This document shows positions 1 through 64,000 of a DNA stretch of 64,000 nucleotides, in pieces. The stretch is taken from assembly GCF_014189455.1 (NCBI RefSeq), contig NZ_CP050296.1:4026001-4090000 (forward strand), in the 5' to 3' direction. The DNA is from Mesorhizobium huakuii (lineage in GTDB: Bacteria > Pseudomonadota > Alphaproteobacteria > Rhizobiales > Rhizobiaceae). The notes below the pieces were generated by a model, which searched no databases, was not told the origin of the DNA, and was given only the letters and a program-made list of their open reading frames with translations. The translations under genes and the position numbers were made by a program. How positions within the stretch are numbered: the first letter of the stretch is position 1; each line of letters opens with the position of its first letter.

Positions 1-742
1 AGGGATCGGCGACTATGGCATCGCGGTAGGCAAGGTAGCTTTCGCTCGGCGTGAAAAAAGGGGGAAGCACCTGGCGCACGACAATGTCGGCGCGGTCATC
101 GACCACGCTGTCGACCAGACGACCGTCATCCGCCGGTCTGAAGTTGATGTGCGCCAGATACATCAAATTCATAGGCGAGCGCTTCAGGTTGGTGATAGCG
201 ATGTCTACGGCAACGCCGCTGGCGTCGCGCTGCAGCCGCACGGTCGGTTGCGTCACATAGTCGTGGCTGAAGGCGACAGTCTGGCGACAGCGCCCAGTCA
301 GGGCCATGAATGGCCCTTCGGCATTGTCCCCGATGATCAGCTGGACATCCCCATAGGGTGCATTGGGCAGGTCGCCATGCAACGGATGGCGGTCGTCCGG
401 ACCCGGATTCCCCATCGCAGTGGCGCCACAGTGAATGAAGAACGCGCCGTAGTTGGAGAGATAGTCCCGGGTCGCAACCGGCTCGTCGAACATCGAGCGC
501 ATGGTCAGCGAGCGGTTGAGGAACGTTGCGTCCCAAATCTGCTGGCCCTGGAACGGCAGGATGACGATTTCGCCCTTCGCATTGCTGATGCGAAGGCCGG
601 CAACGCCGGATCGATAGCGGAAGGCGGTGGCGACAAGCCCGCAATATCGCGCCACGGTGGTGTCCAGCGGACCAAACTGTTCGGGCACGAGGTCGACGAA
701 GACATGATCGGAATTTTCGTAATGCATTGTTTCGACCTTCAT
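1..742 (-). CDS. DUF4432 family (aldose 1-epimerase-like) protein, 3' end off the window
   Basis: The open frame runs from an ATG at 742 to the left edge without a stop, giving about 247 residues of an incomplete protein. An in-frame TGA lies shortly upstream of 742 and the next Met is at 727, so 742 is the longest ATG start. The sequence contains ILPFQGQQIWDATF, NYGAFFIHCGATAMGNPGP, HPLHGDLPNAPY and AHINFRP, the pattern of DUF4432 proteins, which resemble the aldose 1-epimerase (galactose mutarotase) fold and are usually linked to sugar catabolism. The substrate is unknown. It is divergent from the sulfotransferase remnant at 1011. Overlapping frames on both strands here read as Arg-rich shadow protein. 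Confidence 0.75.
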   Translation of the reverse strand, partial: MKVETMHYENSDHVFVDLVPEQFGPLDTTVARYCGLVATAFRYRSGVAGLRISNAKGEIVILPFQGQQIWDATFLNRSLTMRSMFDEPVATRDYLSNYGAFFIHCGATAMGNPGPDDRHPLHGDLPNAPYGDVQLIIGDNAEGPFMALTGRCRQTVAFSHDYVTQPTVRLQRDASGVAVDIAITNLKRSPMNLMYLAHINFRPADDGRLVDSVVDDRADIVVRQVLPPFFTPSESYLAYRDAIVADP

Positions 743-1010
743 CTGCCGCAAGCGCGCATGCCGATAGTCGCAGGAAGCGCCTGGAAATCAACGGCAGTGC
801 GCCTCGTATGCTCCGCCAAGCCGGCTGACGTTCTCGACAGGGCGGACCGGCAGTTTGAAGATCGCGCCGGGTGTTGGTCCGAGCTTGACGAATTTCACCG
901 GACAATGGTCCTAAATGTCGGTCGGTACCCGTCAAAGTCGGTAGACTTCTCCCGGTTCGCCAGCTAGGCAGATCGATATCAAAAGAGGGCAGACTCGGGG
1001 ACCATCCAAA

Positions 1011-1752
1011 GTGAAAATCAGATACGTCGCTGGCATAAGCTGGCCACGCAGTGGGCATCACCTGATGCATCGGCTCGCCCTGAGCTATTTCGGCAACGAT
1101 TTCAATTATTGCCTGTTTTATCCCACTGATAATCCTGATTGTTGCCGCACCTTCCGTGCGTCCGGCGGGGGTCAAATTCTCGAAGAACCATGATTTCGAT
1201 CTATCCGGGCGGATCCTGCCGGATGTTCCTTATCTGGTCCAGCATCGCTCGTTCATGCCTGGAACCGTATCGGACTTTGAACTGTATCTCCTCGATGGCG
1301 GCGCGGACACCAAGGAAAGCTTTAAAGAATTCGCACTCATCCGAACCGATGGATGGGCTGCCTTCATGGCAAAGTGGGTGGACAGCCGGATTAAGTTCGA
1401 CCGCCTGCTGGTGGGCTACGAAGATTTTGTGTCCGACCCGCAAGGGACCATGAAGAGGGTGATCCCGTTCTTTGCGCCAGGAGAGAAACCTGATGAAGAA
1501 CGCCTGGCGCGCATTGTGAAGAACGAAACCCACGTCGCCGTCACCAAGCAAGGCGGCGAGGAGTGGACGGCCAATGCCGGTGTCAAGGCGTTCCGGAAAG
1601 TCGAGGCCTTTCGGTTCTATGACGCTGGATTGTTCCGGGAACTGGAACTCATTGCGCAGGAGAAGCGCCGCGTGATTGCCAAAGAAGCCTCGCCACGCCC
1701 CTCGAGTGGCCGCTTCAGGCTACCGCTGATGAAAGCCATCTTCGGACGCTAG
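1011..1752 (+). pseudogene. sulfotransferase-like gene with a frameshift
   Basis: Two overlapping frames together make one sulfotransferase-like protein. The first (1011-1193, GTG start) has the N-terminal motif SWPRSGHHLMHRL, which matches the 5'-phosphosulfate loop of PAPS-dependent sulfotransferases, and runs to PDCCRTF before going out of frame. The second (from about 1156 to 1752) continues VRPAGVKFSKNHDFDL and carries the rest of the domain, including KFDRLLVGYEDF, LARIVKNETHVAV and GEEWTANAG. The change needs one extra base (or two missing) at about 1150-1156. It would transfer sulfate to a carbohydrate or other acceptor if intact. It may be a real pseudogene or a sequencing error. Confidence 0.6.
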
Positions 1753-1843
1753 GTGGCGCCCGCAAAACCGGGGCGGCTCCTCGACGCCTCCGCGACAGCT
1801 TCAAAACCAAATGCGGGCGCAGACCGACAGGTCACCCGCGGTT

Positions 1844-2284
1844 CTATGCAGCGCGGGCCGACGGCAGTTCGAACAAATTGGCGCCGTTTTCCTGGCCGCG
1901 CTCGACATAGCCGATAATGCCGAACCATCTGGCGACGTCAGGCCCCTGCAGCCAGCTGCGCGAATGGATGGGCAGATTGCCGGCGAGCGCCTGGATGTGC
2001 CTGATATGCCGCTTGCAAAAGCGCACGGTGGAGGCGCGGAAGAAATCCTCCTGCGCGGCAAACAGCGTATCGGCGGCGTCGCTGTTCTCGTGCCAGGCGA
2101 TGATCGCCACGGCCTTCTCGCCCTCGACCAGCGCGTGCGCCCGGCCTTCCTTCAAATTCATCATCAGATTGTCGTAGGCGATCTTGCTGTCCTTGCCGGC
2201 CGCCGCGTATTCGTCCGACATCCGCTTGGACAGGCCATGGAAGACATCCTCGAGATCCCCGAGCGTCGCTGCACGTGCTCTCAT
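1844..2284 (-). CDS. hypothetical protein, possibly acyltransferase- or phage gp13-like
   Basis: A 146-residue protein starting MRARAATLGDLEDVFHGL. The start at 2284 is chosen over the longer frame to 2341 because AGGAGG lies directly upstream with good spacing. The N-terminus resembles the opening of GNAT acetyltransferases (R-A-T-x-x-D-L-x-x-V), and a central stretch ALVEGEKAVAIIAWHE would fit a GNAT beta-strand pair. No clear acetyl-CoA loop (Q/RxxGxG/A) is visible, so the assignment is weak. A phage gp13-like (DUF2833) protein is an alternative. It stands alone, convergent with the sulfotransferase remnant. Confidence 0.5.
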   Translation of the reverse strand: MRARAATLGDLEDVFHGLSKRMSDEYAAAGKDSKIAYDNLMMNLKEGRAHALVEGEKAVAIIAWHENSDAADTLFAAQEDFFRASTVRFCKRHIRHIQALAGNLPIHSRSWLQGPDVARWFGIIGYVERGQENGANLFELPSARAA

Positions 2285-2635
2285 TTCACCTCCTGCAGCC
2301 CCACGGGAAGTTTGCCCTAGGGATGAGGGGGCGCCAAGCAAATTGAATCCGGATGCCGGCCTATCCGAGCAAAGCGATTTCGGCCGGGTTGCGCGGACGT
2401 GCCGATCATCCCGGGAAACGTCCTAAAATGAACGGCAGGGCGTCTCGTTGCCGCTGCATGCATGCGTTCGGGAATCTTGGTCAGGCAGATCGGCTGCAAT
2501 CACCGCAATTCGTCAAGAAACGCCAATCGATCCCTCCTTGCCCGTTGGCAAAACAGAGATCGCTCTATTAGGATATTACGAATTGCTGAATTGCCTTATA
2601 CTTGCACCGCGGCATGGAGGCTGGGGGTCTCTGGC

Positions 2636-3358
2636 ATGATCGATTCAGACGTATTCGACTTTGTCGAACGCTGCAGGAGGCATACCGCAACCGGGCCGTT
2701 GCTGGGCGATTTGCTTGAGACTGTCAGGAATCTTGGCTTCGAGCACCTTATCCTGAGCGGCGTTCCCCTTGGCGGCCAAAAGCTGGCGCCGATGGTTGAA
2801 TTGAACGGCTGGCCGGCGGGTTGGTTCGAGCGCTATGTCGCCGCCGAGCATGCCGCTGTCGACGGCGTTTGCATTTACTCTGCCAAGACGCTGAAGCCTT
2901 TTTTCTGGGCCGATGTTCCAGCGAAATGGTCTGATACGGAAGGCTCCAGACGCGTTGCGGGCGAAGCGACGGAATTCGGCATCTTGAGTGGTTTTGCGGT
3001 GCCGATGCTCAGCGTCCACCATTGGCAGTCCGTCCTGTCCTTCGCCTCCTCGCACAAGAGCTGCAGCTTGTCGCCACGCCAGCAGGTGCAACTGGTCACA
3101 ATGGCGGTCTATGCCGGCATGTCGATCCAGGCCCTGTCGAACAACGATGACGGCGACGAAGGCCCGCTGAGCGATAGGGAGAAGGAAGTGCTGTTGTGGG
3201 CCGCGGCGGGCAAAACGTCATCGGAAACGTCCCAGATCCTCGGCCTGGCCGAGCGCACGGTCAAATGGCATTCGACAAGGGCGCGCGAGGCGTTTGGCGT
3301 CGCGACCACCATGCAGGCTGTCGTTGAAGCCGTGCGCAGGCGACTGATCCACCCTTAA
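2636..3358 (+). CDS. LuxR-family quorum-sensing transcription regulator
   Basis: A 240-residue protein with an N-terminal autoinducer-binding domain (about 10-165) and a C-terminal LuxR-type helix-turn-helix (about 178-238: LSDREKEVLLWAAAGKTSSE, then RTVKWHSTRAREAFG). Ligand-pocket residues conserved in the family are visible as W63, Y67, D76, W91 and G116. The usual D-P pair is D76-G77 here. The ATG at 2636 follows a purine-rich GGAGG/GGGGG stretch; the longer frame upstream (from 2462) reads as non-protein. It lies directly upstream of a LuxI-type synthase on the same strand, so the pair probably forms one acyl-homoserine-lactone circuit, with the regulator binding the palindrome at 3464-3493. 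Confidence 0.88.
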   Translation: MIDSDVFDFVERCRRHTATGPLLGDLLETVRNLGFEHLILSGVPLGGQKLAPMVELNGWPAGWFERYVAAEHAAVDGVCIYSAKTLKPFFWADVPAKWSDTEGSRRVAGEATEFGILSGFAVPMLSVHHWQSVLSFASSHKSCSLSPRQQVQLVTMAVYAGMSIQALSNNDDGDEGPLSDREKEVLLWAAAGKTSSETSQILGLAERTVKWHSTRAREAFGVATTMQAVVEAVRRRLIHP

Positions 3359-3405
3359 TGCATGTCGCCCAAAAGTGACCTCGATTTTGGGAGAACGACA
3401 TGCAT
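3358..3405. repeat. palindromic intergenic element, first of two
   Basis: An imperfect inverted repeat. The arms ATGCATGTCG and its complement CGACATGCAT enclose a second pair, CCCAAAA and TTTTGGG. It begins on the last base of the luxR-type gene, so it may also act as a hairpin ending that transcript. It resembles palindromes commonly scattered between genes in Mesorhizobium. Confidence 0.6.
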
Positions 3406-3418
3406 AAAAACAAAGACC

Positions 3419-3460
3419 TAAAGCGCGTCGCATGAATCCGTTTCAACGCGACGCGCTTTA
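3419..3460. repeat. palindromic intergenic element, 13-bp perfect stem
   Basis: TAAAGCGCGTCGC at 3419-3431 pairs perfectly with its complement at 3448-3460. A diverged copy, reading in the opposite orientation and matching about 35 of 42 bases, lies at 61973-62014. This identifies a dispersed family of intergenic repeats. Confidence 0.7.
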
Positions 3461-3463
3461 GCC

Positions 3464-3493
3464 ACGTCAACTGTCCGATCGGACAGGTGACGT
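3464..3493. promoter_or_regulatory. lux-box-like operator upstream of the luxI-type gene
   Basis: A 30-bp palindrome with one mismatched pair. Its core CTGTCCGATCGGACAG (3471-3486) is perfect. The 20-bp block AACTGTCCGATCGGACAGGT (3469-3488) matches 16 of 20 positions of the classic lux box ACCTGTAGGATCGTACAGGT. It sits about 52 bases before the ATG of the synthase, the expected place for autoinduction by the adjacent LuxR-type regulator. Binding is inferred from position and symmetry. Confidence 0.75.
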
Positions 3494-3544
3494 ACTTTAG
3501 AACGGCTGCAACTATTCCTCCGAGATCGATCGGGGGATCGCGCA

Positions 3545-4198
3545 ATGATAAAAGTCCATGTCGTCAATGCGCTGAACAAGCATCTCTACGAAAACGAATT
3601 CGACGAGTTTCTGCGCCGCCGGCACGACTTTTTCGTGCATCAAAAACACTGGCGCCCTCCAAGTCCAGACGGTCGCGAGCTGGACCAGTTCGATACGGAT
3701 ACGGCGACGTATCTGCTCGGTATCGAGGACGGTCGCGTGGTGACCTCGGCTCGACTAATCCCAACGAGCGAGCCGCACATGGTCTCGGAGGTTTTTTCTC
3801 ACATGTGCGAAAAATCGGGCGTGCCCAGACGTCCTGACTGGGCTGAATGGACGCGCACATTCGTCGTTCCCGACAAACGTTCGACCGGGCTGCGGGGCAC
3901 ACTGACGCAGCTGTGCTGCGCGGTGATGGAATACGCGCTCGACGAGGGCCTTGCCGCGGTGGGGGGCGTCCAGGAAACCTATTTCATGCCGCATCACGGC
4001 GCGCTCAAGTGGCAGGCCGAACCCATGGGCATGGCCAGGGAGCAAAACGGCGAGTGGTACATCGTCGCATACATTCATGTGAATGAGGCCGCCCTGGCGA
4101 GCGTTCGTAAAATACTCGGCGTGGATCACTCACTGCTGGTGCGGCGCGGCATCCAAACGCCCTTCAACAACAAGACCCTGCATTCCGTGTCTGCGTAG
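3545..4198 (+). CDS. acyl-homoserine-lactone synthase, LuxI family
   Basis: A 217-residue protein of usual LuxI length. LuxI enzymes make N-acyl-homoserine lactones from S-adenosylmethionine and an acyl-ACP. Conserved residues are visible: R25 with F29/F30 and W36 (RRRHDFFVHQKHW), D47 and D50 (ELDQFDTD), R70 (VVTSARLIP) and E101 with R104 (EWTRTFVV). It lies 186 bp downstream of the LuxR-type gene with a lux-box-like palindrome between them, so positive feedback is likely. The acyl chain cannot be read from the sequence. Two small genes follow on the same strand and may be co-regulated. Confidence 0.92.
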   Translation: MIKVHVVNALNKHLYENEFDEFLRRRHDFFVHQKHWRPPSPDGRELDQFDTDTATYLLGIEDGRVVTSARLIPTSEPHMVSEVFSHMCEKSGVPRRPDWAEWTRTFVVPDKRSTGLRGTLTQLCCAVMEYALDEGLAAVGGVQETYFMPHHGALKWQAEPMGMAREQNGEWYIVAYIHVNEAALASVRKILGVDHSLLVRRGIQTPFNNKTLHSVSA

Positions 4199-4225
4199 AA
4201 GACAATCGATCCCAAGGAGGAAAGC

Positions 4226-4528
4226 GTGAAAAACGCCGTCGTGGTCATCTCTGTAGCTATGTTGCTTGGATTTGCATCTGGTGCCCAAGCGAAGAAAGTC
4301 ACCGTCTCCGGATGCGCGGAAGCTGGTGTTGAAAAGAGCTGCGTCGTGCTGAAGAGCGGAAAAAAGCTCTACAACATCACGCACGCCACCCCAGCGCCGA
4401 CGGTGGGAACGTACGGCACGGTGACTGGAACGGTGAGCCGCGACGTGGATCCCTGCCAGCAGGGGACCATTCTCAAGCCGGCGAAATGGAAGCCTGATCC
4501 GAAAAAGGTCTGCGCCAACAACAAGTAG
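4226..4528 (+). CDS. small exported protein of unknown function
   Basis: A 100-residue protein with a GTG start preceded by AAGGAGG five bases upstream, a strong ribosome site. Residues 1-22 form a signal peptide ending in GAQA, so the mature protein (about 78 residues, Lys-rich) is probably periplasmic. It has four cysteines (in SGCAE, KSCVV, DPCQQ and KVCANNK), which could make two disulfides, and a VGTYGTVTGTVS stretch typical of a small beta-barrel (OB-like). It follows the luxI-type gene by 27 bp, suggesting co-transcription. Function not recognised. Confidence 0.7.
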   Translation: MKNAVVVISVAMLLGFASGAQAKKVTVSGCAEAGVEKSCVVLKSGKKLYNITHATPAPTVGTYGTVTGTVSRDVDPCQQGTILKPAKWKPDPKKVCANNK

Positions 4529-4621
4529 GAAAATTTCGAGGATCTCGAGATCGCACCGGTAGTCGGCAGCGACTCATCCATACGGCGGATCACTATCGGG
4601 ACCTCGGCGAGGACAAATGCA

Positions 4622-5215
4622 ATGGCCGACAAACTTGTTCGCGTTTATCGCCCAGACGGAAGCCTGCAATGCGGACTCGGTCGAGCCAGAACGCTGAGAG
4701 AAGACCAGGAGGTCCTTTCAGGACTGGGCGGGCACGCCATAAGCGCCGAAAAGCGGACCATCCCGGTCTTTATCCCTCAAATCTGCGGAGCGCCAACGGG
4801 ACGCGCAAATACCTATGTGATCAAATCCGCCGAATGGGAACTAATCCTGAAAAGCTTCGTCGGACCGGCTGGCTTCGCTGAATGGCCCTACGACACGGCT
4901 ACAAGCAAAATCTATAAGTATGATGGCACGTTGCAATGCGGACCTGGCCAACAAATACCTTTGGCAGAGATGGCCCAAGAGTTGCTCGATGCCGGCATAC
5001 CAGTTATCTCAAGTCAGCAATCGTCTGACGGCCTGTTGCATATTGCCTTGTGCGGCGCCTTGACCGGTCAGATCAATGTCTACGAGATTGCTACGGCGGA
5101 CTTGCTCAAGGCATTGCAGCTTGGTTTTGCTCCCTTGGCAAGTATTCCGGCCAGCAACCCCAAAACTGTAGCCGTCCGCGACGGACTACCGGTGCCTTGG
5201 CCATTTCCTTGGTAG
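4622..5215 (+). CDS. protein of two tandem copies of an unrecognised cysteine-pair domain
   Basis: A 197-residue protein built from two copies of one domain of about 75 residues offset by 89. Copy 1 starts VYRPDGSLQCGLG and ends with CGAPTGRANTYVI; copy 2 starts IYKYDGTLQCGPG and ends with CGALTGQINVYEI. Each has two cysteines exactly 38 residues apart (C17/C55 and C106/C144), suggesting a conserved disulfide or metal pair. No signal peptide or membrane segment is visible, and the C-terminus is Pro/Trp-rich. It lies downstream of luxI and the small exported protein on the same strand. Family not recognised. Confidence 0.65.
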   Translation: MADKLVRVYRPDGSLQCGLGRARTLREDQEVLSGLGGHAISAEKRTIPVFIPQICGAPTGRANTYVIKSAEWELILKSFVGPAGFAEWPYDTATSKIYKYDGTLQCGPGQQIPLAEMAQELLDAGIPVISSQQSSDGLLHIALCGALTGQINVYEIATADLLKALQLGFAPLASIPASNPKTVAVRDGLPVPWPFPW

Positions 5216-5265
5216 CAGTGCACCTTGCAGATTTTTCAGCCGAGCCAACATCCTGGCTGGGGTAG

Positions 5266-5341
<76 letters not shown>

Positions 5342-5658
5342 CTGTTCCGGCAAACGAAACCTCGCGCACCGGATTTCATCAAGGCGCCGTGGGGCGCCCC
5401 TTGAAAGCGCGTGGGTTATAGCACGGGAATTTAGCCTGTCCAGCGCTTAGGTGGCGATTTCCGGCAGGAAAAGAGAGGCTGTGGAAAGGGTGGCTTCATC
5501 AGGCGCATTCATCTCCGCAATGGCGCGCGGGTTGCCCCTTTCGGCCGTTGGGCATCGCGTGCACGTGCCGCCATGGCGCGCGGCAACTGCCGGGATCCGT
5601 CCTTAGCCGACGATCATGATGCCGCAGTGCCAACGGCAAGCGGCGACGGGCTGCCGCA
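5342..5658. other. intergenic stretch, no gene seen
   Basis: About 317 bases between tRNA-Phe and the AraC-type gene. It would contain the promoter of the minus-strand tRNA. No open frame here reads as protein and no strong terminator was found. Confidence 0.5.
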
Positions 5659-6588
5659 CTACCTGGCGCCGGCCACGCTTCTGCGAAAATCAGACGGCGT
5701 CATGCCGGCCAGCTTGCGGAACGATTTGTTGAAGGCGCTGAGCGAGCCGAAACCGGAGTCCATGGCGACACGCAGCACATTGGCGTCCTGGTGCATCAAA
5801 AGCGCCTGCGCGTAGCTCAGCCGCAACAGGTTGACATACTCGTTGAGCGTCATGCCGGTCGATTTCTTGAACAGGCTCATGGCATATTTGGGATGGATGT
5901 CGGCGGCGGCCGCGATGTTCATGCAATCGATGTCGTAGAGGAAATTCTCGGCGATGAAATCGCACATGCGCCCGACATTGCGCGACGATTGCTGGTCGAA
6001 GGCACTGCCGGCTTCCTGTCCGGCCGCCGTTTCGGGCACCAGCCGGTAAGGCTCGAACCGCACCCGCTCCAGCCGCAGCAGAAGCTCGTTGACGGCGTGC
6101 TCGGCCTTGGCCGGGTCGCCCGAGCGGGCGTAGCGGTTCCAGCGGGCGAAATTGTCGTTGTCGGATTGATCGGTGGCGGCGGTCACCAGCGTGGCACCCG
6201 TCATCAGTCGGTGGCGCACATCCGCCGGCAGATGCAGCCGGAAGAAATGCACCAAGGGCAGATGCGCACCGGCATAGATGGCGTCGTCGCTGAGATCGTC
6301 CATCTGGTGCGGCAGGCCGCCCCAGAAGAAGCACATCTCGCCGGCCGAAAGCGAAATCTCGTGCTCGTTCATGCGGTAGTGCACGCTGCCGCGCACGATG
6401 AAATTCACCTCGACCTGGGCATGCCAGTGCGGCTTCAGCATCACCAGCGGAGCGGTGTGAAACATCTGCAGGAGCAGCGGCAGGCCTTCCACGCTGCTGG
6501 CGCCTGGTTGGTAAAACGGCCGTTCCGGCATCTTACTTTCCGCCAATTCCGTATTCCCTTTGTCGGCGACAAGCCTTCCGCACTGCAT
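5659..6588 (-). CDS. AraC-family transcription regulator with cupin sensor domain
   Basis: A 309-residue protein with an N-terminal cupin-like sugar-sensing domain (about 35-130: KPHWHAQVEVNFIVRGSVHY, then SLSAGEMCFFWGGLPHQ) and a C-terminal AraC helix-turn-helix pair (about 205-305: FLYDIDCMNIAAAADIHPKY and SGFGSLSAFNKSFRKLAGMT). The layout resembles MelR-type regulators of sugar operons. A shorter start at 6531 (MPERPFYQP) is also possible; neither has a strong ribosome site. It is divergent from the sugar transporter operon starting at 6636, 47 bp away, so it most likely controls that operon from the shared promoter. Confidence 0.88.
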   Translation of the reverse strand: MQCGRLVADKGNTELAESKMPERPFYQPGASSVEGLPLLLQMFHTAPLVMLKPHWHAQVEVNFIVRGSVHYRMNEHEISLSAGEMCFFWGGLPHQMDDLSDDAIYAGAHLPLVHFFRLHLPADVRHRLMTGATLVTAATDQSDNDNFARWNRYARSGDPAKAEHAVNELLLRLERVRFEPYRLVPETAAGQEAGSAFDQQSSRNVGRMCDFIAENFLYDIDCMNIAAAADIHPKYAMSLFKKSTGMTLNEYVNLLRLSYAQALLMHQDANVLRVAMDSGFGSLSAFNKSFRKLAGMTPSDFRRSVAGAR

Positions 6589-6635
6589 AGTCTAGCCCGG
6601 CTCGCAGAGAGAGCAAATGAAATGGGAGGATTTCA

Positions 6636-7907
6636 ATGCGCATCACACTGACCTGCGCCGCGCTCGCGCTTGCCCTGGGCTCAGCCCCGGCCTTTGCGCA
6701 GTCCGGCGAAATCACCATCTGGAGCTGGAATGTCGCCGCTTCTTCGCTGAAGGCGACAGTTGCCGGCTTCAACAAGCTGCATCCCGACATCAAGGTCACG
6801 GTCCAGGATCTCGGCAACCAGCCGACCTACGACAAGTCGATCGCCGGATGTGCCGCCGGCGGCGTCGGCCTGCCCGACATCGTCACCATCGAGAATGGCG
6901 AGGCCGAGAATTACTGGAGCCAGTTCCCCGACTGCTTCGTCGACCTGCACACGCTGGGCTACACGGCGGAAGACCAGAAGAAATTCCCCGATTTCAAACG
7001 CACCGAGCTCGAGGTCGGCGACAAGGCCTATGCCATGCCGTGGGATTCAGGCCCGGTCGCCGCCTTCTATCGCCGCGACTTCTACGAGAAGGCCGGCGTC
7101 GATCCGGCATCGATCAAGACCTGGGACGATTTCATCGCTGCCGGCAAGAAGATCCAGGCCGCCAATCCGGGCGTCTCGATGACCAACGCCGATTTCAACG
7201 GCGACAGCGAATTCTTCCGCATGATCTCCAACGAGCAGGGCTGCGCCTATTTCTCCGAGGACGGCCAGTCGATCACGGTCAACCAGCCCAAATGCGTCGA
7301 CGCCATGACCAAGGTCAAGGAGATGAAGGACGCCGGCATCGTCTCGTCGGCCGACTGGGGCACCAAGATCACCAACAACACGGCCGGCGCCGTCGCCACC
7401 CAAATCTATGGCGGCTGGTATGAAGGCACGATCCGCACCGAATCGGCCGGTGAAAACGGCAAATGGGGCGTCTATCTGATGCCGAGCCTGACCGCCGACG
7501 GCCCGCGTGCCGCCAATCTCGGCGGCTCGTCGCTGGCCATCACCTCGGCCTCGAAAAACAAGGAAGCGGCCTACGAGTATCTGAAATACACGCTCGGAAC
7601 CAATGAAGGCCAGATCACCATGCTGAAGGAGTTCGGCCTCGTCCCCTCGCTGGTCTCGGCGCTTGACGATCCCTACGTCAGCCAAGGCCTGCCCTATTGG
7701 GGTGGCCAGGCGGTGTGGAAGGATATTCTGGGCACCTTGCCCAAGGTCGTCCCCAGCCGCGGCACGCAGTTCCAGAGCGATGCCGAAATCATCGTTCGCG
7801 CGGTGCAGACCAAATATCTGGGCGGCGGCTATCCCGACGCCAAGGCAGCACTCGACGACGCCGCAAAACAGATCGCCGCGGCGACCGGATTGCCGGTCAA
7901 ATCATAA
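6636..7907 (+). CDS. sugar ABC transporter substrate-binding protein (family 1)
   Basis: A 423-residue periplasmic binding protein. Residues 1-22 are a signal peptide ending AFAQ. The mature protein begins SGEITIWSWNV, has a conserved YDKSIAGCAAGG region and the family-1 stretch YAMPWDSGPVAAFYRRD, and ends with the tail regions expected of CUT1 binding proteins. A GGGAGG ribosome site precedes the ATG. First gene of an operon with two permeases, an ATPase and an oxidoreductase fusion, under a divergent AraC regulator. The sugar is not readable from sequence; a disaccharide or alpha-galactoside is plausible from the context. Confidence 0.9.
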   Translation: MRITLTCAALALALGSAPAFAQSGEITIWSWNVAASSLKATVAGFNKLHPDIKVTVQDLGNQPTYDKSIAGCAAGGVGLPDIVTIENGEAENYWSQFPDCFVDLHTLGYTAEDQKKFPDFKRTELEVGDKAYAMPWDSGPVAAFYRRDFYEKAGVDPASIKTWDDFIAAGKKIQAANPGVSMTNADFNGDSEFFRMISNEQGCAYFSEDGQSITVNQPKCVDAMTKVKEMKDAGIVSSADWGTKITNNTAGAVATQIYGGWYEGTIRTESAGENGKWGVYLMPSLTADGPRAANLGGSSLAITSASKNKEAAYEYLKYTLGTNEGQITMLKEFGLVPSLVSALDDPYVSQGLPYWGGQAVWKDILGTLPKVVPSRGTQFQSDAEIIVRAVQTKYLGGGYPDAKAALDDAAKQIAAATGLPVKS

Positions 7908-7920
7908 CCTCCCAGGGCCG

Positions 7921-7953
7921 AGGGTCCGGGACGGCTCTTGCTGCCCGGACCCT
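7921..7953 (+). promoter_or_regulatory. strong hairpin after the binding-protein gene
   Basis: AGGGTCCGGG (7921-7930) pairs perfectly with CCCGGACCCT (7944-7953) around a 13-nt loop, just after the binding-protein stop. No T-run follows. Such hairpins often protect the binding-protein mRNA and lower downstream expression, which would fit the need for more binding protein than permease. Confidence 0.7.
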
Positions 7954-7999
7954 GCGCCTGCGAGCTTGTCTGAAACACCGGATATGAGGGAGGAGGAAG

Positions 8000-8860
8000 A
8001 TGCGCAACCGCAACGCCACGGCCTATCGTTTCCTGGCGCCCTATCTGCTGATCTTCTCCGTCTTCTGGGTGTGGCCGATCATCTCTTCGTTCATGATCTC
8101 GTTCCAGGCGACACGCACCGTGCCCTGGCGCTTTGCGCCGGGCTTCAACTGGGGCCGGCTGATCGGCGATCCGGCCTTTTTCAACGCGCTGAAGAACACG
8201 CTGCTCATCCTCGTCATCCAGGTGCCGGTGATGATCGCGCTGGCCATGGTGATGGCCGTGCTTTTGAATTCGCCGCTGTTGAAGGCGAGGGGGCTCTACC
8301 GCTTCGCCTTCTTCGCTCCGGTCGTTGTCGGCGAGGTCGCCTATTCGGCGGTGTTCCGGCTGATGTTCAGCCTCGATTTCGGCATCGTCAACAAGCTCCT
8401 GAACAGTGTCGGGCTGCCCAAGATCGACTGGTTCTCCAATGTCACGCCGGCCATGGCGCTGATCATGATCGCGGTCACCTGGCGCTGGGCCGGCTACAAC
8501 GCCATCATCCTTCTGGCCGGCATGCAATCCATCCCCGAGGATGTCTACGAGGCGGCGACGCTCGACCGCGTCAGCAAGCTCAAACAGTTCTTCCACATCA
8601 CCTTGCCGCTCTTGAAGCCGGTCATCGTGTTCTGCCTGGTGCTGTCGATCATCGGCACCATGCAGCTGTTCACCGAGCCCTTCCTGATCACCGAGCGCGG
8701 CGGGCCGGGCGGCGGCACCGAGACGCTCGGCCTGCTGCTCTACCGCCAGGGGTTCCGGTCGCTCAATTTCGGCTATGCCTCGGCCGTCGCCTACACCATG
8801 GCGGCGCTGGCGATCGCCATCACGCTGGTGCAACTGTGGCTGACGAGGGAAAAGCAATGA
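8000..8860 (+). CDS. sugar ABC transporter permease (MalF/LacF type)
   Basis: A 286-residue inner-membrane protein with six predicted transmembrane segments, the first at about 10-30 ([20 protein letters not shown]). The cytoplasmic EAA loop is visible as [28 protein letters not shown] at about 175-200, where it contacts the ATPase. A GGGAGGAGGAAG ribosome site precedes the ATG. Its stop overlaps the start of the second permease (ATGA), showing translational coupling. Confidence 0.92.
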
Positions 8861-9693
8861 GTTCGCTCTCTTCCGCCCGCCTGCGGCGCAGCATTGCGCT
8901 GCATCTTTTCCTCACCCCGCTGGCGCTGGTCTGGCTGTTCCCGCTGTGGATGATGGTGGTGTTCTCGACCATGCCCGACAACGGCATCTTCAGCCCGGGC
9001 ATCGAGCTTTTGCCGCACGGCAATTTCATCGACAATTTCAACAATCTGCAGCGCGACACCAACTTCGTCGGCGCCATCGGCATCTCCGTTTCCGTGGCGG
9101 TGACCTACACCTTCCTGTCGGTGCTGTTGACGTCGATGGCCGGCTGGGCGCTGGCGCGCTACCAGTTCTTCGGCAAGGGGGTGGTCGTCGGCATCATCTT
9201 CGGCACCATCACGCTGCCCTATGCGGTGGTGCTGATCCCGCAATTCATCATGGTGGCGCGCGACTTCCAGCTCGCCAACACCTGGGTGGCGCTGATCGTG
9301 CCGCCGCTGTTCAATTCGCTCGGCGTGCTGTTCATGCGCCAGAGCTTTTCGATGATGCCGGACGATTTGTTCGATGCAGCCCGCGTCGAAGGCGTGAAGG
9401 AATGGCGCATCTTCCTCTTCGTCGCGCTGCCGCTGGCGCGGCCGATGCTGGCCGCGCTCGCCATCATCCTGTTCCTTGCCTCCTGGAACAATTATCTCTG
9501 GCCGCTTTTGATCAACAGCCAGCCGGGCTCGATGACGGCGCCGGTGGCCCTCGGCACGCTGATCGGCCTCACCAAAGTGTCGTGGGGCGGCATCATGGCC
9601 GGCGCCGTGATGCTGACCGTGCCGATGCTCATCGTCTTCGTGCTCCTGCAGCGCCATTTCATCGCCGGCATCGCCGCCGGCGCAGTCAAGTAA
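8857..9693 (+). CDS. sugar ABC transporter permease (MalG/LacG type)
   Basis: A 278-residue inner-membrane protein starting [12 protein letters not shown] at the ATG that overlaps the preceding stop by four bases. It has six membrane segments and the permease EAA loop [18 protein letters not shown], followed by LPLARPML. With the preceding permease it forms the channel of a CUT1-type importer. The longer reading of this frame (from 7663) is non-protein before the ATG. Confidence 0.92.
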
Positions 9694-9701
9694 GAGGCAG
9701 C

Positions 9702-10781
<1,080 letters not shown>

Positions 10782-10816
10782 CCCGCCGCCCCGTCCAGCC
10801 TTCAAGGAGTATGACA

Positions 10817-12844
10817 ATGACCGCAACCACGCCTATTCGCTGGGGCATTCTCGGCCCGGGCAGCATCGCCCAGGCCTTCGCCGGCGGCGTGGCCGCTTCG
10901 CGCACCGGAACACTGGTCGCCATCGGCGCGCGCAATCCCGGCAAGCCGGGCCTCGCCGAGGCCTTCCCCGGTGCCCGCATCGTCGACGGTTATGAAGCGC
11001 TGCTTGCCGATCCCGACATCGATGCCATCTACATCGCGATACCGCATCCCGGCCACGCGCAATGGGCGATCAGGGCGGCGGAAGCGGGCAAGCATGTGCT
11101 GTGCGAAAAGCCGCTGGCGCTGACCGCCTTCGAGGCAGACGCCATGATCCATGCCGCGCGCAAGGCCGGTACCTTTCTCGGTGAAGCCTTCATGTACCGG
11201 CTGCATCCGCAGACACTGAAATTAGTGGAACTGATCAAGTCGGGCGTCATTGGTGAGATCAGGATGATCAAGTCGAGCTTCGGCTTTGCCATGCCGCGCT
11301 TCATGCCGGAGCACCGGCTTTATGCCAACGAGTCTGCCGGCGGCGGCATCCTGGACGTCGGCGGCTATACCGTCTCGATGGCGCGGCTGATTGCCGGGGC
11401 GGCATCGGGACAACCTTTTGCCGAGCCCGACAAGGTCGTTGGCACGGCTCATCTTGGCCAATCCGGCGTTGATGAATGGGCCTCGGCACTGCTGCATTTT
11501 CCCGGCGGCATCGTCGCCGAGGTCTCCTGCAGCATCTCGCTCAACCAGGACAATGTGCTGCGCATCTTCGGCACCAAGGGCCGCATCGAGGTGCCGGACT
11601 TCTGGTTCGCCGGGGGAAATCGCGATGTCGGCCTCGGCCGCATCGACGTGATCGGCGCTGACGGTGCGCGCCAGACGATCAGCGTCGACGAAAAGCGCCA
11701 TGTCTATTCCTTCGAGGTCGACGGCGCCGGCGAGGCGATCCTTGCCGGACGGCAGGAATTCGCCTGGCCGGGCATGGATTGGGCCGACAGTCTCGGCACC
11801 TTGCGCGTGCTCGACAGATGGCGCGCCGCCGTCGGGCTGGAATACGAGATCGAAAAGGCCCCGTTGCGCACCAACACCATCTCCGGCCGGCCCTTGCGCT
11901 CCGGCGGCACCGCGATCGGCAAGCGCGCCATTCCGGGCCTGGCGAAGCCGGCATCGGTGGTGGCGCTCGGCTTCGAGGATTTCCGGACCTTCTCCTCGGG
12001 CTCGATCCTGCTCGATGCCTTCTTCGAGGCCGGCGGCAATCTGTTCGACACCGGTTTTGTCTACGGCGCTGGCTACACCGAAAAGCTGCTTGGCGAATGG
12101 CTGAAAAACCGCGGCGTGCGCGAGCAATCGGTGATCATCGCCAAGGGCGCGCATTCGCCGCTTTGCTATCCCGACGTGATCGGCAAGCAGCTCGCCCAGT
12201 CGCTCGACCGCCTGCAGACCGACCATGTCGATATCTATTTCATGCATCGCGACAATCCGGACGTGCCGGTCGGCGAGTTCGTCGACGCCATGGACCGTGA
12301 GGTCAAGGCCGGCCGCATCCGTGGCCCGTTCGGTGGCTCGAACTGGACGATGCAGCGCATGGACGAGGCGATTGCCTATGCCGAGCGCACCGGCAAGCAG
12401 AAGCCCGGCGCGCTCTCCAACAATTTTTCGCTGGCCGAAATGCTGGAGCCGATCTGGGCGGGTTGCGTCACCTCGTCCACCGACGACTGGAAGGCCTGGC
12501 TGACATCCAGGCAGATGCCGAATTTCGCCTGGTCGAGCCAGGGCCGCGGCTTCTTCACCGAGCGCGCCGGGCGCGACCGGCGCGACAGCGAGGAATTGGT
12601 GCGGGTCTGGTATTCGGAGCGCAATTTCGGCCGTCGCGACCGCGCCATCGAGCTCGCCACCAGGCTGCGCAAGAGCCCGATCCATGTTGCGCTGGCCTAT
12701 GTGCTCAACCAGCCTTTCCCGTCGGTTCCGCTGATCGGGCCGCGCACGCTGGGCGAGCTGGAAGACAGCCTGCGGGCGCTGGATATCGCGCTTTCGCCGG
12801 CTGATCTTGAGTGGCTGGACGGCGGCAGCCTGCACGCCGCCTGA
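10817..12844 (+). CDS. fused Gfo/Idh/MocA oxidoreductase and aldo/keto reductase
   Basis: About 675 residues in two enzyme domains. The first (about 5-345) is a Gfo/Idh/MocA dehydrogenase with the dinucleotide loop GILGPGSIA and the catalytic E97-K98-P motif (VLCEKPLAL). The second (about 370-670) is an aldo/keto reductase with a complete tetrad: D411, Y416 (FDTGFVYG), K443 (IIAKGAH) and H477 (YFMHRDN). The ATG at 10817 is preferred over 10811, which is one base after AGGAG. It ends the first sugar operon and probably oxidises and reduces the imported sugar or a derivative. Its domain joint at about 345-370 reads continuously with no stop. Confidence 0.88.
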   Translation: MTATTPIRWGILGPGSIAQAFAGGVAASRTGTLVAIGARNPGKPGLAEAFPGARIVDGYEALLADPDIDAIYIAIPHPGHAQWAIRAAEAGKHVLCEKPLALTAFEADAMIHAARKAGTFLGEAFMYRLHPQTLKLVELIKSGVIGEIRMIKSSFGFAMPRFMPEHRLYANESAGGGILDVGGYTVSMARLIAGAASGQPFAEPDKVVGTAHLGQSGVDEWASALLHFPGGIVAEVSCSISLNQDNVLRIFGTKGRIEVPDFWFAGGNRDVGLGRIDVIGADGARQTISVDEKRHVYSFEVDGAGEAILAGRQEFAWPGMDWADSLGTLRVLDRWRAAVGLEYEIEKAPLRTNTISGRPLRSGGTAIGKRAIPGLAKPASVVALGFEDFRTFSSGSILLDAFFEAGGNLFDTGFVYGAGYTEKLLGEWLKNRGVREQSVIIAKGAHSPLCYPDVIGKQLAQSLDRLQTDHVDIYFMHRDNPDVPVGEFVDAMDREVKAGRIRGPFGGSNWTMQRMDEAIAYAERTGKQKPGALSNNFSLAEMLEPIWAGCVTSSTDDWKAWLTSRQMPNFAWSSQGRGFFTERAGRDRRDSEELVRVWYSERNFGRRDRAIELATRLRKSPIHVALAYVLNQPFPSVPLIGPRTLGELEDSLRALDIALSPADLEWLDGGSLHAA

Positions 12845-12866
12845 TAGGGCAAGCCTCAAAGCGGCG

Positions 12867-13743
12867 TCAGGTCTCGTCGTCCGACAGCCTGACGCCGCGC
12901 CTGGCCGGCGTTCGCAGATTGGCATACATGCCGGTGGTGCGGAACTGGCTGGGCGTGGTGCCGTAGAGGCGGCGGAAGACCTTCGAAAAATAGTTCGCGT
13001 CCTCGAAGCCGCATAGGATGGCGACTTCCTTGACCGGCAGGAAGTCCGCCTTAGTCAATAGCTTCGCCGCCCGCTGCAGGCGCTGCTGCAGTACGAACTC
13101 GGCCGGCGGCAGGCGCTTCGCTCTCGGCGAAGCAGCGCGAGAAATGGGCACGGCTGAGGCCGCTGATCTGGACGAGCTCCGCCACCGGCAGCGGCTTGTC
13201 GAGATTGGCGTTGATGTGGTCGATGACAGGCTGCATGGCGCTCTGCTTCTCGGCAAAGGCATGCGAGCCGAAGACATCGTCATAGAGCGCCATCGCCGCC
13301 TCGTAGGCGATAGCGGACGCGGCACCCGGTGAGGCCGCCCCCTTGATGAGGCGCAGGCTGCAATCGGCAAGGTGGTCGACGGTCGCCGGCTTAAGCCGGA
13401 ACACCGGGCCGGAGACGCTGAGGATCGACTTGTGGATGCGCAGCGCCTCCTCACCGTTCATCGAGATCCAGAAATATTCCCAGCGCTCGTCGCTCGCCAG
13501 CCAGTAGCGGTGGTTGTGCGGCACCAGCACCAGCAGCGTGTCATTCTCTTGCAGGCGGTAGTTGCGGTTCTCGTAGCGCAGCTGGCCGGTTCCGCTGATC
13601 GTGTGCTGGAGCACGGTAAACGGGGTCTGGCCGCGTTTGCGCCCGTCCCAGTCGTAAGTCTCGTCCTCGCGCACCTCGTAGCCGGTGCTGGTCGGCATGG
13701 CATGCAGGCGCTGGCGGCCGCGCGGCAGCGAGATCGTGCGCAT
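12867..13743 (-). pseudogene. agpT: AraC-family regulator (AgpT-like) with a frameshift in the DNA-binding domain
   Basis: The N-terminal frame starts MRTISLPRGRQRLHAMPTS at 13743 and has the cupin sensor region (RYENRNYRLQENDTLLVLVP) and the first helix-turn-helix up to SRAHFSRCFAES. There it goes out of frame; the second frame continues RLPPAEFVLQQRLQRAAKLL and ends with the second helix-turn-helix (GFEDANYFSKVFRR). One extra base (or two missing) at about 13108-13122 explains it. It is divergent from the alpha-galactoside operon, the position of AgpT in Sinorhizobium. If real, the break removes half of the DNA-binding domain; it could be a sequencing error. Confidence 0.75.
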
Positions 13744-13989
13744 CGACTGTCCGTTGGTGATCAAATCCCGCAGCACAAAATTACCCTTGAAAGCATAATC
13801 CTTCTCTGGTCGCGCTCGTGAATAAGGGCATAATCCCCTTCGAAAAGCGAGAGAGATCCGCAGGCGAGGAGCGGGCAGGGAGGTTGGCAGGCCGGAATCC
13901 GGCTTGTCGCGCACACATGCCACGGCATGTGGCTGCGACCCACCCCTGTCGTTCCCGGTCTGTTATTAGACTAGGGTGAGGTGCGGCTG

Positions 13990-15456
13990 ATGAGTTTCAA
14001 AATCGCTATCATTGGTGCCGGCAGCGTCGGATTCACCAAGAAACTGTTCACCGACATCCTCTGCGTGCCCGAATTCAGGGATATCGAATTCGCGCTGACC
14101 GACCTCAGCGAGCACAATCTCGGGATGATCAAGGCGATCCTCGACAGGATCGTCGAGGCGAACGGATTGCCGACAAAAGTGTCGGCGACAACCGATCGCC
14201 GCAAGGCGCTGGAAGGCGCGCGCTATGTCATCAGCTGCGTGCGGGTCGGCGGTCTCGAAGCCTATGCCGACGATATCCGCATTCCGCTGAAATATGGCAT
14301 CGACCAGTGCGTCGGCGACACGATCTGCGCTGGCGGCATCCTCTATGGCCAGCGCAACATCCCGGTGATCCTCGACTTCTGCAAGGACATACGCGAGGTC
14401 GCCGCGACGGGCGCCAAATTCCTCAACTATGCCAACCCGATGGCGATGAACACCTGGGCGGCGATCGAGTACGGCAAGGTCGACACGGTCGGCCTCTGCC
14501 ACGGTGTCCAGCATGGCGCCGAGCAGATCGCCACGGTGCTGGGCGCGAAGTCCAGGCAGGAACTCGACTATGTCTGCTCTGGCATCAATCACCAGACCTG
14601 GTTCATCGATCTGCGGTTGAACGGTCGCAAGGTCGGCAAGGACGAGCTGGTTGCCGCCTTCGAGGCGCATCCGGTCTATTCGCAGCAGGAAAAGCTGCGC
14701 ATCGATGTGTTGAAGCGCTTTGGCATCTATTCGACCGAAAGCAACGGACATCTCTCCGAATATCTGCCCTGGTACCGCAAGCGGCCCGACGAGATCACGC
14801 GCTGGATCGACATGTCCGACTGGATCCACGGCGAGACCGGCGGCTATCTGCGCTACTCGACCGAAACCCGCAACTGGTTCGAGACGGAATATCCGCAATT
14901 CCTCGAAGCAGCATCGAAGCCGATCGATCCGACAAAACGCTCCAACGAGCATGCCAGCCACATCCTCGAGGCGCTGGAGACCAACCGTGTCTATCGCGGC
15001 CATTTCAACGTCAAGAACAATGGCGTGATCACCAATTTGCCGCAGGACGCCATCATCGAATCGCCCGGCTTCGTCGACCGCTTCGGCATCAACATGGCCG
15101 CCGGCATCACGCTGCCGGAAGCCTGTGCGGCCACCTGCATATCGTCGATCAATGTCCAGCGCATGTCGGTCCATGCCGCCATATCAGGCGACATCGATCT
15201 CTTGAAGCTCGCCGTGCTGCACGACCCGCTGGTCGGCGCGGTGTCGACGCCGGAGGAGGTCTGGCAGATGGTCGATGAGATGGTCGTCGCCCAGGCCGCC
15301 TGGCTGCCGCAATATGCGCATGCGGTTCCGGCCGCCAAGGAACGGCTATCGAAATCGCAGGTGAAGACCCGCGAATGGGACGGCGCCGCACGGCGAAACG
15401 TGCGCTCGATCGAGGAATTGCGCGCCGAGAAAGCCGCGCTCAAACAGGCCGGCTGA
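13990..15456 (+). CDS. family GH4 glycosidase (alpha-galactosidase/alpha-glucuronidase-like)
   Basis: A 488-residue NAD- and Mn-dependent GH4 enzyme. The N-terminus is the NAD-binding loop KIAIIGAGSVGFT. Metal ligands expected in the family are C170 (in CHGVQHG) and H201 (GINHQ); the ANPMAMNTWA stretch is also conserved. The start at 13990 is used rather than a GTG at 13981, because GAGG lies eight bases before it. The signature CHGV differs from the CHSV typical of alpha-galactosidases, so an alpha-glucuronidase or galacturonidase activity is possible. First gene of the operon reading to 22973. Confidence 0.88.
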   Translation: MSFKIAIIGAGSVGFTKKLFTDILCVPEFRDIEFALTDLSEHNLGMIKAILDRIVEANGLPTKVSATTDRRKALEGARYVISCVRVGGLEAYADDIRIPLKYGIDQCVGDTICAGGILYGQRNIPVILDFCKDIREVAATGAKFLNYANPMAMNTWAAIEYGKVDTVGLCHGVQHGAEQIATVLGAKSRQELDYVCSGINHQTWFIDLRLNGRKVGKDELVAAFEAHPVYSQQEKLRIDVLKRFGIYSTESNGHLSEYLPWYRKRPDEITRWIDMSDWIHGETGGYLRYSTETRNWFETEYPQFLEAASKPIDPTKRSNEHASHILEALETNRVYRGHFNVKNNGVITNLPQDAIIESPGFVDRFGINMAAGITLPEACAATCISSINVQRMSVHAAISGDIDLLKLAVLHDPLVGAVSTPEEVWQMVDEMVVAQAAWLPQYAHAVPAAKERLSKSQVKTREWDGAARRNVRSIEELRAEKAALKQAG

Positions 15457-15562
15457 AATCTTGGGCGCAGCGACGGACCTTGGGAGGCAGGTCCGCCGCA
15501 GTCAGCGTCCGGGCAGAAGACGCGCAGCAGCAAACGTCTGAACACGAGGGAGGAGATCGATA

Positions 15563-17644
15563 ATGAGGAATCTACGCAGCATTGGCATTGCCGCCGGACT
15601 GGCGCTGAGCGTCTCCGTTCCGGCGCTCAACGCCTTCGCATCAGAGCCGACAGTCCCGCCGGTGCCGGCGACCTTTCCGGCCGAGGGCAAGATCAAGTAT
15701 GTCGCGCGCGACTCCATCCTGGAGTTCAAGGCGCTGCCGGAATATCACGAGCCGGACTGGGTGACCGAGAAATACGTCAAGACCGGCAAGCTGCCGCCGG
15801 TCAAGGACCGGCTGCCGAAGGAGCCGCTGGTCTTCAAGACACCCAACATGCCGGATGGCATCGGTGTCTATGGCGATACGATGCGCCATGTCATCGGCGG
15901 TCGGCCGGAGGGCTGGAACTATGGCGCCGGCCAGACGCAAGGCTGGGGCGGCATCGATATCGGCCTCTCCGAATGCCTGACGCGCACCGCGCCGCTGTTC
16001 CAGGTCGAAGCCAAGGACACCGAGCCGCTGCCGAACCTCGCCAAGAGCTGGGAGTGGTCGAAGGATGGCCACAAGCTGACCATGCATCTGATTGAGGGCG
16101 CCAAATGGTCCGATGGCGTCGCCTTCAACGCCGACGATGTCATGTTCTACTGGGATGACGAGGTGGTCGACCCGAACGTCTCGCCGCTCAATGGCGCGAC
16201 GCCGGAAACCTTCGGTGTCGGCACGACGCTGAAGAAGATCGACGACTACACCGTCGAGTGGACGTTCAAGGACGCCTTCCCGAAACAGTACCTCTACGCC
16301 ATGGCCTACGGTACCTTCTGCCCCGGCCCCGCGCACATCTTGAAGCCGCAGCATCCGAAATATTCGAAGAACACCTACGACCAGTTCAAGAATGCCTTTC
16401 CGCCGGAATATATGAACATGCCGGTGATGGGCGCCTGGGTGCCGGTCGAATACCGGCCGGACGACATCATCGTCATGCGCCGCAACCCCTATTACTGGAA
16501 GGTCGACGAAAAGGGCAACCAGCTGCCTTACCTCAACGAGCTGCAGTACAAGCTGTCGACCTGGGCCGACCGCGACGTCCAGGCGGTCGCCGGCTCGGCC
16601 GATTTCTCCAATCTCGAGCAGCCGGAGAATTTCGTCGCCTCACTGAAGCGCGCGGCGGAGGCGAATGCGCCGGCGCGGTTGGCCTTCGGCCCGCGCCTCA
16701 TCGGCTACAATCTGCGCCTGAACTATTCCGCCAATGGCTGGGGCAACCCGGACGAACGCAGCCAGGCGGTCCGCGAGTTGAACCGCAATGAGGACTTCCG
16801 CAAGGCCGTCACCATGGCGCTCGACCGCAAGGCGCTGGGCGACTCCCTCGTCAAGGGGCCGTTCACGGCGATCTACCCGGGAGGCTTCTCCTCGGGCACC
16901 AGCTTCTATGACCGCAAGTCCACCGTCTACTATCCCTTCGATCTCGCGGGCGCCAAGGCGGAACTCGCCAAGGCCGGCCTCAAGGATACCGACGGCGATG
17001 GTTTCGTGAACTTCCCGGCCGGCACCGCCGGCGGCAAGAATGTCGAGATCGTGATGCTGGTCAACAACGACTACGGCACCGACAAAAGCCTCGCCGAAGG
17101 CGTCGTCGCCCAGATGGAAAAGCTTGGCCTTAGGGTTGTGCTCAACGGTCTCAACGGCACCCAGCGCGATGCGTCGCAATATTCCGGCCGCTTCGACTGG
17201 CTGATCCGGCGCAACGACCAGGAACTGACCTCGGTCGTGCAGAACACCGAGCAGCTCGCACCCGTCGGTCCGAAGACCAGCTGGAACCACCGCGCGCCGG
17301 AAAGCGGCGAAGTCGACCTGATGCCTTTCGAAAAAGACCTTGTCGACATCGTCAACAAGTTCGTCGCGTCAGAGGACAATGACAAACGCGCCAGTCTGAT
17401 GAGGGAGTTCCAGAAGATCTCGACCGAACATGTCTACAATGTCGGCCTGACGGAATATCCCGGCGCGCTGATCGTCAACAAGCGCTTCTCGAACATTCCG
17501 CAGGGCACGCCGATCTTCATGTTCAACTGGGCCGAGGATTCGATCGTCCGCGAACGGGTCTTCGTCAAGGCCGACAAGCAGGCGAAATACGAATTGTTCC
17601 CGCAAGAGCTTCCCGGCAAGCCTGGAGACAAAGGCCCGATGTAA
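15563..17644 (+). CDS. agpA: periplasmic alpha-galactoside-binding protein AgpA (family 5)
   Basis: A 693-residue oligopeptide/sugar-type binding protein with a signal peptide (about 1-27, ending AFAS). The mature domain has TPNMPDGIGVYGD, LAKSWEWSKDGHKLTMHL, WSDGVAFNADDVMFYWDDEV and MRRNPYYWKVD, typical of family-5 (DppA/OppA fold) proteins. Its length and neighbours match Sinorhizobium AgpA, which takes up raffinose, melibiose and stachyose. A GGGAGGAG ribosome site precedes the ATG. The name is by similarity and gene order, not a tested match. Confidence 0.85.
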   Translation: MRNLRSIGIAAGLALSVSVPALNAFASEPTVPPVPATFPAEGKIKYVARDSILEFKALPEYHEPDWVTEKYVKTGKLPPVKDRLPKEPLVFKTPNMPDGIGVYGDTMRHVIGGRPEGWNYGAGQTQGWGGIDIGLSECLTRTAPLFQVEAKDTEPLPNLAKSWEWSKDGHKLTMHLIEGAKWSDGVAFNADDVMFYWDDEVVDPNVSPLNGATPETFGVGTTLKKIDDYTVEWTFKDAFPKQYLYAMAYGTFCPGPAHILKPQHPKYSKNTYDQFKNAFPPEYMNMPVMGAWVPVEYRPDDIIVMRRNPYYWKVDEKGNQLPYLNELQYKLSTWADRDVQAVAGSADFSNLEQPENFVASLKRAAEANAPARLAFGPRLIGYNLRLNYSANGWGNPDERSQAVRELNRNEDFRKAVTMALDRKALGDSLVKGPFTAIYPGGFSSGTSFYDRKSTVYYPFDLAGAKAELAKAGLKDTDGDGFVNFPAGTAGGKNVEIVMLVNNDYGTDKSLAEGVVAQMEKLGLRVVLNGLNGTQRDASQYSGRFDWLIRRNDQELTSVVQNTEQLAPVGPKTSWNHRAPESGEVDLMPFEKDLVDIVNKFVASEDNDKRASLMREFQKISTEHVYNVGLTEYPGALIVNKRFSNIPQGTPIFMFNWAEDSIVRERVFVKADKQAKYELFPQELPGKPGDKGPM

Positions 17645-17667
17645 GTTTACCTCCCCTGACCAAGAGA

Positions 17668-17694
17668 CCCGGCCGCGCTGCTGGCGCGGCCGGG
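17668..17694 (+). promoter_or_regulatory. strong hairpin between agpA and the first permease
   Basis: CCCGGCCGCGC (17668-17678) pairs perfectly with GCGCGGCCGGG (17684-17694) around a 5-nt loop. It has no T-run. Like the hairpin at 7921 it lies directly after a binding-protein gene and probably stabilises that mRNA or dampens read-through. Confidence 0.75.
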
Positions 17695-17756
17695 AGAACC
17701 AACCCTCCGAACGGCCCTCAACGGGAGCGTCCGGCGAATGAGGAAGCAGACCGACC

Positions 17757-18764
17757 ATGTTGCGATTCTTGGCTATGCGCATAGCGTCGGCAATTCCGGT
17801 CCTCGCCATACTGAGCCTCGTCACCTTCGCCATCATCCAGGCGCCGCCTGGCGACTATGCCGACTACATCCGCTCGCAGCTGATCAACCAGGGCGGCGCG
17901 TCCTTCGCCGAGGCCGATGCGCAGGCGCAGGCCTACCGTGTCGAACACGGCCTCGATAAGCCACTGCCCGTCCAGTATCTCAACTGGATCGGCGGCATCA
18001 TCACGCGCGGCGATTTCGGCTACAGCCTCTACTACAACAAGCCGGTGGCCGATGTGGTCGGCGAGCGGCTGCCGCGCACGCTGCTTCTGGCGCTGGTCTG
18101 CCATCTGCTCGCCTCGGTGCTGGGCATTACCTTCGGCATATGGGCGGCGACAAGGCAATACACCTGGATCGACTCGACACTGTCAGCCATCTCCTTCCTC
18201 GGCATGACGGTGCCGCGCTTCCTGATGGCGCTGATCATCGTCTACTTGCTGGTCTTCCAGTTCAACGTCTCGGAGATCGGCTCGTTCTTCTCGCCGCAAT
18301 ATGGCGGCGCGCCATGGTCATGGGCAAAGTTCGTCGACCTCGTCAAGCATGTCTGGCCGGTGGTGGCGATCGCCACTTTCGGCGGCCTCGCCTACAATAT
18401 GCGCGTCATGCGCGGCAATTTGCTGGATACGCTCAACGCCCAATATGTCGAAACGGCGAGAGCCAAGGGCCTGACCGGCAGCGCGGTCGTCATGCGCCAC
18501 GCCGTGCCCAATGCGCTGCATCCGCTCGTCATGTATCAGGGCGTGGTGCTGCCCTACATGCTCACCGGCGAGATCGAGACGGCGATCATCTTCGCGCTGC
18601 CGACCGTCGGCCCGGCGGTTGTCGGCTCGATGGCGGTCGGCGACGTCTATGTCACCGCCACCTTCATGATGGTGCTGGCGGCGACGCTGATCGTCGGCAA
18701 CATCTTCGCCGACATGCTGCTCGTCCTGCTCGACCCGCGCATCCGCCAATACGGAGAGAGCTAG
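17757..18764 (+). CDS. agpB: alpha-galactoside ABC transporter permease AgpB (DppB/OppB type)
   Basis: A 335-residue inner-membrane protein with a first membrane segment at about 10-30 and a DppB-type extracellular loop (about 30-95). The permease loop is YVETARAKGLTGSAVVMRHAVPNAL. Ends EGES-type (RQYGES) with TAG directly followed by the ATG of the next gene, so the two are tightly coupled. It pairs with the following permease and the double ATPase. Confidence 0.88.
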   Translation: MLRFLAMRIASAIPVLAILSLVTFAIIQAPPGDYADYIRSQLINQGGASFAEADAQAQAYRVEHGLDKPLPVQYLNWIGGIITRGDFGYSLYYNKPVADVVGERLPRTLLLALVCHLLASVLGITFGIWAATRQYTWIDSTLSAISFLGMTVPRFLMALIIVYLLVFQFNVSEIGSFFSPQYGGAPWSWAKFVDLVKHVWPVVAIATFGGLAYNMRVMRGNLLDTLNAQYVETARAKGLTGSAVVMRHAVPNALHPLVMYQGVVLPYMLTGEIETAIIFALPTVGPAVVGSMAVGDVYVTATFMMVLAATLIVGNIFADMLLVLLDPRIRQYGES

Positions 18765-19904
18765 ATGCTGGCCCGCGATCCATCGCCCCCGCCGCTGCCG
18801 GCCGAAGGACCCATCGTCGCCAGACCGGCGCGCGGCAATGAGAGCTATATCGCGCTCGTCTGGCGCCGGCTGAAGCGCTCCTGGACCGGCATGGCCGGGC
18901 TTTGGCTCGTCGTGCTGCTGCTGGTGATGGCCGTCTTCGCCGAATTCCTGGCGCCGATGGATCCGAAGGCGACCGATGTCGGCTTCGCGCCGCCGCAGCT
19001 GCCTTCCTTCCACGACAAGGACGGCAATTTCGTCATGCGGCCGCGGGTCTATGCGCTGGCCGATTCGGCCGACCTCGATCCGGTCACCTTCCAGCCCGTC
19101 GTCGGCCCCGACTACGACCATCCAAGGCTGCTTGGCTTCTTTGTCGAGGGCGCGCCTTACAAGCTCTTCGGACTGATCCCGGCGGACCGGCATTTCTTCG
19201 CTTCGACGGACGGCCAGCCGGTGCATTTCCTCGGCACAGACAAGTTCGGCCGCGATGTGCTGTCGCGCGCCATACATGGCTCACGGGTCTCGCTGATGAT
19301 CGCGCTGACGGTCGTCTTCATCATTACCGTCATCGGCACCACCGTTGGCATGGTTTCGGGCTATTTCGGCGGCCGGTTCGATATCTGGACGCAGCGCTTC
19401 GTCGAGCTGGTGCTCGCCTTCCCGCAGCTGCCGCTCTATCTGGCGCTGACGACGCTGATCCCCGTCACCGCGCCGACCAATGTCTTCCTTGCCTTTGTCA
19501 TCATCGTCATGTCGGCATTGGGCTGGGCGCAGATGTCGCGCGAGGTGCGCGGCAAGACGCTGGCGCTGGCGCGCATCGAATATGTGCGCGCCGCCATGGC
19601 GGTCGGCGCCACCGACCGGCGCATCATCCTGCAGCACATCTTGCCTAATGTGATGAGCCACGTGATCGTCGCGGTCACCTTGGCGATCCCGACCGTGGTG
19701 CTGCTCGAATGCTTCCTCGGGTTCCTCGGCTTTGCGGTCAAGCCGCCGCTGATCTCCTGGGGCTTGATGCTGCAGGACACCGCAACCTATTCCGTCATAG
19801 GCACCTATCCCTGGATCCTGTCGCCGGTCGGTTTCGTGCTCGCCACCGTTTTTGCTTTCAACGCGCTGGGCGACGGCCTGCGCGACGCCGTCGATCCGTA
19901 CTGA
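18765..19904 (+). CDS. agpC: alpha-galactoside ABC transporter permease AgpC (DppC/OppC type)
   Basis: A 379-residue inner-membrane protein with a long cytoplasmic N-terminus, a first membrane segment at about 45-65, and a large periplasmic insert (about 65-160) before the DKFGRDVLSRAIHGSRVSL entry to the permease core. The coupling loop is YVRAAMAVGATDRRIILQHILPN. Begins on the base after the AgpB stop. Confidence 0.88.
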   Translation: MLARDPSPPPLPAEGPIVARPARGNESYIALVWRRLKRSWTGMAGLWLVVLLLVMAVFAEFLAPMDPKATDVGFAPPQLPSFHDKDGNFVMRPRVYALADSADLDPVTFQPVVGPDYDHPRLLGFFVEGAPYKLFGLIPADRHFFASTDGQPVHFLGTDKFGRDVLSRAIHGSRVSLMIALTVVFIITVIGTTVGMVSGYFGGRFDIWTQRFVELVLAFPQLPLYLALTTLIPVTAPTNVFLAFVIIVMSALGWAQMSREVRGKTLALARIEYVRAAMAVGATDRRIILQHILPNVMSHVIVAVTLAIPTVVLLECFLGFLGFAVKPPLISWGLMLQDTATYSVIGTYPWILSPVGFVLATVFAFNALGDGLRDAVDPY

Positions 19905-19914
19905 GGTGGCTGGG

Positions 19915-21582
19915 ATGACCGTCGTACTCGCCGAGTCCTTCGCACCCATCGTTCGTCATGACCATGACGGGCGCCAGGATCAGCCCATCATCGACGCCCG
20001 CAATATCGAGGTGGCCTTCAAGGTCGAGCACGGTGTCGTCGAAGCGGTGAAGGACATCTCGTTCCAGCTCTATCGCGGCGAGACGATCGCCATCGTCGGT
20101 GAGTCCGGTTCCGGCAAGTCGGTGACGGCGCGCGCCGTCATGGGGCTGCTGTCCAGACGGGCCACCATGTCGCCGAGATCGAGCATCTGTTACGACGGCC
20201 AGAACGTCTTGAAATTCCCGGAGAGCGAGCGGCGCAAGCTGCGTGGCAACCGCATCTCGATGATCTTCCAGGAACCGATGAGCTCGCTCAACCCGATCTA
20301 TACGGTCGGCAGCCAGATCGTCGAGGCGATCCGGGTGCATCGCAAGGTGGGCCGCCGGCAAGCATGGGCACGGGCGCTTGAACTGCTGCGGCATGTGCAG
20401 ATTCCCGAGCCGGAAGCGCGGCTCAAACAGTACCCGCACCAGCTCTCGGGCGGTCAGCGCCAGCGCGTAATGATCGCCATGGCGCTGGCCAACAATCCCG
20501 ACGTTTTGATCGCCGACGAGCCGACCACCGCGCTCGACGTCACCGTCCAGGCGCAGATCCTCAACCTGATCCGCAACCTGCAGAAAGAGCTGCGGATGGC
20601 GGTGATCCTGATCACCCACGACCTCACCGTGGTGCGCAAATTCTCCGACTACGTTTATGTCATGCAGCATGGCGCGATGTGCGAGCACAACGTCACCGAG
20701 CGGCTGTTCGCGGACCCACAGCACCCCTACACGCAGCGGCTGCTCGCCTCGGAGCCGCGCGGGCGTCCGCAACCGCTTCCTGAGGGCAGCGGCGCCATCC
20801 TCGAGGCGAATGATGTGCGCGTCTGCTTCATGCTGCGCCATGGAAGTTTCCTGAAACCGGACTGGCGCGAACTGGTCGCCGTCGACGATCTCGGCCTCAA
20901 GCTTTGCCGCCACGAGACGCTGGGGCTGGTCGGCGAATCCGGCTCCGGCAAGACCACCTTCGGCCAGGCGCTGCTGAGATTGACCGACGCCAAGCGCGGC
21001 GAAATCCGCTTCGACGGCCAGCCGATCCACGGCCTGTCACGCAACGAGATGCGGCCGTTTCGCTCGCGTATGCAGATCGTCTTCCAGGATCCGTTCTCCT
21101 CGCTCAACCCGCGCATGACGATCGGCCAGATCATCGAGGAAGGGCTGATCGTCAACAGCATCGGCGCGACGCGGGCCGAGCGGCTCGACCGGGTGCGCGA
21201 GGCGCTGGTCAGCGCCGGCATGCCCGGCGATATCCTGTCGCGCTTTCCCCACGAATTCTCCGGCGGCCAGCGGCAACGCGTCGCCATCGCCCGCGCCATC
21301 GCGTTGGAGCCCGAATTCATCCTACTCGACGAGCCGACATCCGCGCTCGACCTGTCCGTGCAGGCGCAGATCATCGATCTGCTGCGCAAGCTGCAGGACG
21401 AGCGCGGTCTGAGCTACCTTTTCATCTCGCATGACCTCAAAGTGGTGCGCGCGCTGTGCCACCGCGTTATCGTCATGCAGAACGGCAAGATCGTCGAGCA
21501 AGGCCCTGTCGACGAAGTCCTCACCAATCCCAAGACCGCCTACACCGAACGGCTCGTCAGGGCCGCATTCGACGTGGCGTAG
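19915..21582 (+). CDS. agpD: double ATP-binding protein of the alpha-galactoside transporter, AgpD
   Basis: A 555-residue protein made of two fused ABC ATPases (Dpp/Opp D and F types). Domain 1 (about 20-270): Walker [10 protein letters not shown], signature [14 protein letters not shown], Walker [13 protein letters not shown], switch ITHDL. Domain 2 (about 295-550): Walker [10 protein letters not shown], signature [14 protein letters not shown], Walker [18 protein letters not shown]. The ATG at 19915 is used; the frame upstream overlaps agpC and reads poorly. It powers AgpBC. Confidence 0.9.
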
Positions 21583-21602
21583 CAAAGTGCCGGAGGTTTA
21601 AA

Positions 21603-22973
21603 GTGGCAAGAAATCCCAGGATCACATTCATCGGCGCCGGCTCGACGGTGTTCATGAAGAACATCGTCGGCGACGTGCTGCAGCGCCCAGCACTCTCGGG
21701 CGCGACGATCGCGCTCATGGACATCAATCCGCAGCGGCTGGAAGAGAGCGCTATCGTCGTCAACAAGCTGATCGCGACGCTCGGCGTGAAGGCAAAGGCC
21801 GAGACCTATTCCGACCAGCGCAAGGCGCTTGCCGGCGCCGATTTCGTCGTCGTCGCCTTCCAGATCGGCGGCTATGAGCCCTGCACCGTCACCGATTTCG
21901 AAGTGCCGAAGAAATACGGCCTGCGCCAGACGATCGCCGACACGCTCGGCGTCGGCGGCATCATGCGCGGCCTGAGGACAGTGCCGCATCTGTGGAAGAT
22001 CTGCGAGGACATGCTCGCCGTCTGCCCCGAAGCGATCATGCTGCAATACGTCAATCCGATGGCGATCAACACCTGGGCGATTTCGGAGAAATACCCCGAC
22101 ATCAAGCAGGTCGGGCTCTGTCACTCGGTGCAAGGCACGGCGATGGAACTCGCTCACGACCTCTCCCTGCCTTATGACGAGATCCGCTACCGGTCGGCCG
22201 GCATCAACCACATGGCCTTCTACCTGAAATTCGAGCACCGCCAGCCCGACGGCTCCTACCGCGACCTCTATCCGGATCTTGTGCGCGCCTATCGCGAGGG
22301 CCGCGCGCCCAAGCCGGGCTGGAATCCGCGCTGCCCCAACAAGGTGCGCTACGAGATGCTGACCAGACTCGGCTATTTCGTCACCGAAAGCTCGGAGCAT
22401 TTCGCCGAATACACGCCCTATTTCATCAAGGAGGGCCGCCCCGATCTGATCGAGAAATACGGCATTCCGCTCGACGAATACCCGAAACGCTGCATCGAGC
22501 AGATCGAGCGCTGGAAAGACCAGGCGCAGGCCTACCGTTCCGCCCAGCGCATCGAGGTCGAGGAGTCCAGGGAGTATGCCTCCTCGATCATGAACTCGGT
22601 TTGGACCGGCGAGCCGTCGGTGATCTACGGCAATGTCCGCAACAATGGCTGCATCACCTCGCTGCCCCGCGACTGCGCCGCCGAGGTTCCCTGCCTGGTC
22701 GATGCCTCCGGCATCCAGCCGACCTATATAGGCGGCCTGCCGCCGCAGCTGACGGCGCTGATCCGCACCAACATCAACGTCCAGGAACTGACGGTGCGGG
22801 CGCTGATGAGCGAGAACCGCGAGCACATCTACCATGCGGCGATGATGGATCCGCACACGGCGGCCGAGCTCGACCTCGACCAGATCTGGTCACTGGTCGA
22901 TGACCTTCTCGCAGCTCACGGTGACTGGCTGCCGGCCTGGGCGCGCACGAGCCGCAAGACCGAGGCGGCCTGA
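21603..22973 (+). CDS. melA: alpha-galactosidase, family GH4 (MelA)
   Basis: A 456-residue GH4 enzyme. The GTG at 21603 follows GGAGG by six bases; the longer frame from 21456 is inside agpD and non-protein. NAD loop ITFIGAGSTVF; metal ligands C173 (in CHSVQGTA) and H203 (GINHM); VNPMAINTWA also conserved. The CHSV signature is the one typical of alpha-galactosidases, so this is the better melA candidate of the two GH4 genes here. It would split galactose from imported raffinose or melibiose in the cytoplasm. Last gene of the operon; it converges with yacG. Confidence 0.88.
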   Translation: MARNPRITFIGAGSTVFMKNIVGDVLQRPALSGATIALMDINPQRLEESAIVVNKLIATLGVKAKAETYSDQRKALAGADFVVVAFQIGGYEPCTVTDFEVPKKYGLRQTIADTLGVGGIMRGLRTVPHLWKICEDMLAVCPEAIMLQYVNPMAINTWAISEKYPDIKQVGLCHSVQGTAMELAHDLSLPYDEIRYRSAGINHMAFYLKFEHRQPDGSYRDLYPDLVRAYREGRAPKPGWNPRCPNKVRYEMLTRLGYFVTESSEHFAEYTPYFIKEGRPDLIEKYGIPLDEYPKRCIEQIERWKDQAQAYRSAQRIEVEESREYASSIMNSVWTGEPSVIYGNVRNNGCITSLPRDCAAEVPCLVDASGIQPTYIGGLPPQLTALIRTNINVQELTVRALMSENREHIYHAAMMDPHTAAELDLDQIWSLVDDLLAAHGDWLPAWARTSRKTEAA

Positions 22974-22989
22974 CCGGCGGGCGTCGGCC

Positions 22990-23187
22990 TTACTTGGGCT
23001 CGTCGGCGTCGGGTTCTTCCTCGTCGTCGCGGGCCTTGATGACATAGGCGCCCTTCAGCCAGCGGTTGAGGTCGATGTCCTTGCAGCGCGTCGAGCAGAA
23101 CGGAAAGCTGTCGCGCGCCGACGGCTTGCCGCATTCGGGGCAGGGGCGCTTTGGCCGCAGCGGCGTGACTTTGGAGTCAGAATTCAT
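22990..23187 (-). CDS. yacG: DNA gyrase inhibitor YacG (zinc-binding)
   Basis: A 65-residue zinc protein with the YacG cysteine pattern CPECGK ... [17 protein letters not shown] and an acidic tail. YacG proteins bind GyrB and inhibit gyrase. The start overlaps the maf stop by four bases (ATGA). Confidence 0.9.
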
Positions 23188-23810
23188 GGCCGCGCTGACA
23201 GCCAGCTCTGATGGGTTTTAAAGCCTTCGCCAGACAGCAAGGCCACCGTCTCATAAAGGGGCAGGCCGACGATGTTGGTGTAGGAGCCGACGAGCTTGAC
23301 GACGAAGGCGCCGGCGAGGCCCTGGACGGCATAGCCGCCGGCCTTGCCGCGCCATTCGCCCGAGGCGACATAGGCGTCGATCTCCTCGCGCGGCAGCCGC
23401 TTGAAACGTACCCGCGTCTCGACCAGCCGCTGGCGCAGCTTGCCGCCCGGCGTGATCAGGCAGATGCCGGAATAGACGCGGTGCGAACGGCCGGACAACA
23501 GCCCGAGGCAGTTGGCGGCATCGTCCAGCGTCTCGGCCTTGGGCAGGATGCGTCGGCCGACCGCCACCACCGTGTCGGCGGCCAGCACGAAGCTCGGTGC
23601 ATAATCCGTCTCGGTCTTCAGCGACGCGAACGCCTTCTCGGCCTTGTCCTTCGACAGTCGCTTGGCCAGCGAACGCGGATGCTCGGCACGCAACGGCGTT
23701 TCGTCGATATCGGCTGGCAGGATACGGTCCGGCTCGATGCCGGCCTGCTGCAACAGTTCGATGCGGCGCGGCGAACCCGAGGCAAGCACCAGCTTCTGCA
23801 AAATGCTCAT
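23184..23810 (-). CDS. maf: Maf-family nucleotide pyrophosphatase
   Basis: A 208-residue protein of usual Maf length. N-terminal [17 protein letters not shown] is the Maf signature; the catalytic/metal region is [19 protein letters not shown] and the C-terminal motif is [16 protein letters not shown]. Maf proteins hydrolyse non-canonical or modified nucleotides and affect septation. Start 22 bp after infA ends, so the two share a transcript. Confidence 0.92.
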
Positions 23811-23832
23811 CGCGGACCAGTCGGGCTTGATC

Positions 23833-24051
23833 TTACTTGAAGCGGTAGGTGATGCGGCCCTTGGTCAGGTCGTATGGCGTCATCTCGACCAGAACCTTGT
23901 CGCCGGTCAGCACGCGGATGCGGTTCTTGCGCATGCGGCCGGCCGTATGGGCGATGATCTCGTGTTCGTTTTCGAGCTTCACCCGGAACATCGCGTTGGG
24001 CAACAATTCCGTCACGACACCCGGAAACTCGAGGACTTCTTCCTTCGGCAT
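23833..24051 (-). CDS. infA: translation initiation factor IF-1
   Basis: A 72-residue protein typical of IF-1: [51 protein letters not shown] and [13 protein letters not shown], an OB-fold that sits in the ribosomal A site. Clear and complete. Confidence 0.98.
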
Positions 24052-24138
24052 TCGATACCTTTGCTTGGATGGCAGTTCCAGCGCCCCGGCTGGAATTTCG
24101 GCGGAACCTATATGATAATCGTCCGCTTGTGAACACGC

Positions 24139-24549
24139 TTAATCCGCCGCGTTTTTTGCTTCTGGAGGCAAAAAACGTCGGCTTATGCGCAACTTCAGCC
24201 GCTCGCGCACATCGCGGTAGGCCGCCATGATCTGCTCGCGCGTGCCGCTCGCACCGGTCGGGTCCTGTGTCGGCCAGTATTCAACCTCGACAGCGAGCGA
24301 GCGGGTGAGCTCCAGCGCGGCATGGTGCGCCTCCGGCGCCAGCGTGACGATCAGGTCGAAATAGTCGTCCTCGAGGTCGTCCAGCGTCCTGGGATGACGT
24401 TCGCCAAGCGTGAGACCGTCTTCGGCCAGCACCGCATCGACGAACGGGTCGCGTTCACCGGCGCGCACACCGGCCGAGGCGACGAAGATGGTGGCGGGCA
24501 GCATCCGGCGCGCCAGTTGCTCGGCCATCGGCGAGCGCACGGCGTTCAT
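24139..24549 (-). CDS. low-molecular-weight protein-tyrosine phosphatase/ArsC-type protein, start uncertain
   Basis: From the only ATG (24549) the protein is 136 residues, starting MNAVRSPMAEQLA. The phosphatase loop C-x5-R is C-G-M-N-A-V-R: its catalytic Cys is two codons upstream of that ATG (TGC at 24553-24555), in the same frame, preceded by RSILFLCG, typical of the family. So the true start must be upstream. No ATG, GTG or TTG exists in that frame before the stop at about 24703, only CTG codons. The 3' end shows the remaining pattern (TQDPTGASG near the general acid). It follows UPF0262 closely and may be translationally coupled. Confidence 0.7.
   Translation of the reverse strand: MNAVRSPMAEQLARRMLPATIFVASAGVRAGERDPFVDAVLAEDGLTLGERHPRTLDDLEDDYFDLIVTLAPEAHHAALELTRSLAVEVEYWPTQDPTGASGTREQIMAAYRDVRERLKLRISRRFLPPEAKNAAD
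24150..24177. terminator. inverted repeat with A/T runs at the phosphatase 3' end
   Basis: CGTTTTTTGC (24150-24159) is the perfect complement of GCAAAAAACG (24168-24177) with an 8-nt loop. It lies within the last codons of the phosphatase gene rather than after it. It could act as a transcription attenuator before infA, but this is only inferred. Confidence 0.4.
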
Positions 24550-24596
24550 GCCGCACAGGAACAGGATCGAGCGGGGCAGGGCGCCGGGTACCAGGG

Positions 24597-25082
24597 CTAG
24601 CCCCGCCAGTGCAGCACGCAGACCAGCGTGAACAGCCGGCGCGCCGTGTCGAAGTCGATGTCGATCTTGCCGGAGAGCCGGTCCATCAGCGTCTGCGAAC
24701 CTTCATTGTGCAAACCGCGCCGGCCCATGTCGATCGCCTCGATATGGCTCGGTGTCGAGGAGCGGATGGCATCGTAATAGCTTTCGCAGATCATATAGTA
24801 ATCCTTGACGATGCGCCTGAGCGGCGTCAGCGACAGGATGTGGGTGACCACTGCGGCCCCGTCCTCGCGCGCCACGGCGAAGACCAGGCGCTGCTCGGCC
24901 AGTGACAGTTTCAACCGGTAGGGGCCAGCGCCACCATCATTAACGGGTTGAAAACTGTTCTCCTCGATCAGGTCGAAGATCGCCACCGCCCGTTCGTGCT
25001 CGACATCGGGCGTCGAACGGCCGATCGATTCGTCGAGTTCGACATCGATCAGCCTTGCGCGGGTTCGATCGTAGTCCGACAT
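24597..25082 (-). CDS. UPF0262 family protein
   Basis: A 161-residue conserved alphaproteobacterial protein ([22 protein letters not shown], then [19 protein letters not shown] and [19 protein letters not shown]). Function unknown. It lies between hisD and the phosphatase, as in other Rhizobiales, and starts 6 bp after the hisD stop. Confidence 0.9.
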
Positions 25083-25088
25083 AGTGGC

Positions 25089-26381
25089 CTACATGTTCAG
25101 CCGTATGGCGACGGAGCGGCCATGTGCGTCGAGCCCTTCCGCCTTGGCAAGCGCGATCGCCGCCGGCGCCAGCACGCGCAGCTGCTCCGGCCCGAGCTTG
25201 AGGATCGAGGTGCGCTTGACGAAGTCGAGCACAGACAGACCGGACGAGAAGCGCGCCGAGCGCGCCGTCGGCAACACGTGGTTGGAGCCGCCGACATAGT
25301 CGCCGATGACTTCCGGCGTATGCCGGCCGAGAAAGACGGCGCCGGCATTGCGCATTTTCGCCAGGAAGCCCTCGGCGTCATCGATGGCCAGCTCGACATG
25401 TTCGGCCGCGATGCGGTCGACCAGCGGCAGCGACTTTTCGATTGCCGGCACCAGGATCACCGCGCCGAAATCGCGCCAGCTTGCGGCAGCCGTCTCGGCG
25501 CGCGGCAGGCTCTGCAACTGACGTTCGACGGCGGCTTCGACCGCCTTGCCGAAGGCCTGATCGTCGGTGATCAGGATCGACTGTGACGAGACGTCATGCT
25601 CGGCCTGCGCCAAAAGATCGGCGGCGATCCAATCCGGGTCATTGCTGCCGTCGGCGACGACAAGCACTTCCGAAGGGCCGGCGATCATGTCGATGCCGAC
25701 GGTGCCGAACACCTGGCGCTTGGCCGCCGCGACATAGGCATTGCCGGGGCCGACGATCTTGGCGACCGGCTTTATCGTCTCCGTGCCGTAAGCAAGTGCT
25801 GCGATCGCTTGCGCGCCGCCGACGCGGTAGATCTCCGAGACGCCGGCGATATCGGCTGCCACCAGCACCAGCGGATTGATAATGCCTTGCTGCGCCGGCA
25901 CCACGATGACGATGCGCTCGACGCCGGCGACCTTGGCCGGCACGGCGTTCATCAACACCGAGCTGGGGTAGCTCGCCGTGCCGCCCGGCACGTAGAGCCC
26001 GACCGCCTCGATCGCCGTCCAGCGCCAGCCGAGTTCGACGCCGGCGGCATCCGTGTAACGATCATCCCTGGGCTTCTGCCGCTCGTGATGCGAGCGAATA
26101 CGGTCGCGCGCGAAATGCAACGCTTCGACTGTCCGCGGATCGGCCTCGGTGTAGGCTCTGGCAATGTCGTCCCTGGAGACGGCGATGCCCAGCGTGCCGA
26201 GGTCGCCGCCGCCAAATTTCTGCGTGTAGTCGATCAATGCCTTGTCGCCCTCGGCGCGGACGCGCGCGATAATGTCGCGCACCACGGCGTCGACATCGGC
26301 CGACACTTCCCGCTTGGTCGTGAGGAAGGCGGCAAAACGTTGCTCGAAATCGGCGTCAGACTGGCGAAGCGTGATGGCCAT
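25089..26381 (-). CDS. hisD: histidinol dehydrogenase
   Basis: A 430-residue cytoplasmic enzyme that catalyses the last two oxidations of histidine synthesis, L-histidinol to L-histidine. The family signature is clear: VPGGTASYPSSVLMNAVPAK, GPGNAYVAAAKRQVFG, IDMIAGPSEVLVVAD and LLAQAEHDVSSQSILIT, which includes the zinc/NAD-binding region. C-terminal half GGSNHVLPT is conserved. It follows DUF2948 by 6 bp. Confidence 0.97.
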   Translation of the reverse strand: MAITLRQSDADFEQRFAAFLTTKREVSADVDAVVRDIIARVRAEGDKALIDYTQKFGGGDLGTLGIAVSRDDIARAYTEADPRTVEALHFARDRIRSHHERQKPRDDRYTDAAGVELGWRWTAIEAVGLYVPGGTASYPSSVLMNAVPAKVAGVERIVIVVPAQQGIINPLVLVAADIAGVSEIYRVGGAQAIAALAYGTETIKPVAKIVGPGNAYVAAAKRQVFGTVGIDMIAGPSEVLVVADGSNDPDWIAADLLAQAEHDVSSQSILITDDQAFGKAVEAAVERQLQSLPRAETAAASWRDFGAVILVPAIEKSLPLVDRIAAEHVELAIDDAEGFLAKMRNAGAVFLGRHTPEVIGDYVGGSNHVLPTARSARFSSGLSVLDFVKRTSILKLGPEQLRVLAPAAIALAKAEGLDAHGRSVAIRLNM

Positions 26382-26387
26382 CGACGG

Positions 26388-26819
26388 TCAAGCCTTGTGG
26401 ACAGGACGTGACGTGGCTTCCCACGCGCCGCCTATGTCGGCAAGGCGGGCCTCGATGCACTCGACATCGAGCATGATGGTGCCGCCGCCCGAAAAGATCA
26501 GCTCGACGATGCCGGCCGGCTTGCTGATCTCGATGAAGCTGATCGCCAGCAGGGACAGCACCTCGGCCGGCTTGTTACGGGCGATGCCATTGGTCTTGGC
26601 GCCCAGCACCCGGTCGAAATGCAGCACGGCCTGCCGCCGCTCATTGTGCTGCCGAAACAGGCCTGACTTCGCCTCCCAGACGAAACGGTTCATGGTCAGC
26701 ACGAAACGTTTGGCCGCAGGCAGGTATTCGAGGTCGCTGACTTTCAAGACGGCGTCCTGGACATGAGCCGAAACGATGCTCAGGTCCTGGTCGTCGAGCG
26801 CGATAAGCTTGAGGGCCAT
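26388..26819 (-). CDS. DUF2948 family protein
   Basis: A 143-residue conserved protein of unknown function, opening MALKLIALDDQDLSIVSAHV and containing RFVLTMNRFVWE and LHFDRVLGAKTNGI. The gene is usually found just before hisD in Rhizobiales, as here, and its stop is 6 bp from the hisD start. No membrane segment or signal peptide. Confidence 0.88.
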   Translation of the reverse strand: MALKLIALDDQDLSIVSAHVQDAVLKVSDLEYLPAAKRFVLTMNRFVWEAKSGLFRQHNERRQAVLHFDRVLGAKTNGIARNKPAEVLSLLAISFIEISKPAGIVELIFSGGGTIMLDVECIEARLADIGGAWEATSRPVHKA

Positions 26820-26988
26820 GCGGAATTTGCACCTAAGGTTGGTTTCAGCCTTCTGTTAGGCGGTCTTTCCGGCCGGCGCAACCGCGACACGACCGCCGCC
26901 CGAAGCAATCGCCTCGGGTTTTGCGGTATTGGCAGGGGGTTGAAGGCGGTACGGGCAGTCTCCGTCTGACGCGGCTGCCGTCCGATCG

Positions 26989-28281
<1,293 letters not shown>

Positions 28282-28409
28282 TGGAGAACGTCCCTCTCGG
28301 CCAAAAAGGCCGCTTCAATCGTTTGAGTATCGGCCCGTCTAGACCATTGGCCGGTCCGGTTCAAGAAATAGGATTTCCAAGCATCCGGGCCAAGAGTGGC
28401 CGATTTGAG

Positions 28410-28586
28410 TTAATCTTTCTGTATTTCCTTGGCCGAACCGAGCCCGTCCGGCCTTTGGTCGGCTTCACCCGTACGGCGCGAGCGCGATTGCGCCTTGCGC
28501 TTCTGCAGATTGGCGCGCAACTGCTCGGCGAGCCGGTCCTTGCGGTCCGTGCCGCCCTTTTTCGGTGATATCGTCTTGTCGCTCAT
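28410..28586 (-). CDS. small conserved basic protein beside murA
   Basis: A 58-residue hydrophilic protein (MSDKTISPKKGGTDRKDRLA and RANLQKRKAQSRSRR). The internal ATG at 28586 is chosen over the longer frame to 28640 because the upstream part reads poorly. It is upstream of murA on the same strand, 128 bp away. Function unknown; such short Lys/Arg-rich proteins next to murA are common in Rhizobiales. Confidence 0.6.
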   Translation of the reverse strand: MSDKTISPKKGGTDRKDRLAEQLRANLQKRKAQSRSRRTGEADQRPDGLGSAKEIQKD

Positions 28587-28748
28587 CGTCCCGTCCCGGC
28601 CGGCGACCGGCCAAACCTGCCGTTCAGGGATAGCCAACATTGTGGCGCCGCCATGTCATTGAAAGCTATCCGGCAAAGGCTTTCACAGAAGCGTTGTTCT
28701 TGGCCTTGCGCTTGCCGGTTCGATATGGCAGAAGCCCCGCCATCAGCG

Positions 28749-28823
<75 letters not shown>

Positions 28824-28906
28824 GTCTATCCCATTGAAATCATTGGATCCCTTGACATACAAGGGTTTACGTCCATTCTGATGTTACAAATGCCGTAACA
28901 AATCGG

Positions 28907-29395
28907 ATGGAATTGATGACAGGCCGTGTTCGAAATCTCCTGAATCGCGACGGCCGTTATTTCGCGCGGCTTGTCGTTCCGAAAGAGCTCCGGCCATACA
29001 TCGGGAAGGCCGAGTTGCGAAAAGCGCTCGGTCCCGACTACCGGACAGCCCTGAAGATGTTGCCAGGCGCTGTCGCTGTCCTGCAGCACGAGATCGCACT
29101 TGGCGAGCGCCGCGCCGTTGCGGCAGGCGAACAATTCATCATTGTGGGCCGCTACCCGCTTCTTCCACCACAAATAGCCAGCCGAGACTATCAAAATGCG
29201 CCTTGGGGCGTCACAGGGGTCATTTTGCGGGGCGTCACATCGTTACAACGTCGTCATAAACAGTTGATTTTATTACAGAAAGACAGAGTTCAATCCTCTT
29301 GCCGATCCGAACGGATGGACAGGCAACAAGCGACCAACCATTCTGAAGGCGGTCTCCTCCCAAGAGCTACACGGGTCTCGCTGAACCTCGCCTAG
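28907..29395 (+). pseudogene. truncated phage-type tyrosine integrase
   Basis: Only the N-terminal arm-binding part survives: RVRNLLNRDGRYFARLVVP, KELRPYIGKAELRKALG and LQHEIALGERRAVAAG are typical of the DUF6538 domain in rhizobial island integrases, with integrase-like sequence to about residue 97 (RYPLLPPQIASRDYQ). After that the frame reads as unrelated sequence; the catalytic R...HxxR...Y core is missing. It starts 84 bp from the tRNA-Thr end in the orientation typical of islands. GTTACAAATGCCGTAACAAA just before the start resembles an integrase arm site. Confidence 0.75.
29218..29299. repeat. second, partial att site inside the left end
   Basis: AGAGTTCAATCCTCT (29285-29299) repeats 15 bp of the tRNA-derived att core. 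The 65 bases before it align with the bases just inside the right att site (ending at 45005): both have CATTTTG, CGTCACA and GTTACAA in order, followed by an AT-rich stretch. So this looks like the right end of an earlier, mostly deleted insertion. Confidence 0.55.
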
Positions 29396-29410
29396 GCGAG
29401 GTCCCGAATC

Positions 29411-32400
29411 TCACGCGACGGCTAGGTCGGAATACTCAAGCACATGCCCGCTATCCATCGCGACGATCGCCAAAGCTTGACCAGACCCACTGCCGTCCGC
29501 GTCATAGTAAAGAACGTCATTGGCAGTGTTAAACCAGAAAACTTGGTTTGTATTAGTCGATCCCGTATCGTTTGCAACGAAATGAGATGCGTCTAATATT
29601 CCAATGTCAGCGCCCCCGCTCGCAAGACCTCCGCCGTATTTAGCGTGATCGAATTGGAAAATGTCGCCCGACGTAAAGCCGGATACGTGATTCAATCCGG
29701 TATCTGGTGATCCCACCCGAATGGCTGTATTGGCGCCAAGCAGATTGACGGTGTTGTCAGCCCCAGAAAGAAGGATGTTATCACTGTTGCCCGACACGTC
29801 CACGGTGTTCTGCGGCCCGACGAGCGAGATGGTATCGCCGGAGCCGGTGACCGTGAGATGGTTGCTACCGGACGGGTTGCCCGGGTTGGGGTCTGTAATG
29901 AAGTTCAGCGTGAGACCGTTTCCGCTGACGCCGATCTGGTCGTTGTAGGCATAGAGGGTCTGCGTCGTGTTGCTTGAAGAGACCGAGACCGTGTGTCCGT
30001 AGCCATAGAGCCTTGAGGTGCCATCGGTGCCGAAGATGTTGACGGTGTTGTAGAAGCCGCTCACCAGCAGCTGGTCAGTGGCGCCTTCCATGCTGATGGT
30101 GTTGTTGAATCCGCCCTCAAATACCAGGCTGTCGTTGCTGCCGCTGACGTGAACCTCGTTGGCGTCGGCATTGTCATAGTAGGTGCCTACCGTGACGGCG
30201 TCATTGTTGCCTGTCACGTTGACATGGTCGTGGGTGCCGGCGACGGTGACAGTATCGTTGGAACCGGTGCCGGGGAGAGGACCTGCCCCGATGGTGATGA
30301 CGCTGTTACTGGCGGCCAGCGTTGCGCCGGTGTTGTCGGACACAAGGTGGATCGGTGAGCTGCCGTTGACGGTAACGGAATCGTTGGTTCCAGAGACGAT
30401 CACGCCCCACGGATCGGAGAACTGTCCGGTGACGGTCACGTTGTCGTGGGCGCCGGCGACGGTGACGGTTGCGCCTGTCACACTGCCGGTGGAGGAAACC
30501 GACAAGGTTTGATTGTCGCCCTCCAGGGTGACACCCGTCCAGTTCGCCAGCGCGACGTTGTCGCCGCTGCCATTCAGATACATCGTGCTGTTGATGGCGC
30601 CGGCCATGCTGATGGTGTCGTTGTCGCCGGACAATATGATCGAGTGACCGCTGCCGCTGATGTTCACATTCGTGCTGCTGGCGGTGACCGTCAGATCGCT
30701 GTCGCTCTTGAGGCCGCTTGAGGAGCCGGCGCCGGAGAAGTTGATCGTATCGCTGCTGCCGGTGACCGCGACGACATCGTGCGCGCCCGAAAGGTTCAGC
30801 GTGTCGCTGTTGCCCGAGACGTTGATCGTATCGCTGCTACCCGCAAGCGTGATAGTCACTCCATTGTCGCCTGCTCCTAGCGTCACGATATTGCCGCTGC
30901 CTGCATTGACGGCCAGGTTCTGCCCATTCCTCGAGGCAAGGCTTTCGCCTGTGCCGGTGAGATTGAAGTTTTCGAATCCGCTGAAAGCCGCAAGGCTGTT
31001 GAGGTCGAACGATCCCGACCCGGAGATGCTGAGAGTGTCGATACCGCCGCCGCCGGTGAGGCGATCCCCGGCGTTTAGTGTCTGCGGTGTAGCGAACAAC
31101 GTATTGCTTCCACTCGCGAAGCTGACGGTCGCATTGCCAGGCCCAAGTGTGACGCTATTATTGTTTGATCCTGCTCCGAATGATACTACGTGATTATTGC
31201 CATACGAGATGTTCACCGAACTGTTAGATCCAGTGATGTTGACCGCGTCGTCGCTTTGACAATCAATTTGAACGACCGCATTGTTTCCGGAAATATTGAC
31301 AGAGTTTAAAGAGGCATAATAGCCAAATAAAACAGATGAATTGTCTCCTACTATGGAAACAGTCGCGAGATGGCTGGAGCCAAAATCAAGATTAGTATTG
31401 TCGCCGGTAACGGTTATCGTGTCGGAGTTGTTTCCAATGCTGAGGTTGTTTCCATCTCCCGTAATGCTAACTACATTGCCGCTTCCCAGATGTAATGTCC
31501 GAAACAAGGCGTTGTCAGCGTTAAGATGGAAGGTTGTCCCCGAGGACAAGAAGGTGACAACGTTTCCTGTGCCCGTAAGAGTGAGGCTGTCATTCGCTCC
31601 TGAGACGGTCACGGTCTCATGATCGCCTGCCACTGTTACTGTATCGCTGGTGCCGCCAACGGTGACCGCGTTGCCGCTACCGGACACCGAGACCGCAACA
31701 CCATCATTGCCGGTCGCCAGCGTCACCGAGTTGCCGCTTCCTGCGTTGACGGCGAGATGCTGACCATTCCTTAGGGTCAGGCTTTCGCCTGTGCCGGTGA
31801 GATTGACGTTTTCGAAGCCACTAAAGGCCGCGAGACTGTTGAGGTCGAATGATCCCGACCCGGAAAGCACCAGCGTGTCGATGCCGCTGCCGCCGGTGAG
31901 TTGATCACCTGAATTGAGCGTCAGCGCGTTGCCAAAAACCGTCGTATCGGCTGAGGATACAGGTATGACATCGTTTGCCGGCGTCAGATTTATGTATCGG
32001 CCGGTGCCGTCGACGAGGATCTCTATCGACCCTTGGGCGAGGATTGCGTCACGCTGGGCGGCCGTGAAGTCGAAGCCATTGGCTGCGATCGTGTCTTGAC
32101 CAAGACCGCCGTTAATCTGGAAGGCGGTTGCAGCGCTCGACACCGTAAAGGTGGTGCCGGTGGCATTGGTGCTGGTGAAGTGGACGTCAGTGGCGACGGT
32201 CTTGCCGGAAAGATCCACGCTGGTCCCCGAGGCTTGCACCTCACCTGATCCAATGAATTCATTGAATTGAGATATGGCGCCTTCCGCGGCAACAACCGCG
32301 CCATTCAGAAGATATAGATCTGGAACGCCACTGATCGTGGTCCCCGAAAGATCGTAGACACCATTTCCGCCATAAACCTGGACGCTGCCACTCGAATTCC

Positions 32401-35400
32401 CGCTGCCCTGGATGATATCTCCCGCGTGGAATTGTGAAGGATCAACGGCGACATAGGCGCTGTTGGCATTATTGGAACTATAGATTTGATACGTGCCGGT
32501 CGAAAGGAAGAAGTTGTCAGTGCCTTGGTCGTAGATCGTGGCCGACCCGCTCGAAAGATAGTAAAGGCCGATATGACCAAGCCCACTTTGGTCGTCGTAA
32601 ATTGTGGTCGAGCCCGAGCCCAGATAAACATGGTTGAAGGATCCGGCCCCGATGTGAGCCGCAACAGTGCCCGCATTGAACGTCAGCGTCTCATTGCCGA
32701 AGCCGGTGGTGTGGAGCGTCCCGCTGAACGCACCGGAAAGGGTAAGCGAGGTTGCTCCATTGCTCGCCAGGTCAATCTCTTCGAAGCCGCTGAAGTGCGC
32801 CAGGCTGTTGAGGTCTACGGTGCCAGACCCGGAGATGCTGAGCGTGTCGGTGCCGCTGCCGCCGGTGAGGCTGTCGCTGCTGTCGAAGGAGGAGGGCGTA
32901 GCGAATACCGTGTTGGTTCCACTCGTGAAGCTGACCGTCCCGCTACCACCTCCAAACGTTACGCTGTTGTCCGAACCAGCTCCGAACGACACCACGTGAT
33001 CATGGCCATATCCGAGGGTGACCGAACTATTGGATCCCGTGATGTTGACTGTGTCGCTGGCCTGGCACTCCACGTTAACGGTCGTGTTGTTGCCGGTGAT
33101 GTTCACGGTGTCATATGTCGAATAAAAACCAAATCCGATAGAACTGTTGTCACCAACTACGGATACAGTTGCAACATGGCCATCGCCAAAATCAACGGCC
33201 GTTCCATTTCCAGCAATTGTCCAATTGTCAAAATTATTGTGTAGCGTAAGGCTGTTGCTATTTCCTGTGATATTCCCTACCTCGGCGCCACCAGGATAGG
33301 TCGATGTCTCCACGGTGTTGTTGTTGCCTATGATCGATACCGTATCATTGGAGCCGTGGATGTTGATCGCATCCCCGCTGCCGGACACAGAGACGGTAAC
33401 GGCGTCGTCGCCTGCTGCCAGCGTCACCGTGTTGCCGCTGCCAGCGTTGACCGTGAGGTTCTGACCATTCCTCAGGGTCAGGCTTTCGCCGGTGCCTGTG
33501 AGATTGATGTTTTCGAAGCCGCTGAAGGCCGCAAGGGTGTTGAGGTCGAACGATCCCGCCGCGGAGAGCACCAGCGTCTCGGCACCGCTGCCGCCCGCCA
33601 GACTGTCCCCGCCGTTCAGCGTCGCGCCAGCGCCGATCGTCGCGTTGACGGTGTTCGTGCCGCCGGCGAAGCTCACGGTGTCCACGCCCGTGCCAAGCGT
33701 CACGGCATTGTTGTTAGATCCTGCACCAGAAAATGATACAAAACCCTCGTTACCGGTCATTACAACCGTATTATTCGATCCTGAGATGTTTACGGTATCG
33801 TTGGTCCCGCCCAGCGTGACGCTGTCGTTGTTCCCCAACAGGGTCAGGGTGGTGTTGTCGCTTGTCGTGACGCCATCGTTGCTTGCGGTGAGGCTTAGTC
33901 CAGCTTGGCTTCTCGCGTAGCTGACTGGCCCACTACCTTGCACGAGAACGTTGCCGTTTCCGGCAAGGCCGGTGCCTGAGTAGCCGCTCACCACTACAAG
34001 GTTGTCCGTTCCGTTTACAGACACACTTCCATAGCTGCCGGTCACGGTCACGAAGTCACTGCTGCCATTGACGCCAACCGAGCTGTAATCGCCGTTGACG
34101 GTGACGGTATCGTTGGCCCCATTGACCTGCACGATGTTTCCACTGTCGCCTCCGGGTTGGGCAACCACGACGGTGTTGTTGTCACCTATGACGTTCACCC
34201 TCTCGTTGTGGGTGGCCAGGGTCACACTGTCGTTGCTGCCCAGGAGATCGATCGAATTGTTGACCTGATAGGCATTCAGGCCATTGCTGGCGGTCAGCGT
34301 CAGGCTTGTATTGCTGGCGGTGAAGGCGACGGCATTGTTGTCACCCGCAATCGTCACCACGTCGTCACCGCCAGTCAGCTGAATGGTGTTGTTGGTGGAC
34401 GTCACGCCCAGGTTCGCGCTGTTCGATCCGAAGACCAGCTTGTCGTTGGTCCCGCCCAGCGTGACGCTGTCGTTCGTCCCGAACAGGCTCAGCGTGTCGT
34501 TGTTGCCCGAGAGGTTCACCGTGTTGCTGCTACCCGTCAAAGTGACGGTGTCGTTGGAGCCCGTCCCGGGGAGGGGGCCTGTTCCAATGGTGATGACGCT
34601 GCTGCTGGCGGCCAGCGTTGCGCTGGTGTTGTCGGAGACGAGGTGGATCGGTGAGCTGCCGTTGATGGTAACCGAATCGTCGGTCCCTGAGACGATCACG
34701 CCCCACGGGTCGGAGAATTGTCCGGTGACGGTCACGTTGTCGTGGGCACCGGCCACTGTGACGGTCGCGCCGGTGACACTGCCATTGGAGGAGACCGACA
34801 GGGTTTGATTGTCGCCCTCCAGGGTGACACCCGTCCAGTTCGCCAGCGCGACGTTGTCGCCGGTGCCATTCAGATACAATGTGCTGAAGGAGGCGCCCGC
34901 CATGCTGACGGTGTCGTTGTTGCCCGCCATGACGATCGAGTGACCGCTGCCGCTGATGTTCACATTCGTGCTGCTGGCAGTGATTGTGAGGTCGCTGTCA
35001 CTCTTGAGGCCGCTCGACGAGCCGGTGCCCGAGAAGTTGAGCGTATCGCTGCTGCCGGTGACCGCGATAACGTCGTGCGCGCCCAACAGGTTCAATGTGT
35101 CGCTGCCGCCAGAGACGTTCACGGTGTCGTTGTTGCCGGTTACGTTCGCAACGTCACCGTCGGCCTGCAGGTTCACCACGTCGCTGTTGCCGGTGACGTT
35201 TGCAGTGTTGGATGAGCCGTCTACGGTAAGGCTGCCATTGTCGCCGACCAAGGTGGCGGTGTTGAAGTGAGAGTAGATGTCAAGGGAGATGCTTCCATAG
35301 TTGCCGGTGAGTGTCACGGACCCATAGTTGGTGTCCGTGGAAATGTGGTTGTGGTCTCCGGTGACGCTCGCGGTCTCGTAGTTGCCGCCGACCAACACCG

Positions 35401-38400
35401 AATTATTGCTGCCCGTTACGCTGACAACGTCGCCCCAACCGGAGATTGTGGTTGAGTTGTTGTCGCCAGTGACGCTCATCGTCTGGCTGGCTCCCTGGTA
35501 GCCGTCGGCATAGAGGGTGGCGTTGGTCGCCGTCACTGCCAGGTTGGTGTTGTAAGTCGTGAAGTGCAACACATCACCGATGCCCGTCATCGACACCGTA
35601 TCGTTGCTGCCAGAGACGTTCACCGTCTCATTGTCACCTGAGACCGACACCGTATCGTTGGCGCCGCCAACGTTGACCGCGCCGCTGCCGCCAGACACCG
35701 AGACCGTAGCTCCATTGTCGCCGGTTCCCAGCGTCACCGTGTTGCCGCTGCCGGCGTTGACAGCTAGGTTCTGCCCGTTCTTCAGGGTCAGGCTTTCACC
35801 CGTGCCGGTGAGATTGACGTTTTCGAAGCCACTAAAGGCCGCGAGACTGTTGAGGTCGAATGATCCCGACCCGGAAAGCACCAGCGTGTCAATGCCGCTG
35901 CCGCCGGTGAGTTGATCACCTGAATTGAGCGTCAGCGCGTTGCCAAAAACCGTCGTATCGGCTGAGGATACAGGTATGACATCGTTTGCCGGCGTCAGAT
36001 TTATGTATCGGCCGGTGCCGTCGACGAGGATCTCTATCGACCCTTGGGCGAGGATTGCGTCACGCTGGGCGGCCGTGAAGTCGAAGCCATTGGCTGCGAT
36101 CGTGTCTTGACCAAGACCGCCGTTAATCTGGAAGGCGGTTGCAGCGCTCGACACCGTAAAGGTGGTGCCGGTGGCATTGGTGCTGGTGAAGTGGACGTCA
36201 GTGGCGACGGTCTTGCCGGAAAGATCCACGCTGGTCCCCGAGGCTTGCACCTCACCTGATCCAATGAATTCATTGAATTGAGATATGGCGCCTTCCGCGG
36301 CAACAACCGCGCCATTCAGAAGATATAGATCTGGAACGCCACTGATCGTGGTCCCCGAAAGATCGTAGACACCATTTCCGCCATAAACCTGGACGCTGCC
36401 ACTCGAATTCCCGCTGCCCTGGATGATATCTCCCGCGTGGAATTGTGAAGGATCAACGGCGACATAGGCGCTGTTGGCATTATTGGAACTATAGATTTGA
36501 TACGTGCCGGTCGAAAGGAAGAAGTTGTCAGTGCCTTGGTCGTAGATCGTGGCCGACCCGCTCGAAAGATAGTAAAGGCCGATATGACCAAGCCCACTTT
36601 GGTCGTCGTAAATTGTGGTCGAGCCCGAGCCCAGATAAACATGGTTGAAGGATCCGGCCCCGATGTGAGCCGCAACAGTGCCCGCATTGAACGTCAGCGT
36701 CTCATTGCCGAAGCCGGTGGTGTGGAGCGTCCCGCTGAACGCACCGGAAAGGGTAAGCGAGGTTGCTCCATTGGTCGCCAGGTCAATATCGTCGAAGCCG
36801 CTGAAGTGGGCCAAAGTGCTCAGGTCAAAGCTACCGGCACCTCCCAGAGTCAGCGTGTCAATGCCGCTGCCTCCGGTCAGACTGTCGCCGCTGTTCAAAG
36901 TCGACGCCGTCGCGAACACCGTGTTGGTGCCGCTCAAGAAACTGACCGTCGCGCTGCCCGCTCCGAGTGTGACGCTGTTATCCGAGCCCGCACCGAACGC
37001 CACCACGTGGCCGTTGCCGTATGCGAGCGTCACCGAACTATTGGATCCGGTGATATTGATCGTGTCGCTGGCCTGGCAGTCCACATTCACGATCGAGTTG
37101 TTGCCGTTAATGTTGGCAGTGTCATACGTCGAATAGAAGCCAAATCCGACCGAGCTGTTGTCGCCCACTATCGATACGGTGGTGCCATGGCTATCGCCAA
37201 AATCAACGGACGTTCCGTTTCCGGAGACCGCCAAAGTATCGTTGTTATTGTGCAGGGAGAGAGTGTTACCGTTCCCCGCAATGCTCACCGTATCGCCGCC
37301 GCCTGGATAATAGGTCTGCACAAAGGTGTTATCAGCAGTGAGATGGAAAGTTGTGCCGGCGGCAATCAGGTTTACGCTGTCGGCCGTGCCCAAAATCGTC
37401 AGGCTTGCATTGGTGCCCGCGACGTTGATCGTGTCGTGGGCCCCAGTGACGGTCACCACATGATCGCCGCCCGACAGGTTCAATGTGTCGTTATTCCCCG
37501 AGAGGTTTACCGTGTCGCTGCTGCCCGTCAAAGCAACGGTGTCGTTGGAACCGGTGCCGGGGAGAGGACCTGTTCCAATGGTGATGACGCTGTTGGTGGC
37601 GGCCAGCGTTGCGCCGGTGTTGTCGGAGACAAGGTGGATCGGTGAGCTGCCGTTGATGGTAACGGAATCGTTCGTTCCAGAGACGATCACGCCCCACGGA
37701 TCGGAGAACTGCCCGGTGACGGTCACGTTGTCGTGGGCACCGGCCACGGTGACGGTTGCGCCGGTGACACTGCCAGTGGAGGAGACAGAAAGGGTTTGAT
37801 TGTCGCCCTCCAAGGTGACACCGGTCGAGTTCGCCAGCGTGACGTTGTCGCCGGTGCCATTCAGATACATCGTGCTGTTGACGGCGCCAGCCATGCTGAT
37901 GGTGTCGTTGTCGCCGGACAATATGATCGAGTGACCGCTGCCGCTGATGTTCACATTCGTGCTGCTGGCCGTGACCGTCAGATCGCTGTCGCTCTTGAGG
38001 CCGCTTGAGGAGCCGGCGCCGGAGAAGTTGATCGTATCGCTGGTGCCAGTGACCGCGACGACGTCGTGTGCGCCCGACAGGTTCAACGTGTCGCTGTTGC
38101 CGGAGACGTTGATCGTATCGCTGCTACCCGCAAGCGTGATAGTCACTCCGTTGTCGCCTGCTGCCAGCGTCACCGTATTGCCGTTGCCGGCGGCGACCGT
38201 CAGGTTCTGACCGTCCTTCAGGGTGAGGCTCTCGCCGGTGCCAGTGAGATTGATGTTTTCGAAGCCGGTAAAGGTTGCCAGGCTGTTGAGATCGATAGAA
38301 CCTGCGCCGGAAATCACCAGCGTGTCGGTAGCGCTGCCGCCGGTGAGGCGATCACCGCTGTTGAGCGTGGCACCCGCGCCGATCGTCGCGTTCACCGCGT

Positions 38401-40669
38401 TCGAGCCGCTGGTGAAAGTGACGGTATCGTTACCGGTCCCGAGCGTCACGGCGTTACCACTGCCGCCACTCACGGTGAGGTTCTGACCATTCTTCAGGGT
38501 CAGGCTCTCGCTGGTGCCGGTGAGATTGATGTTCTCGAAGCCGGTGAATGTCGCCAGGCTGTTGAGGTTAAATGATCCCGATCCGGAGATGCTGAGCGTG
38601 TCGGCGCCGCTGCCGCCGGCGAGGGCATCACCAATATTCAGGGTCGCGCCCGCCCCGATTGCCGCGTTTATCGTGTTCGAGCCGCCCGTGAAAGTCACCG
38701 TGTCATTGCCGGTCCCGAGGGTAACCGTATTGCCGCTGCCGGCGGCGACCGTCAGGTTCTGACCGTTCTTCAGGGTCAGGCTTTTGCCGCTGCCGGTCAG
38801 AAGTATGGTCTCGAAGCCGGTGAAGCTAGCCAGGGTGTTCAGGTCAAATGACCCCGACCCCGAGATGTTGAGCAAGTCGGAGTTGATGCCACCCGAGAGG
38901 CTATCTCCACTGTTCAACGTCGCGCTTGCGCCGATCGTCGCGTTCACCGTGTTGGTGGCAGAAACGAAAGCGACCGTGTCGTTCCCAGTCCCAAGCGTCA
39001 CGGTATTTCCGATACCCGCGTTGACCGTCAGGTTTTGCCCATTCTTCAGTATAAGACTTTCGCCTGTGCCGGTGAGATTGACATTTTCGAAGCCGGAAAA
39101 GGTCGTCAGACTGTTGAGGTCGACCGAACCTGCACCGGAGATGCTGAGCGTGTCGGTGCCGATGCCGCCGGTGAGGCGATCACCGCTGTTGAGTGTGGCA
39201 CCCGCGCCGATCGTCGCGTTGACCGTGTTCGAGCCGCTGGTGAAAGTGACGGTATCGTTACCGGTCCCGAGCGTCACGGCGTTACCACTGCCGCCACTCA
39301 CGGTGAGGTTCTGACCATTCTTCAGGGTCAGGCTCTCGCCGGTGCCGGTGAGATTGATGTTTTCGAAGCCGGTGAATGTCGCCAGGCTGTTGAGGTTAAA
39401 TGATCCCGATCCGGAGATGATAAGCGTGTCGGCGCCGCTGCCGCCGGTGAGGCGATCACCGCTGTTGAGTGTGGCACCCGCGCCGATCGTCGCGTTGACC
39501 GTGTTCGTGCCGCCGGCGAAGGCGACCGTGTCATTGCCGGTCCCCAGGGTAACCGTATTGCCGCTGCCGGCGGCGACCGTCAGGTTCTGACCGTTCTTCA
39601 GCGTCAGGCTCTCGCCGCTGCCGGAGAGATTGATGTTTTCGAAGCCGGTGAAGGTAGCCAGGCTATTGAGGTCGAACGAGCCAGACCCGGAAATATTGAG
39701 GCTATCGGTGGCACTGCCGCCGGTGAGGCGATCCCCACCGTTCAGCGTCGCGCCAGCGCCGATCGTCGCGTTGACCGTGTTCGTGCCGCCGGTGAAGGCG
39801 ATCGTGTCATTGCCGGTCCCCAGGGTCACCGTATTGCCGCTGCCGGCGGCGACCGTCAGGTTCTGACCGTTCTTCAGGGTGAGGCTCTCGCCGGTGCCAG
39901 TGAGATTGATGTTTTCGAAGCCGGTAAAGGTTGCCAGGCTGTTGAGATCGATAGAACCTGCGCCGGAAATCACCAGCGTGTCGGTAGCGCTGCCGCCGGT
40001 GAGGCGATCACCGCTGTTGAGTGTGGCACCCGCGCCGATCGTCGCGTTCACCGTGTTCGAGCCGCTGGTGAAAGCGACGGTGTCGTTACCGGTCCCGAGC
40101 GTCACGGCGTTACCAATGCCGCCACTCACGGTGAGGTTCTGACCATTCTTCAGGGTCAGGCTCTCGCTGGTGCCGGTGAGATTGATGTTTTCGAAGCCGG
40201 TGAATGTCGCCAGGCTGTTGAGGTTAAATGATCCCGATCCGGAGATGCTAAGCGTGTCGGCGCCGCTGCCGCCGGTGAGGCGATCACCGCTGTTGAGTGT
40301 GGCACCCGCGCCGATCGTCGCGTTCACCGTGTTCGAGCCGCCCGTGAAAGTCACCGTGTCATTGCCGGTCCCGAGGGTAACCGTATTGCCGCTGCCTGCA
40401 TTCACTGTGAGGTTCTGACCATTCTTCAGGGTCAGGCTCTCCCCGGTGCCGGTGAGATTGACGTTTTCAAAGCCGGTGAAGGTTGCCAAGCTGTTGAGAT
40501 CGAACGATCCCGACCCAGAGATGCTAAGCGTGTCAATGCCGGTGCCGCCGGTGAGGCGATCGCCGCTATTCAGCGTCGCGCCCGCGCCGATCGTCCCAAA
40601 AACCGTGTTCGAGCTCGATCCGTTGAAGGTAACAGTATCGTTGGCGGTCGTAAGAGTTTTTGATGGCAT
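29411..40669 (-). CDS. giant repeat protein, type I secretion substrate
   Basis: A single open frame of 3,752 residues, very rich in Gly, Ser, Thr, Asn, Asp and Val. The start has GGGAGGA five bases upstream. N-terminal third: nine units of 92 residues (FTGFENINLTGTGESLTLKN, then TLGTGNDTV), with four more copies spread further on (13 in all). Between them are short beta-strand repeats such as NDTVNVSGNND, expected to form a long beta-helix or beta-roll. The C-terminal about 110 residues (FDHAKYGGGLASGG, then YYDADGSGSGQALAIVAM) match uncleaved type I secretion signals. No signal peptide. A PrtD-type ATPase and HlyD-type adaptor lie just upstream on the other strand. Likely a surface or extracellular adhesin or matrix protein; function unproven. 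Confidence 0.85.
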   Translation of the reverse strand: MPSKTLTTANDTVTFNGSSSNTVFGTIGAGATLNSGDRLTGGTGIDTLSISGSGSFDLNSLATFTGFENVNLTGTGESLTLKNGQNLTVNAGSGNTVTLGTGNDTVTFTGGSNTVNATIGAGATLNSGDRLTGGSGADTLSISGSGSFNLNSLATFTGFENINLTGTSESLTLKNGQNLTVSGGIGNAVTLGTGNDTVAFTSGSNTVNATIGAGATLNSGDRLTGGSATDTLVISGAGSIDLNSLATFTGFENINLTGTGESLTLKNGQNLTVAAGSGNTVTLGTGNDTIAFTGGTNTVNATIGAGATLNGGDRLTGGSATDSLNISGSGSFDLNSLATFTGFENINLSGSGESLTLKNGQNLTVAAGSGNTVTLGTGNDTVAFAGGTNTVNATIGAGATLNSGDRLTGGSGADTLIISGSGSFNLNSLATFTGFENINLTGTGESLTLKNGQNLTVSGGSGNAVTLGTGNDTVTFTSGSNTVNATIGAGATLNSGDRLTGGIGTDTLSISGAGSVDLNSLTTFSGFENVNLTGTGESLILKNGQNLTVNAGIGNTVTLGTGNDTVAFVSATNTVNATIGASATLNSGDSLSGGINSDLLNISGSGSFDLNTLASFTGFETILLTGSGKSLTLKNGQNLTVAAGSGNTVTLGTGNDTVTFTGGSNTINAAIGAGATLNIGDALAGGSGADTLSISGSGSFNLNSLATFTGFENINLTGTSESLTLKNGQNLTVSGGSGNAVTLGTGNDTVTFTSGSNAVNATIGAGATLNSGDRLTGGSATDTLVISGAGSIDLNSLATFTGFENINLTGTGESLTLKDGQNLTVAAGNGNTVTLAAGDNGVTITLAGSSDTINVSGNSDTLNLSGAHDVVAVTGTSDTINFSGAGSSSGLKSDSDLTVTASSTNVNISGSGHSIILSGDNDTISMAGAVNSTMYLNGTGDNVTLANSTGVTLEGDNQTLSVSSTGSVTGATVTVAGAHDNVTVTGQFSDPWGVIVSGTNDSVTINGSSPIHLVSDNTGATLAATNSVITIGTGPLPGTGSNDTVALTGSSDTVNLSGNNDTLNLSGGDHVVTVTGAHDTINVAGTNASLTILGTADSVNLIAAGTTFHLTADNTFVQTYYPGGGDTVSIAGNGNTLSLHNNNDTLAVSGNGTSVDFGDSHGTTVSIVGDNSSVGFGFYSTYDTANINGNNSIVNVDCQASDTINITGSNSSVTLAYGNGHVVAFGAGSDNSVTLGAGSATVSFLSGTNTVFATASTLNSGDSLTGGSGIDTLTLGGAGSFDLSTLAHFSGFDDIDLATNGATSLTLSGAFSGTLHTTGFGNETLTFNAGTVAAHIGAGSFNHVYLGSGSTTIYDDQSGLGHIGLYYLSSGSATIYDQGTDNFFLSTGTYQIYSSNNANSAYVAVDPSQFHAGDIIQGSGNSSGSVQVYGGNGVYDLSGTTISGVPDLYLLNGAVVAAEGAISQFNEFIGSGEVQASGTSVDLSGKTVATDVHFTSTNATGTTFTVSSAATAFQINGGLGQDTIAANGFDFTAAQRDAILAQGSIEILVDGTGRYINLTPANDVIPVSSADTTVFGNALTLNSGDQLTGGSGIDTLVLSGSGSFDLNSLAAFSGFENVNLTGTGESLTLKNGQNLAVNAGSGNTVTLGTGDNGATVSVSGGSGAVNVGGANDTVSVSGDNETVNVSGSNDTVSMTGIGDVLHFTTYNTNLAVTATNATLYADGYQGASQTMSVTGDNNSTTISGWGDVVSVTGSNNSVLVGGNYETASVTGDHNHISTDTNYGSVTLTGNYGSISLDIYSHFNTATLVGDNGSLTVDGSSNTANVTGNSDVVNLQADGDVANVTGNNDTVNVSGGSDTLNLLGAHDVIAVTGSSDTLNFSGTGSSSGLKSDSDLTITASSTNVNISGSGHSIVMAGNNDTVSMAGASFSTLYLNGTGDNVALANWTGVTLEGDNQTLSVSSNGSVTGATVTVAGAHDNVTVTGQFSDPWGVIVSGTDDSVTINGSSPIHLVSDNTSATLAASSSVITIGTGPLPGTGSNDTVTLTGSSNTVNLSGNNDTLSLFGTNDSVTLGGTNDKLVFGSNSANLGVTSTNNTIQLTGGDDVVTIAGDNNAVAFTASNTSLTLTASNGLNAYQVNNSIDLLGSNDSVTLATHNERVNVIGDNNTVVVAQPGGDSGNIVQVNGANDTVTVNGDYSSVGVNGSSDFVTVTGSYGSVSVNGTDNLVVVSGYSGTGLAGNGNVLVQGSGPVSYARSQAGLSLTASNDGVTTSDNTTLTLLGNNDSVTLGGTNDTVNISGSNNTVVMTGNEGFVSFSGAGSNNNAVTLGTGVDTVSFAGGTNTVNATIGAGATLNGGDSLAGGSGAETLVLSAAGSFDLNTLAAFSGFENINLTGTGESLTLRNGQNLTVNAGSGNTVTLAAGDDAVTVSVSGSGDAINIHGSNDTVSIIGNNNTVETSTYPGGAEVGNITGNSNSLTLHNNFDNWTIAGNGTAVDFGDGHVATVSVVGDNSSIGFGFYSTYDTVNITGNNTTVNVECQASDTVNITGSNSSVTLGYGHDHVVSFGAGSDNSVTFGGGSGTVSFTSGTNTVFATPSSFDSSDSLTGGSGTDTLSISGSGTVDLNSLAHFSGFEEIDLASNGATSLTLSGAFSGTLHTTGFGNETLTFNAGTVAAHIGAGSFNHVYLGSGSTTIYDDQSGLGHIGLYYLSSGSATIYDQGTDNFFLSTGTYQIYSSNNANSAYVAVDPSQFHAGDIIQGSGNSSGSVQVYGGNGVYDLSGTTISGVPDLYLLNGAVVAAEGAISQFNEFIGSGEVQASGTSVDLSGKTVATDVHFTSTNATGTTFTVSSAATAFQINGGLGQDTIAANGFDFTAAQRDAILAQGSIEILVDGTGRYINLTPANDVIPVSSADTTVFGNALTLNSGDQLTGGSGIDTLVLSGSGSFDLNSLAAFSGFENVNLTGTGESLTLRNGQHLAVNAGSGNSVTLATGNDGVAVSVSGSGNAVTVGGTSDTVTVAGDHETVTVSGANDSLTLTGTGNVVTFLSSGTTFHLNADNALFRTLHLGSGNVVSITGDGNNLSIGNNSDTITVTGDNTNLDFGSSHLATVSIVGDNSSVLFGYYASLNSVNISGNNAVVQIDCQSDDAVNITGSNSSVNISYGNNHVVSFGAGSNNNSVTLGPGNATVSFASGSNTLFATPQTLNAGDRLTGGGGIDTLSISGSGSFDLNSLAAFSGFENFNLTGTGESLASRNGQNLAVNAGSGNIVTLGAGDNGVTITLAGSSDTINVSGNSDTLNLSGAHDVVAVTGSSDTINFSGAGSSSGLKSDSDLTVTASSTNVNISGSGHSIILSGDNDTISMAGAINSTMYLNGSGDNVALANWTGVTLEGDNQTLSVSSTGSVTGATVTVAGAHDNVTVTGQFSDPWGVIVSGTNDSVTVNGSSPIHLVSDNTGATLAASNSVITIGAGPLPGTGSNDTVTVAGTHDHVNVTGNNDAVTVGTYYDNADANEVHVSGSNDSLVFEGGFNNTISMEGATDQLLVSGFYNTVNIFGTDGTSRLYGYGHTVSVSSSNTTQTLYAYNDQIGVSGNGLTLNFITDPNPGNPSGSNHLTVTGSGDTISLVGPQNTVDVSGNSDNILLSGADNTVNLLGANTAIRVGSPDTGLNHVSGFTSGDIFQFDHAKYGGGLASGGADIGILDASHFVANDTGSTNTNQVFWFNTANDVLYYDADGSGSGQALAIVAMDSGHVLEYSDLAVA
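31791..32760 (-). repeat. 970-bp internal duplication, copy A
   Basis: Matches 35802-36771 with one visible mismatch in the stretch compared (31880 versus 35891) at an offset of 4,011 bp (1,337 codons). It includes the only non-repetitive-looking segment of the giant protein (TDNFFLSTGTYQIYSS, AVDPSQFHAGDIIQGSG). Confidence 0.8.
35802..36771 (-). repeat. 970-bp internal duplication, copy B
   Basis: Second copy of the segment at 31791-32760. Sequence outside both ends is clearly diverged, so the identity is confined to this block. Confidence 0.8.
38190..40660 (-). repeat. nine tandem 276-bp repeats
   Basis: Units of 276 bp (92 codons) in the 5' third of the giant gene. Similarity is also visible at larger spacing: 38223-38486 matches 39879-40142, six units (1,656 bp) away, suggesting block duplication within the array. 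Ends approximate. Confidence 0.8.
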
Positions 40670-40725
40670 GGCGTCCTCCCGTTTTTTGCTTGAAATCGGC
40701 AGCTGTAAGGCAGCTGAAATCCAAG

Positions 40726-41180
40726 CTAGGAGCCGCTCAAGACCTCCGCGAGATTTATGCCGTTAGATATTTGCCAGTTGGGAGGGCGCCCTAAACTTTT
40801 ATCGGCGGGCCGGCCGCGATGTCCGTAGGGGCCTGCGGCCCGGGCAAAAGCAACTGCCTCGAGCAGAATACGCAAATCGTTGCATATCGAGCGCATTGCA
40901 ATGTATGTCCCATCGGAGTTAATTAAGAAAGCACTAATATTGCGAAGAGTCGAGAGGAGAACACGAGCTTGCGCCATTTTCTCGAACACTGGACTCGAGA
41001 GTCGCCCACAGCTGCGAACGTGCGAGTCATAGGAACGGCCGCACTGGCTGCCTTGGACATGCCGAGCGACTCCATGAGCTGTGCTAAGCAAACGATGACG
41101 AAGCTCCAGTCGTGAGCGTCAGGCTCTAGGGGAGACAGGCGGCTTCCATCGCTTTCTACGGAGTCAAGTCGATGGAGCAA
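40726..41180 (-). pseudogene. possible broken small gene between the giant gene and the secretion ATPase
   Basis: Two overlapping minus-strand frames. The upstream one (from 41180) contains HDWSFVIVCLAQLMESLGMS KAASAAV; the downstream one (to 40726) contains VFEKMAQARVLLSTLRNISA and CNDLRILLEAV. Each reads as protein only in part, which suggests one helical protein with a frameshift at about 41010. No family recognised, so the stretch may equally hold only regulatory sequence for the two divergent genes. Confidence 0.3.
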
Positions 41181-41231
41181 AAGCTTCCGGCGACATAGTG
41201 ACCTTCGAGGCAGCTTTAGGGGGAAGCAAAT

Positions 41232-42977
41232 TTGGATAAGCCACGCAATAAAAATACAAACGTGATGTCCAAGAGCGTGATTGAGATGGGCCTGTTCTCG
41301 GCAGTCATCAACGCGTTACTCCTAGTTATCCCGTTATACATGGTTCAAATCTATGACAGGGTTCTACCTGCGGCTAATATAAATACGTTAATATATCTAA
41401 GTATAATTGCGGTGTCGTCCATTCTATTGTTTGCAGTTCTTGAGGTCCTGCGGGGTATGTATGCGAGCCGACTCGCTGCGAGGCTCGATGTGAGGTTGGG
41501 CTCGACATCCTTTCTCGCAGCGATGAATGGACCGCGGGCGGGGCTTGGCGATGTCCAATCTTTGCGCGACCTGGCCACCGTGCGAGGTATAATCGCCTCG
41601 CGGACCATCTTTTTCCTCTTTGACTTACCGTTTGGGCTAATCTTCGTGGGGCTACTCTACTTCATTCATCCTTTGCTGTTCCTGGTGACCGCAGCCGGAG
41701 CGATTCTTATGGTTGCCATCGCGGTGCTCAACCAAGCCGCGAGTTCAAATCCGAGTAGAGGGGCGGCAGAGAACCTTGCCGCCGCAATGAATTCGGCTCA
41801 GGCCTTTTCACGAAACTTCGAGACAATCCGCGCGCTTGGCATGGTGTCTAATGCAATCGAATTCTGGGGAACCGGTTTCTCCGGTTTCCTGCACGCCTCG
41901 GATCGGGTTGCTCGTATCAATGCGTTGTATAGCGGTATCTCCAGAGCGACGCGAACGGGCCTGCAAATCGCTATATTGGGTGTCGGCGCCTATTTGGTTC
42001 TGCACAACGAAATTACAGCGGGTATGATATTTGCGTCCTCGATGGTTGCAGCCCGTGCGTTGCAGCCTCTTGACCAGATAATTGGAAGCTGGCGGCAAAT
42101 TGTCGAAGCAAATCTGGCATGGAAGAGACTTTCGATCGCGGCTAGCAATGCCCCCAATCGGGATCAAGTGGCACTCCCGCCCGCTAAAGGGACGTTGACC
42201 GTTGACCAGGTTGTGTATCAGGTTCCCGGCTCGGTCGACGGCTCGTTACCCCTAATAAAGCGGGTGAGCTTTGAGGCCGCAGCCGGTGAAGCAATTGCTA
42301 TTGTCGGGCCTTCCCAAGCTGGAAAATCGACGCTGGCACGCCTCATAGTCGGTGCCATTGAGCCTCGCTCGGGTTCGATCCGGATCGACGGTGGCGAAGT
42401 TCGAAACTGGGATCCAGAGGAACTTGGTCGGCACATCGGCTATCTTCCGCAAGACGTGGAACTGTTCCCAGGCACAATCGGCCAGAACATTGCCCGTTTC
42501 GACCCGGTTGCCTCGAATGAAAGCATCGTTGAGGCGGCACAGCGAGCGCAGGTGCATGATCTCATCCTCGGTCAAAGACACGGATACTCGACTGTGATCG
42601 GCCCCACTGGCGTTCGCCTCTCTGGTGGCGAGCGTCAACGCATTGGGCTCGCGCGCGCCTTCTACGGCGATCCCAAGGTCCTGGTTCTTGACGAGCCAAA
42701 TGCAAATCTTGACGCCCTCGGCGAGGCCGCACTTGAGCGTGCGATCATGCAAGCTCGATCGCAGAAGAGAACAGTGCTTGTCATAACCCACCGGCCGTCT
42801 CTCGCTGGGAAATGCGATCGCATACTCATGCTGCGCAATGGCCAAGTAGAGATTTTCGGATTCAGCAAGGAAGTGCTCGACGAACTTGCCCAACGGCAGA
42901 GCCCAGTGCAGCCGCCGGAAGCGTCGCAAACCCTTCCGCCTCGCCCTCTTCACGTTGATGAGGATAGGCGCCAATGA
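41232..42977 (+). CDS. type I secretion ABC transporter (PrtD family)
   Basis: A 581-residue inner-membrane exporter: a six-helix membrane domain (about 15-300), then an ATPase. Walker [11 protein letters not shown]-loop [12 protein letters not shown], signature [14 protein letters not shown], Walker [13 protein letters not shown], switch ITHRP. The frame starts with TTG after AGGGGGA; an ATG at 41265 is an alternative. No peptidase or CLD domain is visible N-terminally. It overlaps the HlyD gene by four bases. Together they should export the giant repeat protein encoded divergently upstream; the outer-membrane TolC partner is not in this window. Confidence 0.9.
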
Positions 42978-44320
42978 CGGGTCCTAGCCAAGGCATGCAG
43001 ATAATGCCGCGAACATATCGCTGGCAGGACCATGTCAACACGCGCACAGACCGGATTGCGTTGGTGGCATACGGGGTCATGGCTGTGTTTTTGCTAGGAT
43101 TCGGATTGTGGGCCGGCACTGCGCCTATCGCGGGAGCAATGATTGCCCCGGGCCTGATAGTGGCTGCCGGACAGAACGTTCTGATCCAGCATCTCGAAGG
43201 AGGCGTAGTCCGCAGCATCAGGGTCCGGGAGGGAGACAGGGTCTCACGGGGTCAAGCCCTTCTCGTGCTCGATCCGACACTGGCCGAAGCGCAACTGAAC
43301 CGAGTGCTGAAACAATGGGTTGCTCAGAAGGCTGAGATCGCCCGCCTTGAGGCGGAGCGCGATGGACTGAACGATATCGCATTTTCCGGCGACCTGGCCG
43401 ACTATTCCAATGGTTCCGAGTTCGGTGATGTCTTCCGGGAACAAGCCAAGGAATTTCGGGCTCGGCTGGCTCGTTACACCGCCGAAGGTGAGATTCTCAA
43501 GCAACGGGTGACGGCCCTTCAGGAGGCTGTTGTTGGGCTAAGGGCTCAAAAAAAGGGAATGGAAAATCAACTTACGGTCGTCAACGAGGAGACGGAGCGG
43601 AAGAAGAACCTGTTGGAGAAAGGGCTTACAAACCGTTCCGAATATACAGATCTTCTTCGCAGCAGCGCTGAATTGGTTGGCCAGGCGGGATCGCTGGAGG
43701 CGCAAATCGCCAGTTCGGCAACCCAGATCGTAGAGGCTAAAGAGCAAATCGAGCGGCTTACGACCAGTCGAGTTGAAGACGCAGACTCGGAGCTTAATAA
43801 GGTCCGCGCCGAAGTTGCAGATGTCGAGGAGCAGATCAAAGCCGCTCGTTCGGTGCTTGATCGCACGACCATTCGGGCCCCGGCCGATGGGATCATTGTT
43901 AGGTCGCTCTACAATTCAGAAGGCAGTGTCATCCGAGCTGGTGAGGCGGTGATGGAGCTTCTGCCGACCACGAACGAATTGATCGTCGAGGCCAAAATAA
44001 AGCCCGAAGACATCGACGCTGTCCGGGTAGGACAAGATGCGAACATGATGTTCACGGCAATGAATGCGAGGACGACCCCGAAGGTCCCAGGAAAGGTATT
44101 CTACGTGTCTGCAGACCGGCTGGTAATGCCCAGCACCGGACAATCTTACTACACTGTGCGTCTGCGTATGGCCGACCCACTGCCACCGCAAATCAAACGC
44201 GACCAGATCTATCCGGGTATGCCGGTGGAGACTTTCATATCAACCGGGGAACGAACGTTCTTGGCTTATTTGACCAAGCCGCTGATGGACTCGTTCCAGC
44301 GCGCTTTCCGGGAGCGGTAG
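42974..44320 (+). CDS. HlyD/PrtE-family membrane-fusion protein
   Basis: A 448-residue periplasmic adaptor for type I secretion. One N-terminal membrane segment (about 30-50), a lipoyl half-motif ([25 protein letters not shown]), a long coiled coil (about 120-280, with Leu/Glu/Lys heptads), and the second half-motif with [20 protein letters not shown], then the beta-barrel region. Overlaps the ATPase stop (ATGA). Confidence 0.9.
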
Positions 44321-44592
44321 ACGATTGCATTGATTCCATGCGTCTAGCGGCGGCGATGATGTCGCCTGCATGGGCCTTCCATGCGAGGGGCTGGGGCTTG
44401 TGATTGTGCTGCTAGATGACCGTCCGTCTAACCGCCACCGGCTCGGCGGCGGACTGCGTCGCGCCCCGCTTAATCCGCGTCGAACGTCGAAAGGCCGAGT
44501 TCCCTCGACCAAGGCGCACTTCTCGTGTGGGTTTTGACGAACGCGTGACCCCGACCGCTTCACACCGTTGACGTGACTGGCGGCGGCCGTAG

Positions 44593-44805
44593 TTCCACGA
44601 CCAGCCGCTGGATGTCAGCGAAGAGGTTCTAGGACTTGCAACCTCGGCGAGTTCCGCCGGCCTACCGGGTTCGCCGGCCGAGAGGCAGCGCAAACTCCAG
44701 ATTGCTATTTCGGATGGCAAGTTGGACCAGGAGATCGCCAGACTACTCGGCATCATTGGCTGCGCTGTGCGCGAGCACATAAGGCCGGATCTCCACCAAA
44801 ACTGA
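44593..44805 (+). pseudogene. degenerate LuxR-type helix-turn-helix fragment
   Basis: An open frame without a proper start encodes SPAERQRKLQIAISDGKLDQ followed by EIARLLGIIGCAVREHI. This resembles the C-terminal helix-turn-helix of response regulators (compare the LTPRE, EIARLLGIS and TVKxH motifs) but has lost key positions. It lies between the HlyD gene and attR, probably a fossil within the island. The rest of 44321-45005 shows no gene. Confidence 0.35.
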
Positions 44806-45005
44806 ATATCGGGCGGCGATCGGCAATTCGCCCTTGCATACCGGCCGGCCGGATTTTCGCCAAGACTATGGCCTGATAGGGCTCCGGGGTGTAGTCCAAT
44901 CCGGTGTGGTGTAGTTCAACGCACGCAATAGGTTATGGTCCATTTTGACGTCCGTCACAATGTTACAAACAGCTATGTAAGTCATTGAAATTATTAAAGA
45001 TATCT

Positions 45006-45036
45006 AGAGTTCAATCCTCTCTCGCAGCACCAGTCT
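45006..45036. repeat. attR, 31-bp direct repeat of the tRNA-Thr 3' end
   Basis: Perfect copy of 28797-28827. It is preceded by an AT-rich stretch with ATGTTACAAACAG, which resembles the GTTACAAATG motif near the integrase start and may be an arm-type site. Confidence 0.9.
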
Positions 45037-45084
45037 TTTCCGCGCGAGCGCGGCTGACCTTCAAACTCCTCACCGCGGCGTGAT

Positions 45085-45306
45085 CTATCCGATGTGTGAT
45101 GAGGTTCCAGCGGCCTTGATCAATTCGTCCTCGCTCCTCACCCCATGTCGGTATGCGGCAACGATTTCCTCCGCTATGATTTCCGCCTCCAACGAATGGT
45201 CGTCTACCAGGCGTTGACGACATGCCGTGTCGAACGCACGACTCAATAGAGCCAACTCCTTGGCACTTAGGATGCCGTATTTTAGTGCTTGGTCGGTAAC
45301 GGACAT
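45085..45306 (-). CDS. small hypothetical protein just right of attR
   Basis: A 73-residue, mostly helical and acidic protein (MSVTDQALKYGILSAKELAL, then DHSLEAEIIAEEIVAAYRHG). The start at 45306 has GGAGGA eight bases upstream; the longer frame to 45471 reads as non-protein. No family recognised. It lies in the first sequence beyond the island. Confidence 0.6.
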   Translation of the reverse strand: MSVTDQALKYGILSAKELALLSRAFDTACRQRLVDDHSLEAEIIAEEIVAAYRHGVRSEDELIKAAGTSSHIG

Positions 45307-45819
45307 CGCCCAGGTCCTCCGCAACCTTGGTTGAGGACGGCCCCCTGTCCTCAAGGCCCGGCTCGGAGGGCCAGTAGGAGGAGCGTCGCGGAGGGGGAGG
45401 CGACGGATAGGCCTGCACTGGGGGGCGGTAGGCCTACTCCTCCTACCTGTTGCCGAGCCTGAGCTAAACAACGGCTGATTATACCCCTGAATGGCGGTAG
45501 CGCCAGTATTGTTTCATGGTGTTATAATTGTTGAACGCAGAGAGAGGGCTCATGCGGCGGGGGGCTCGATGTCCGCCCGCTCACAATACCACTTTATTAG
45601 GGGATGGCCTCAGGCGACGGACGAGTTCACCGCGCTGTGTGGCAGCGAGAGCGCTTACTTGGTGCCACGAAGAAATATCGCCTCAAGGCTGCCCGTGGAG
45701 GATCAAACTCAGCACCCCGTAGTGCCGATCCACAGCGGGATGGCCGCCGACGCCAGCAGGGCGTGGATGGGCGGGATCATGAAATCGAGCAGCCGCCCCC
45801 AAAGCGCCCCAGCGGGTTG
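45307..45819. other. intergenic stretch, no convincing gene
   Basis: About 510 bases. The only suggestive item is a minus-strand 23-codon hydrophobic frame (MIPPIHALLASAAIPLWIGT) directly after the GGDEF-protein stop, possibly the start of a lost membrane protein. Plus-strand frames here are the reverse of coding sequence or random. Confidence 0.4.
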
Positions 45820-46572
45820 TCAGCTGTGGAGATGCGTCAGTTCGAACCCGGCTTCATCCTGCGCGTCGGACAGGTGCTGTTCGGCGGACCGGAACATGTC
45901 CGAGAACTCCATCTCGTTTTCCAGCATCACGCCGCCGACCTTGATGGCGAGGACATCCTCGGTGCCTTTTGGCGCGAAATAGACTTGCGCGACACGCGTG
46001 CGGATACGCTCGCCGATCTCCTTGGCCTCCGCTTCGGTCGCGCCAGAGAGGAAAACCCCGAACATCGAGGCGCCGATGCGTCCGATCAGATCCTCCTCGC
46101 GCACCGACGACTGGATGGTCGAGACGATGAGCCGCAAGGCCTCGTCGCCCCATTCAAGGCCAAAGCGCATGTTGATGGAGCGAAGGTGTTCGGGATGAAT
46201 GATCAGGAAGGCGCCCGAGCGTGGTCCTGGCCCTGATCGCCTGGCTGCGCGTCGTTCAACCATCGACGTGAAGACCGGCCCGTTCAGGCAGCCCGTCAAA
46301 CTGTCATACGTTCCGGACCTGTTGAGTTCCTGCCGGTAGCGGCGGATTTCGATCCGATTCCAGCCGATCAGCGCGAAAAGCGGCAGACCGATGATCACCG
46401 GCAGCAGTCCCGCGGTGATCATGCTGCGGGCGAATGGCGTCAGCGCGTCGCTGAACAGCAGCAGGTAGTTGAGGCCAAGGGAAAGGCCGAGGCTCCCGGC
46501 GGTTCCCAGGAATGCCAGCCATGCAACGTGCTTCCAGGGCTGGGCAGTGGTGGTCGCCATTGATCTGGTCAT
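45820..46572 (-). CDS. membrane protein with degenerate GGDEF domain and intact inhibitory site
   Basis: A 250-residue protein starting at 46572 (AGGAG eight bases upstream). Two membrane segments (about 17-39 and 51-72) are followed by a GGDEF domain (about 85-245) with the opening YDSLTGCLN. The catalytic GG(D/E)EF is replaced by GASMF (167-171), so it should not make c-di-GMP. The inhibitory-site motif RxxD is kept (R158-E-E-D161, with the R-x spacing to the active site that canonical enzymes have). It may therefore be a c-di-GMP receptor. It lies on the same strand as, and downstream of, the adhesin genes. Confidence 0.8.
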   Translation of the reverse strand: MTRSMATTTAQPWKHVAWLAFLGTAGSLGLSLGLNYLLLFSDALTPFARSMITAGLLPVIIGLPLFALIGWNRIEIRRYRQELNRSGTYDSLTGCLNGPVFTSMVERRAARRSGPGPRSGAFLIIHPEHLRSINMRFGLEWGDEALRLIVSTIQSSVREEDLIGRIGASMFGVFLSGATEAEAKEIGERIRTRVAQVYFAPKGTEDVLAIKVGGVMLENEMEFSDMFRSAEQHLSDAQDEAGFELTHLHS

Positions 46573-46710
46573 TGGCCAATCTCCTGTCGGTAGGCTGGTA
46601 TAAGGCCTGTCTGCCGTAATTTCGGTTTCGCCGAATCGTACAATTTGACGGAAAAAGGCCGAATGGCGTCTTCGCCATGCCCAGAGCAAAGCCGGTTTGC
46701 CGGCTCCAGC

Positions 46711-47409
46711 CTATCGCGGCGGCCCGAAGACACCCATCTCTGCATTCCGGGCAATTGCTTCCGCCTTGCCATAAATGCCGCCCGGCCGCGCCATCGCCCA
46801 GCCATTGGCGACGAGCCAGGCTCCGACATCCTGCTTGCCGAGCCGGCACGGTGCGGCGATGGCAAAACGCTCGGGTTCCGGCGGCAGGAAACAATTCAGC
46901 GCGCGCCCCCGCAGCCAGGCATTGAAGGCCGCGCGCGCCCGCTGGCCGCAGGGCCAGGCCTCGTCGCGAAACGAACAGGTCTGGTCGACGCCGATATGCT
47001 GGGCCCCGCTGATGACCACTTTCCACCCCATCGCTTCGAACGTCGCCGACGACGTTGCAATCGGATGGTAGAGCAGGGTTTCGCGCCAGTCCTGCGGCAT
47101 GGGTGTTTTGGGGCGGACGGCGAGGCCGAGTTCTCCAAGCGGCGGCCGGGCCCCGACCCGCTCGGTTTCCGATGCGTCAACCGGCGGCGGAGCGATAAGG
47201 CTCTCGGCGATCCGTCGTGCGGGTCCCCGCGATTGTCCGTCGGGATTGGCCGCGGCCGCCTGATTTGCTTGCTTGCCGGCAATTTGCAGGGATGGCGCAG
47301 GGACCGACCGGTCGAGAGAAAGCAAGGTTCCGGCCCGCATGATCAGGGCGATTCCGAGCACGAGCTCGAGGCCCCCGATCGCGATCACCATGCGGGCATG
47401 CCAGCTCAT
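46711..47409 (-). CDS. thermonuclease-like (SNase-fold) membrane-anchored protein
   Basis: About 232 residues. The start at MSWHARMVIAIGG (47409) is chosen over the longer frame. An N-terminal membrane segment (about 5-27) is followed by a low-complexity linker and a C-terminal domain with CGQRARAAFNAWLRGRALNC, CRLGKQDVGAWLVANGWAMA and YGKAEAIARNAEMGVFG, the pattern of staphylococcal-nuclease-like proteins. Catalytic Arg/Glu residues are not clearly identifiable, so nuclease activity is uncertain. In the same direction as the adhesin gene. Confidence 0.65.
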   Translation of the reverse strand: MSWHARMVIAIGGLELVLGIALIMRAGTLLSLDRSVPAPSLQIAGKQANQAAAANPDGQSRGPARRIAESLIAPPPVDASETERVGARPPLGELGLAVRPKTPMPQDWRETLLYHPIATSSATFEAMGWKVVISGAQHIGVDQTCSFRDEAWPCGQRARAAFNAWLRGRALNCFLPPEPERFAIAAPCRLGKQDVGAWLVANGWAMARPGGIYGKAEAIARNAEMGVFGPPR

Positions 47410-47451
47410 CAGGCCACCGCAGCGTTCGCGCAAGGTCGGGCCGGCGGCCGG

Positions 47452-48645
47452 TCAGAAACCCGACGTCGATTTGGCAACCAGTTTGAGCGCACCCTTTTCT
47501 ATCCGGTAGAATGGCATCGACCTTTGGCTCGATCCGTCAGCGCGAAAACGGAACAAACCCGTCGATCCGCGAAACCCGTTCGGGTTTTCGAGGGTCTGTT
47601 TGCTGAAGCCGTCGGGTCCGACCGCGCTGGCAATCCCTGCCGTCAGGGCAACCATATCATAGGCATAGGCCACATTGACGTCGGCAGGGTAGTTGTATGT
47701 CGTCCGGAAGCGGTCGGCGATCGGTCCGGTTTCGCCTGGATCGAGCGTGGCGATGTATGCCCCCTCGAACAGCGGATCCATGGGGTGTTCCAGCCAACGG
47801 TCCGTTCCGACGACCGAGATTGCTTTTCCCGGAATGCCCTTTGATCTAAGGGCGGCAAGCACCGGCGCGGGGCTGCCATCGCCGCTGGCAATGATGACCG
47901 CGTCGGGAGCGTCCACGAGTGAGCCCATCTGGTCGACCGCCTTCGCGCCACCGTCGCCGGCCGAATAGGGCACGGTGACCGCGAGCGTCGCGCCATAGAT
48001 GCTAAGGCCGTTCGCCACCCGCTTCTCCACAGCACTGGCGTTCGAGCCTTCCGCGACAAGCAATACGAACTTCTTGCCGCCTTTCGCAGCGAGCCCCGCG
48101 GCGCCCGCCGCGGCGCTGTCGGCTTCGCTGAGGCGCACGGCATAAACCCCGGCGCCGCCCGCGAAATTGTCGGCAAGCGCCAGAACCGGTGGCCGCTTCG
48201 ATCCCGACAGCGTGGCAATATGCCGGGCCGATGGCAGTTCGGTCGGGCCGATGACGACCTTGGATCCCGTCGTGATGGCTTGCACCGCCAATTTGCTGGC
48301 CTGGGCACTGTCGCCTTTCGTGTCCTCTATCGTCAGCGTCAGCAATCCATTGCCGATATCCGTCATCGCCAGCTTGGCGCCGTCGAGCATCTTCCGGCCG
48401 GTCTCCCCTGACGTTCCGGGAGCGGACAAGGGCAGCAGCATCGTGACTTTGGCGGAACCGGTGCCGAGCGACTGGCTCGCCTGGGCCGAACCGGCGCCGG
48501 CATTCTGTCCCGCAGGCGCGGCGACCGCCGCCGGATCGAGCACTTCGGAAACGCCGCCTTTCGACTGGCAGCCCGACAAGGGCATGGCGAGCGCCAGGGC
48601 GAGTGCCCAAATCTGCGGACTGCGGCCCTGCCGGACAGCTTCCAT
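47452..48645 (-). CDS. lipoprotein of the penicillin-binding-protein activator (LpoA-like) type
   Basis: A 397-residue protein. The start at 48645 gives a signal peptide ending in the lipobox LSGC, with Cys26 to be lipidated. The mature protein is a periplasmic-binding-protein type I fold: VTMLLPLSAPGTSGETGRKM, IGPTELPSARHIATLSG, and the domain exchange around DAVIIASGDGSPAPV. Such proteins are annotated as penicillin-binding-protein activators (LppC/LpoA) or Leu/Ile/Val-binding proteins. Its linkage to an adhesin locus is unexplained; it may connect cell-wall growth to adhesin export. Confidence 0.75.
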   Translation of the reverse strand: MEAVRQGRSPQIWALALALAMPLSGCQSKGGVSEVLDPAAVAAPAGQNAGAGSAQASQSLGTGSAKVTMLLPLSAPGTSGETGRKMLDGAKLAMTDIGNGLLTLTIEDTKGDSAQASKLAVQAITTGSKVVIGPTELPSARHIATLSGSKRPPVLALADNFAGGAGVYAVRLSEADSAAAGAAGLAAKGGKKFVLLVAEGSNASAVEKRVANGLSIYGATLAVTVPYSAGDGGAKAVDQMGSLVDAPDAVIIASGDGSPAPVLAALRSKGIPGKAISVVGTDRWLEHPMDPLFEGAYIATLDPGETGPIADRFRTTYNYPADVNVAYAYDMVALTAGIASAVGPDGFSKQTLENPNGFRGSTGLFRFRADGSSQRSMPFYRIEKGALKLVAKSTSGF

Positions 48646-48694
48646 GATGCTCCACCCCGTCTGCCGCCGGATATTTCCCGGTCTGGTCCTCAAT

Positions 48695-48859
48695 TCATGT
48701 TACGGCGGACTTGCGGTGCCGTCTTGCTGTTCTTTCATGCGGCGCACGCAATCGGCAAAGGCCCAGCCGGTTGGCGCCGGCCAGCGTGGCAAACAGACCA
48801 AGGCTGAGCCAGGCGATCGTTGCGGCGATCGCCCATAAAATTGATCCGTCTGATGTCAT
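48695..48859 (-). CDS. small single-pass membrane protein, not certain
   Basis: A 54-residue frame starting MTSDGSILWAIAATIAWLSL at an ATG (48859), with one membrane segment (about 8-28) and a basic tail (RAPHERTARRHRKSAVT). It fills the gap between the lipoprotein and the small exported protein, on the same strand, which supports it being a gene. No family recognised. Confidence 0.4.
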   Translation of the reverse strand: MTSDGSILWAIAATIAWLSLGLFATLAGANRLGLCRLRAPHERTARRHRKSAVT

Positions 48860-48886
48860 GATGGCCAACAGGCGTGGCCCATGCGG

Positions 48887-49255
48887 TCAGTGCATGTACT
48901 CGACCATGCGGTCGTGGAAACACTCGCATTTGTTGAGCGTGTCTTCGTCCTTGTAGTTCGTCTTCAGATAGCCATAGGCCATGCCGCAGGCGACCTTGGC
49001 CTCCGATGCCCAGACGAAGGCAGGCCGGGATGAGTTGATCCATTCGGGGCTGTTGGCGACGGCAACCGATTCATCCATCAGCTTCACCACCTGCTCCTTG
49101 AGATCGACGATGTTGTCGTTCAACACCAGGTTGGACGTCCCCACGACGCGGCAATAGTCGCCCGTCGGACCTTCGATGATGTCGGCGGCTTCCAGCCCCG
49201 TCGCAACAATCGACAGCAGCCCGGCCCCGAAAGCCACACGCAAAATTCTGTTCAT
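48887..49255 (-). CDS. small exported protein of the adhesin locus
   Basis: A 122-residue protein with a signal peptide (MNRILRVAFGAGLLSIVATG, cut near LEA|AD). The mature part has four cysteines (DYCRV, KVACGM and KCECFHD) and an acidic helix. Stop at 48887. It follows the adhesin stop by only 27 bp, suggesting one transcript. Function unknown; a periplasmic chaperone or accessory factor for the adhesin is possible. Confidence 0.6.
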   Translation of the reverse strand: MNRILRVAFGAGLLSIVATGLEAADIIEGPTGDYCRVVGTSNLVLNDNIVDLKEQVVKLMDESVAVANSPEWINSSRPAFVWASEAKVACGMAYGYLKTNYKDEDTLNKCECFHDRMVEYMH

Positions 49256-49281
49256 GCTCGTCACCTCGTCCCTTTCGCCCC

Positions 49282-52200
49282 TTAGGCCACGTCCGTCTTG
49301 GTGCCGTGGCTGTCATCGTAAAGTATTTTCACCGCTTCGGCAGCGCTGTGGAACGTATAGTTCTCCAGCACGGCGACCGTATGGTAGTTGTCGCCACCGC
49401 CATTCGTGTCGACCTTGACTTCGGCATTCGCCGCATTGGCCAAGGACTGCGAGATCTCCACAAAGCCGCCGGCTTCGAGATCGGTTACGCCGGCCAGACC
49501 TTTCAGCAGCGCGGAGAGATCGATCTTGTCGCCGTTGGCGCCATCGTGGAAGTCGGCGATCAGATCGGCGACTTCCAGCGAGCCGATGGCGAATGTCCTG
49601 GTACCATCGGAGGCGACAGACGGCTGCGCCGGGGCAACCAGCGATGTGTCGAGTTCCACCTCGATGTAGTTGCCGCTCGTGCCGTCGGCCATCTGGAACG
49701 TGCCGTTGCCGGTCACGGTCTGCCCGTCGATTTCGCCGACAGCGGGGTGCGCTGCCGTGTTGATGGAGGCAACACCGTTGTCGGCGAGGCTCGACAGTTC
49801 CCCGGCGTCGCTGGTGCCATTAGCATTGGCGTCCTTCCAGATCAGCAGGCTGCTGAACGCCGCGTCGTTGTGATCGATGACGCCGTCATGGTTGCTGTCG
49901 AGCGATGCCAGTGCGGCCGCGCCGCTGGCGAAATGGCCACCATCGAAGTTCGGCGTGAACAGCTCGGTGCCGTCATCGATCTTGCCGTCATGGTTGAGGT
50001 CGACCGCCAGCATGCCGTCGTTCGAGGTGTTCCAGGCCAGTTGCTCCTTGGTGCCGTCGCCGTTCATGTCGAACTGAGCACCGTGGCTGACGTCGGAGAA
50101 TGTAAAGCCATTGTGGTTCAGGTCGAGGATAACGGGATCGACCGATCCCCCGATCAACGTGTTCAGATTCGCCACGGTGACGCCCTGCAGATCGACCAGC
50201 GCTCCAACGCCGGCGCTGGCGGTTGTCTGGGTATAGACGTAGGTGTGATTCACCCCGGAGATCGTTGCCGTGAATGCGAGCGTCGCCCCGGCATTGCCGA
50301 TGTCCGTGCCCATAAGATACTGGACCGCTGCGGCCACGCCTGACGTTGTGGTGATCGCCAGGGGCGAGGTGCCGGCATCGGTCCCGAAGAAACTGGCGAT
50401 GCCGTTCGTGACCGAATGGGACTCAACCGTGTCTCCGCCGATCGTCAGGACGGAATCTCCTGCTCCGTCGACGAGGCCGGCAGTCGCAGCCACCAGCGTC
50501 CCGGGCAGGGTCAATTTGTCGGTCCCGGCGACGAAGTCGGTGATGACGTCATAGCCGGAGATCGTCCCGGCATTGCCGGATCCGCCTATGACGGGGATGG
50601 AATCTCCTGTACCGATTACGAAGGTGTCAGCGCCAGCTCCACCTGTGAGAAAATCATTACCGCCTCGCCCAACAATGACATCGTTTCCACCTCCACCGGA
50701 CAGATGATCGACACCCGACGTTCCATAGATCTGGTCGGCCAATGTGGCGTCGCCATTCACCGTGATGCCGGGATCGCCCGGGTCATGCGAGAAGAATGAG
50801 AAGCTGACTTGGCGTGCCTGGTAATTACCGCCATTGTTGTCGAAGTAAGACAGCGTCCATGAGTCGCCGGCTGTCGGTGGGTGGTCGATCAGATAGCTGG
50901 CAAGCGTTGTGGTCGTGGCGTTGCCGCCGGCATCGAGCAAGAAAACATGGTCATAGTTGACCGTCGCCTTCATCAGGCCGGTAGCGGCATCAAAGAACCA
51001 GCTCTGCTCGAATGTTCCGGCAGTCAGGTCGTCTTCGACAACCGCGAAATGGTTGGTGCCTATGATGATCTCGACCTGGACCTCTTGCTCGCGATGCGAT
51101 CCTGCACTGCTGTCTCCGAACACGCCGGGATTCTGCTCCGATACAGGGATAGGCGTGTCGAAAGGGCTCTCTTGGAAGTCGGTATAGACCACTACCGTCG
51201 CGCCGTGAGGATCAGCCGTTATGGCGTTTACCGTGGCTGCAGAAAGGGTCAGCGTCGTGACCTGGTCATTTCCCGACGTAAGCGGGCTCTTGCCAGTGCC
51301 GATCTGTGATGTGTCGCTGGGCAGACTGGTCGGCGGCACTTCATGAATGCCAACCGTCTGCGTGACGTGGGCAGTGCCGTCATAGACGTCCAGCGACAGG
51401 TTGTTGTTGACCGTATCGGTTACCGTCGTGGTCGGTCTGTACACCAGGTCATCCAGCAGGTTGATGCTGGCGGACGGATTGTAGAGCACGGTGCCAGTGG
51501 TCAGGGCGACATAGCTCACGCCGTTGAAATAGAACGTGCCGGTGGGGATCGTTCCCGTCGCGGTGACAATGAGATTGTCGCCATCCGCATCCGTGGGGAT
51601 TGTGACCAGAAGGGGATATCCATTGGGGTAGGTTGGCGTGCCCAATGCTTGCTGCCCTGGGTCGCTCGACATCCAGTTCTGGGTGTTGGCGACAACTGGT
51701 GCATCGTTGATGTCGGTCAGGTTGATGGTGAGGGTTGTCGTCGACAGGTCGCCGTCGCCGTCCTTGATGGTGTAGACGAACACGTCCGTGGTGTTGGAGT
51801 TGATGCCGTGGGCCGTAGACTGGTAGGTGTAGGAGCCGTCGGCGTTGAGATGCAGTGTGCCGTGTAGACCGGCGATGTCGCTGCCCGCTCCCGTAGTCAC
51901 CGCCGTCGTGGTGTCGCCACCACGCGGCGCGGGCACCCACAACCCCGCCGCCGGCAGCAAAGCCGTCGGCGCCGGCAACGTCATTGGCCAGCACGCCGGC
52001 GCGGCCGTCACGGTCAGCAGGGCACCTTCGTTGACGTTGCCCGAGTTGGCGTTTGCCGTGGGCACATCGTCGACGATGTTGACGGTGATGGTTCCGGTGC
52101 TGGTGTTGCCGTTGGCGTCGGTGACCTTATAGGTAAAGTTCTCTGCACTCTCGATGTTGGTGCCATTGTTGGCGTCCGGCGAGGTGTCGAACGGCTTGGT

Positions 52201-52737
52201 CAGCGTATAGACATAAGTGCCGTCGTCATTGACCTGTATGGTGCCGTAGGTGCCAGCGGTTGCGGCGTTGCCGCCGCTGACCAACTGGTAGTGAAGCGTG
52301 CCGACGCCGCCTGTCGCATTGAGTTGGTTGGTCGCGTCGGTCTCGGTCGTCAGGGCCGGCAGCGAGCCGGTTACGGTACCGGCCGCCAGATCGGCACCGG
52401 CCTTCACCAGGTCCAGTGCGGCTTCATTGACCGTCACGTCGCTGTCGGCCGGTGCTGTGATGGTTACATCGGTCAGGTTGATGGTCAGCGTCGTCGTCGA
52501 CAGATCGCCGTCACCGTCCTTGAGCGTGTAGACGAACACGTCGGTGGTGTTGGCGGCGATGTTGTTGGCCGTCGACTGGTAGGTGTAGGAGCCGTCGGCG
52601 TTGAGATGCAGTGTGCCGTGCAGGCCGGCAATGTCGGTGCCGACACCGCCCGATACGGGCGTCGTGGTGTTGCCGCCGGCGGCGCGCACGCCGTCGATGG
52701 TGGCGCCGTCGGCGCCGGCCACGTCATTGACCAGCAC
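49282..52737 (-). CDS. adhesin C-terminal part (RTX repeats and secretion signal)
   Basis: Frame of 1,151 residues. It starts inside a last, diverged repeat, has a second pair of single-base changes near 51995 and about 51925 that cancel out, then a non-repetitive domain (51,700-50,700), RTX nonapeptides (GGGGNDVIVGRGGNDFLTGG), several EF-hand-like D-x-N/D-x-D-G loops (DLNHDGKIDDG, DSNHDGVIDHND, DANANGTSDAGE) and a C-terminal type I signal (DKIDLSALLKG to SHGTKTDVA). The RTX and EF-hand region probably needs calcium to fold outside the cell. Confidence 0.8.
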   Translation of the reverse strand: MLVNDVAGADGATIDGVRAAGGNTTTPVSGGVGTDIAGLHGTLHLNADGSYTYQSTANNIAANTTDVFVYTLKDGDGDLSTTTLTINLTDVTITAPADSDVTVNEAALDLVKAGADLAAGTVTGSLPALTTETDATNQLNATGGVGTLHYQLVSGGNAATAGTYGTIQVNDDGTYVYTLTKPFDTSPDANNGTNIESAENFTYKVTDANGNTSTGTITVNIVDDVPTANANSGNVNEGALLTVTAAPACWPMTLPAPTALLPAAGLWVPAPRGGDTTTAVTTGAGSDIAGLHGTLHLNADGSYTYQSTAHGINSNTTDVFVYTIKDGDGDLSTTTLTINLTDINDAPVVANTQNWMSSDPGQQALGTPTYPNGYPLLVTIPTDADGDNLIVTATGTIPTGTFYFNGVSYVALTTGTVLYNPSASINLLDDLVYRPTTTVTDTVNNNLSLDVYDGTAHVTQTVGIHEVPPTSLPSDTSQIGTGKSPLTSGNDQVTTLTLSAATVNAITADPHGATVVVYTDFQESPFDTPIPVSEQNPGVFGDSSAGSHREQEVQVEIIIGTNHFAVVEDDLTAGTFEQSWFFDAATGLMKATVNYDHVFLLDAGGNATTTTLASYLIDHPPTAGDSWTLSYFDNNGGNYQARQVSFSFFSHDPGDPGITVNGDATLADQIYGTSGVDHLSGGGGNDVIVGRGGNDFLTGGAGADTFVIGTGDSIPVIGGSGNAGTISGYDVITDFVAGTDKLTLPGTLVAATAGLVDGAGDSVLTIGGDTVESHSVTNGIASFFGTDAGTSPLAITTTSGVAAAVQYLMGTDIGNAGATLAFTATISGVNHTYVYTQTTASAGVGALVDLQGVTVANLNTLIGGSVDPVILDLNHNGFTFSDVSHGAQFDMNGDGTKEQLAWNTSNDGMLAVDLNHDGKIDDGTELFTPNFDGGHFASGAAALASLDSNHDGVIDHNDAAFSSLLIWKDANANGTSDAGELSSLADNGVASINTAAHPAVGEIDGQTVTGNGTFQMADGTSGNYIEVELDTSLVAPAQPSVASDGTRTFAIGSLEVADLIADFHDGANGDKIDLSALLKGLAGVTDLEAGGFVEISQSLANAANAEVKVDTNGGGDNYHTVAVLENYTFHSAAEAVKILYDDSHGTKTDVA

Positions 52738-55700
52738 GCCGGCCGCGCCGTCACGGTCAGCAGGGCGCCTTCATTGACGTTGCCGATGTCGGCGGTTGCT
52801 GTCGGCACATCGTCGATGACGGCGATGTTGATGGTGCCGGTGGTGGAGTTGCCGTTGGCGTCGGTGACTTGATAGGTGAAGCTCTCGGCCGCATTGACGG
52901 TGTCGGTTCCGGCGGTTGCCGGGCCATGCACCGGTGAGGTCAGCGTGTAGACATAGCTGCCGTCGGTGTGGACCTGGATGGTGCCGTAGATGCCGGCTGT
53001 CGCGGCATTGCCGCCGGAGACCAGCTGATAGGTCAGCGGTGTGAAGTTGCCGGTCGCATTGAGCTGGTTTGTGGCATCGGTCTCGGCCGTCGATCCTGGC
53101 AGCGAGCCGATCACCGTGCCGTGCGCGAGGTCGGCGCCTGATGTCGTGGTGTCGAGTGCGGCTTCGTTGACGGTGACGTCATTGTCGGCGGGTGCGACGA
53201 GGCCGGCATCGGTCAGATTGATGGTCAGCGTCGTCGTCGACAGGTCGCCGTCGCCATCCTTGAGCGTGTAGACGAACACGTCGGTGGTGTTGGCGGCGAT
53301 GTTGTTGGCCGTCGACTGGTAGGTGTAGGAGCCGTCGGCGTTGAGATGCAGTGTGCCGTGCAGGCCGGCAATGTCGGTGCCGACACCGCCCGATACCGGC
53401 GTCGTGGTGTTGCCGCCGGCGGCGCGCACGCCGTCGATGGTGGCGCCGTCGGCGCCGGCAACGTCATTGACCAGCACGCCGGCCGCGGCCGTCACGGTCA
53501 GCAGGGCGCCTTCATTGACGTTGCCGATGTCGGCGGTGGCCGTCGGCACATCGTCGATGACGGCGATGTTGATGGTGCCGGTGGTGGAGTTGCCGTTGGC
53601 GTCGGTGACTTGATAGGTGAAGCTCTCGGCCGCATTGACGGTGTCGGTTCCGGCGGTTGCCGGTCCATGCACCGGTGAGGTCAGCGTGTAGACATAGCTG
53701 CCGTCGGTGTGGACCTGGATGGTGCCGTAGATGCCGGCTGTCGCGGCATTGCCGCCGGAGACCAGCTGATAGGTCAGCGGTGTGAAGTTGCCGGTCGCAT
53801 TGAGCTGGTTTGTGGCATCGGTCTCGGCCGTCGATCCTGGCAGCGAGCCGATCACCGTGCCGTGCGCGAGGTCGGCGCCTGATGTCGTGGTGTCGAGTGC
53901 GGCTTCGTTGACGGTGACGTCATTGTCGGCGGGTGCGACGAGGCCGGCATCGGTCAGATTGATGGTCAGCGTCGTCGTCGACAGATCGCCGTCGCCATCC
54001 TTGAGCGTGTAGACGAACACGTCGGTGGTGTTGGCGGCGATGTTGTTGGCCGTCGACTGGTAGGTGTAGGAGCCGTCGGCGTTGAGATGCAGTGTGCCGT
54101 GCAGGCCGGCAATGTCGGTGCCGACACCGCCCGATACGGGCGTCGTGGTGTTGCCGCCGGCGGCGCGCACGCCGTCGATGGTGGCGCCGTCGGCGCCGGC
54201 AACGTCATTGACCAGCACGCCGGCCGCGGCCGTCACGGTCAGCAGGGCGCCTTCATTGACGTTGCCGATGTCGGCGGTTGCTGTCGGCACATCGTCGATG
54301 ACGGCGATGTTGATGGTGCCGGTGGTGGAGTTGCCGTTGGCGTCGGTGACTTGATAGGTGAAGCTCTCGGCCGCATTGACGGTGTCGGTTCCGGCGGTTG
54401 CCGGGCCATGCACCGGTGAGGTCAGCGTGTAGACATAGCTGCCGTCGGTGTGGACCTGGATGGTGCCGTAGATGCCGGCTGTCGCGGCATTGCCGCCGGA
54501 GACCAGCTGATAGGTCAGCGGTGTGAAGTTGCCGGTCGCATTGAGCTGGTTTGTGGCATCGGTCTCGGCCGTCGATCCTGGCAGCGAGCCGATCACCGTG
54601 CCGTGCGCGAGGTCGGCGCCTGATGTCGTGGTGTCGAGTGCGGCTTCGTTGACGGTGACGTCATTGTCGGCGGGTGCGACGAGGCCGGCATCGGTCAGAT
54701 TGATGGTCAGCGTCGTCGTCGACAGGTCGCCGTCGCCATCCTTGAGCGTGTAGACGAACACGTCGGTGGTGTTGGCGGCGATGTTGTTGGCCGTCGACTG
54801 GTAGGTGTAGGAGCCGTCGGCGTTGAGATGCAGTGTGCCGTGCAGGCCGGCAATGTCGGTGCCGACACCGCCCGATACCGGCGTCGTGGTGTTGCCGCCG
54901 GCGGCGCGCACGCCGTCGATGGTGGCGCCGTCGGCGCCGGCAACGTCATTGACCAGCACGCCGGCCGCGGCCGTCACGGTCAGCAGGGCGCCTTCATTGA
55001 CGTTGCCGATGTCGGCGGTGGCCGTCGGCACATCGTCGATGACGGCGATGTTGATGGTGCCGGTGGTGGTGTTGCCGTTGGCGTCGGTGACTTGATAGGT
55101 GAAGCTCTCGGCCGCATTGACGGTGTCGGTTCCGGCGGTTGCCGGTCCATGCACCGGTGAGGTCAGCGTGTAGACATAGCTGCCGTCGGTGTGAACCTGG
55201 ATGGTGCCGTAGGTGCCGGCGGTCGCGGCATTGCCGCCGGAGACCAGCTGATAGGTCAGCGGTGTGAAGTTGCCGGTCGCATTGAGCTGGTTTGAGGCAT
55301 CGGTCTCGGCCGTCGATCCTGGCAGCGAGCCGATCACCGTGCCGTGCGCAAGGTCGGCGCCGCTGGTGGTGGTGTCGAGTGCGGCTTCGTTGACGGTGAC
55401 GTCATTGTCGGCGGGAGCAACGAGGCCGGCATCGGTGAGGTTGATGGTCAGCGTCGTCGTCGACAGATCGCCGTCACCGTCCTTGAGCGTGTAGACGAAC
55501 ACGTCGGTGGTGTTGGCGGCGATGTTGTTGGCCGTCGACTGGTAGGTGTAGGAGCCGTCGGCGTTGAGATGCAGTGTGCCGTGCAGGCCGGCAATGTCGG
55601 TGCCGACACCGCCCGATACGGGCGTCGTGGTGTTGCCGCCGGCGGCGCGCACGCCGTCGATGGTGGCGCCGTCGGCGCCGGCCACGTCATTGACCAGCAC

Positions 55701-57195
55701 GCCGGCCGCGCCGTCACGGTCAGCAGGGCGCCTTCATTGACGTTGCCGATGTCGGCGGTTGCTGTCGGCACATCGTCGATGACGGCGATGTTGATGGTGC
55801 CGGTGGTGGAGTTGCCGTTGGCGTCGGTGACTTGATAGGTGAAGCTCTCGGCCGCATTGACGGTGTCGGTTCCGGCGGTTGCCGGTCCATGCACCGGTGA
55901 GGTCAGCGTGTAGACATAGCTGCCGTCGGTGTGGACCTGGATGGTGCCGTAGATGCCGGCTGTCGCGGCATTGCCGCCGGAGACCAGCTGATAGGTCAGC
56001 GGTGTGAAGTTGCCGGTCGCATTGAGCTGGTTTGTGGCATCGGTCTCGGCCGTCGATCCTGGCAGCGAGCCGATCACCGTGCCGTGCGCGAGGTCGGCGC
56101 CTGATGTCGTGGTGTCGAGTGCGGCTTCGTTGACGGTGACGTCATTGTCGGCGGGTGCGACGAGGCCGGCATCGGTCAGATTGATGGTCAGCGTCGTCGT
56201 CGACAGATCGCCGTCGCCATCCTTGAGCGTGTAGACGAACACGTCGGTGGTGTTGGCGGCGATGTTGTTGGCCGTCGACTGGTAGGTGTAGGAGCCGTCG
56301 GCGTTGAGATGCAGTGTGCCGTGCAGGCCGGCAATGTCGGTGCCGACACCGCCCGATACGGGCGTCGTGGTGTTGCCGCCGGCGGCGCGCACGCCGTCGA
56401 TGGTGGCGCCGTCGGCGCCGGCCACGTCATTGACCAGCACGCCGGCGCGCGCCGTCACGGTCAGCAGGGCGCCTTCATTGACGTTGCCGATGTCGGCGGT
56501 TGCTGTCGGCACATCGTCGATGACGGCGATGTTGATGGTGCCGGTGGTGGAGTTGCCGTTGGCGTCGGTGACTTGATAGGTGAAGCTCTCGGCCGCATTG
56601 ACGGTGTCGGTTCCGGCGGTTGCCGGTCCATGCACCGGTGAGGTCAGCGTGTAGACATAGCTGCCGTCGGTGTGGACCTGGATGGTGCCGTAGATGCCGG
56701 CTGTCGCGGCATTGCCGCCGGAGACCAGCTGATAGGTCAGCGGTGTGAAGTTGCCGGTCGCATTGAGCTGGTTTGAGGCATCGGTCTCGGCCGTCGATCC
56801 TGGCAGCGAGCCGATCACCGTGCCGTGCGCAAGGTCGGCGCCGCTGGTGGTGGTGTCGAGTGCGGCTTCGTTGACGGTGACGTCATTGTCGGCGGGAGCA
56901 ACGAGGCCGGCATCGGTGAGGTTGATGGTCAGCGTCGTCGTCGACAGATCGCCGTCACCGTCCTTGAGCGTGTAGACGAACACGTCGGTGGTGTTGGCGG
57001 CGATGTTGTTGGCCGTCGACTGGTAGGTGTAGGAGCCGTCGGCGTTGAGATGCAGTGTGCCGTGCAGGCCGGCAATGTCGGTGCCGACACCGCCCGATAC
57101 GGGCGTCGTGGTGTTGCCGCCGGCGGCGCGCACGCCGTCGATGGTGGCGCCGTCGGCGCCGGCAACGTCATTGACCAGCACGCCGGCCGCGGCCG
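51995..57195 (-). repeat. 741-bp near-identical tandem repeats with a recurring indel site
   Basis: The motif beginning gccggcc is at 57182, 56441, 55701, 54960, 54219, 53478, 52738 and 51995 (741 apart, or 740 where a base is missing; the last unit differs in length). Units are nearly identical over their length. The motif is intact (gccggccgcggccgtc) at four of the eight, lacks one base at 55701, 52738 and 51995, and is rearranged to gccggcgcgcgccgtc at 56441. Confidence 0.85.
52485..55700 (-). CDS. adhesin middle part (247-residue repeats)
   Basis: Frame of 1,071 residues made almost entirely of four near-identical 247-residue units, each with NVNEGALLTVTAAAGVLVND, HGTLHLNADGSYTYQSTANN, VYTLKDGDGDLSTTTLTINL and FTYQVTDANGNSTTGTINIA. 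These are VCBS/Ig-like beta-sandwiches; DxDGDxx loops are probable calcium sites. The frame's Met (LVNDVAGADG) is internal to a repeat, so this is not an independent gene. The end goes out of frame after 52738. Confidence 0.75.
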   Translation of the reverse strand: MLVNDVAGADGATIDGVRAAGGNTTTPVSGGVGTDIAGLHGTLHLNADGSYTYQSTANNIAANTTDVFVYTLKDGDGDLSTTTLTINLTDAGLVAPADNDVTVNEAALDTTTSGADLAHGTVIGSLPGSTAETDASNQLNATGNFTPLTYQLVSGGNAATAGTYGTIQVHTDGSYVYTLTSPVHGPATAGTDTVNAAESFTYQVTDANGNTTTGTINIAVIDDVPTATADIGNVNEGALLTVTAAAGVLVNDVAGADGATIDGVRAAGGNTTTPVSGGVGTDIAGLHGTLHLNADGSYTYQSTANNIAANTTDVFVYTLKDGDGDLSTTTLTINLTDAGLVAPADNDVTVNEAALDTTTSGADLAHGTVIGSLPGSTAETDATNQLNATGNFTPLTYQLVSGGNAATAGIYGTIQVHTDGSYVYTLTSPVHGPATAGTDTVNAAESFTYQVTDANGNSTTGTINIAVIDDVPTATADIGNVNEGALLTVTAAAGVLVNDVAGADGATIDGVRAAGGNTTTPVSGGVGTDIAGLHGTLHLNADGSYTYQSTANNIAANTTDVFVYTLKDGDGDLSTTTLTINLTDAGLVAPADNDVTVNEAALDTTTSGADLAHGTVIGSLPGSTAETDATNQLNATGNFTPLTYQLVSGGNAATAGIYGTIQVHTDGSYVYTLTSPVHGPATAGTDTVNAAESFTYQVTDANGNSTTGTINIAVIDDVPTATADIGNVNEGALLTVTAAAGVLVNDVAGADGATIDGVRAAGGNTTTPVSGGVGTDIAGLHGTLHLNADGSYTYQSTANNIAANTTDVFVYTLKDGDGDLSTTTLTINLTDAGLVAPADNDVTVNEAALDTTTSGADLAHGTVIGSLPGSTAETDATNQLNATGNFTPLTYQLVSGGNAATAGIYGTIQVHTDGSYVYTLTSPVHGPATAGTDTVNAAESFTYQVTDANGNSTTGTINIAVIDDVPTATADIGNVNEGALLTVTARPACWSMTWPAPTAPPSTACAPPAATPRRPYRAVSAPTLPACTAHCISTPTAPTPTSRRPTTSPPTPPTCSSTRSRTVTAICRRRR

Positions 57196-60100
57196 TCACG
57201 GTCAGCAGGGCGCCTTCATTGACGTTGCCGATGTCGGCGGTTGCCGTCGGCACGTCGTCGATGACATGCACGACGAGATTGTCGCTGGCGGTGGTGCCGC
57301 CGACGCCGTTGACGGTGAGCGCGACGCTGTCGTTGAAGCCCGAACCGTCGACGCTGTCGCCGGGAGCCGGCACCTTGCTGTCATTGTCGATGGTCGCGGT
57401 CAGCGTGTAGCTGTAGGCGACGGTGCCCGAATGAGCATCGCCGGTGTAGCCGGTGAGCGTCAGCACGCCTTCGCCGGTGTTGACGGTTTGCGTGCCGTTG
57501 AAGCCCTGGATCTGGGCCATGGTGAAGGTGGTGCCACCGATGACGATGTTTTGGATGCCATCGCTGGCCGAGATGGTGAAGGAACCGGTATCGGTCTCGC
57601 TGTTGGCGGCGGCGTTCGAGCCGTCCGGGTTGAGGCCGGCCTCAAAGACGGTGTTGTCGGGCCCTTGAGCCTGTGCGGTCGTCACCGTTGCGCTGTCGTC
57701 GGTGCCGGCGATGGTGATGGTGAGCGTTGCCGGCGAGGTGTCGCCGTCGGCGTCCGTCATCGTGTAATGCAGGTCGTAGCTGAGATGGCTGCCCGAGGTC
57801 AGCGCCTGGGTTGCCGCCTTGCTGTTGTCGAGCACATAGCTCCAGGTGCCGTCGCTGTTCTGCGTCAGCGAGCCATAGGTGTTGAGCGCGGTGATCGTCG
57901 CCGCATCGCCGCCCGACCAGGCGACGAAGGCCATGGGTGTGTCGGCGCCCGAGACGTCATTGGCAAGCACATCGCCCGAGACAATGCTGGCGCCGTCCTC
58001 GACGACCGCATAGGGACCGTCATTGTGGGCCGTCGGCACGTCGTCGACGACATGCACGACGAGATTGTCGCTGGCGGTGGTGCCGCCGACGCCGTTGACG
58101 GTGAGCGCGACGTTGTCGTTGAAGCCCGAACCGTCGACGCTGTCGCCGGGAGCCGGCACCTTGCTGTCATTGTCGATGGTTGCGGTCAGCGTGTAGCTGT
58201 AGGCGACGGTGCCCGAATGGGCGTCACCGGTATAGCCGGTCAGCGTCAGCACGCCTTCGCCGGTGTTGACGGTTTGCGTGCCGTTGAAGCCCTGCACCTG
58301 GGCCATGGAGAAGGTGGTGCCACCGATGACGATCTCCTTGATGCCGTCGGTCGCCGAGATGGTGAAGGAACCGGTGCTCGTCTCGCTGTTGGCGGCGGCG
58401 TTCGAGCCGTCCGGGTTGAGACCGGCCTCAAAGACCGTGTTGTCGGCGCCCTGTCCGGCGGCGGCGGTCACCACGGTGGCGCTGTCGTCGGTGCCGGCGA
58501 TGGTGATGGTGAGCGTTGCCGGCGAGGTGTCGCCGTCGGCGTCCGTCATCGTGTAATGCAGGTCGTAGCTGAGATGGCTGCCCGAGGTCAGCGCCTGGGT
58601 TGCCGCCTTGCTGTTGTCGAGCACATAGCTCCAGGTGCCATCGTTGTTCTGCGTCAGCAAGCCATAGGTGTTGAGCGCGGTGATCGCCGCCGCATCGCCG
58701 CCCGACCAGGCGACGAAGGCCATGGGTGTGTCGGCGCCCGAGGCGTCATTGGCAAGCACATCGCCCGAGACAATGCTGGCGCCGTCCTCGACGACCGCAT
58801 AGGGACCGTCATTGTGGGCCGTCGGCACGTCGTCGACGACATGCACGACGAGATTGTCGCTGGCGGTGGTGCCGCCGACGCCGTTGACGGTGAGCGCGAC
58901 GTTGTCGTTGAAGCCCGAACCGTCGACGCTGTCGCCGGGAGCCGGCAACTTGCTGTCATTGTCGATGGTTGCGGTCAGCGTGTAGCTGTAGGCGACGGTG
59001 CCCGAATGGGCGTCACCGGTATAGCCGGTGAGCGTCAGCACGCCTTCGCCGGTGTTGACGGTTTGCGTGCCGTTGAAGCCCTGCACCTGGGCCATGGAGA
59101 AGGTGGTGCCACCGATGACGATCTCCTTGATGCCGTCGGTCGCCGAGATGGTGAAGGAACCGGTGCTCGTCTCGCTGTTGGCGGCGGCGTTCGAGCCGTC
59201 CGGGTTGAGACCGGCCTCAAAGACCGTGTTGTCGGCGCCCTGTCCGGCGGCGGCGGTCACCACGGTGGCGCTGTCGTCGGTGCCGGCGATGGTGATGGTC
59301 AGCGTTGCCGGCGAGGTGTCGCCGTCGGCGTCGGTCATGGTGTAATGCAGGTCGTAGCTCAGATGGCTGGCCGAGGTCAGCGCTTGCGTTGCCGCCTTGC
59401 TGTTGTCGAGCACATAGCTCCAGGTGCCATCGTTGTTCTGCGTCAGCGCGCCATAGGTGTTGAGCGCGGTGATCGCCGCCGCGTCGCCACCCGACCAGGC
59501 GACGAAGGCCATGGGTGTGTCGGCGCCCGAGGCGTCATTGGCAAGCACATTACCCGAGACAATGCTGGCACCGTCCTCGACGACCGCATACGGACCGTCA
59601 TTATGGGCCGTCGGCACGTCGTCGACGATCTGGACGGACAGCGTACCGGGCGGCGAGATGTCGCCATCGGTGTCGGTCACCGTCACTGTCATGTTGTCGA
59701 AGATGGAATCGGTGCCCGCGCCGGGGTGAGCCACGCCATGGACGAGCGTGTAGCTATAGCTCACCTGACCGGTGCTGGCGTCGTAACCGCTGATGGTCAG
59801 CGTGCTGCCGAGCGGCGTGGTGATGTTGACCGGAGTCGATGCGCTGTTGGCAAGCGCGGCACCCGATATCACCTGACCGGCGATCGTCAGCGAGCCGACT
59901 CCGTCGGGGGAGGAGATGGTGAAGGTGCCGGTGTTGGTCTCACTGGTGTCGGGAGCCGAGGTCAGGCCCTTTTCGTACACGATAGTGTCACCGCCGCCGA
60001 CCTCAGGCGTCAGGTCGCCGATCGACGGCGTGGAATTGGGCCTGAGAAGAGACGGGAACAGTTCGCGGTTCTCCGGCTGGCCGAACGCCAGATCCGTCGG

Positions 60101-60670
60101 CGGCAACAGCGCCGACAGGCCGAACCCGTCGCCGATGCCGCCGGGGGGAACCGAGAAGTCTCCGCCCGCGCTCGAGGTTGAGCCACCGGGGCCTGCCGAT
60201 ATCGACCCGTCGGCGCCGAAGGCGACATCGACATGGCTTGCTTCCAACGCCGCGATCAAGGCAACGCGCGGCACTTCGACGTCGCCGATGATGAAGGTCG
60301 GCACGTTGAGAGCGCCATCCTTGATGACAATTACCGAACCGTCCGCCTGCTCGAGGACGAGGTTGTGGCCGTCGACCTTGATGTTGTCGATCGAGACATT
60401 GGCTGGAAGCTTCACCACATTGCTGGCGTCGGCCACATATTCGTGCGGCGCGGCTGCCGCCGGGGCCTTGGCCTCCGCGGGTGCTTCCGGTTTGACGGGC
60501 GTACCGCTGCCGACATCGACGGGAACCGGCTCAGTGGCCGGGGCGGCCTTTTGCGCCGGGCTGGCTTCCGCGACCTGGATCTGCGCCTGCGATGGCAGGC
60601 CGTTGTGTTCGGAGTGCTCGTCCCAAGAATGAGAGACGGTGTCCAATTCGTTACTGGTGGTCATAGCCAA
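55448..60670 (-). CDS. adhesin N-terminal part (retention-like module and first repeats)
   Basis: Frame of 1,740 residues; the last about 88 (from 55711 down) are out of frame. Residues 1-90 are Pro/Ala/Glu-rich, with an Ala run (KAPAAAAPHEY) at 69-78; about 90-150 (NIKVDGHNLVLEQADGSVIV, then PTFIIGDVEVPRVALIAALE) is a small beta-domain like the retention modules of LapA-type adhesins. Then a cadherin-like domain, three copies of a 262-residue repeat (TAHNDGPYAVVEDGASIVSG; TMTDADGDTSPATLTITIAG), and the first 247-residue repeats. The run of alanines is a possible site for LapG-type cleavage (Ala-Ala). The start follows a GGAGG-like site. Confidence 0.8.
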   Translation of the reverse strand: MAMTTSNELDTVSHSWDEHSEHNGLPSQAQIQVAEASPAQKAAPATEPVPVDVGSGTPVKPEAPAEAKAPAAAAPHEYVADASNVVKLPANVSIDNIKVDGHNLVLEQADGSVIVIKDGALNVPTFIIGDVEVPRVALIAALEASHVDVAFGADGSISAGPGGSTSSAGGDFSVPPGGIGDGFGLSALLPPTDLAFGQPENRELFPSLLRPNSTPSIGDLTPEVGGGDTIVYEKGLTSAPDTSETNTGTFTISSPDGVGSLTIAGQVISGAALANSASTPVNITTPLGSTLTISGYDASTGQVSYSYTLVHGVAHPGAGTDSIFDNMTVTVTDTDGDISPPGTLSVQIVDDVPTAHNDGPYAVVEDGASIVSGNVLANDASGADTPMAFVAWSGGDAAAITALNTYGALTQNNDGTWSYVLDNSKAATQALTSASHLSYDLHYTMTDADGDTSPATLTITIAGTDDSATVVTAAAGQGADNTVFEAGLNPDGSNAAANSETSTGSFTISATDGIKEIVIGGTTFSMAQVQGFNGTQTVNTGEGVLTLTGYTGDAHSGTVAYSYTLTATIDNDSKLPAPGDSVDGSGFNDNVALTVNGVGGTTASDNLVVHVVDDVPTAHNDGPYAVVEDGASIVSGDVLANDASGADTPMAFVAWSGGDAAAITALNTYGLLTQNNDGTWSYVLDNSKAATQALTSGSHLSYDLHYTMTDADGDTSPATLTITIAGTDDSATVVTAAAGQGADNTVFEAGLNPDGSNAAANSETSTGSFTISATDGIKEIVIGGTTFSMAQVQGFNGTQTVNTGEGVLTLTGYTGDAHSGTVAYSYTLTATIDNDSKVPAPGDSVDGSGFNDNVALTVNGVGGTTASDNLVVHVVDDVPTAHNDGPYAVVEDGASIVSGDVLANDVSGADTPMAFVAWSGGDAATITALNTYGSLTQNSDGTWSYVLDNSKAATQALTSGSHLSYDLHYTMTDADGDTSPATLTITIAGTDDSATVTTAQAQGPDNTVFEAGLNPDGSNAAANSETDTGSFTISASDGIQNIVIGGTTFTMAQIQGFNGTQTVNTGEGVLTLTGYTGDAHSGTVAYSYTLTATIDNDSKVPAPGDSVDGSGFNDSVALTVNGVGGTTASDNLVVHVIDDVPTATADIGNVNEGALLTVTAAAGVLVNDVAGADGATIDGVRAAGGNTTTPVSGGVGTDIAGLHGTLHLNADGSYTYQSTANNIAANTTDVFVYTLKDGDGDLSTTTLTINLTDAGLVAPADNDVTVNEAALDTTTSGADLAHGTVIGSLPGSTAETDASNQLNATGNFTPLTYQLVSGGNAATAGIYGTIQVHTDGSYVYTLTSPVHGPATAGTDTVNAAESFTYQVTDANGNSTTGTINIAVIDDVPTATADIGNVNEGALLTVTARAGVLVNDVAGADGATIDGVRAAGGNTTTPVSGGVGTDIAGLHGTLHLNADGSYTYQSTANNIAANTTDVFVYTLKDGDGDLSTTTLTINLTDAGLVAPADNDVTVNEAALDTTTSGADLAHGTVIGSLPGSTAETDATNQLNATGNFTPLTYQLVSGGNAATAGIYGTIQVHTDGSYVYTLTSPVHGPATAGTDTVNAAESFTYQVTDANGNSTTGTINIAVIDDVPTATADIGNVNEGALLTVTARPACWSMTWPAPTAPPSTACAPPAATPRRPYRAVSAPTLPACTAHCISTPTAPTPTSRRPTTSPPTPPTCSSTRSRTVTAICRRRR
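57250..59640 (-). repeat. three 786-789-bp direct repeats
   Basis: Marked by the same frame at 57460, 58246 and 59035 (spacing 786 and 789). Each encodes about 262 residues with a cadherin-like and a VCBS-like domain. The first unit next to the 741-bp array is the most diverged (HVIDDVPTATADIG instead of HVVDDVPTAHNDG at its end). Confidence 0.8.
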
Positions 60671-60986
60671 ACCCCTCCGGCATTTCCCGGAAACAGACAG
60701 TGACCACTTCTACTTTGCAACTATGCCGCAATCCGTTTCATATATTCGGATATGCTGGCTTCAGCATTTTTTACGCGTGGTAAACTCGAACCATATAACC
60801 CGATATACATGGGACGGCATGCTGTCTGTCTGATGGGGGTTGGCTCCGGTCGCTTGGTAAACAGAAGTATAAACTTGTATAAAACTTTACACAAAATAAA
60901 AGAGGTGAAGTACAGGAAACTTATCCACCTTCATTTCCAATAATTTGAGGCAGGATTGATAGCGTCCACAGTCAAAGGTGGGCGTT
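60671..60986. other. AT-rich divergent control region of adhesin and LapG-like protease
   Basis: 316 bases between the adhesin start (minus) and the protease start (plus), clearly AT-richer than its surroundings. It must hold both promoters. No convincing operator was identified. The two short frames seen here are not gene-like. Confidence 0.6.
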
Positions 60987-61931
60987 ATGACAAAAGAAAA
61001 ATCTGCTCTGGGGGCAACCGGGGTCAAAGTGCTGCTGCTGGCGATCGGCATCATGAGCCTGCCGCAGCCATCGTCCGCGAGCGCTTTACCGGCACGCATC
61101 GATCCGGCCGGTTCGCTGTTGGCGAAGGTCGAAACGCCTTCCGCTCTCGGCGGTATTTCGCTGCTGCGGCCACAGCCCTGGCAGCCTGCCTCGACCTACA
61201 GGATCGGCATGGTTTTCGGCAGCTACGGTCCGGCTCGCATCGATCAGGAAACCGGCTCCTCGACGGCGCAGGACAATGCCGGGATCGATCCCATTCAGAC
61301 GGCGGCGATCATTCCCGGCGTGTTCGGATCCGTTGCACTGTCGATGCACAATTTTCCGGTTTCCGCCCGTTGGGCGCCGGTTTACAAGGCAATCGTCGAC
61401 TGTTCCGCCGGCAGTGGGTGTGACGGCAAGAACAGCATCTTCACCGCGATCGTCAATGCCGCCAAGGACAAGCGGTTTGTCGACAAGCTGTCCTTCATCA
61501 ACTCAAGCATAAACCACGCGATCGCCTACAAGAAGGACAGCGTGGTTTACGGCAAGCTCGACTACTGGGCGAAGCCTTCGGAAATTCTCGAGCGGCGGGC
61601 GGGCGACTGCGAGGATTTCGCCATTCTCAAGATGGCGGCGCTGCTGCGTGCCGGCATTCCGGCGCAGAGCATGTCGCTCGTCGTTCTGCAGGATCGCAAG
61701 CGTGGTTTCTTTCATGCCGTGCTGTCCGTCAGCACCGGCAGCGGCGTCTTCATTCTGGACAGCCTGAGCAACGTGGTCTCGCGCGACAGCGATCTTCCCG
61801 ACTACGTGCCATTGTATTCGTTCAGCACCGACCGCGCGTGGATCCACGGCACCAGGCCCGGTGCGGCCCAGGTCGCCGACATCAAAGGCGGTCTTGCCAC
61901 GGTCGCCCCTGGCGAAGGCCTCCAGCCGTAG
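60987..61931 (+). CDS. LapG-like transglutaminase-type cysteine protease (BTLCP)
   Basis: A 314-residue periplasmic protein. The ATG at 60987 is favoured over a GTG at 60978 by GGTGG upstream. Signal peptide at about 1-32 (ending SSASA). The BTLCP catalytic triad is C208 (RRAGDCEDFAILK), H243 (GFFHAVL) and D258 (FILDSLS); the His-Asp spacing of 15 and Cys-His of 35 are close to those in LapG (15 and 37). LapG cleaves the N-terminus of LapA-type adhesins at Ala-Ala when c-di-GMP is low. Divergent from the adhesin gene, so the adhesin is the likely substrate. Confidence 0.88.
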   Translation: MTKEKSALGATGVKVLLLAIGIMSLPQPSSASALPARIDPAGSLLAKVETPSALGGISLLRPQPWQPASTYRIGMVFGSYGPARIDQETGSSTAQDNAGIDPIQTAAIIPGVFGSVALSMHNFPVSARWAPVYKAIVDCSAGSGCDGKNSIFTAIVNAAKDKRFVDKLSFINSSINHAIAYKKDSVVYGKLDYWAKPSEILERRAGDCEDFAILKMAALLRAGIPAQSMSLVVLQDRKRGFFHAVLSVSTGSGVFILDSLSNVVSRDSDLPDYVPLYSFSTDRAWIHGTRPGAAQVADIKGGLATVAPGEGLQP

Positions 61932-61972
61932 CGGTTCCAAGACAAGTCGAAGCACCCGGGACGACTTCGTTC

Positions 61973-62014
61973 TAAAATACGTCGCGTCGAAGCGGATTCA
62001 TGCGATGCGCTTCA
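61973..62014. repeat. second copy of the GC-rich palindrome
   Basis: Matches the reverse complement of 3419-3460 at about 35 of 42 bases. Its end overlaps the last bases of the ribbon-helix-helix gene (its TGA is within 62012-62014). Confidence 0.65.
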
Positions 62015-62653
62015 ACCGCCGAAAACGAAGGCCATCAGCAGCTCCGGTTCGAGCACCGGCGCCCGCACCACGTTCAATTGCCCCCGGTAGCGACGATCGC
62101 CCGCGCCGATGACGAAACCGGTGGCGACCGGCGTTTCGCCATTGGCGTCGAGCCGGGTGAATATGTCAGCGACATTGAGGTCCAGCGCGAGCTTCAGGTC
62201 GTGGCGCGCATCTTCGCTTGGCGCCACCGGCAATTGCCGCCTGACCAGTTGCTGGAACGGCGCGTTGAAGGTCAGGATCCTCTTCGACGATGAGAGCGCA
62301 AAGGCCGGTGACGGGCAGGCGACCAGAATGGCGTTGATCGTCTTGATTGACGCAAACCTTCGCAAGGTCTGGTTTTCGTCGGCCAGTCCGCGCATGCAGG
62401 CCACCCGGATTGCCGATGTCAGGTTTCCTGTGTTGGCATGGCTCTCGGCGATCTCGTCGATCAGCATGCCGATCGTGCATTTGCGGCTTTCGGCCATCTG
62501 CTTGAGCGAGGTCCAGAACGCCCGCTCCAGACGAATGCCACGTCGCGTGCCGCCACGCGCCACGACGCGGAACTCCAGCCCGAAATCCTCTGTCGCCATG
62601 GGTGGGAGCAGCCGCTCGCGATCGGCGGCAGGAGAGGTGATGCTATCGTTCAC
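62012..62653 (-). CDS. ribbon-helix-helix (RHH_4) protein with C-terminal PAS-like domain
   Basis: A 213-residue protein with a GTG start overlapping the HlyD stop (11 bases). The N-terminal RHH_4 part (about 30-100) has GIRLERAFWTSLKQMAESRK and TIGMLIDEIAE; the C-terminal half (about 105-210) has the look of a PAS-like sensor (ILVACPSPAFALSSSKRILT, FNAPFQQLVRRQLP). It may regulate the adhesin/secretion genes that surround it. No DNA target is known. Confidence 0.75.
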   Translation of the reverse strand: MNDSITSPAADRERLLPPMATEDFGLEFRVVARGGTRRGIRLERAFWTSLKQMAESRKCTIGMLIDEIAESHANTGNLTSAIRVACMRGLADENQTLRRFASIKTINAILVACPSPAFALSSSKRILTFNAPFQQLVRRQLPVAPSEDARHDLKLALDLNVADIFTRLDANGETPVATGFVIGAGDRRYRGQLNVVRAPVLEPELLMAFVFGG

Positions 62654-63932
62654 TCATTGCCTCCTCGCGTGCCTTGTTGATCGGCTTCAGCAGATAGGTG
62701 AGGATGGTTTTGTGTCCGGTCTTGATGTCGACCGAACAGATCATGCCGGGAATGATCGAATAGGTCTTGCCATCGCGCGTCAGCGTCGACCTCTCGGTTG
62801 CGACGCGCACCTGGTAGTAGGGCTCGCCCGTCTTCTGGTCGACGAGGCTATCGGCGGTGATGTTGGAGACCTTGCCTTCGATGCCGCCGAAGATCGAGAA
62901 ATCATAGGCGGTTATCTTGATCAGCGCGTCCTGGTCCGGCCGGATGAAGGCAACATCGCGTGGTGAAACCCGCGCTTCGACCAGCAGCGTCTCGGAAGTC
63001 GGCACGATGCCGGCCACGACCGCGCCGGGCTGCACGAAAGCGCCAACCGTGTTGATATCAAGCGTGTTGACGATCCCGTCGACAGGCGAGCGGATGTCCG
63101 TGCGCGCCACCTTGTCGGTGGCGCCGCGGATGGTCTCGTCGACCACCGAAAGATCGGCCAGCGCCTGCGTCAGGTCGCTCAGCGCCTCCTGCTGCAGCTG
63201 CAGGCCGAGTTCGTTGACTTGAAGCTTGGCTTCGGCGATGGCCGCCTTGGCTTTCTTGATGGTTTCACCGGCGAGGTTCAGCTGCCCATGCAGTTCGGTC
63301 TGCTCCCGCTCGACGCGGATCTGCTCGGTCTTGGCCATCAGCCCCTTCTTGACCATGGATTCGACCAGCGCCGTTTCCCGGTCGCTGACTTCGAGATTCT
63401 TGGTGAGGCGATCGAGGTTGGCGTTGGCTTCGTCCAATTCGTTCTGGCGCTGATCGAGACGCGATTTGAGGACCGACAGCTTGACCTGGAAGTTGTCGCG
63501 GCGCGCGACGAGCAGCTTCTGCTCGTTGTCGCAGATTTCCGGGGCGACCTTCTGGATTTCGGGCGGACACGGAAATGGACCCTCGATATTGCCGCCCTGT
63601 TCGAATTTCAGCCGCGCAATGCGCGTCTGAAGCGCCCGTGCCTTGGCCTGCTGCTCGCCGAGGCTGGATGTGTTCATCGTGTTGTCGAGGCGGATGATGA
63701 GATCGTTCTTCTTGACGACCTGCCCGATCGTCACGGCAATTTCCTGGACCACGCCTGGCTCGCTGGACTGGATGATCTGGGTTTTGGAAGCCGGTATCAC
63801 CTTGCCGTCGCCGCGCGCGATTTCGTCGACCTCGGCAAAGGACGCCCAGGCGACGGAAGACACAAAGAGTGCCCCTATGATGAACAAGGACGCCGACGCG
63901 AAAAGCGGCGGCCGGTCTTCCCTTGCAAGCAT
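62643..63932 (-). CDS. HlyD-family membrane-fusion protein of the second secretion system
   Basis: A 429-residue type I secretion adaptor. Membrane segment about 9-29 (ASASLFIIGALFVSSVAWAS), lipoyl halves (VVQEIAVTIGQVVKKNDLII and RTDIRSPVDGIVNTLDINTV), and a coiled coil between (about 90-270). Unlike the island adaptor at 42974 in sequence, so not a recent copy. It precedes the RHH gene; the matching ABC ATPase is expected directly upstream, off the right edge. Confidence 0.9.
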   Translation of the reverse strand: MLAREDRPPLFASASLFIIGALFVSSVAWASFAEVDEIARGDGKVIPASKTQIIQSSEPGVVQEIAVTIGQVVKKNDLIIRLDNTMNTSSLGEQQAKARALQTRIARLKFEQGGNIEGPFPCPPEIQKVAPEICDNEQKLLVARRDNFQVKLSVLKSRLDQRQNELDEANANLDRLTKNLEVSDRETALVESMVKKGLMAKTEQIRVEREQTELHGQLNLAGETIKKAKAAIAEAKLQVNELGLQLQQEALSDLTQALADLSVVDETIRGATDKVARTDIRSPVDGIVNTLDINTVGAFVQPGAVVAGIVPTSETLLVEARVSPRDVAFIRPDQDALIKITAYDFSIFGGIEGKVSNITADSLVDQKTGEPYYQVRVATERSTLTRDGKTYSIIPGMICSVDIKTGHKTILTYLLKPINKAREEAMSER

Positions 63933-63977
63933 ATCCTACACCCCAACGCATTGAATGCGTTCAATAAGTCTGTTTCT

Positions 63978-64000
63978 CAGGCGCTTGTTTTCTGCAGCGC
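63978..64000 (-). CDS. possible 3' end of the upstream secretion ATPase gene
   Basis: A minus-strand frame reading ALQKTSA and a TGA (63978-63980) runs in from the right edge 45 bp before the HlyD start. Its position suits a type I secretion ABC transporter gene, but only seven codons are visible. Confidence 0.3.

Follow-up and report, generated by a model that had tools for sequence, protein, structure and literature searches.

What kind of protein is encoded by an unbroken 11.3-kb reading frame in Mesorhizobium huakuii, and how does it come to stand beside genes for type I secretion? The frame lies in a 64,000-nucleotide stretch of contig NZ_CP050296.1, here called the window, to which coordinates refer unless another contig is named. 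A first-pass annotation, made from the letters of the sequence, took the product for a type I secretion substrate of unfamiliar architecture, possibly an undescribed class.

Gene and repeat architecture

The frame occupies exactly positions 29411–40669, as first annotated, on the minus strand, which the earlier description did not give. Its ATG start is directly preceded by a Shine-Dalgarno-like GGGAGGA, and the predicted type I secretion substrate comprises 3,752 residues (about 370 kDa, pI 4.05), with 3 cysteines and a total of 39 lysines and arginines. Orthologous pieces from two other Mesorhizobium genomes, G034 (Mesorhizobium hawassense) and G058, yielded dN/dS values of 0.15 (874 codons, G034), 0.11 (400 codons, G058) and 0.19 (477 codons, G034) for the three segments of highest similarity. 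Of the 12 alignments reported, the remaining nine, which mostly pair repeats with other repeats, gave 0.13–0.39, leaving all 12 below 0.4; the longest dN/dS alignment (1,462 codons, 58% identity) gave 0.32. The values of 0.11–0.19 on the most similar segments indicate that the frame is a real gene under purifying selection, and together with the motif counts against shuffled sequences given below they rule out a chance open frame. A search of 28700–29500 yielded a single weak terminator-like site and nothing resembling a promoter, and PADLOC returned no match.

The protein begins with nine tandem 92-residue units similar to those of RsaA and RTX rolls (residues 33–860; 38090..40573, minus), identified by repeat spacing, profile and model. 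They start at residue 33 with a spacing of exactly 92, neighbouring units being 61–90% identical, and the autocorrelation of residues 1–900 reaches 3.65 at lag 92 (mean −0.42). Further single copies start at residues 1258, 1581, 2351, 2918 and 3198, and a sixth, near residue 2595, was recovered from DNA repeat family D5 (15 copies). Three arrays of nine-residue rungs, all with approximate boundaries, occupy about residues 846–1250 (36920..38134, minus; DUF3060-type, from Pfam and motif), 1640–2340 (33650..35752, minus; from motif and autocorrelation) and 3265–3650 (29720..30877, minus; from motif and model). A 408-residue module is present in two copies that share 94% amino acid identity, at residues 1262–1669 (35663..36886, minus) and 2599–3006 (31652..32875, minus). 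By comparison of C-termini, the last 100 or so residues (29414..29719, minus) appear to resemble those of type I substrates.

The nine-residue motif G..[DN].[VILFA].[VILMFA] is found 96 times in the giant (10.5 ± 3.0 in 200 shuffles) and forms 41 tandem pairs (0.2 in the same shuffles). A cyclic nine-state HMM gained 1,148 in log-likelihood, compared with 108–118 in three shuffles; its count of positions in register (2,919 of 3,752) is uninformative, as shuffles reach 2,786–2,882. In Pfam, DUF3060 (PF11259) matched 15 stretches of the giant with 131.8 bits (cut-off 23.1, E 7e-39) and was the only family to pass its cut-off, with three families in all at E ≤ 1. The Pfam matches to BT_MCC_alpha and FtsK_SpoIIIE_N were taken as spurious, as were those to HAD and phosphoglycerate mutase in NCBIfam, which fell far below cut-off. 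Neither the RTX family PF00353 nor the Ig/VCBS models appeared in Pfam at E ≤ 1, and LapA/BapA-type repeats or an N-terminal retention part had no match in Pfam or NCBIfam at the same limit. No enzymatic module and no cadherin-like domain exceeded its cut-off in either collection, and a BLAST of the giant against itself gave the trivial match alone. The 92-residue units first noticed are thus borne out as nine tandem and six later copies, and the short Asn/Asp/Thr/Val strands correspond to the nine-residue repeat. The earlier reading that Ig/VCBS domains and an obvious enzymatic module are lacking agrees with these searches.

Predicted fold and calcium chemistry

By AlphaFold2, three 92-residue units were modelled with a pLDDT of 95.1, and the best solved-structure matches of the model are RTX β-rolls, ahead of RsaA. 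The C-terminal rung array gave a moderate model (8 rows) of a β-solenoid with strands about every nine residues. β-solenoids predominate among the solved matches of both models, many of them polysaccharide-active. The very long β-helix suspected at first is supported by both models, and structure prediction of the units, proposed then as a check on single and paired ones, gave for three of them a confident model most like RTX β-rolls; the likeness to RTX proteins is weaker by Foldseek alone (E 7.1e-3 with the top RTX structure, 2.8 with RsaA).

The profile search of the unit, also proposed earlier, found a relative and so speaks against an unfamiliar architecture: the only PDB sequence at E ≤ 0.01 was RsaA, the S-layer protein of Caulobacter (5n97_A, residues 1–80, E 3.6e-4), a match that is a single 80-residue stretch and carries 17.1 bits of composition bias. 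Because of this bias, we scored the RsaA segment against 2,000 shuffles; it reached 30.0 bits, compared with 3.8 when reversed and at most 9.0 among the 1,996 shuffles for which a score was reported. On this profile comparison, the 92-residue unit and the RsaA repeat are related. A PDB search with the single giant sequence produced nothing of note, and PDB matches of the A2 profile did not go below E 0.064.

The first-pass annotation had noted few classical RTX nonapeptides, and we count 12 strict ones (GGxGxD), with no tandem pair; a strict rung occurs in five of the nine tandem units. The RTX turn and calcium-driven folding are described in PMC6891781. Among 92 rungs of the giant chosen by a neutral rule, 11% have the complete G-G-x-G turn and 77% a hydrophobic fourth residue after Asp/Asn, whereas the RTX giant P0012 (218 rungs) shows 27% and 15%. 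Two further proteins, P0025 (44 rungs; 0% and 70%) and P0024 (92 rungs; 2% and 60%), were scored likewise. In most rungs of the giant, therefore, a second hydrophobic residue takes the place of the calcium turn. We infer that the DUF3060-type rungs would be independent of calcium, while the GGxGxD rungs, of which a 92-residue unit has about one at most, probably bind calcium as spaced clamps and folding starts.

Export genes and the tRNA-Thr island

Divergent from the giant gene lie a type I secretion permease/ATPase of the PrtD subfamily (41232..42977, plus; TIGR01842, 588.7 bits) and an HlyD-family type I periplasmic adaptor (42974..44320, plus; TIGR01843, 383.1 bits), both over cut-off and with intact frames in the window. 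This confirms the adjacent ATPase of the first-pass annotation as a PrtD-type ABC protein with its HlyD partner. PrtD and HlyD genes are likewise neighbours of the giant in G034 and G058, whose contigs end within it, and the pair kept in two other genomes supports the predicted type I export. Outer-membrane channel genes were not found within the island; OEP/TolC-type domains have 13 matches elsewhere in the genome.

The exporter has counterparts of 71–82% identity in 12 of 100 other genomes. We surveyed those 12 loci and also looked at three more distant paralogues. The neighbour is this giant at two of the 12, another large repeat protein at two and an RTX protein at one; the remaining seven had no frame of more than 300 residues with less than 5% Lys/Arg/Cys/Trp in the stretch taken. 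The large repeat proteins beside the G012 and G046 exporters hold a single GTND motif each. This mixture of neighbours at the 12 loci suggests that exporters of this family probably handle different substrates. The three exporters that adjoin the giant group as one clade (97/100) in a tree of 17. A plasmid search with the exporter returned at least 5,000 records, and all those counted were below 60% identity.

The C-terminus of the giant has matches in nine of 61 genomes, its own included, that is, in eight of 60 others at E ≤ 1e-3, one of which is the G034 orthologue; the best besides that orthologue is in G079 (E 1.6e-8), and those beside orthologous exporters, in G019 and G025, are weak (E 6e-4 and 7e-4). 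The NCBIfam type I C-terminal model TIGR03661 has no match to the giant and matches the neighbouring adhesin. Of the C-terminal type I signal claimed earlier, what stands is a resemblance to the termini of certain proteins encoded near type I exporters. In G019 (L070) and G025 (L071), two of the seven loci above, the orthologous exporters adjoin a frame of 469–481 residues with a similar C-terminus; the one in G019 contains an RTX stretch and, judged by eye, reads like a parallel β-helix protein, a quite different cargo.

A second giant adhesin, BapA/LapF-like with T1SS-143 and VCBS matches, lies at 49282–60670 on the minus strand. It is split over three overlapping frames (55448–60670, 52485–55700 and 49282–52737), the last with an RTX stretch and a T1SS_VCA0849 C-terminus; the frame changes fall in near-identical repeats and are either real breaks or assembly errors. 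Beside it are a match to a LapG-type protease (Peptidase_C93; 61458–61793, plus), a second HlyD (62643–63932) and, just past the window, an OEP channel (G000:C1:4092318-4093505). Together, the protease, HlyD and OEP genes look like a Lap-like system.

The giant, its exporter and the adaptor form one module on a genomic island at a tRNA-Thr gene, which the first-pass annotation did not notice and which is new here. The integration target is tRNA-Thr (ggt) (28749..28823, plus), whose 3′ end forms the left attachment repeat, 31 bp and exact (28797..28827, plus); the second 31-bp copy, the right attachment repeat, lies 16,209 bp away (45006..45036, plus), and the repeat search also found a partial 15-bp copy of the tRNA end (29285..29299, plus). 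Between the 31-bp copies are the giant, exporter and adaptor genes and small frames. Beside the tRNA, a 162-residue ORF (28907..29395, plus) matches DUF6538 (E 1.2e-7, over cut-off), which we take to be the N-terminal domain of tyrosine recombinases/integrases, and is probably a remnant of a tyrosine recombinase N-terminus; no intact integrase was found among the island frames. GC content is 0.578 inside the island against 0.625 and 0.634 outside, and GC3 is 0.59–0.73 in the three island genes against 0.83–0.85 in hisD and an EPSP-synthase-family gene, with the caveat that another gene of the window (2462–3358) also has 0.70.

A near-empty site is present in G050, where matches ending at window position 28825 and starting at 45816 stand 40 bp apart (92–93% identity), which implies that about 17 kb were inserted here, namely the 16.2-kb island and about 0.8 kb. 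The latter segment, 45037–45815, to the right of the repeat, is also absent from the G050 site and is perhaps the remains of another insertion; part of it, at about 45075–45361, has a counterpart of 92% identity in G031. The flanks are separated by about 130 bp in G027 and about 280 bp in G034, so G034 carries the giant elsewhere, and in G058 the left flank alone was matched in the 3 kb taken. Among 29 tRNA-Thr loci from relatives, taken with about 1.5 kb downstream, the right flank was directly seen in G050 alone. The G058 module (L043, G058:C33, 5300–9815) adjoins conjugation genes (VirB8, TrbI, DUF2274 and DUF736); one frame there matches both a replication-initiator model and VirB8. A second copy of tRNA-Thr (ggt) or its 3′ part occurs 0.7 to about 70 kb downstream in G046, G039, G048 (L103), G049 and G007, and tRNA-Thr (ggt) is probably an integration hotspot in Mesorhizobium. 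An IME at tRNA-Thr from another Mesorhizobium is described in PMC8627217. This pattern suggests that giant surface proteins pass between soil Mesorhizobium along with the exporter.

Proposed function and relation to known systems

We think it fairly likely that the giant is a type I-exported, calcium-sparse β-roll that acts, released or loosely held, as a surface or matrix fibre in attachment or aggregation and is carried on the tRNA-Thr island. PrtD and HlyD, with a TolC-like channel encoded elsewhere, would export it unfolded and C-terminus first, and outside the cell the chain would fold one rung after another into a mostly uninterrupted β-roll. The sparse GGxGxD rungs would serve as calcium clamps and folding starts, and the DUF3060 rungs would stack without calcium. 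A β-roll has two strands per 18-residue turn and rises 0.48 nm per turn, so about 200 turns would make a fibre of about 0.1 micrometre. A surface or matrix fibre appears the most likely product because neither an enzyme domain nor a LapA/BapA-type N-terminal retention part was found; an adhesin or matrix function is plausible.

A different role would be that of a soluble extracellular matrix protein binding exopolysaccharide and shaping the polymer, in the manner of the Rap proteins of Rhizobium leguminosarum. In rhizobia, Rap proteins are type I (PrsDE) substrates that act in the biofilm matrix, according to PMC9298526, and the solved matches of our models are mainly β-solenoids, many polysaccharide-active. 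The solenoid lyases among them are, however, only about 6–13% identical to the models and perhaps share a common fold only, and the giant has no cadherin-like or catalytic domain over cut-off in Pfam or NCBIfam; we regard a Rap-like role as improbable. Similarly unlikely is an S-layer-like coat, in which RsaA-type units would form a calcium-dependent sheet edge to edge rather than single fibres; RsaA assembly is calcium-dependent, as stated in PMC8828063. The giant is 3.7 times as long as RsaA (1,026 residues), its units begin at residue 33 and leave no room for an RsaA-type N-terminal anchor, the LPS-binding domain of about 250 residues, its unit model fits RTX rolls better than RsaA, and its rarity in the genus (4/146) is unlike that of a housekeeping coat. 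That the gene is a decaying, non-functional island passenger, long because biased repeats avoid stops, as the integrase remnant and its rarity might suggest, is very improbable given the dN/dS values on 400, 477 and 874 codons and in all 12 alignments, the open frame, the ribosome-binding site and the intact exporter frames.

Returning to the calcium-sparse fibre, we put forward, as a tentative extension that is rather doubtful as a whole, that the giant is a sparse-calcium type I substrate: a β-roll of some 200 turns with at most about one calcium rung per 92 residues, the rest stacking like a curli core, whose export would be driven by a folding that requires calcium at the widely spaced clamps alone. 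With its exporter, it would be exchangeable island cargo, a mobile surface nanofibre whose length is set by the number of units. If this reading were true, DUF3060 would gain a structural role as a calcium-free β-roll rung, and a natural protein with mostly non-calcium rungs would provide a test of how far type I export needs calcium-driven folding. The giant also links RTX and S-layer β-rolls, DUF3060 and mobile surface-protein cargo in rhizobia, which are usually separate topics.

With search words from the first 500 residues, 17 proteins of the protein database matched at E ≤ 1e-3, the best being Bradyrhizobium giants with 92-residue units. Two of these, P0007 and P0008 (annotated 'VCBS domain-containing protein'), share the tandem units at 64% identity over 25% and 60% over 23% of the giant; P0007 adds DUF4347, cadherin and RTX domains beyond the giant's repeats. 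Residues 1720–2340 as query found three further giants, all annotated PF11259. The 92-residue unit occurs at E ≤ 1e-10 in four of 146 Mesorhizobium genomes (its own, G034, G058 and G128), in G128 at 44–45% identity within a 4,940-residue frame that adjoins its own exporter; at a limit of 1e-6, six of 101 relatives match, the further ones being G031, G065 and G067 (34–48% identity). Within the 408-residue module, residues 1281–1580 have relatives in five of 396 further genomes sampled from the order and no PHROGs match, and residues 1280–1580 have no homologues among whole proteins of about 2,060–6,570 residues. An open-access literature search turned up no mention of the giant.

Set against known systems, the idea of an undescribed class does not hold. 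RsaA (5n97, 6z7p) resembles the giant in type I export, predicted for the giant, and matches the 92-residue profile; it differs in its LPS-binding N-terminal domain and its lattice-forming part, where the giant has nine tandem units and DUF3060 arrays. RTX β-rolls, such as the blocks of adenylate cyclase toxin and the antifreeze protein 3p4g, are the best fold matches and have the nine-residue period and the predicted type I export in common with the giant, but the giant has scattered rather than tandem GGxGxD motifs and most of its rungs are without the calcium turn. The nine-residue rungs belong to DUF3060, a family of unknown function that, among the open-access papers searched, is named in one vaccine-design study, and the 92-residue unit is also found in Bradyrhizobium giants with cadherin and RTX domains. 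Since its repeat units are known from RsaA, the Bradyrhizobium giants and DUF3060, the architecture is, by sequence, a new combination of known modules. A mobile Mesorhizobium element that encodes such an arrangement, a giant together with type I genes, is likewise already published: PMC4334104 and PMC8627217 describe ICEMladh-R88B/IMEMl-R88B, a mobilisable element at a tRNA with a 4,681-residue adhesin-like giant and two type I proteins, the giant having 34 VCBS repeats and the element, which carries integrase, excisionase and traACD, standing in a tandem arrangement at tRNA-Phe. In contrast, the present giant has RsaA-like and DUF3060 repeats without a VCBS match and lies at tRNA-Thr with an integrase remnant alone. 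Giant type I surface proteins encoded with their exporter on Mesorhizobium elements are thus a known class; what is new is the composition of the repeats and the island at tRNA-Thr.
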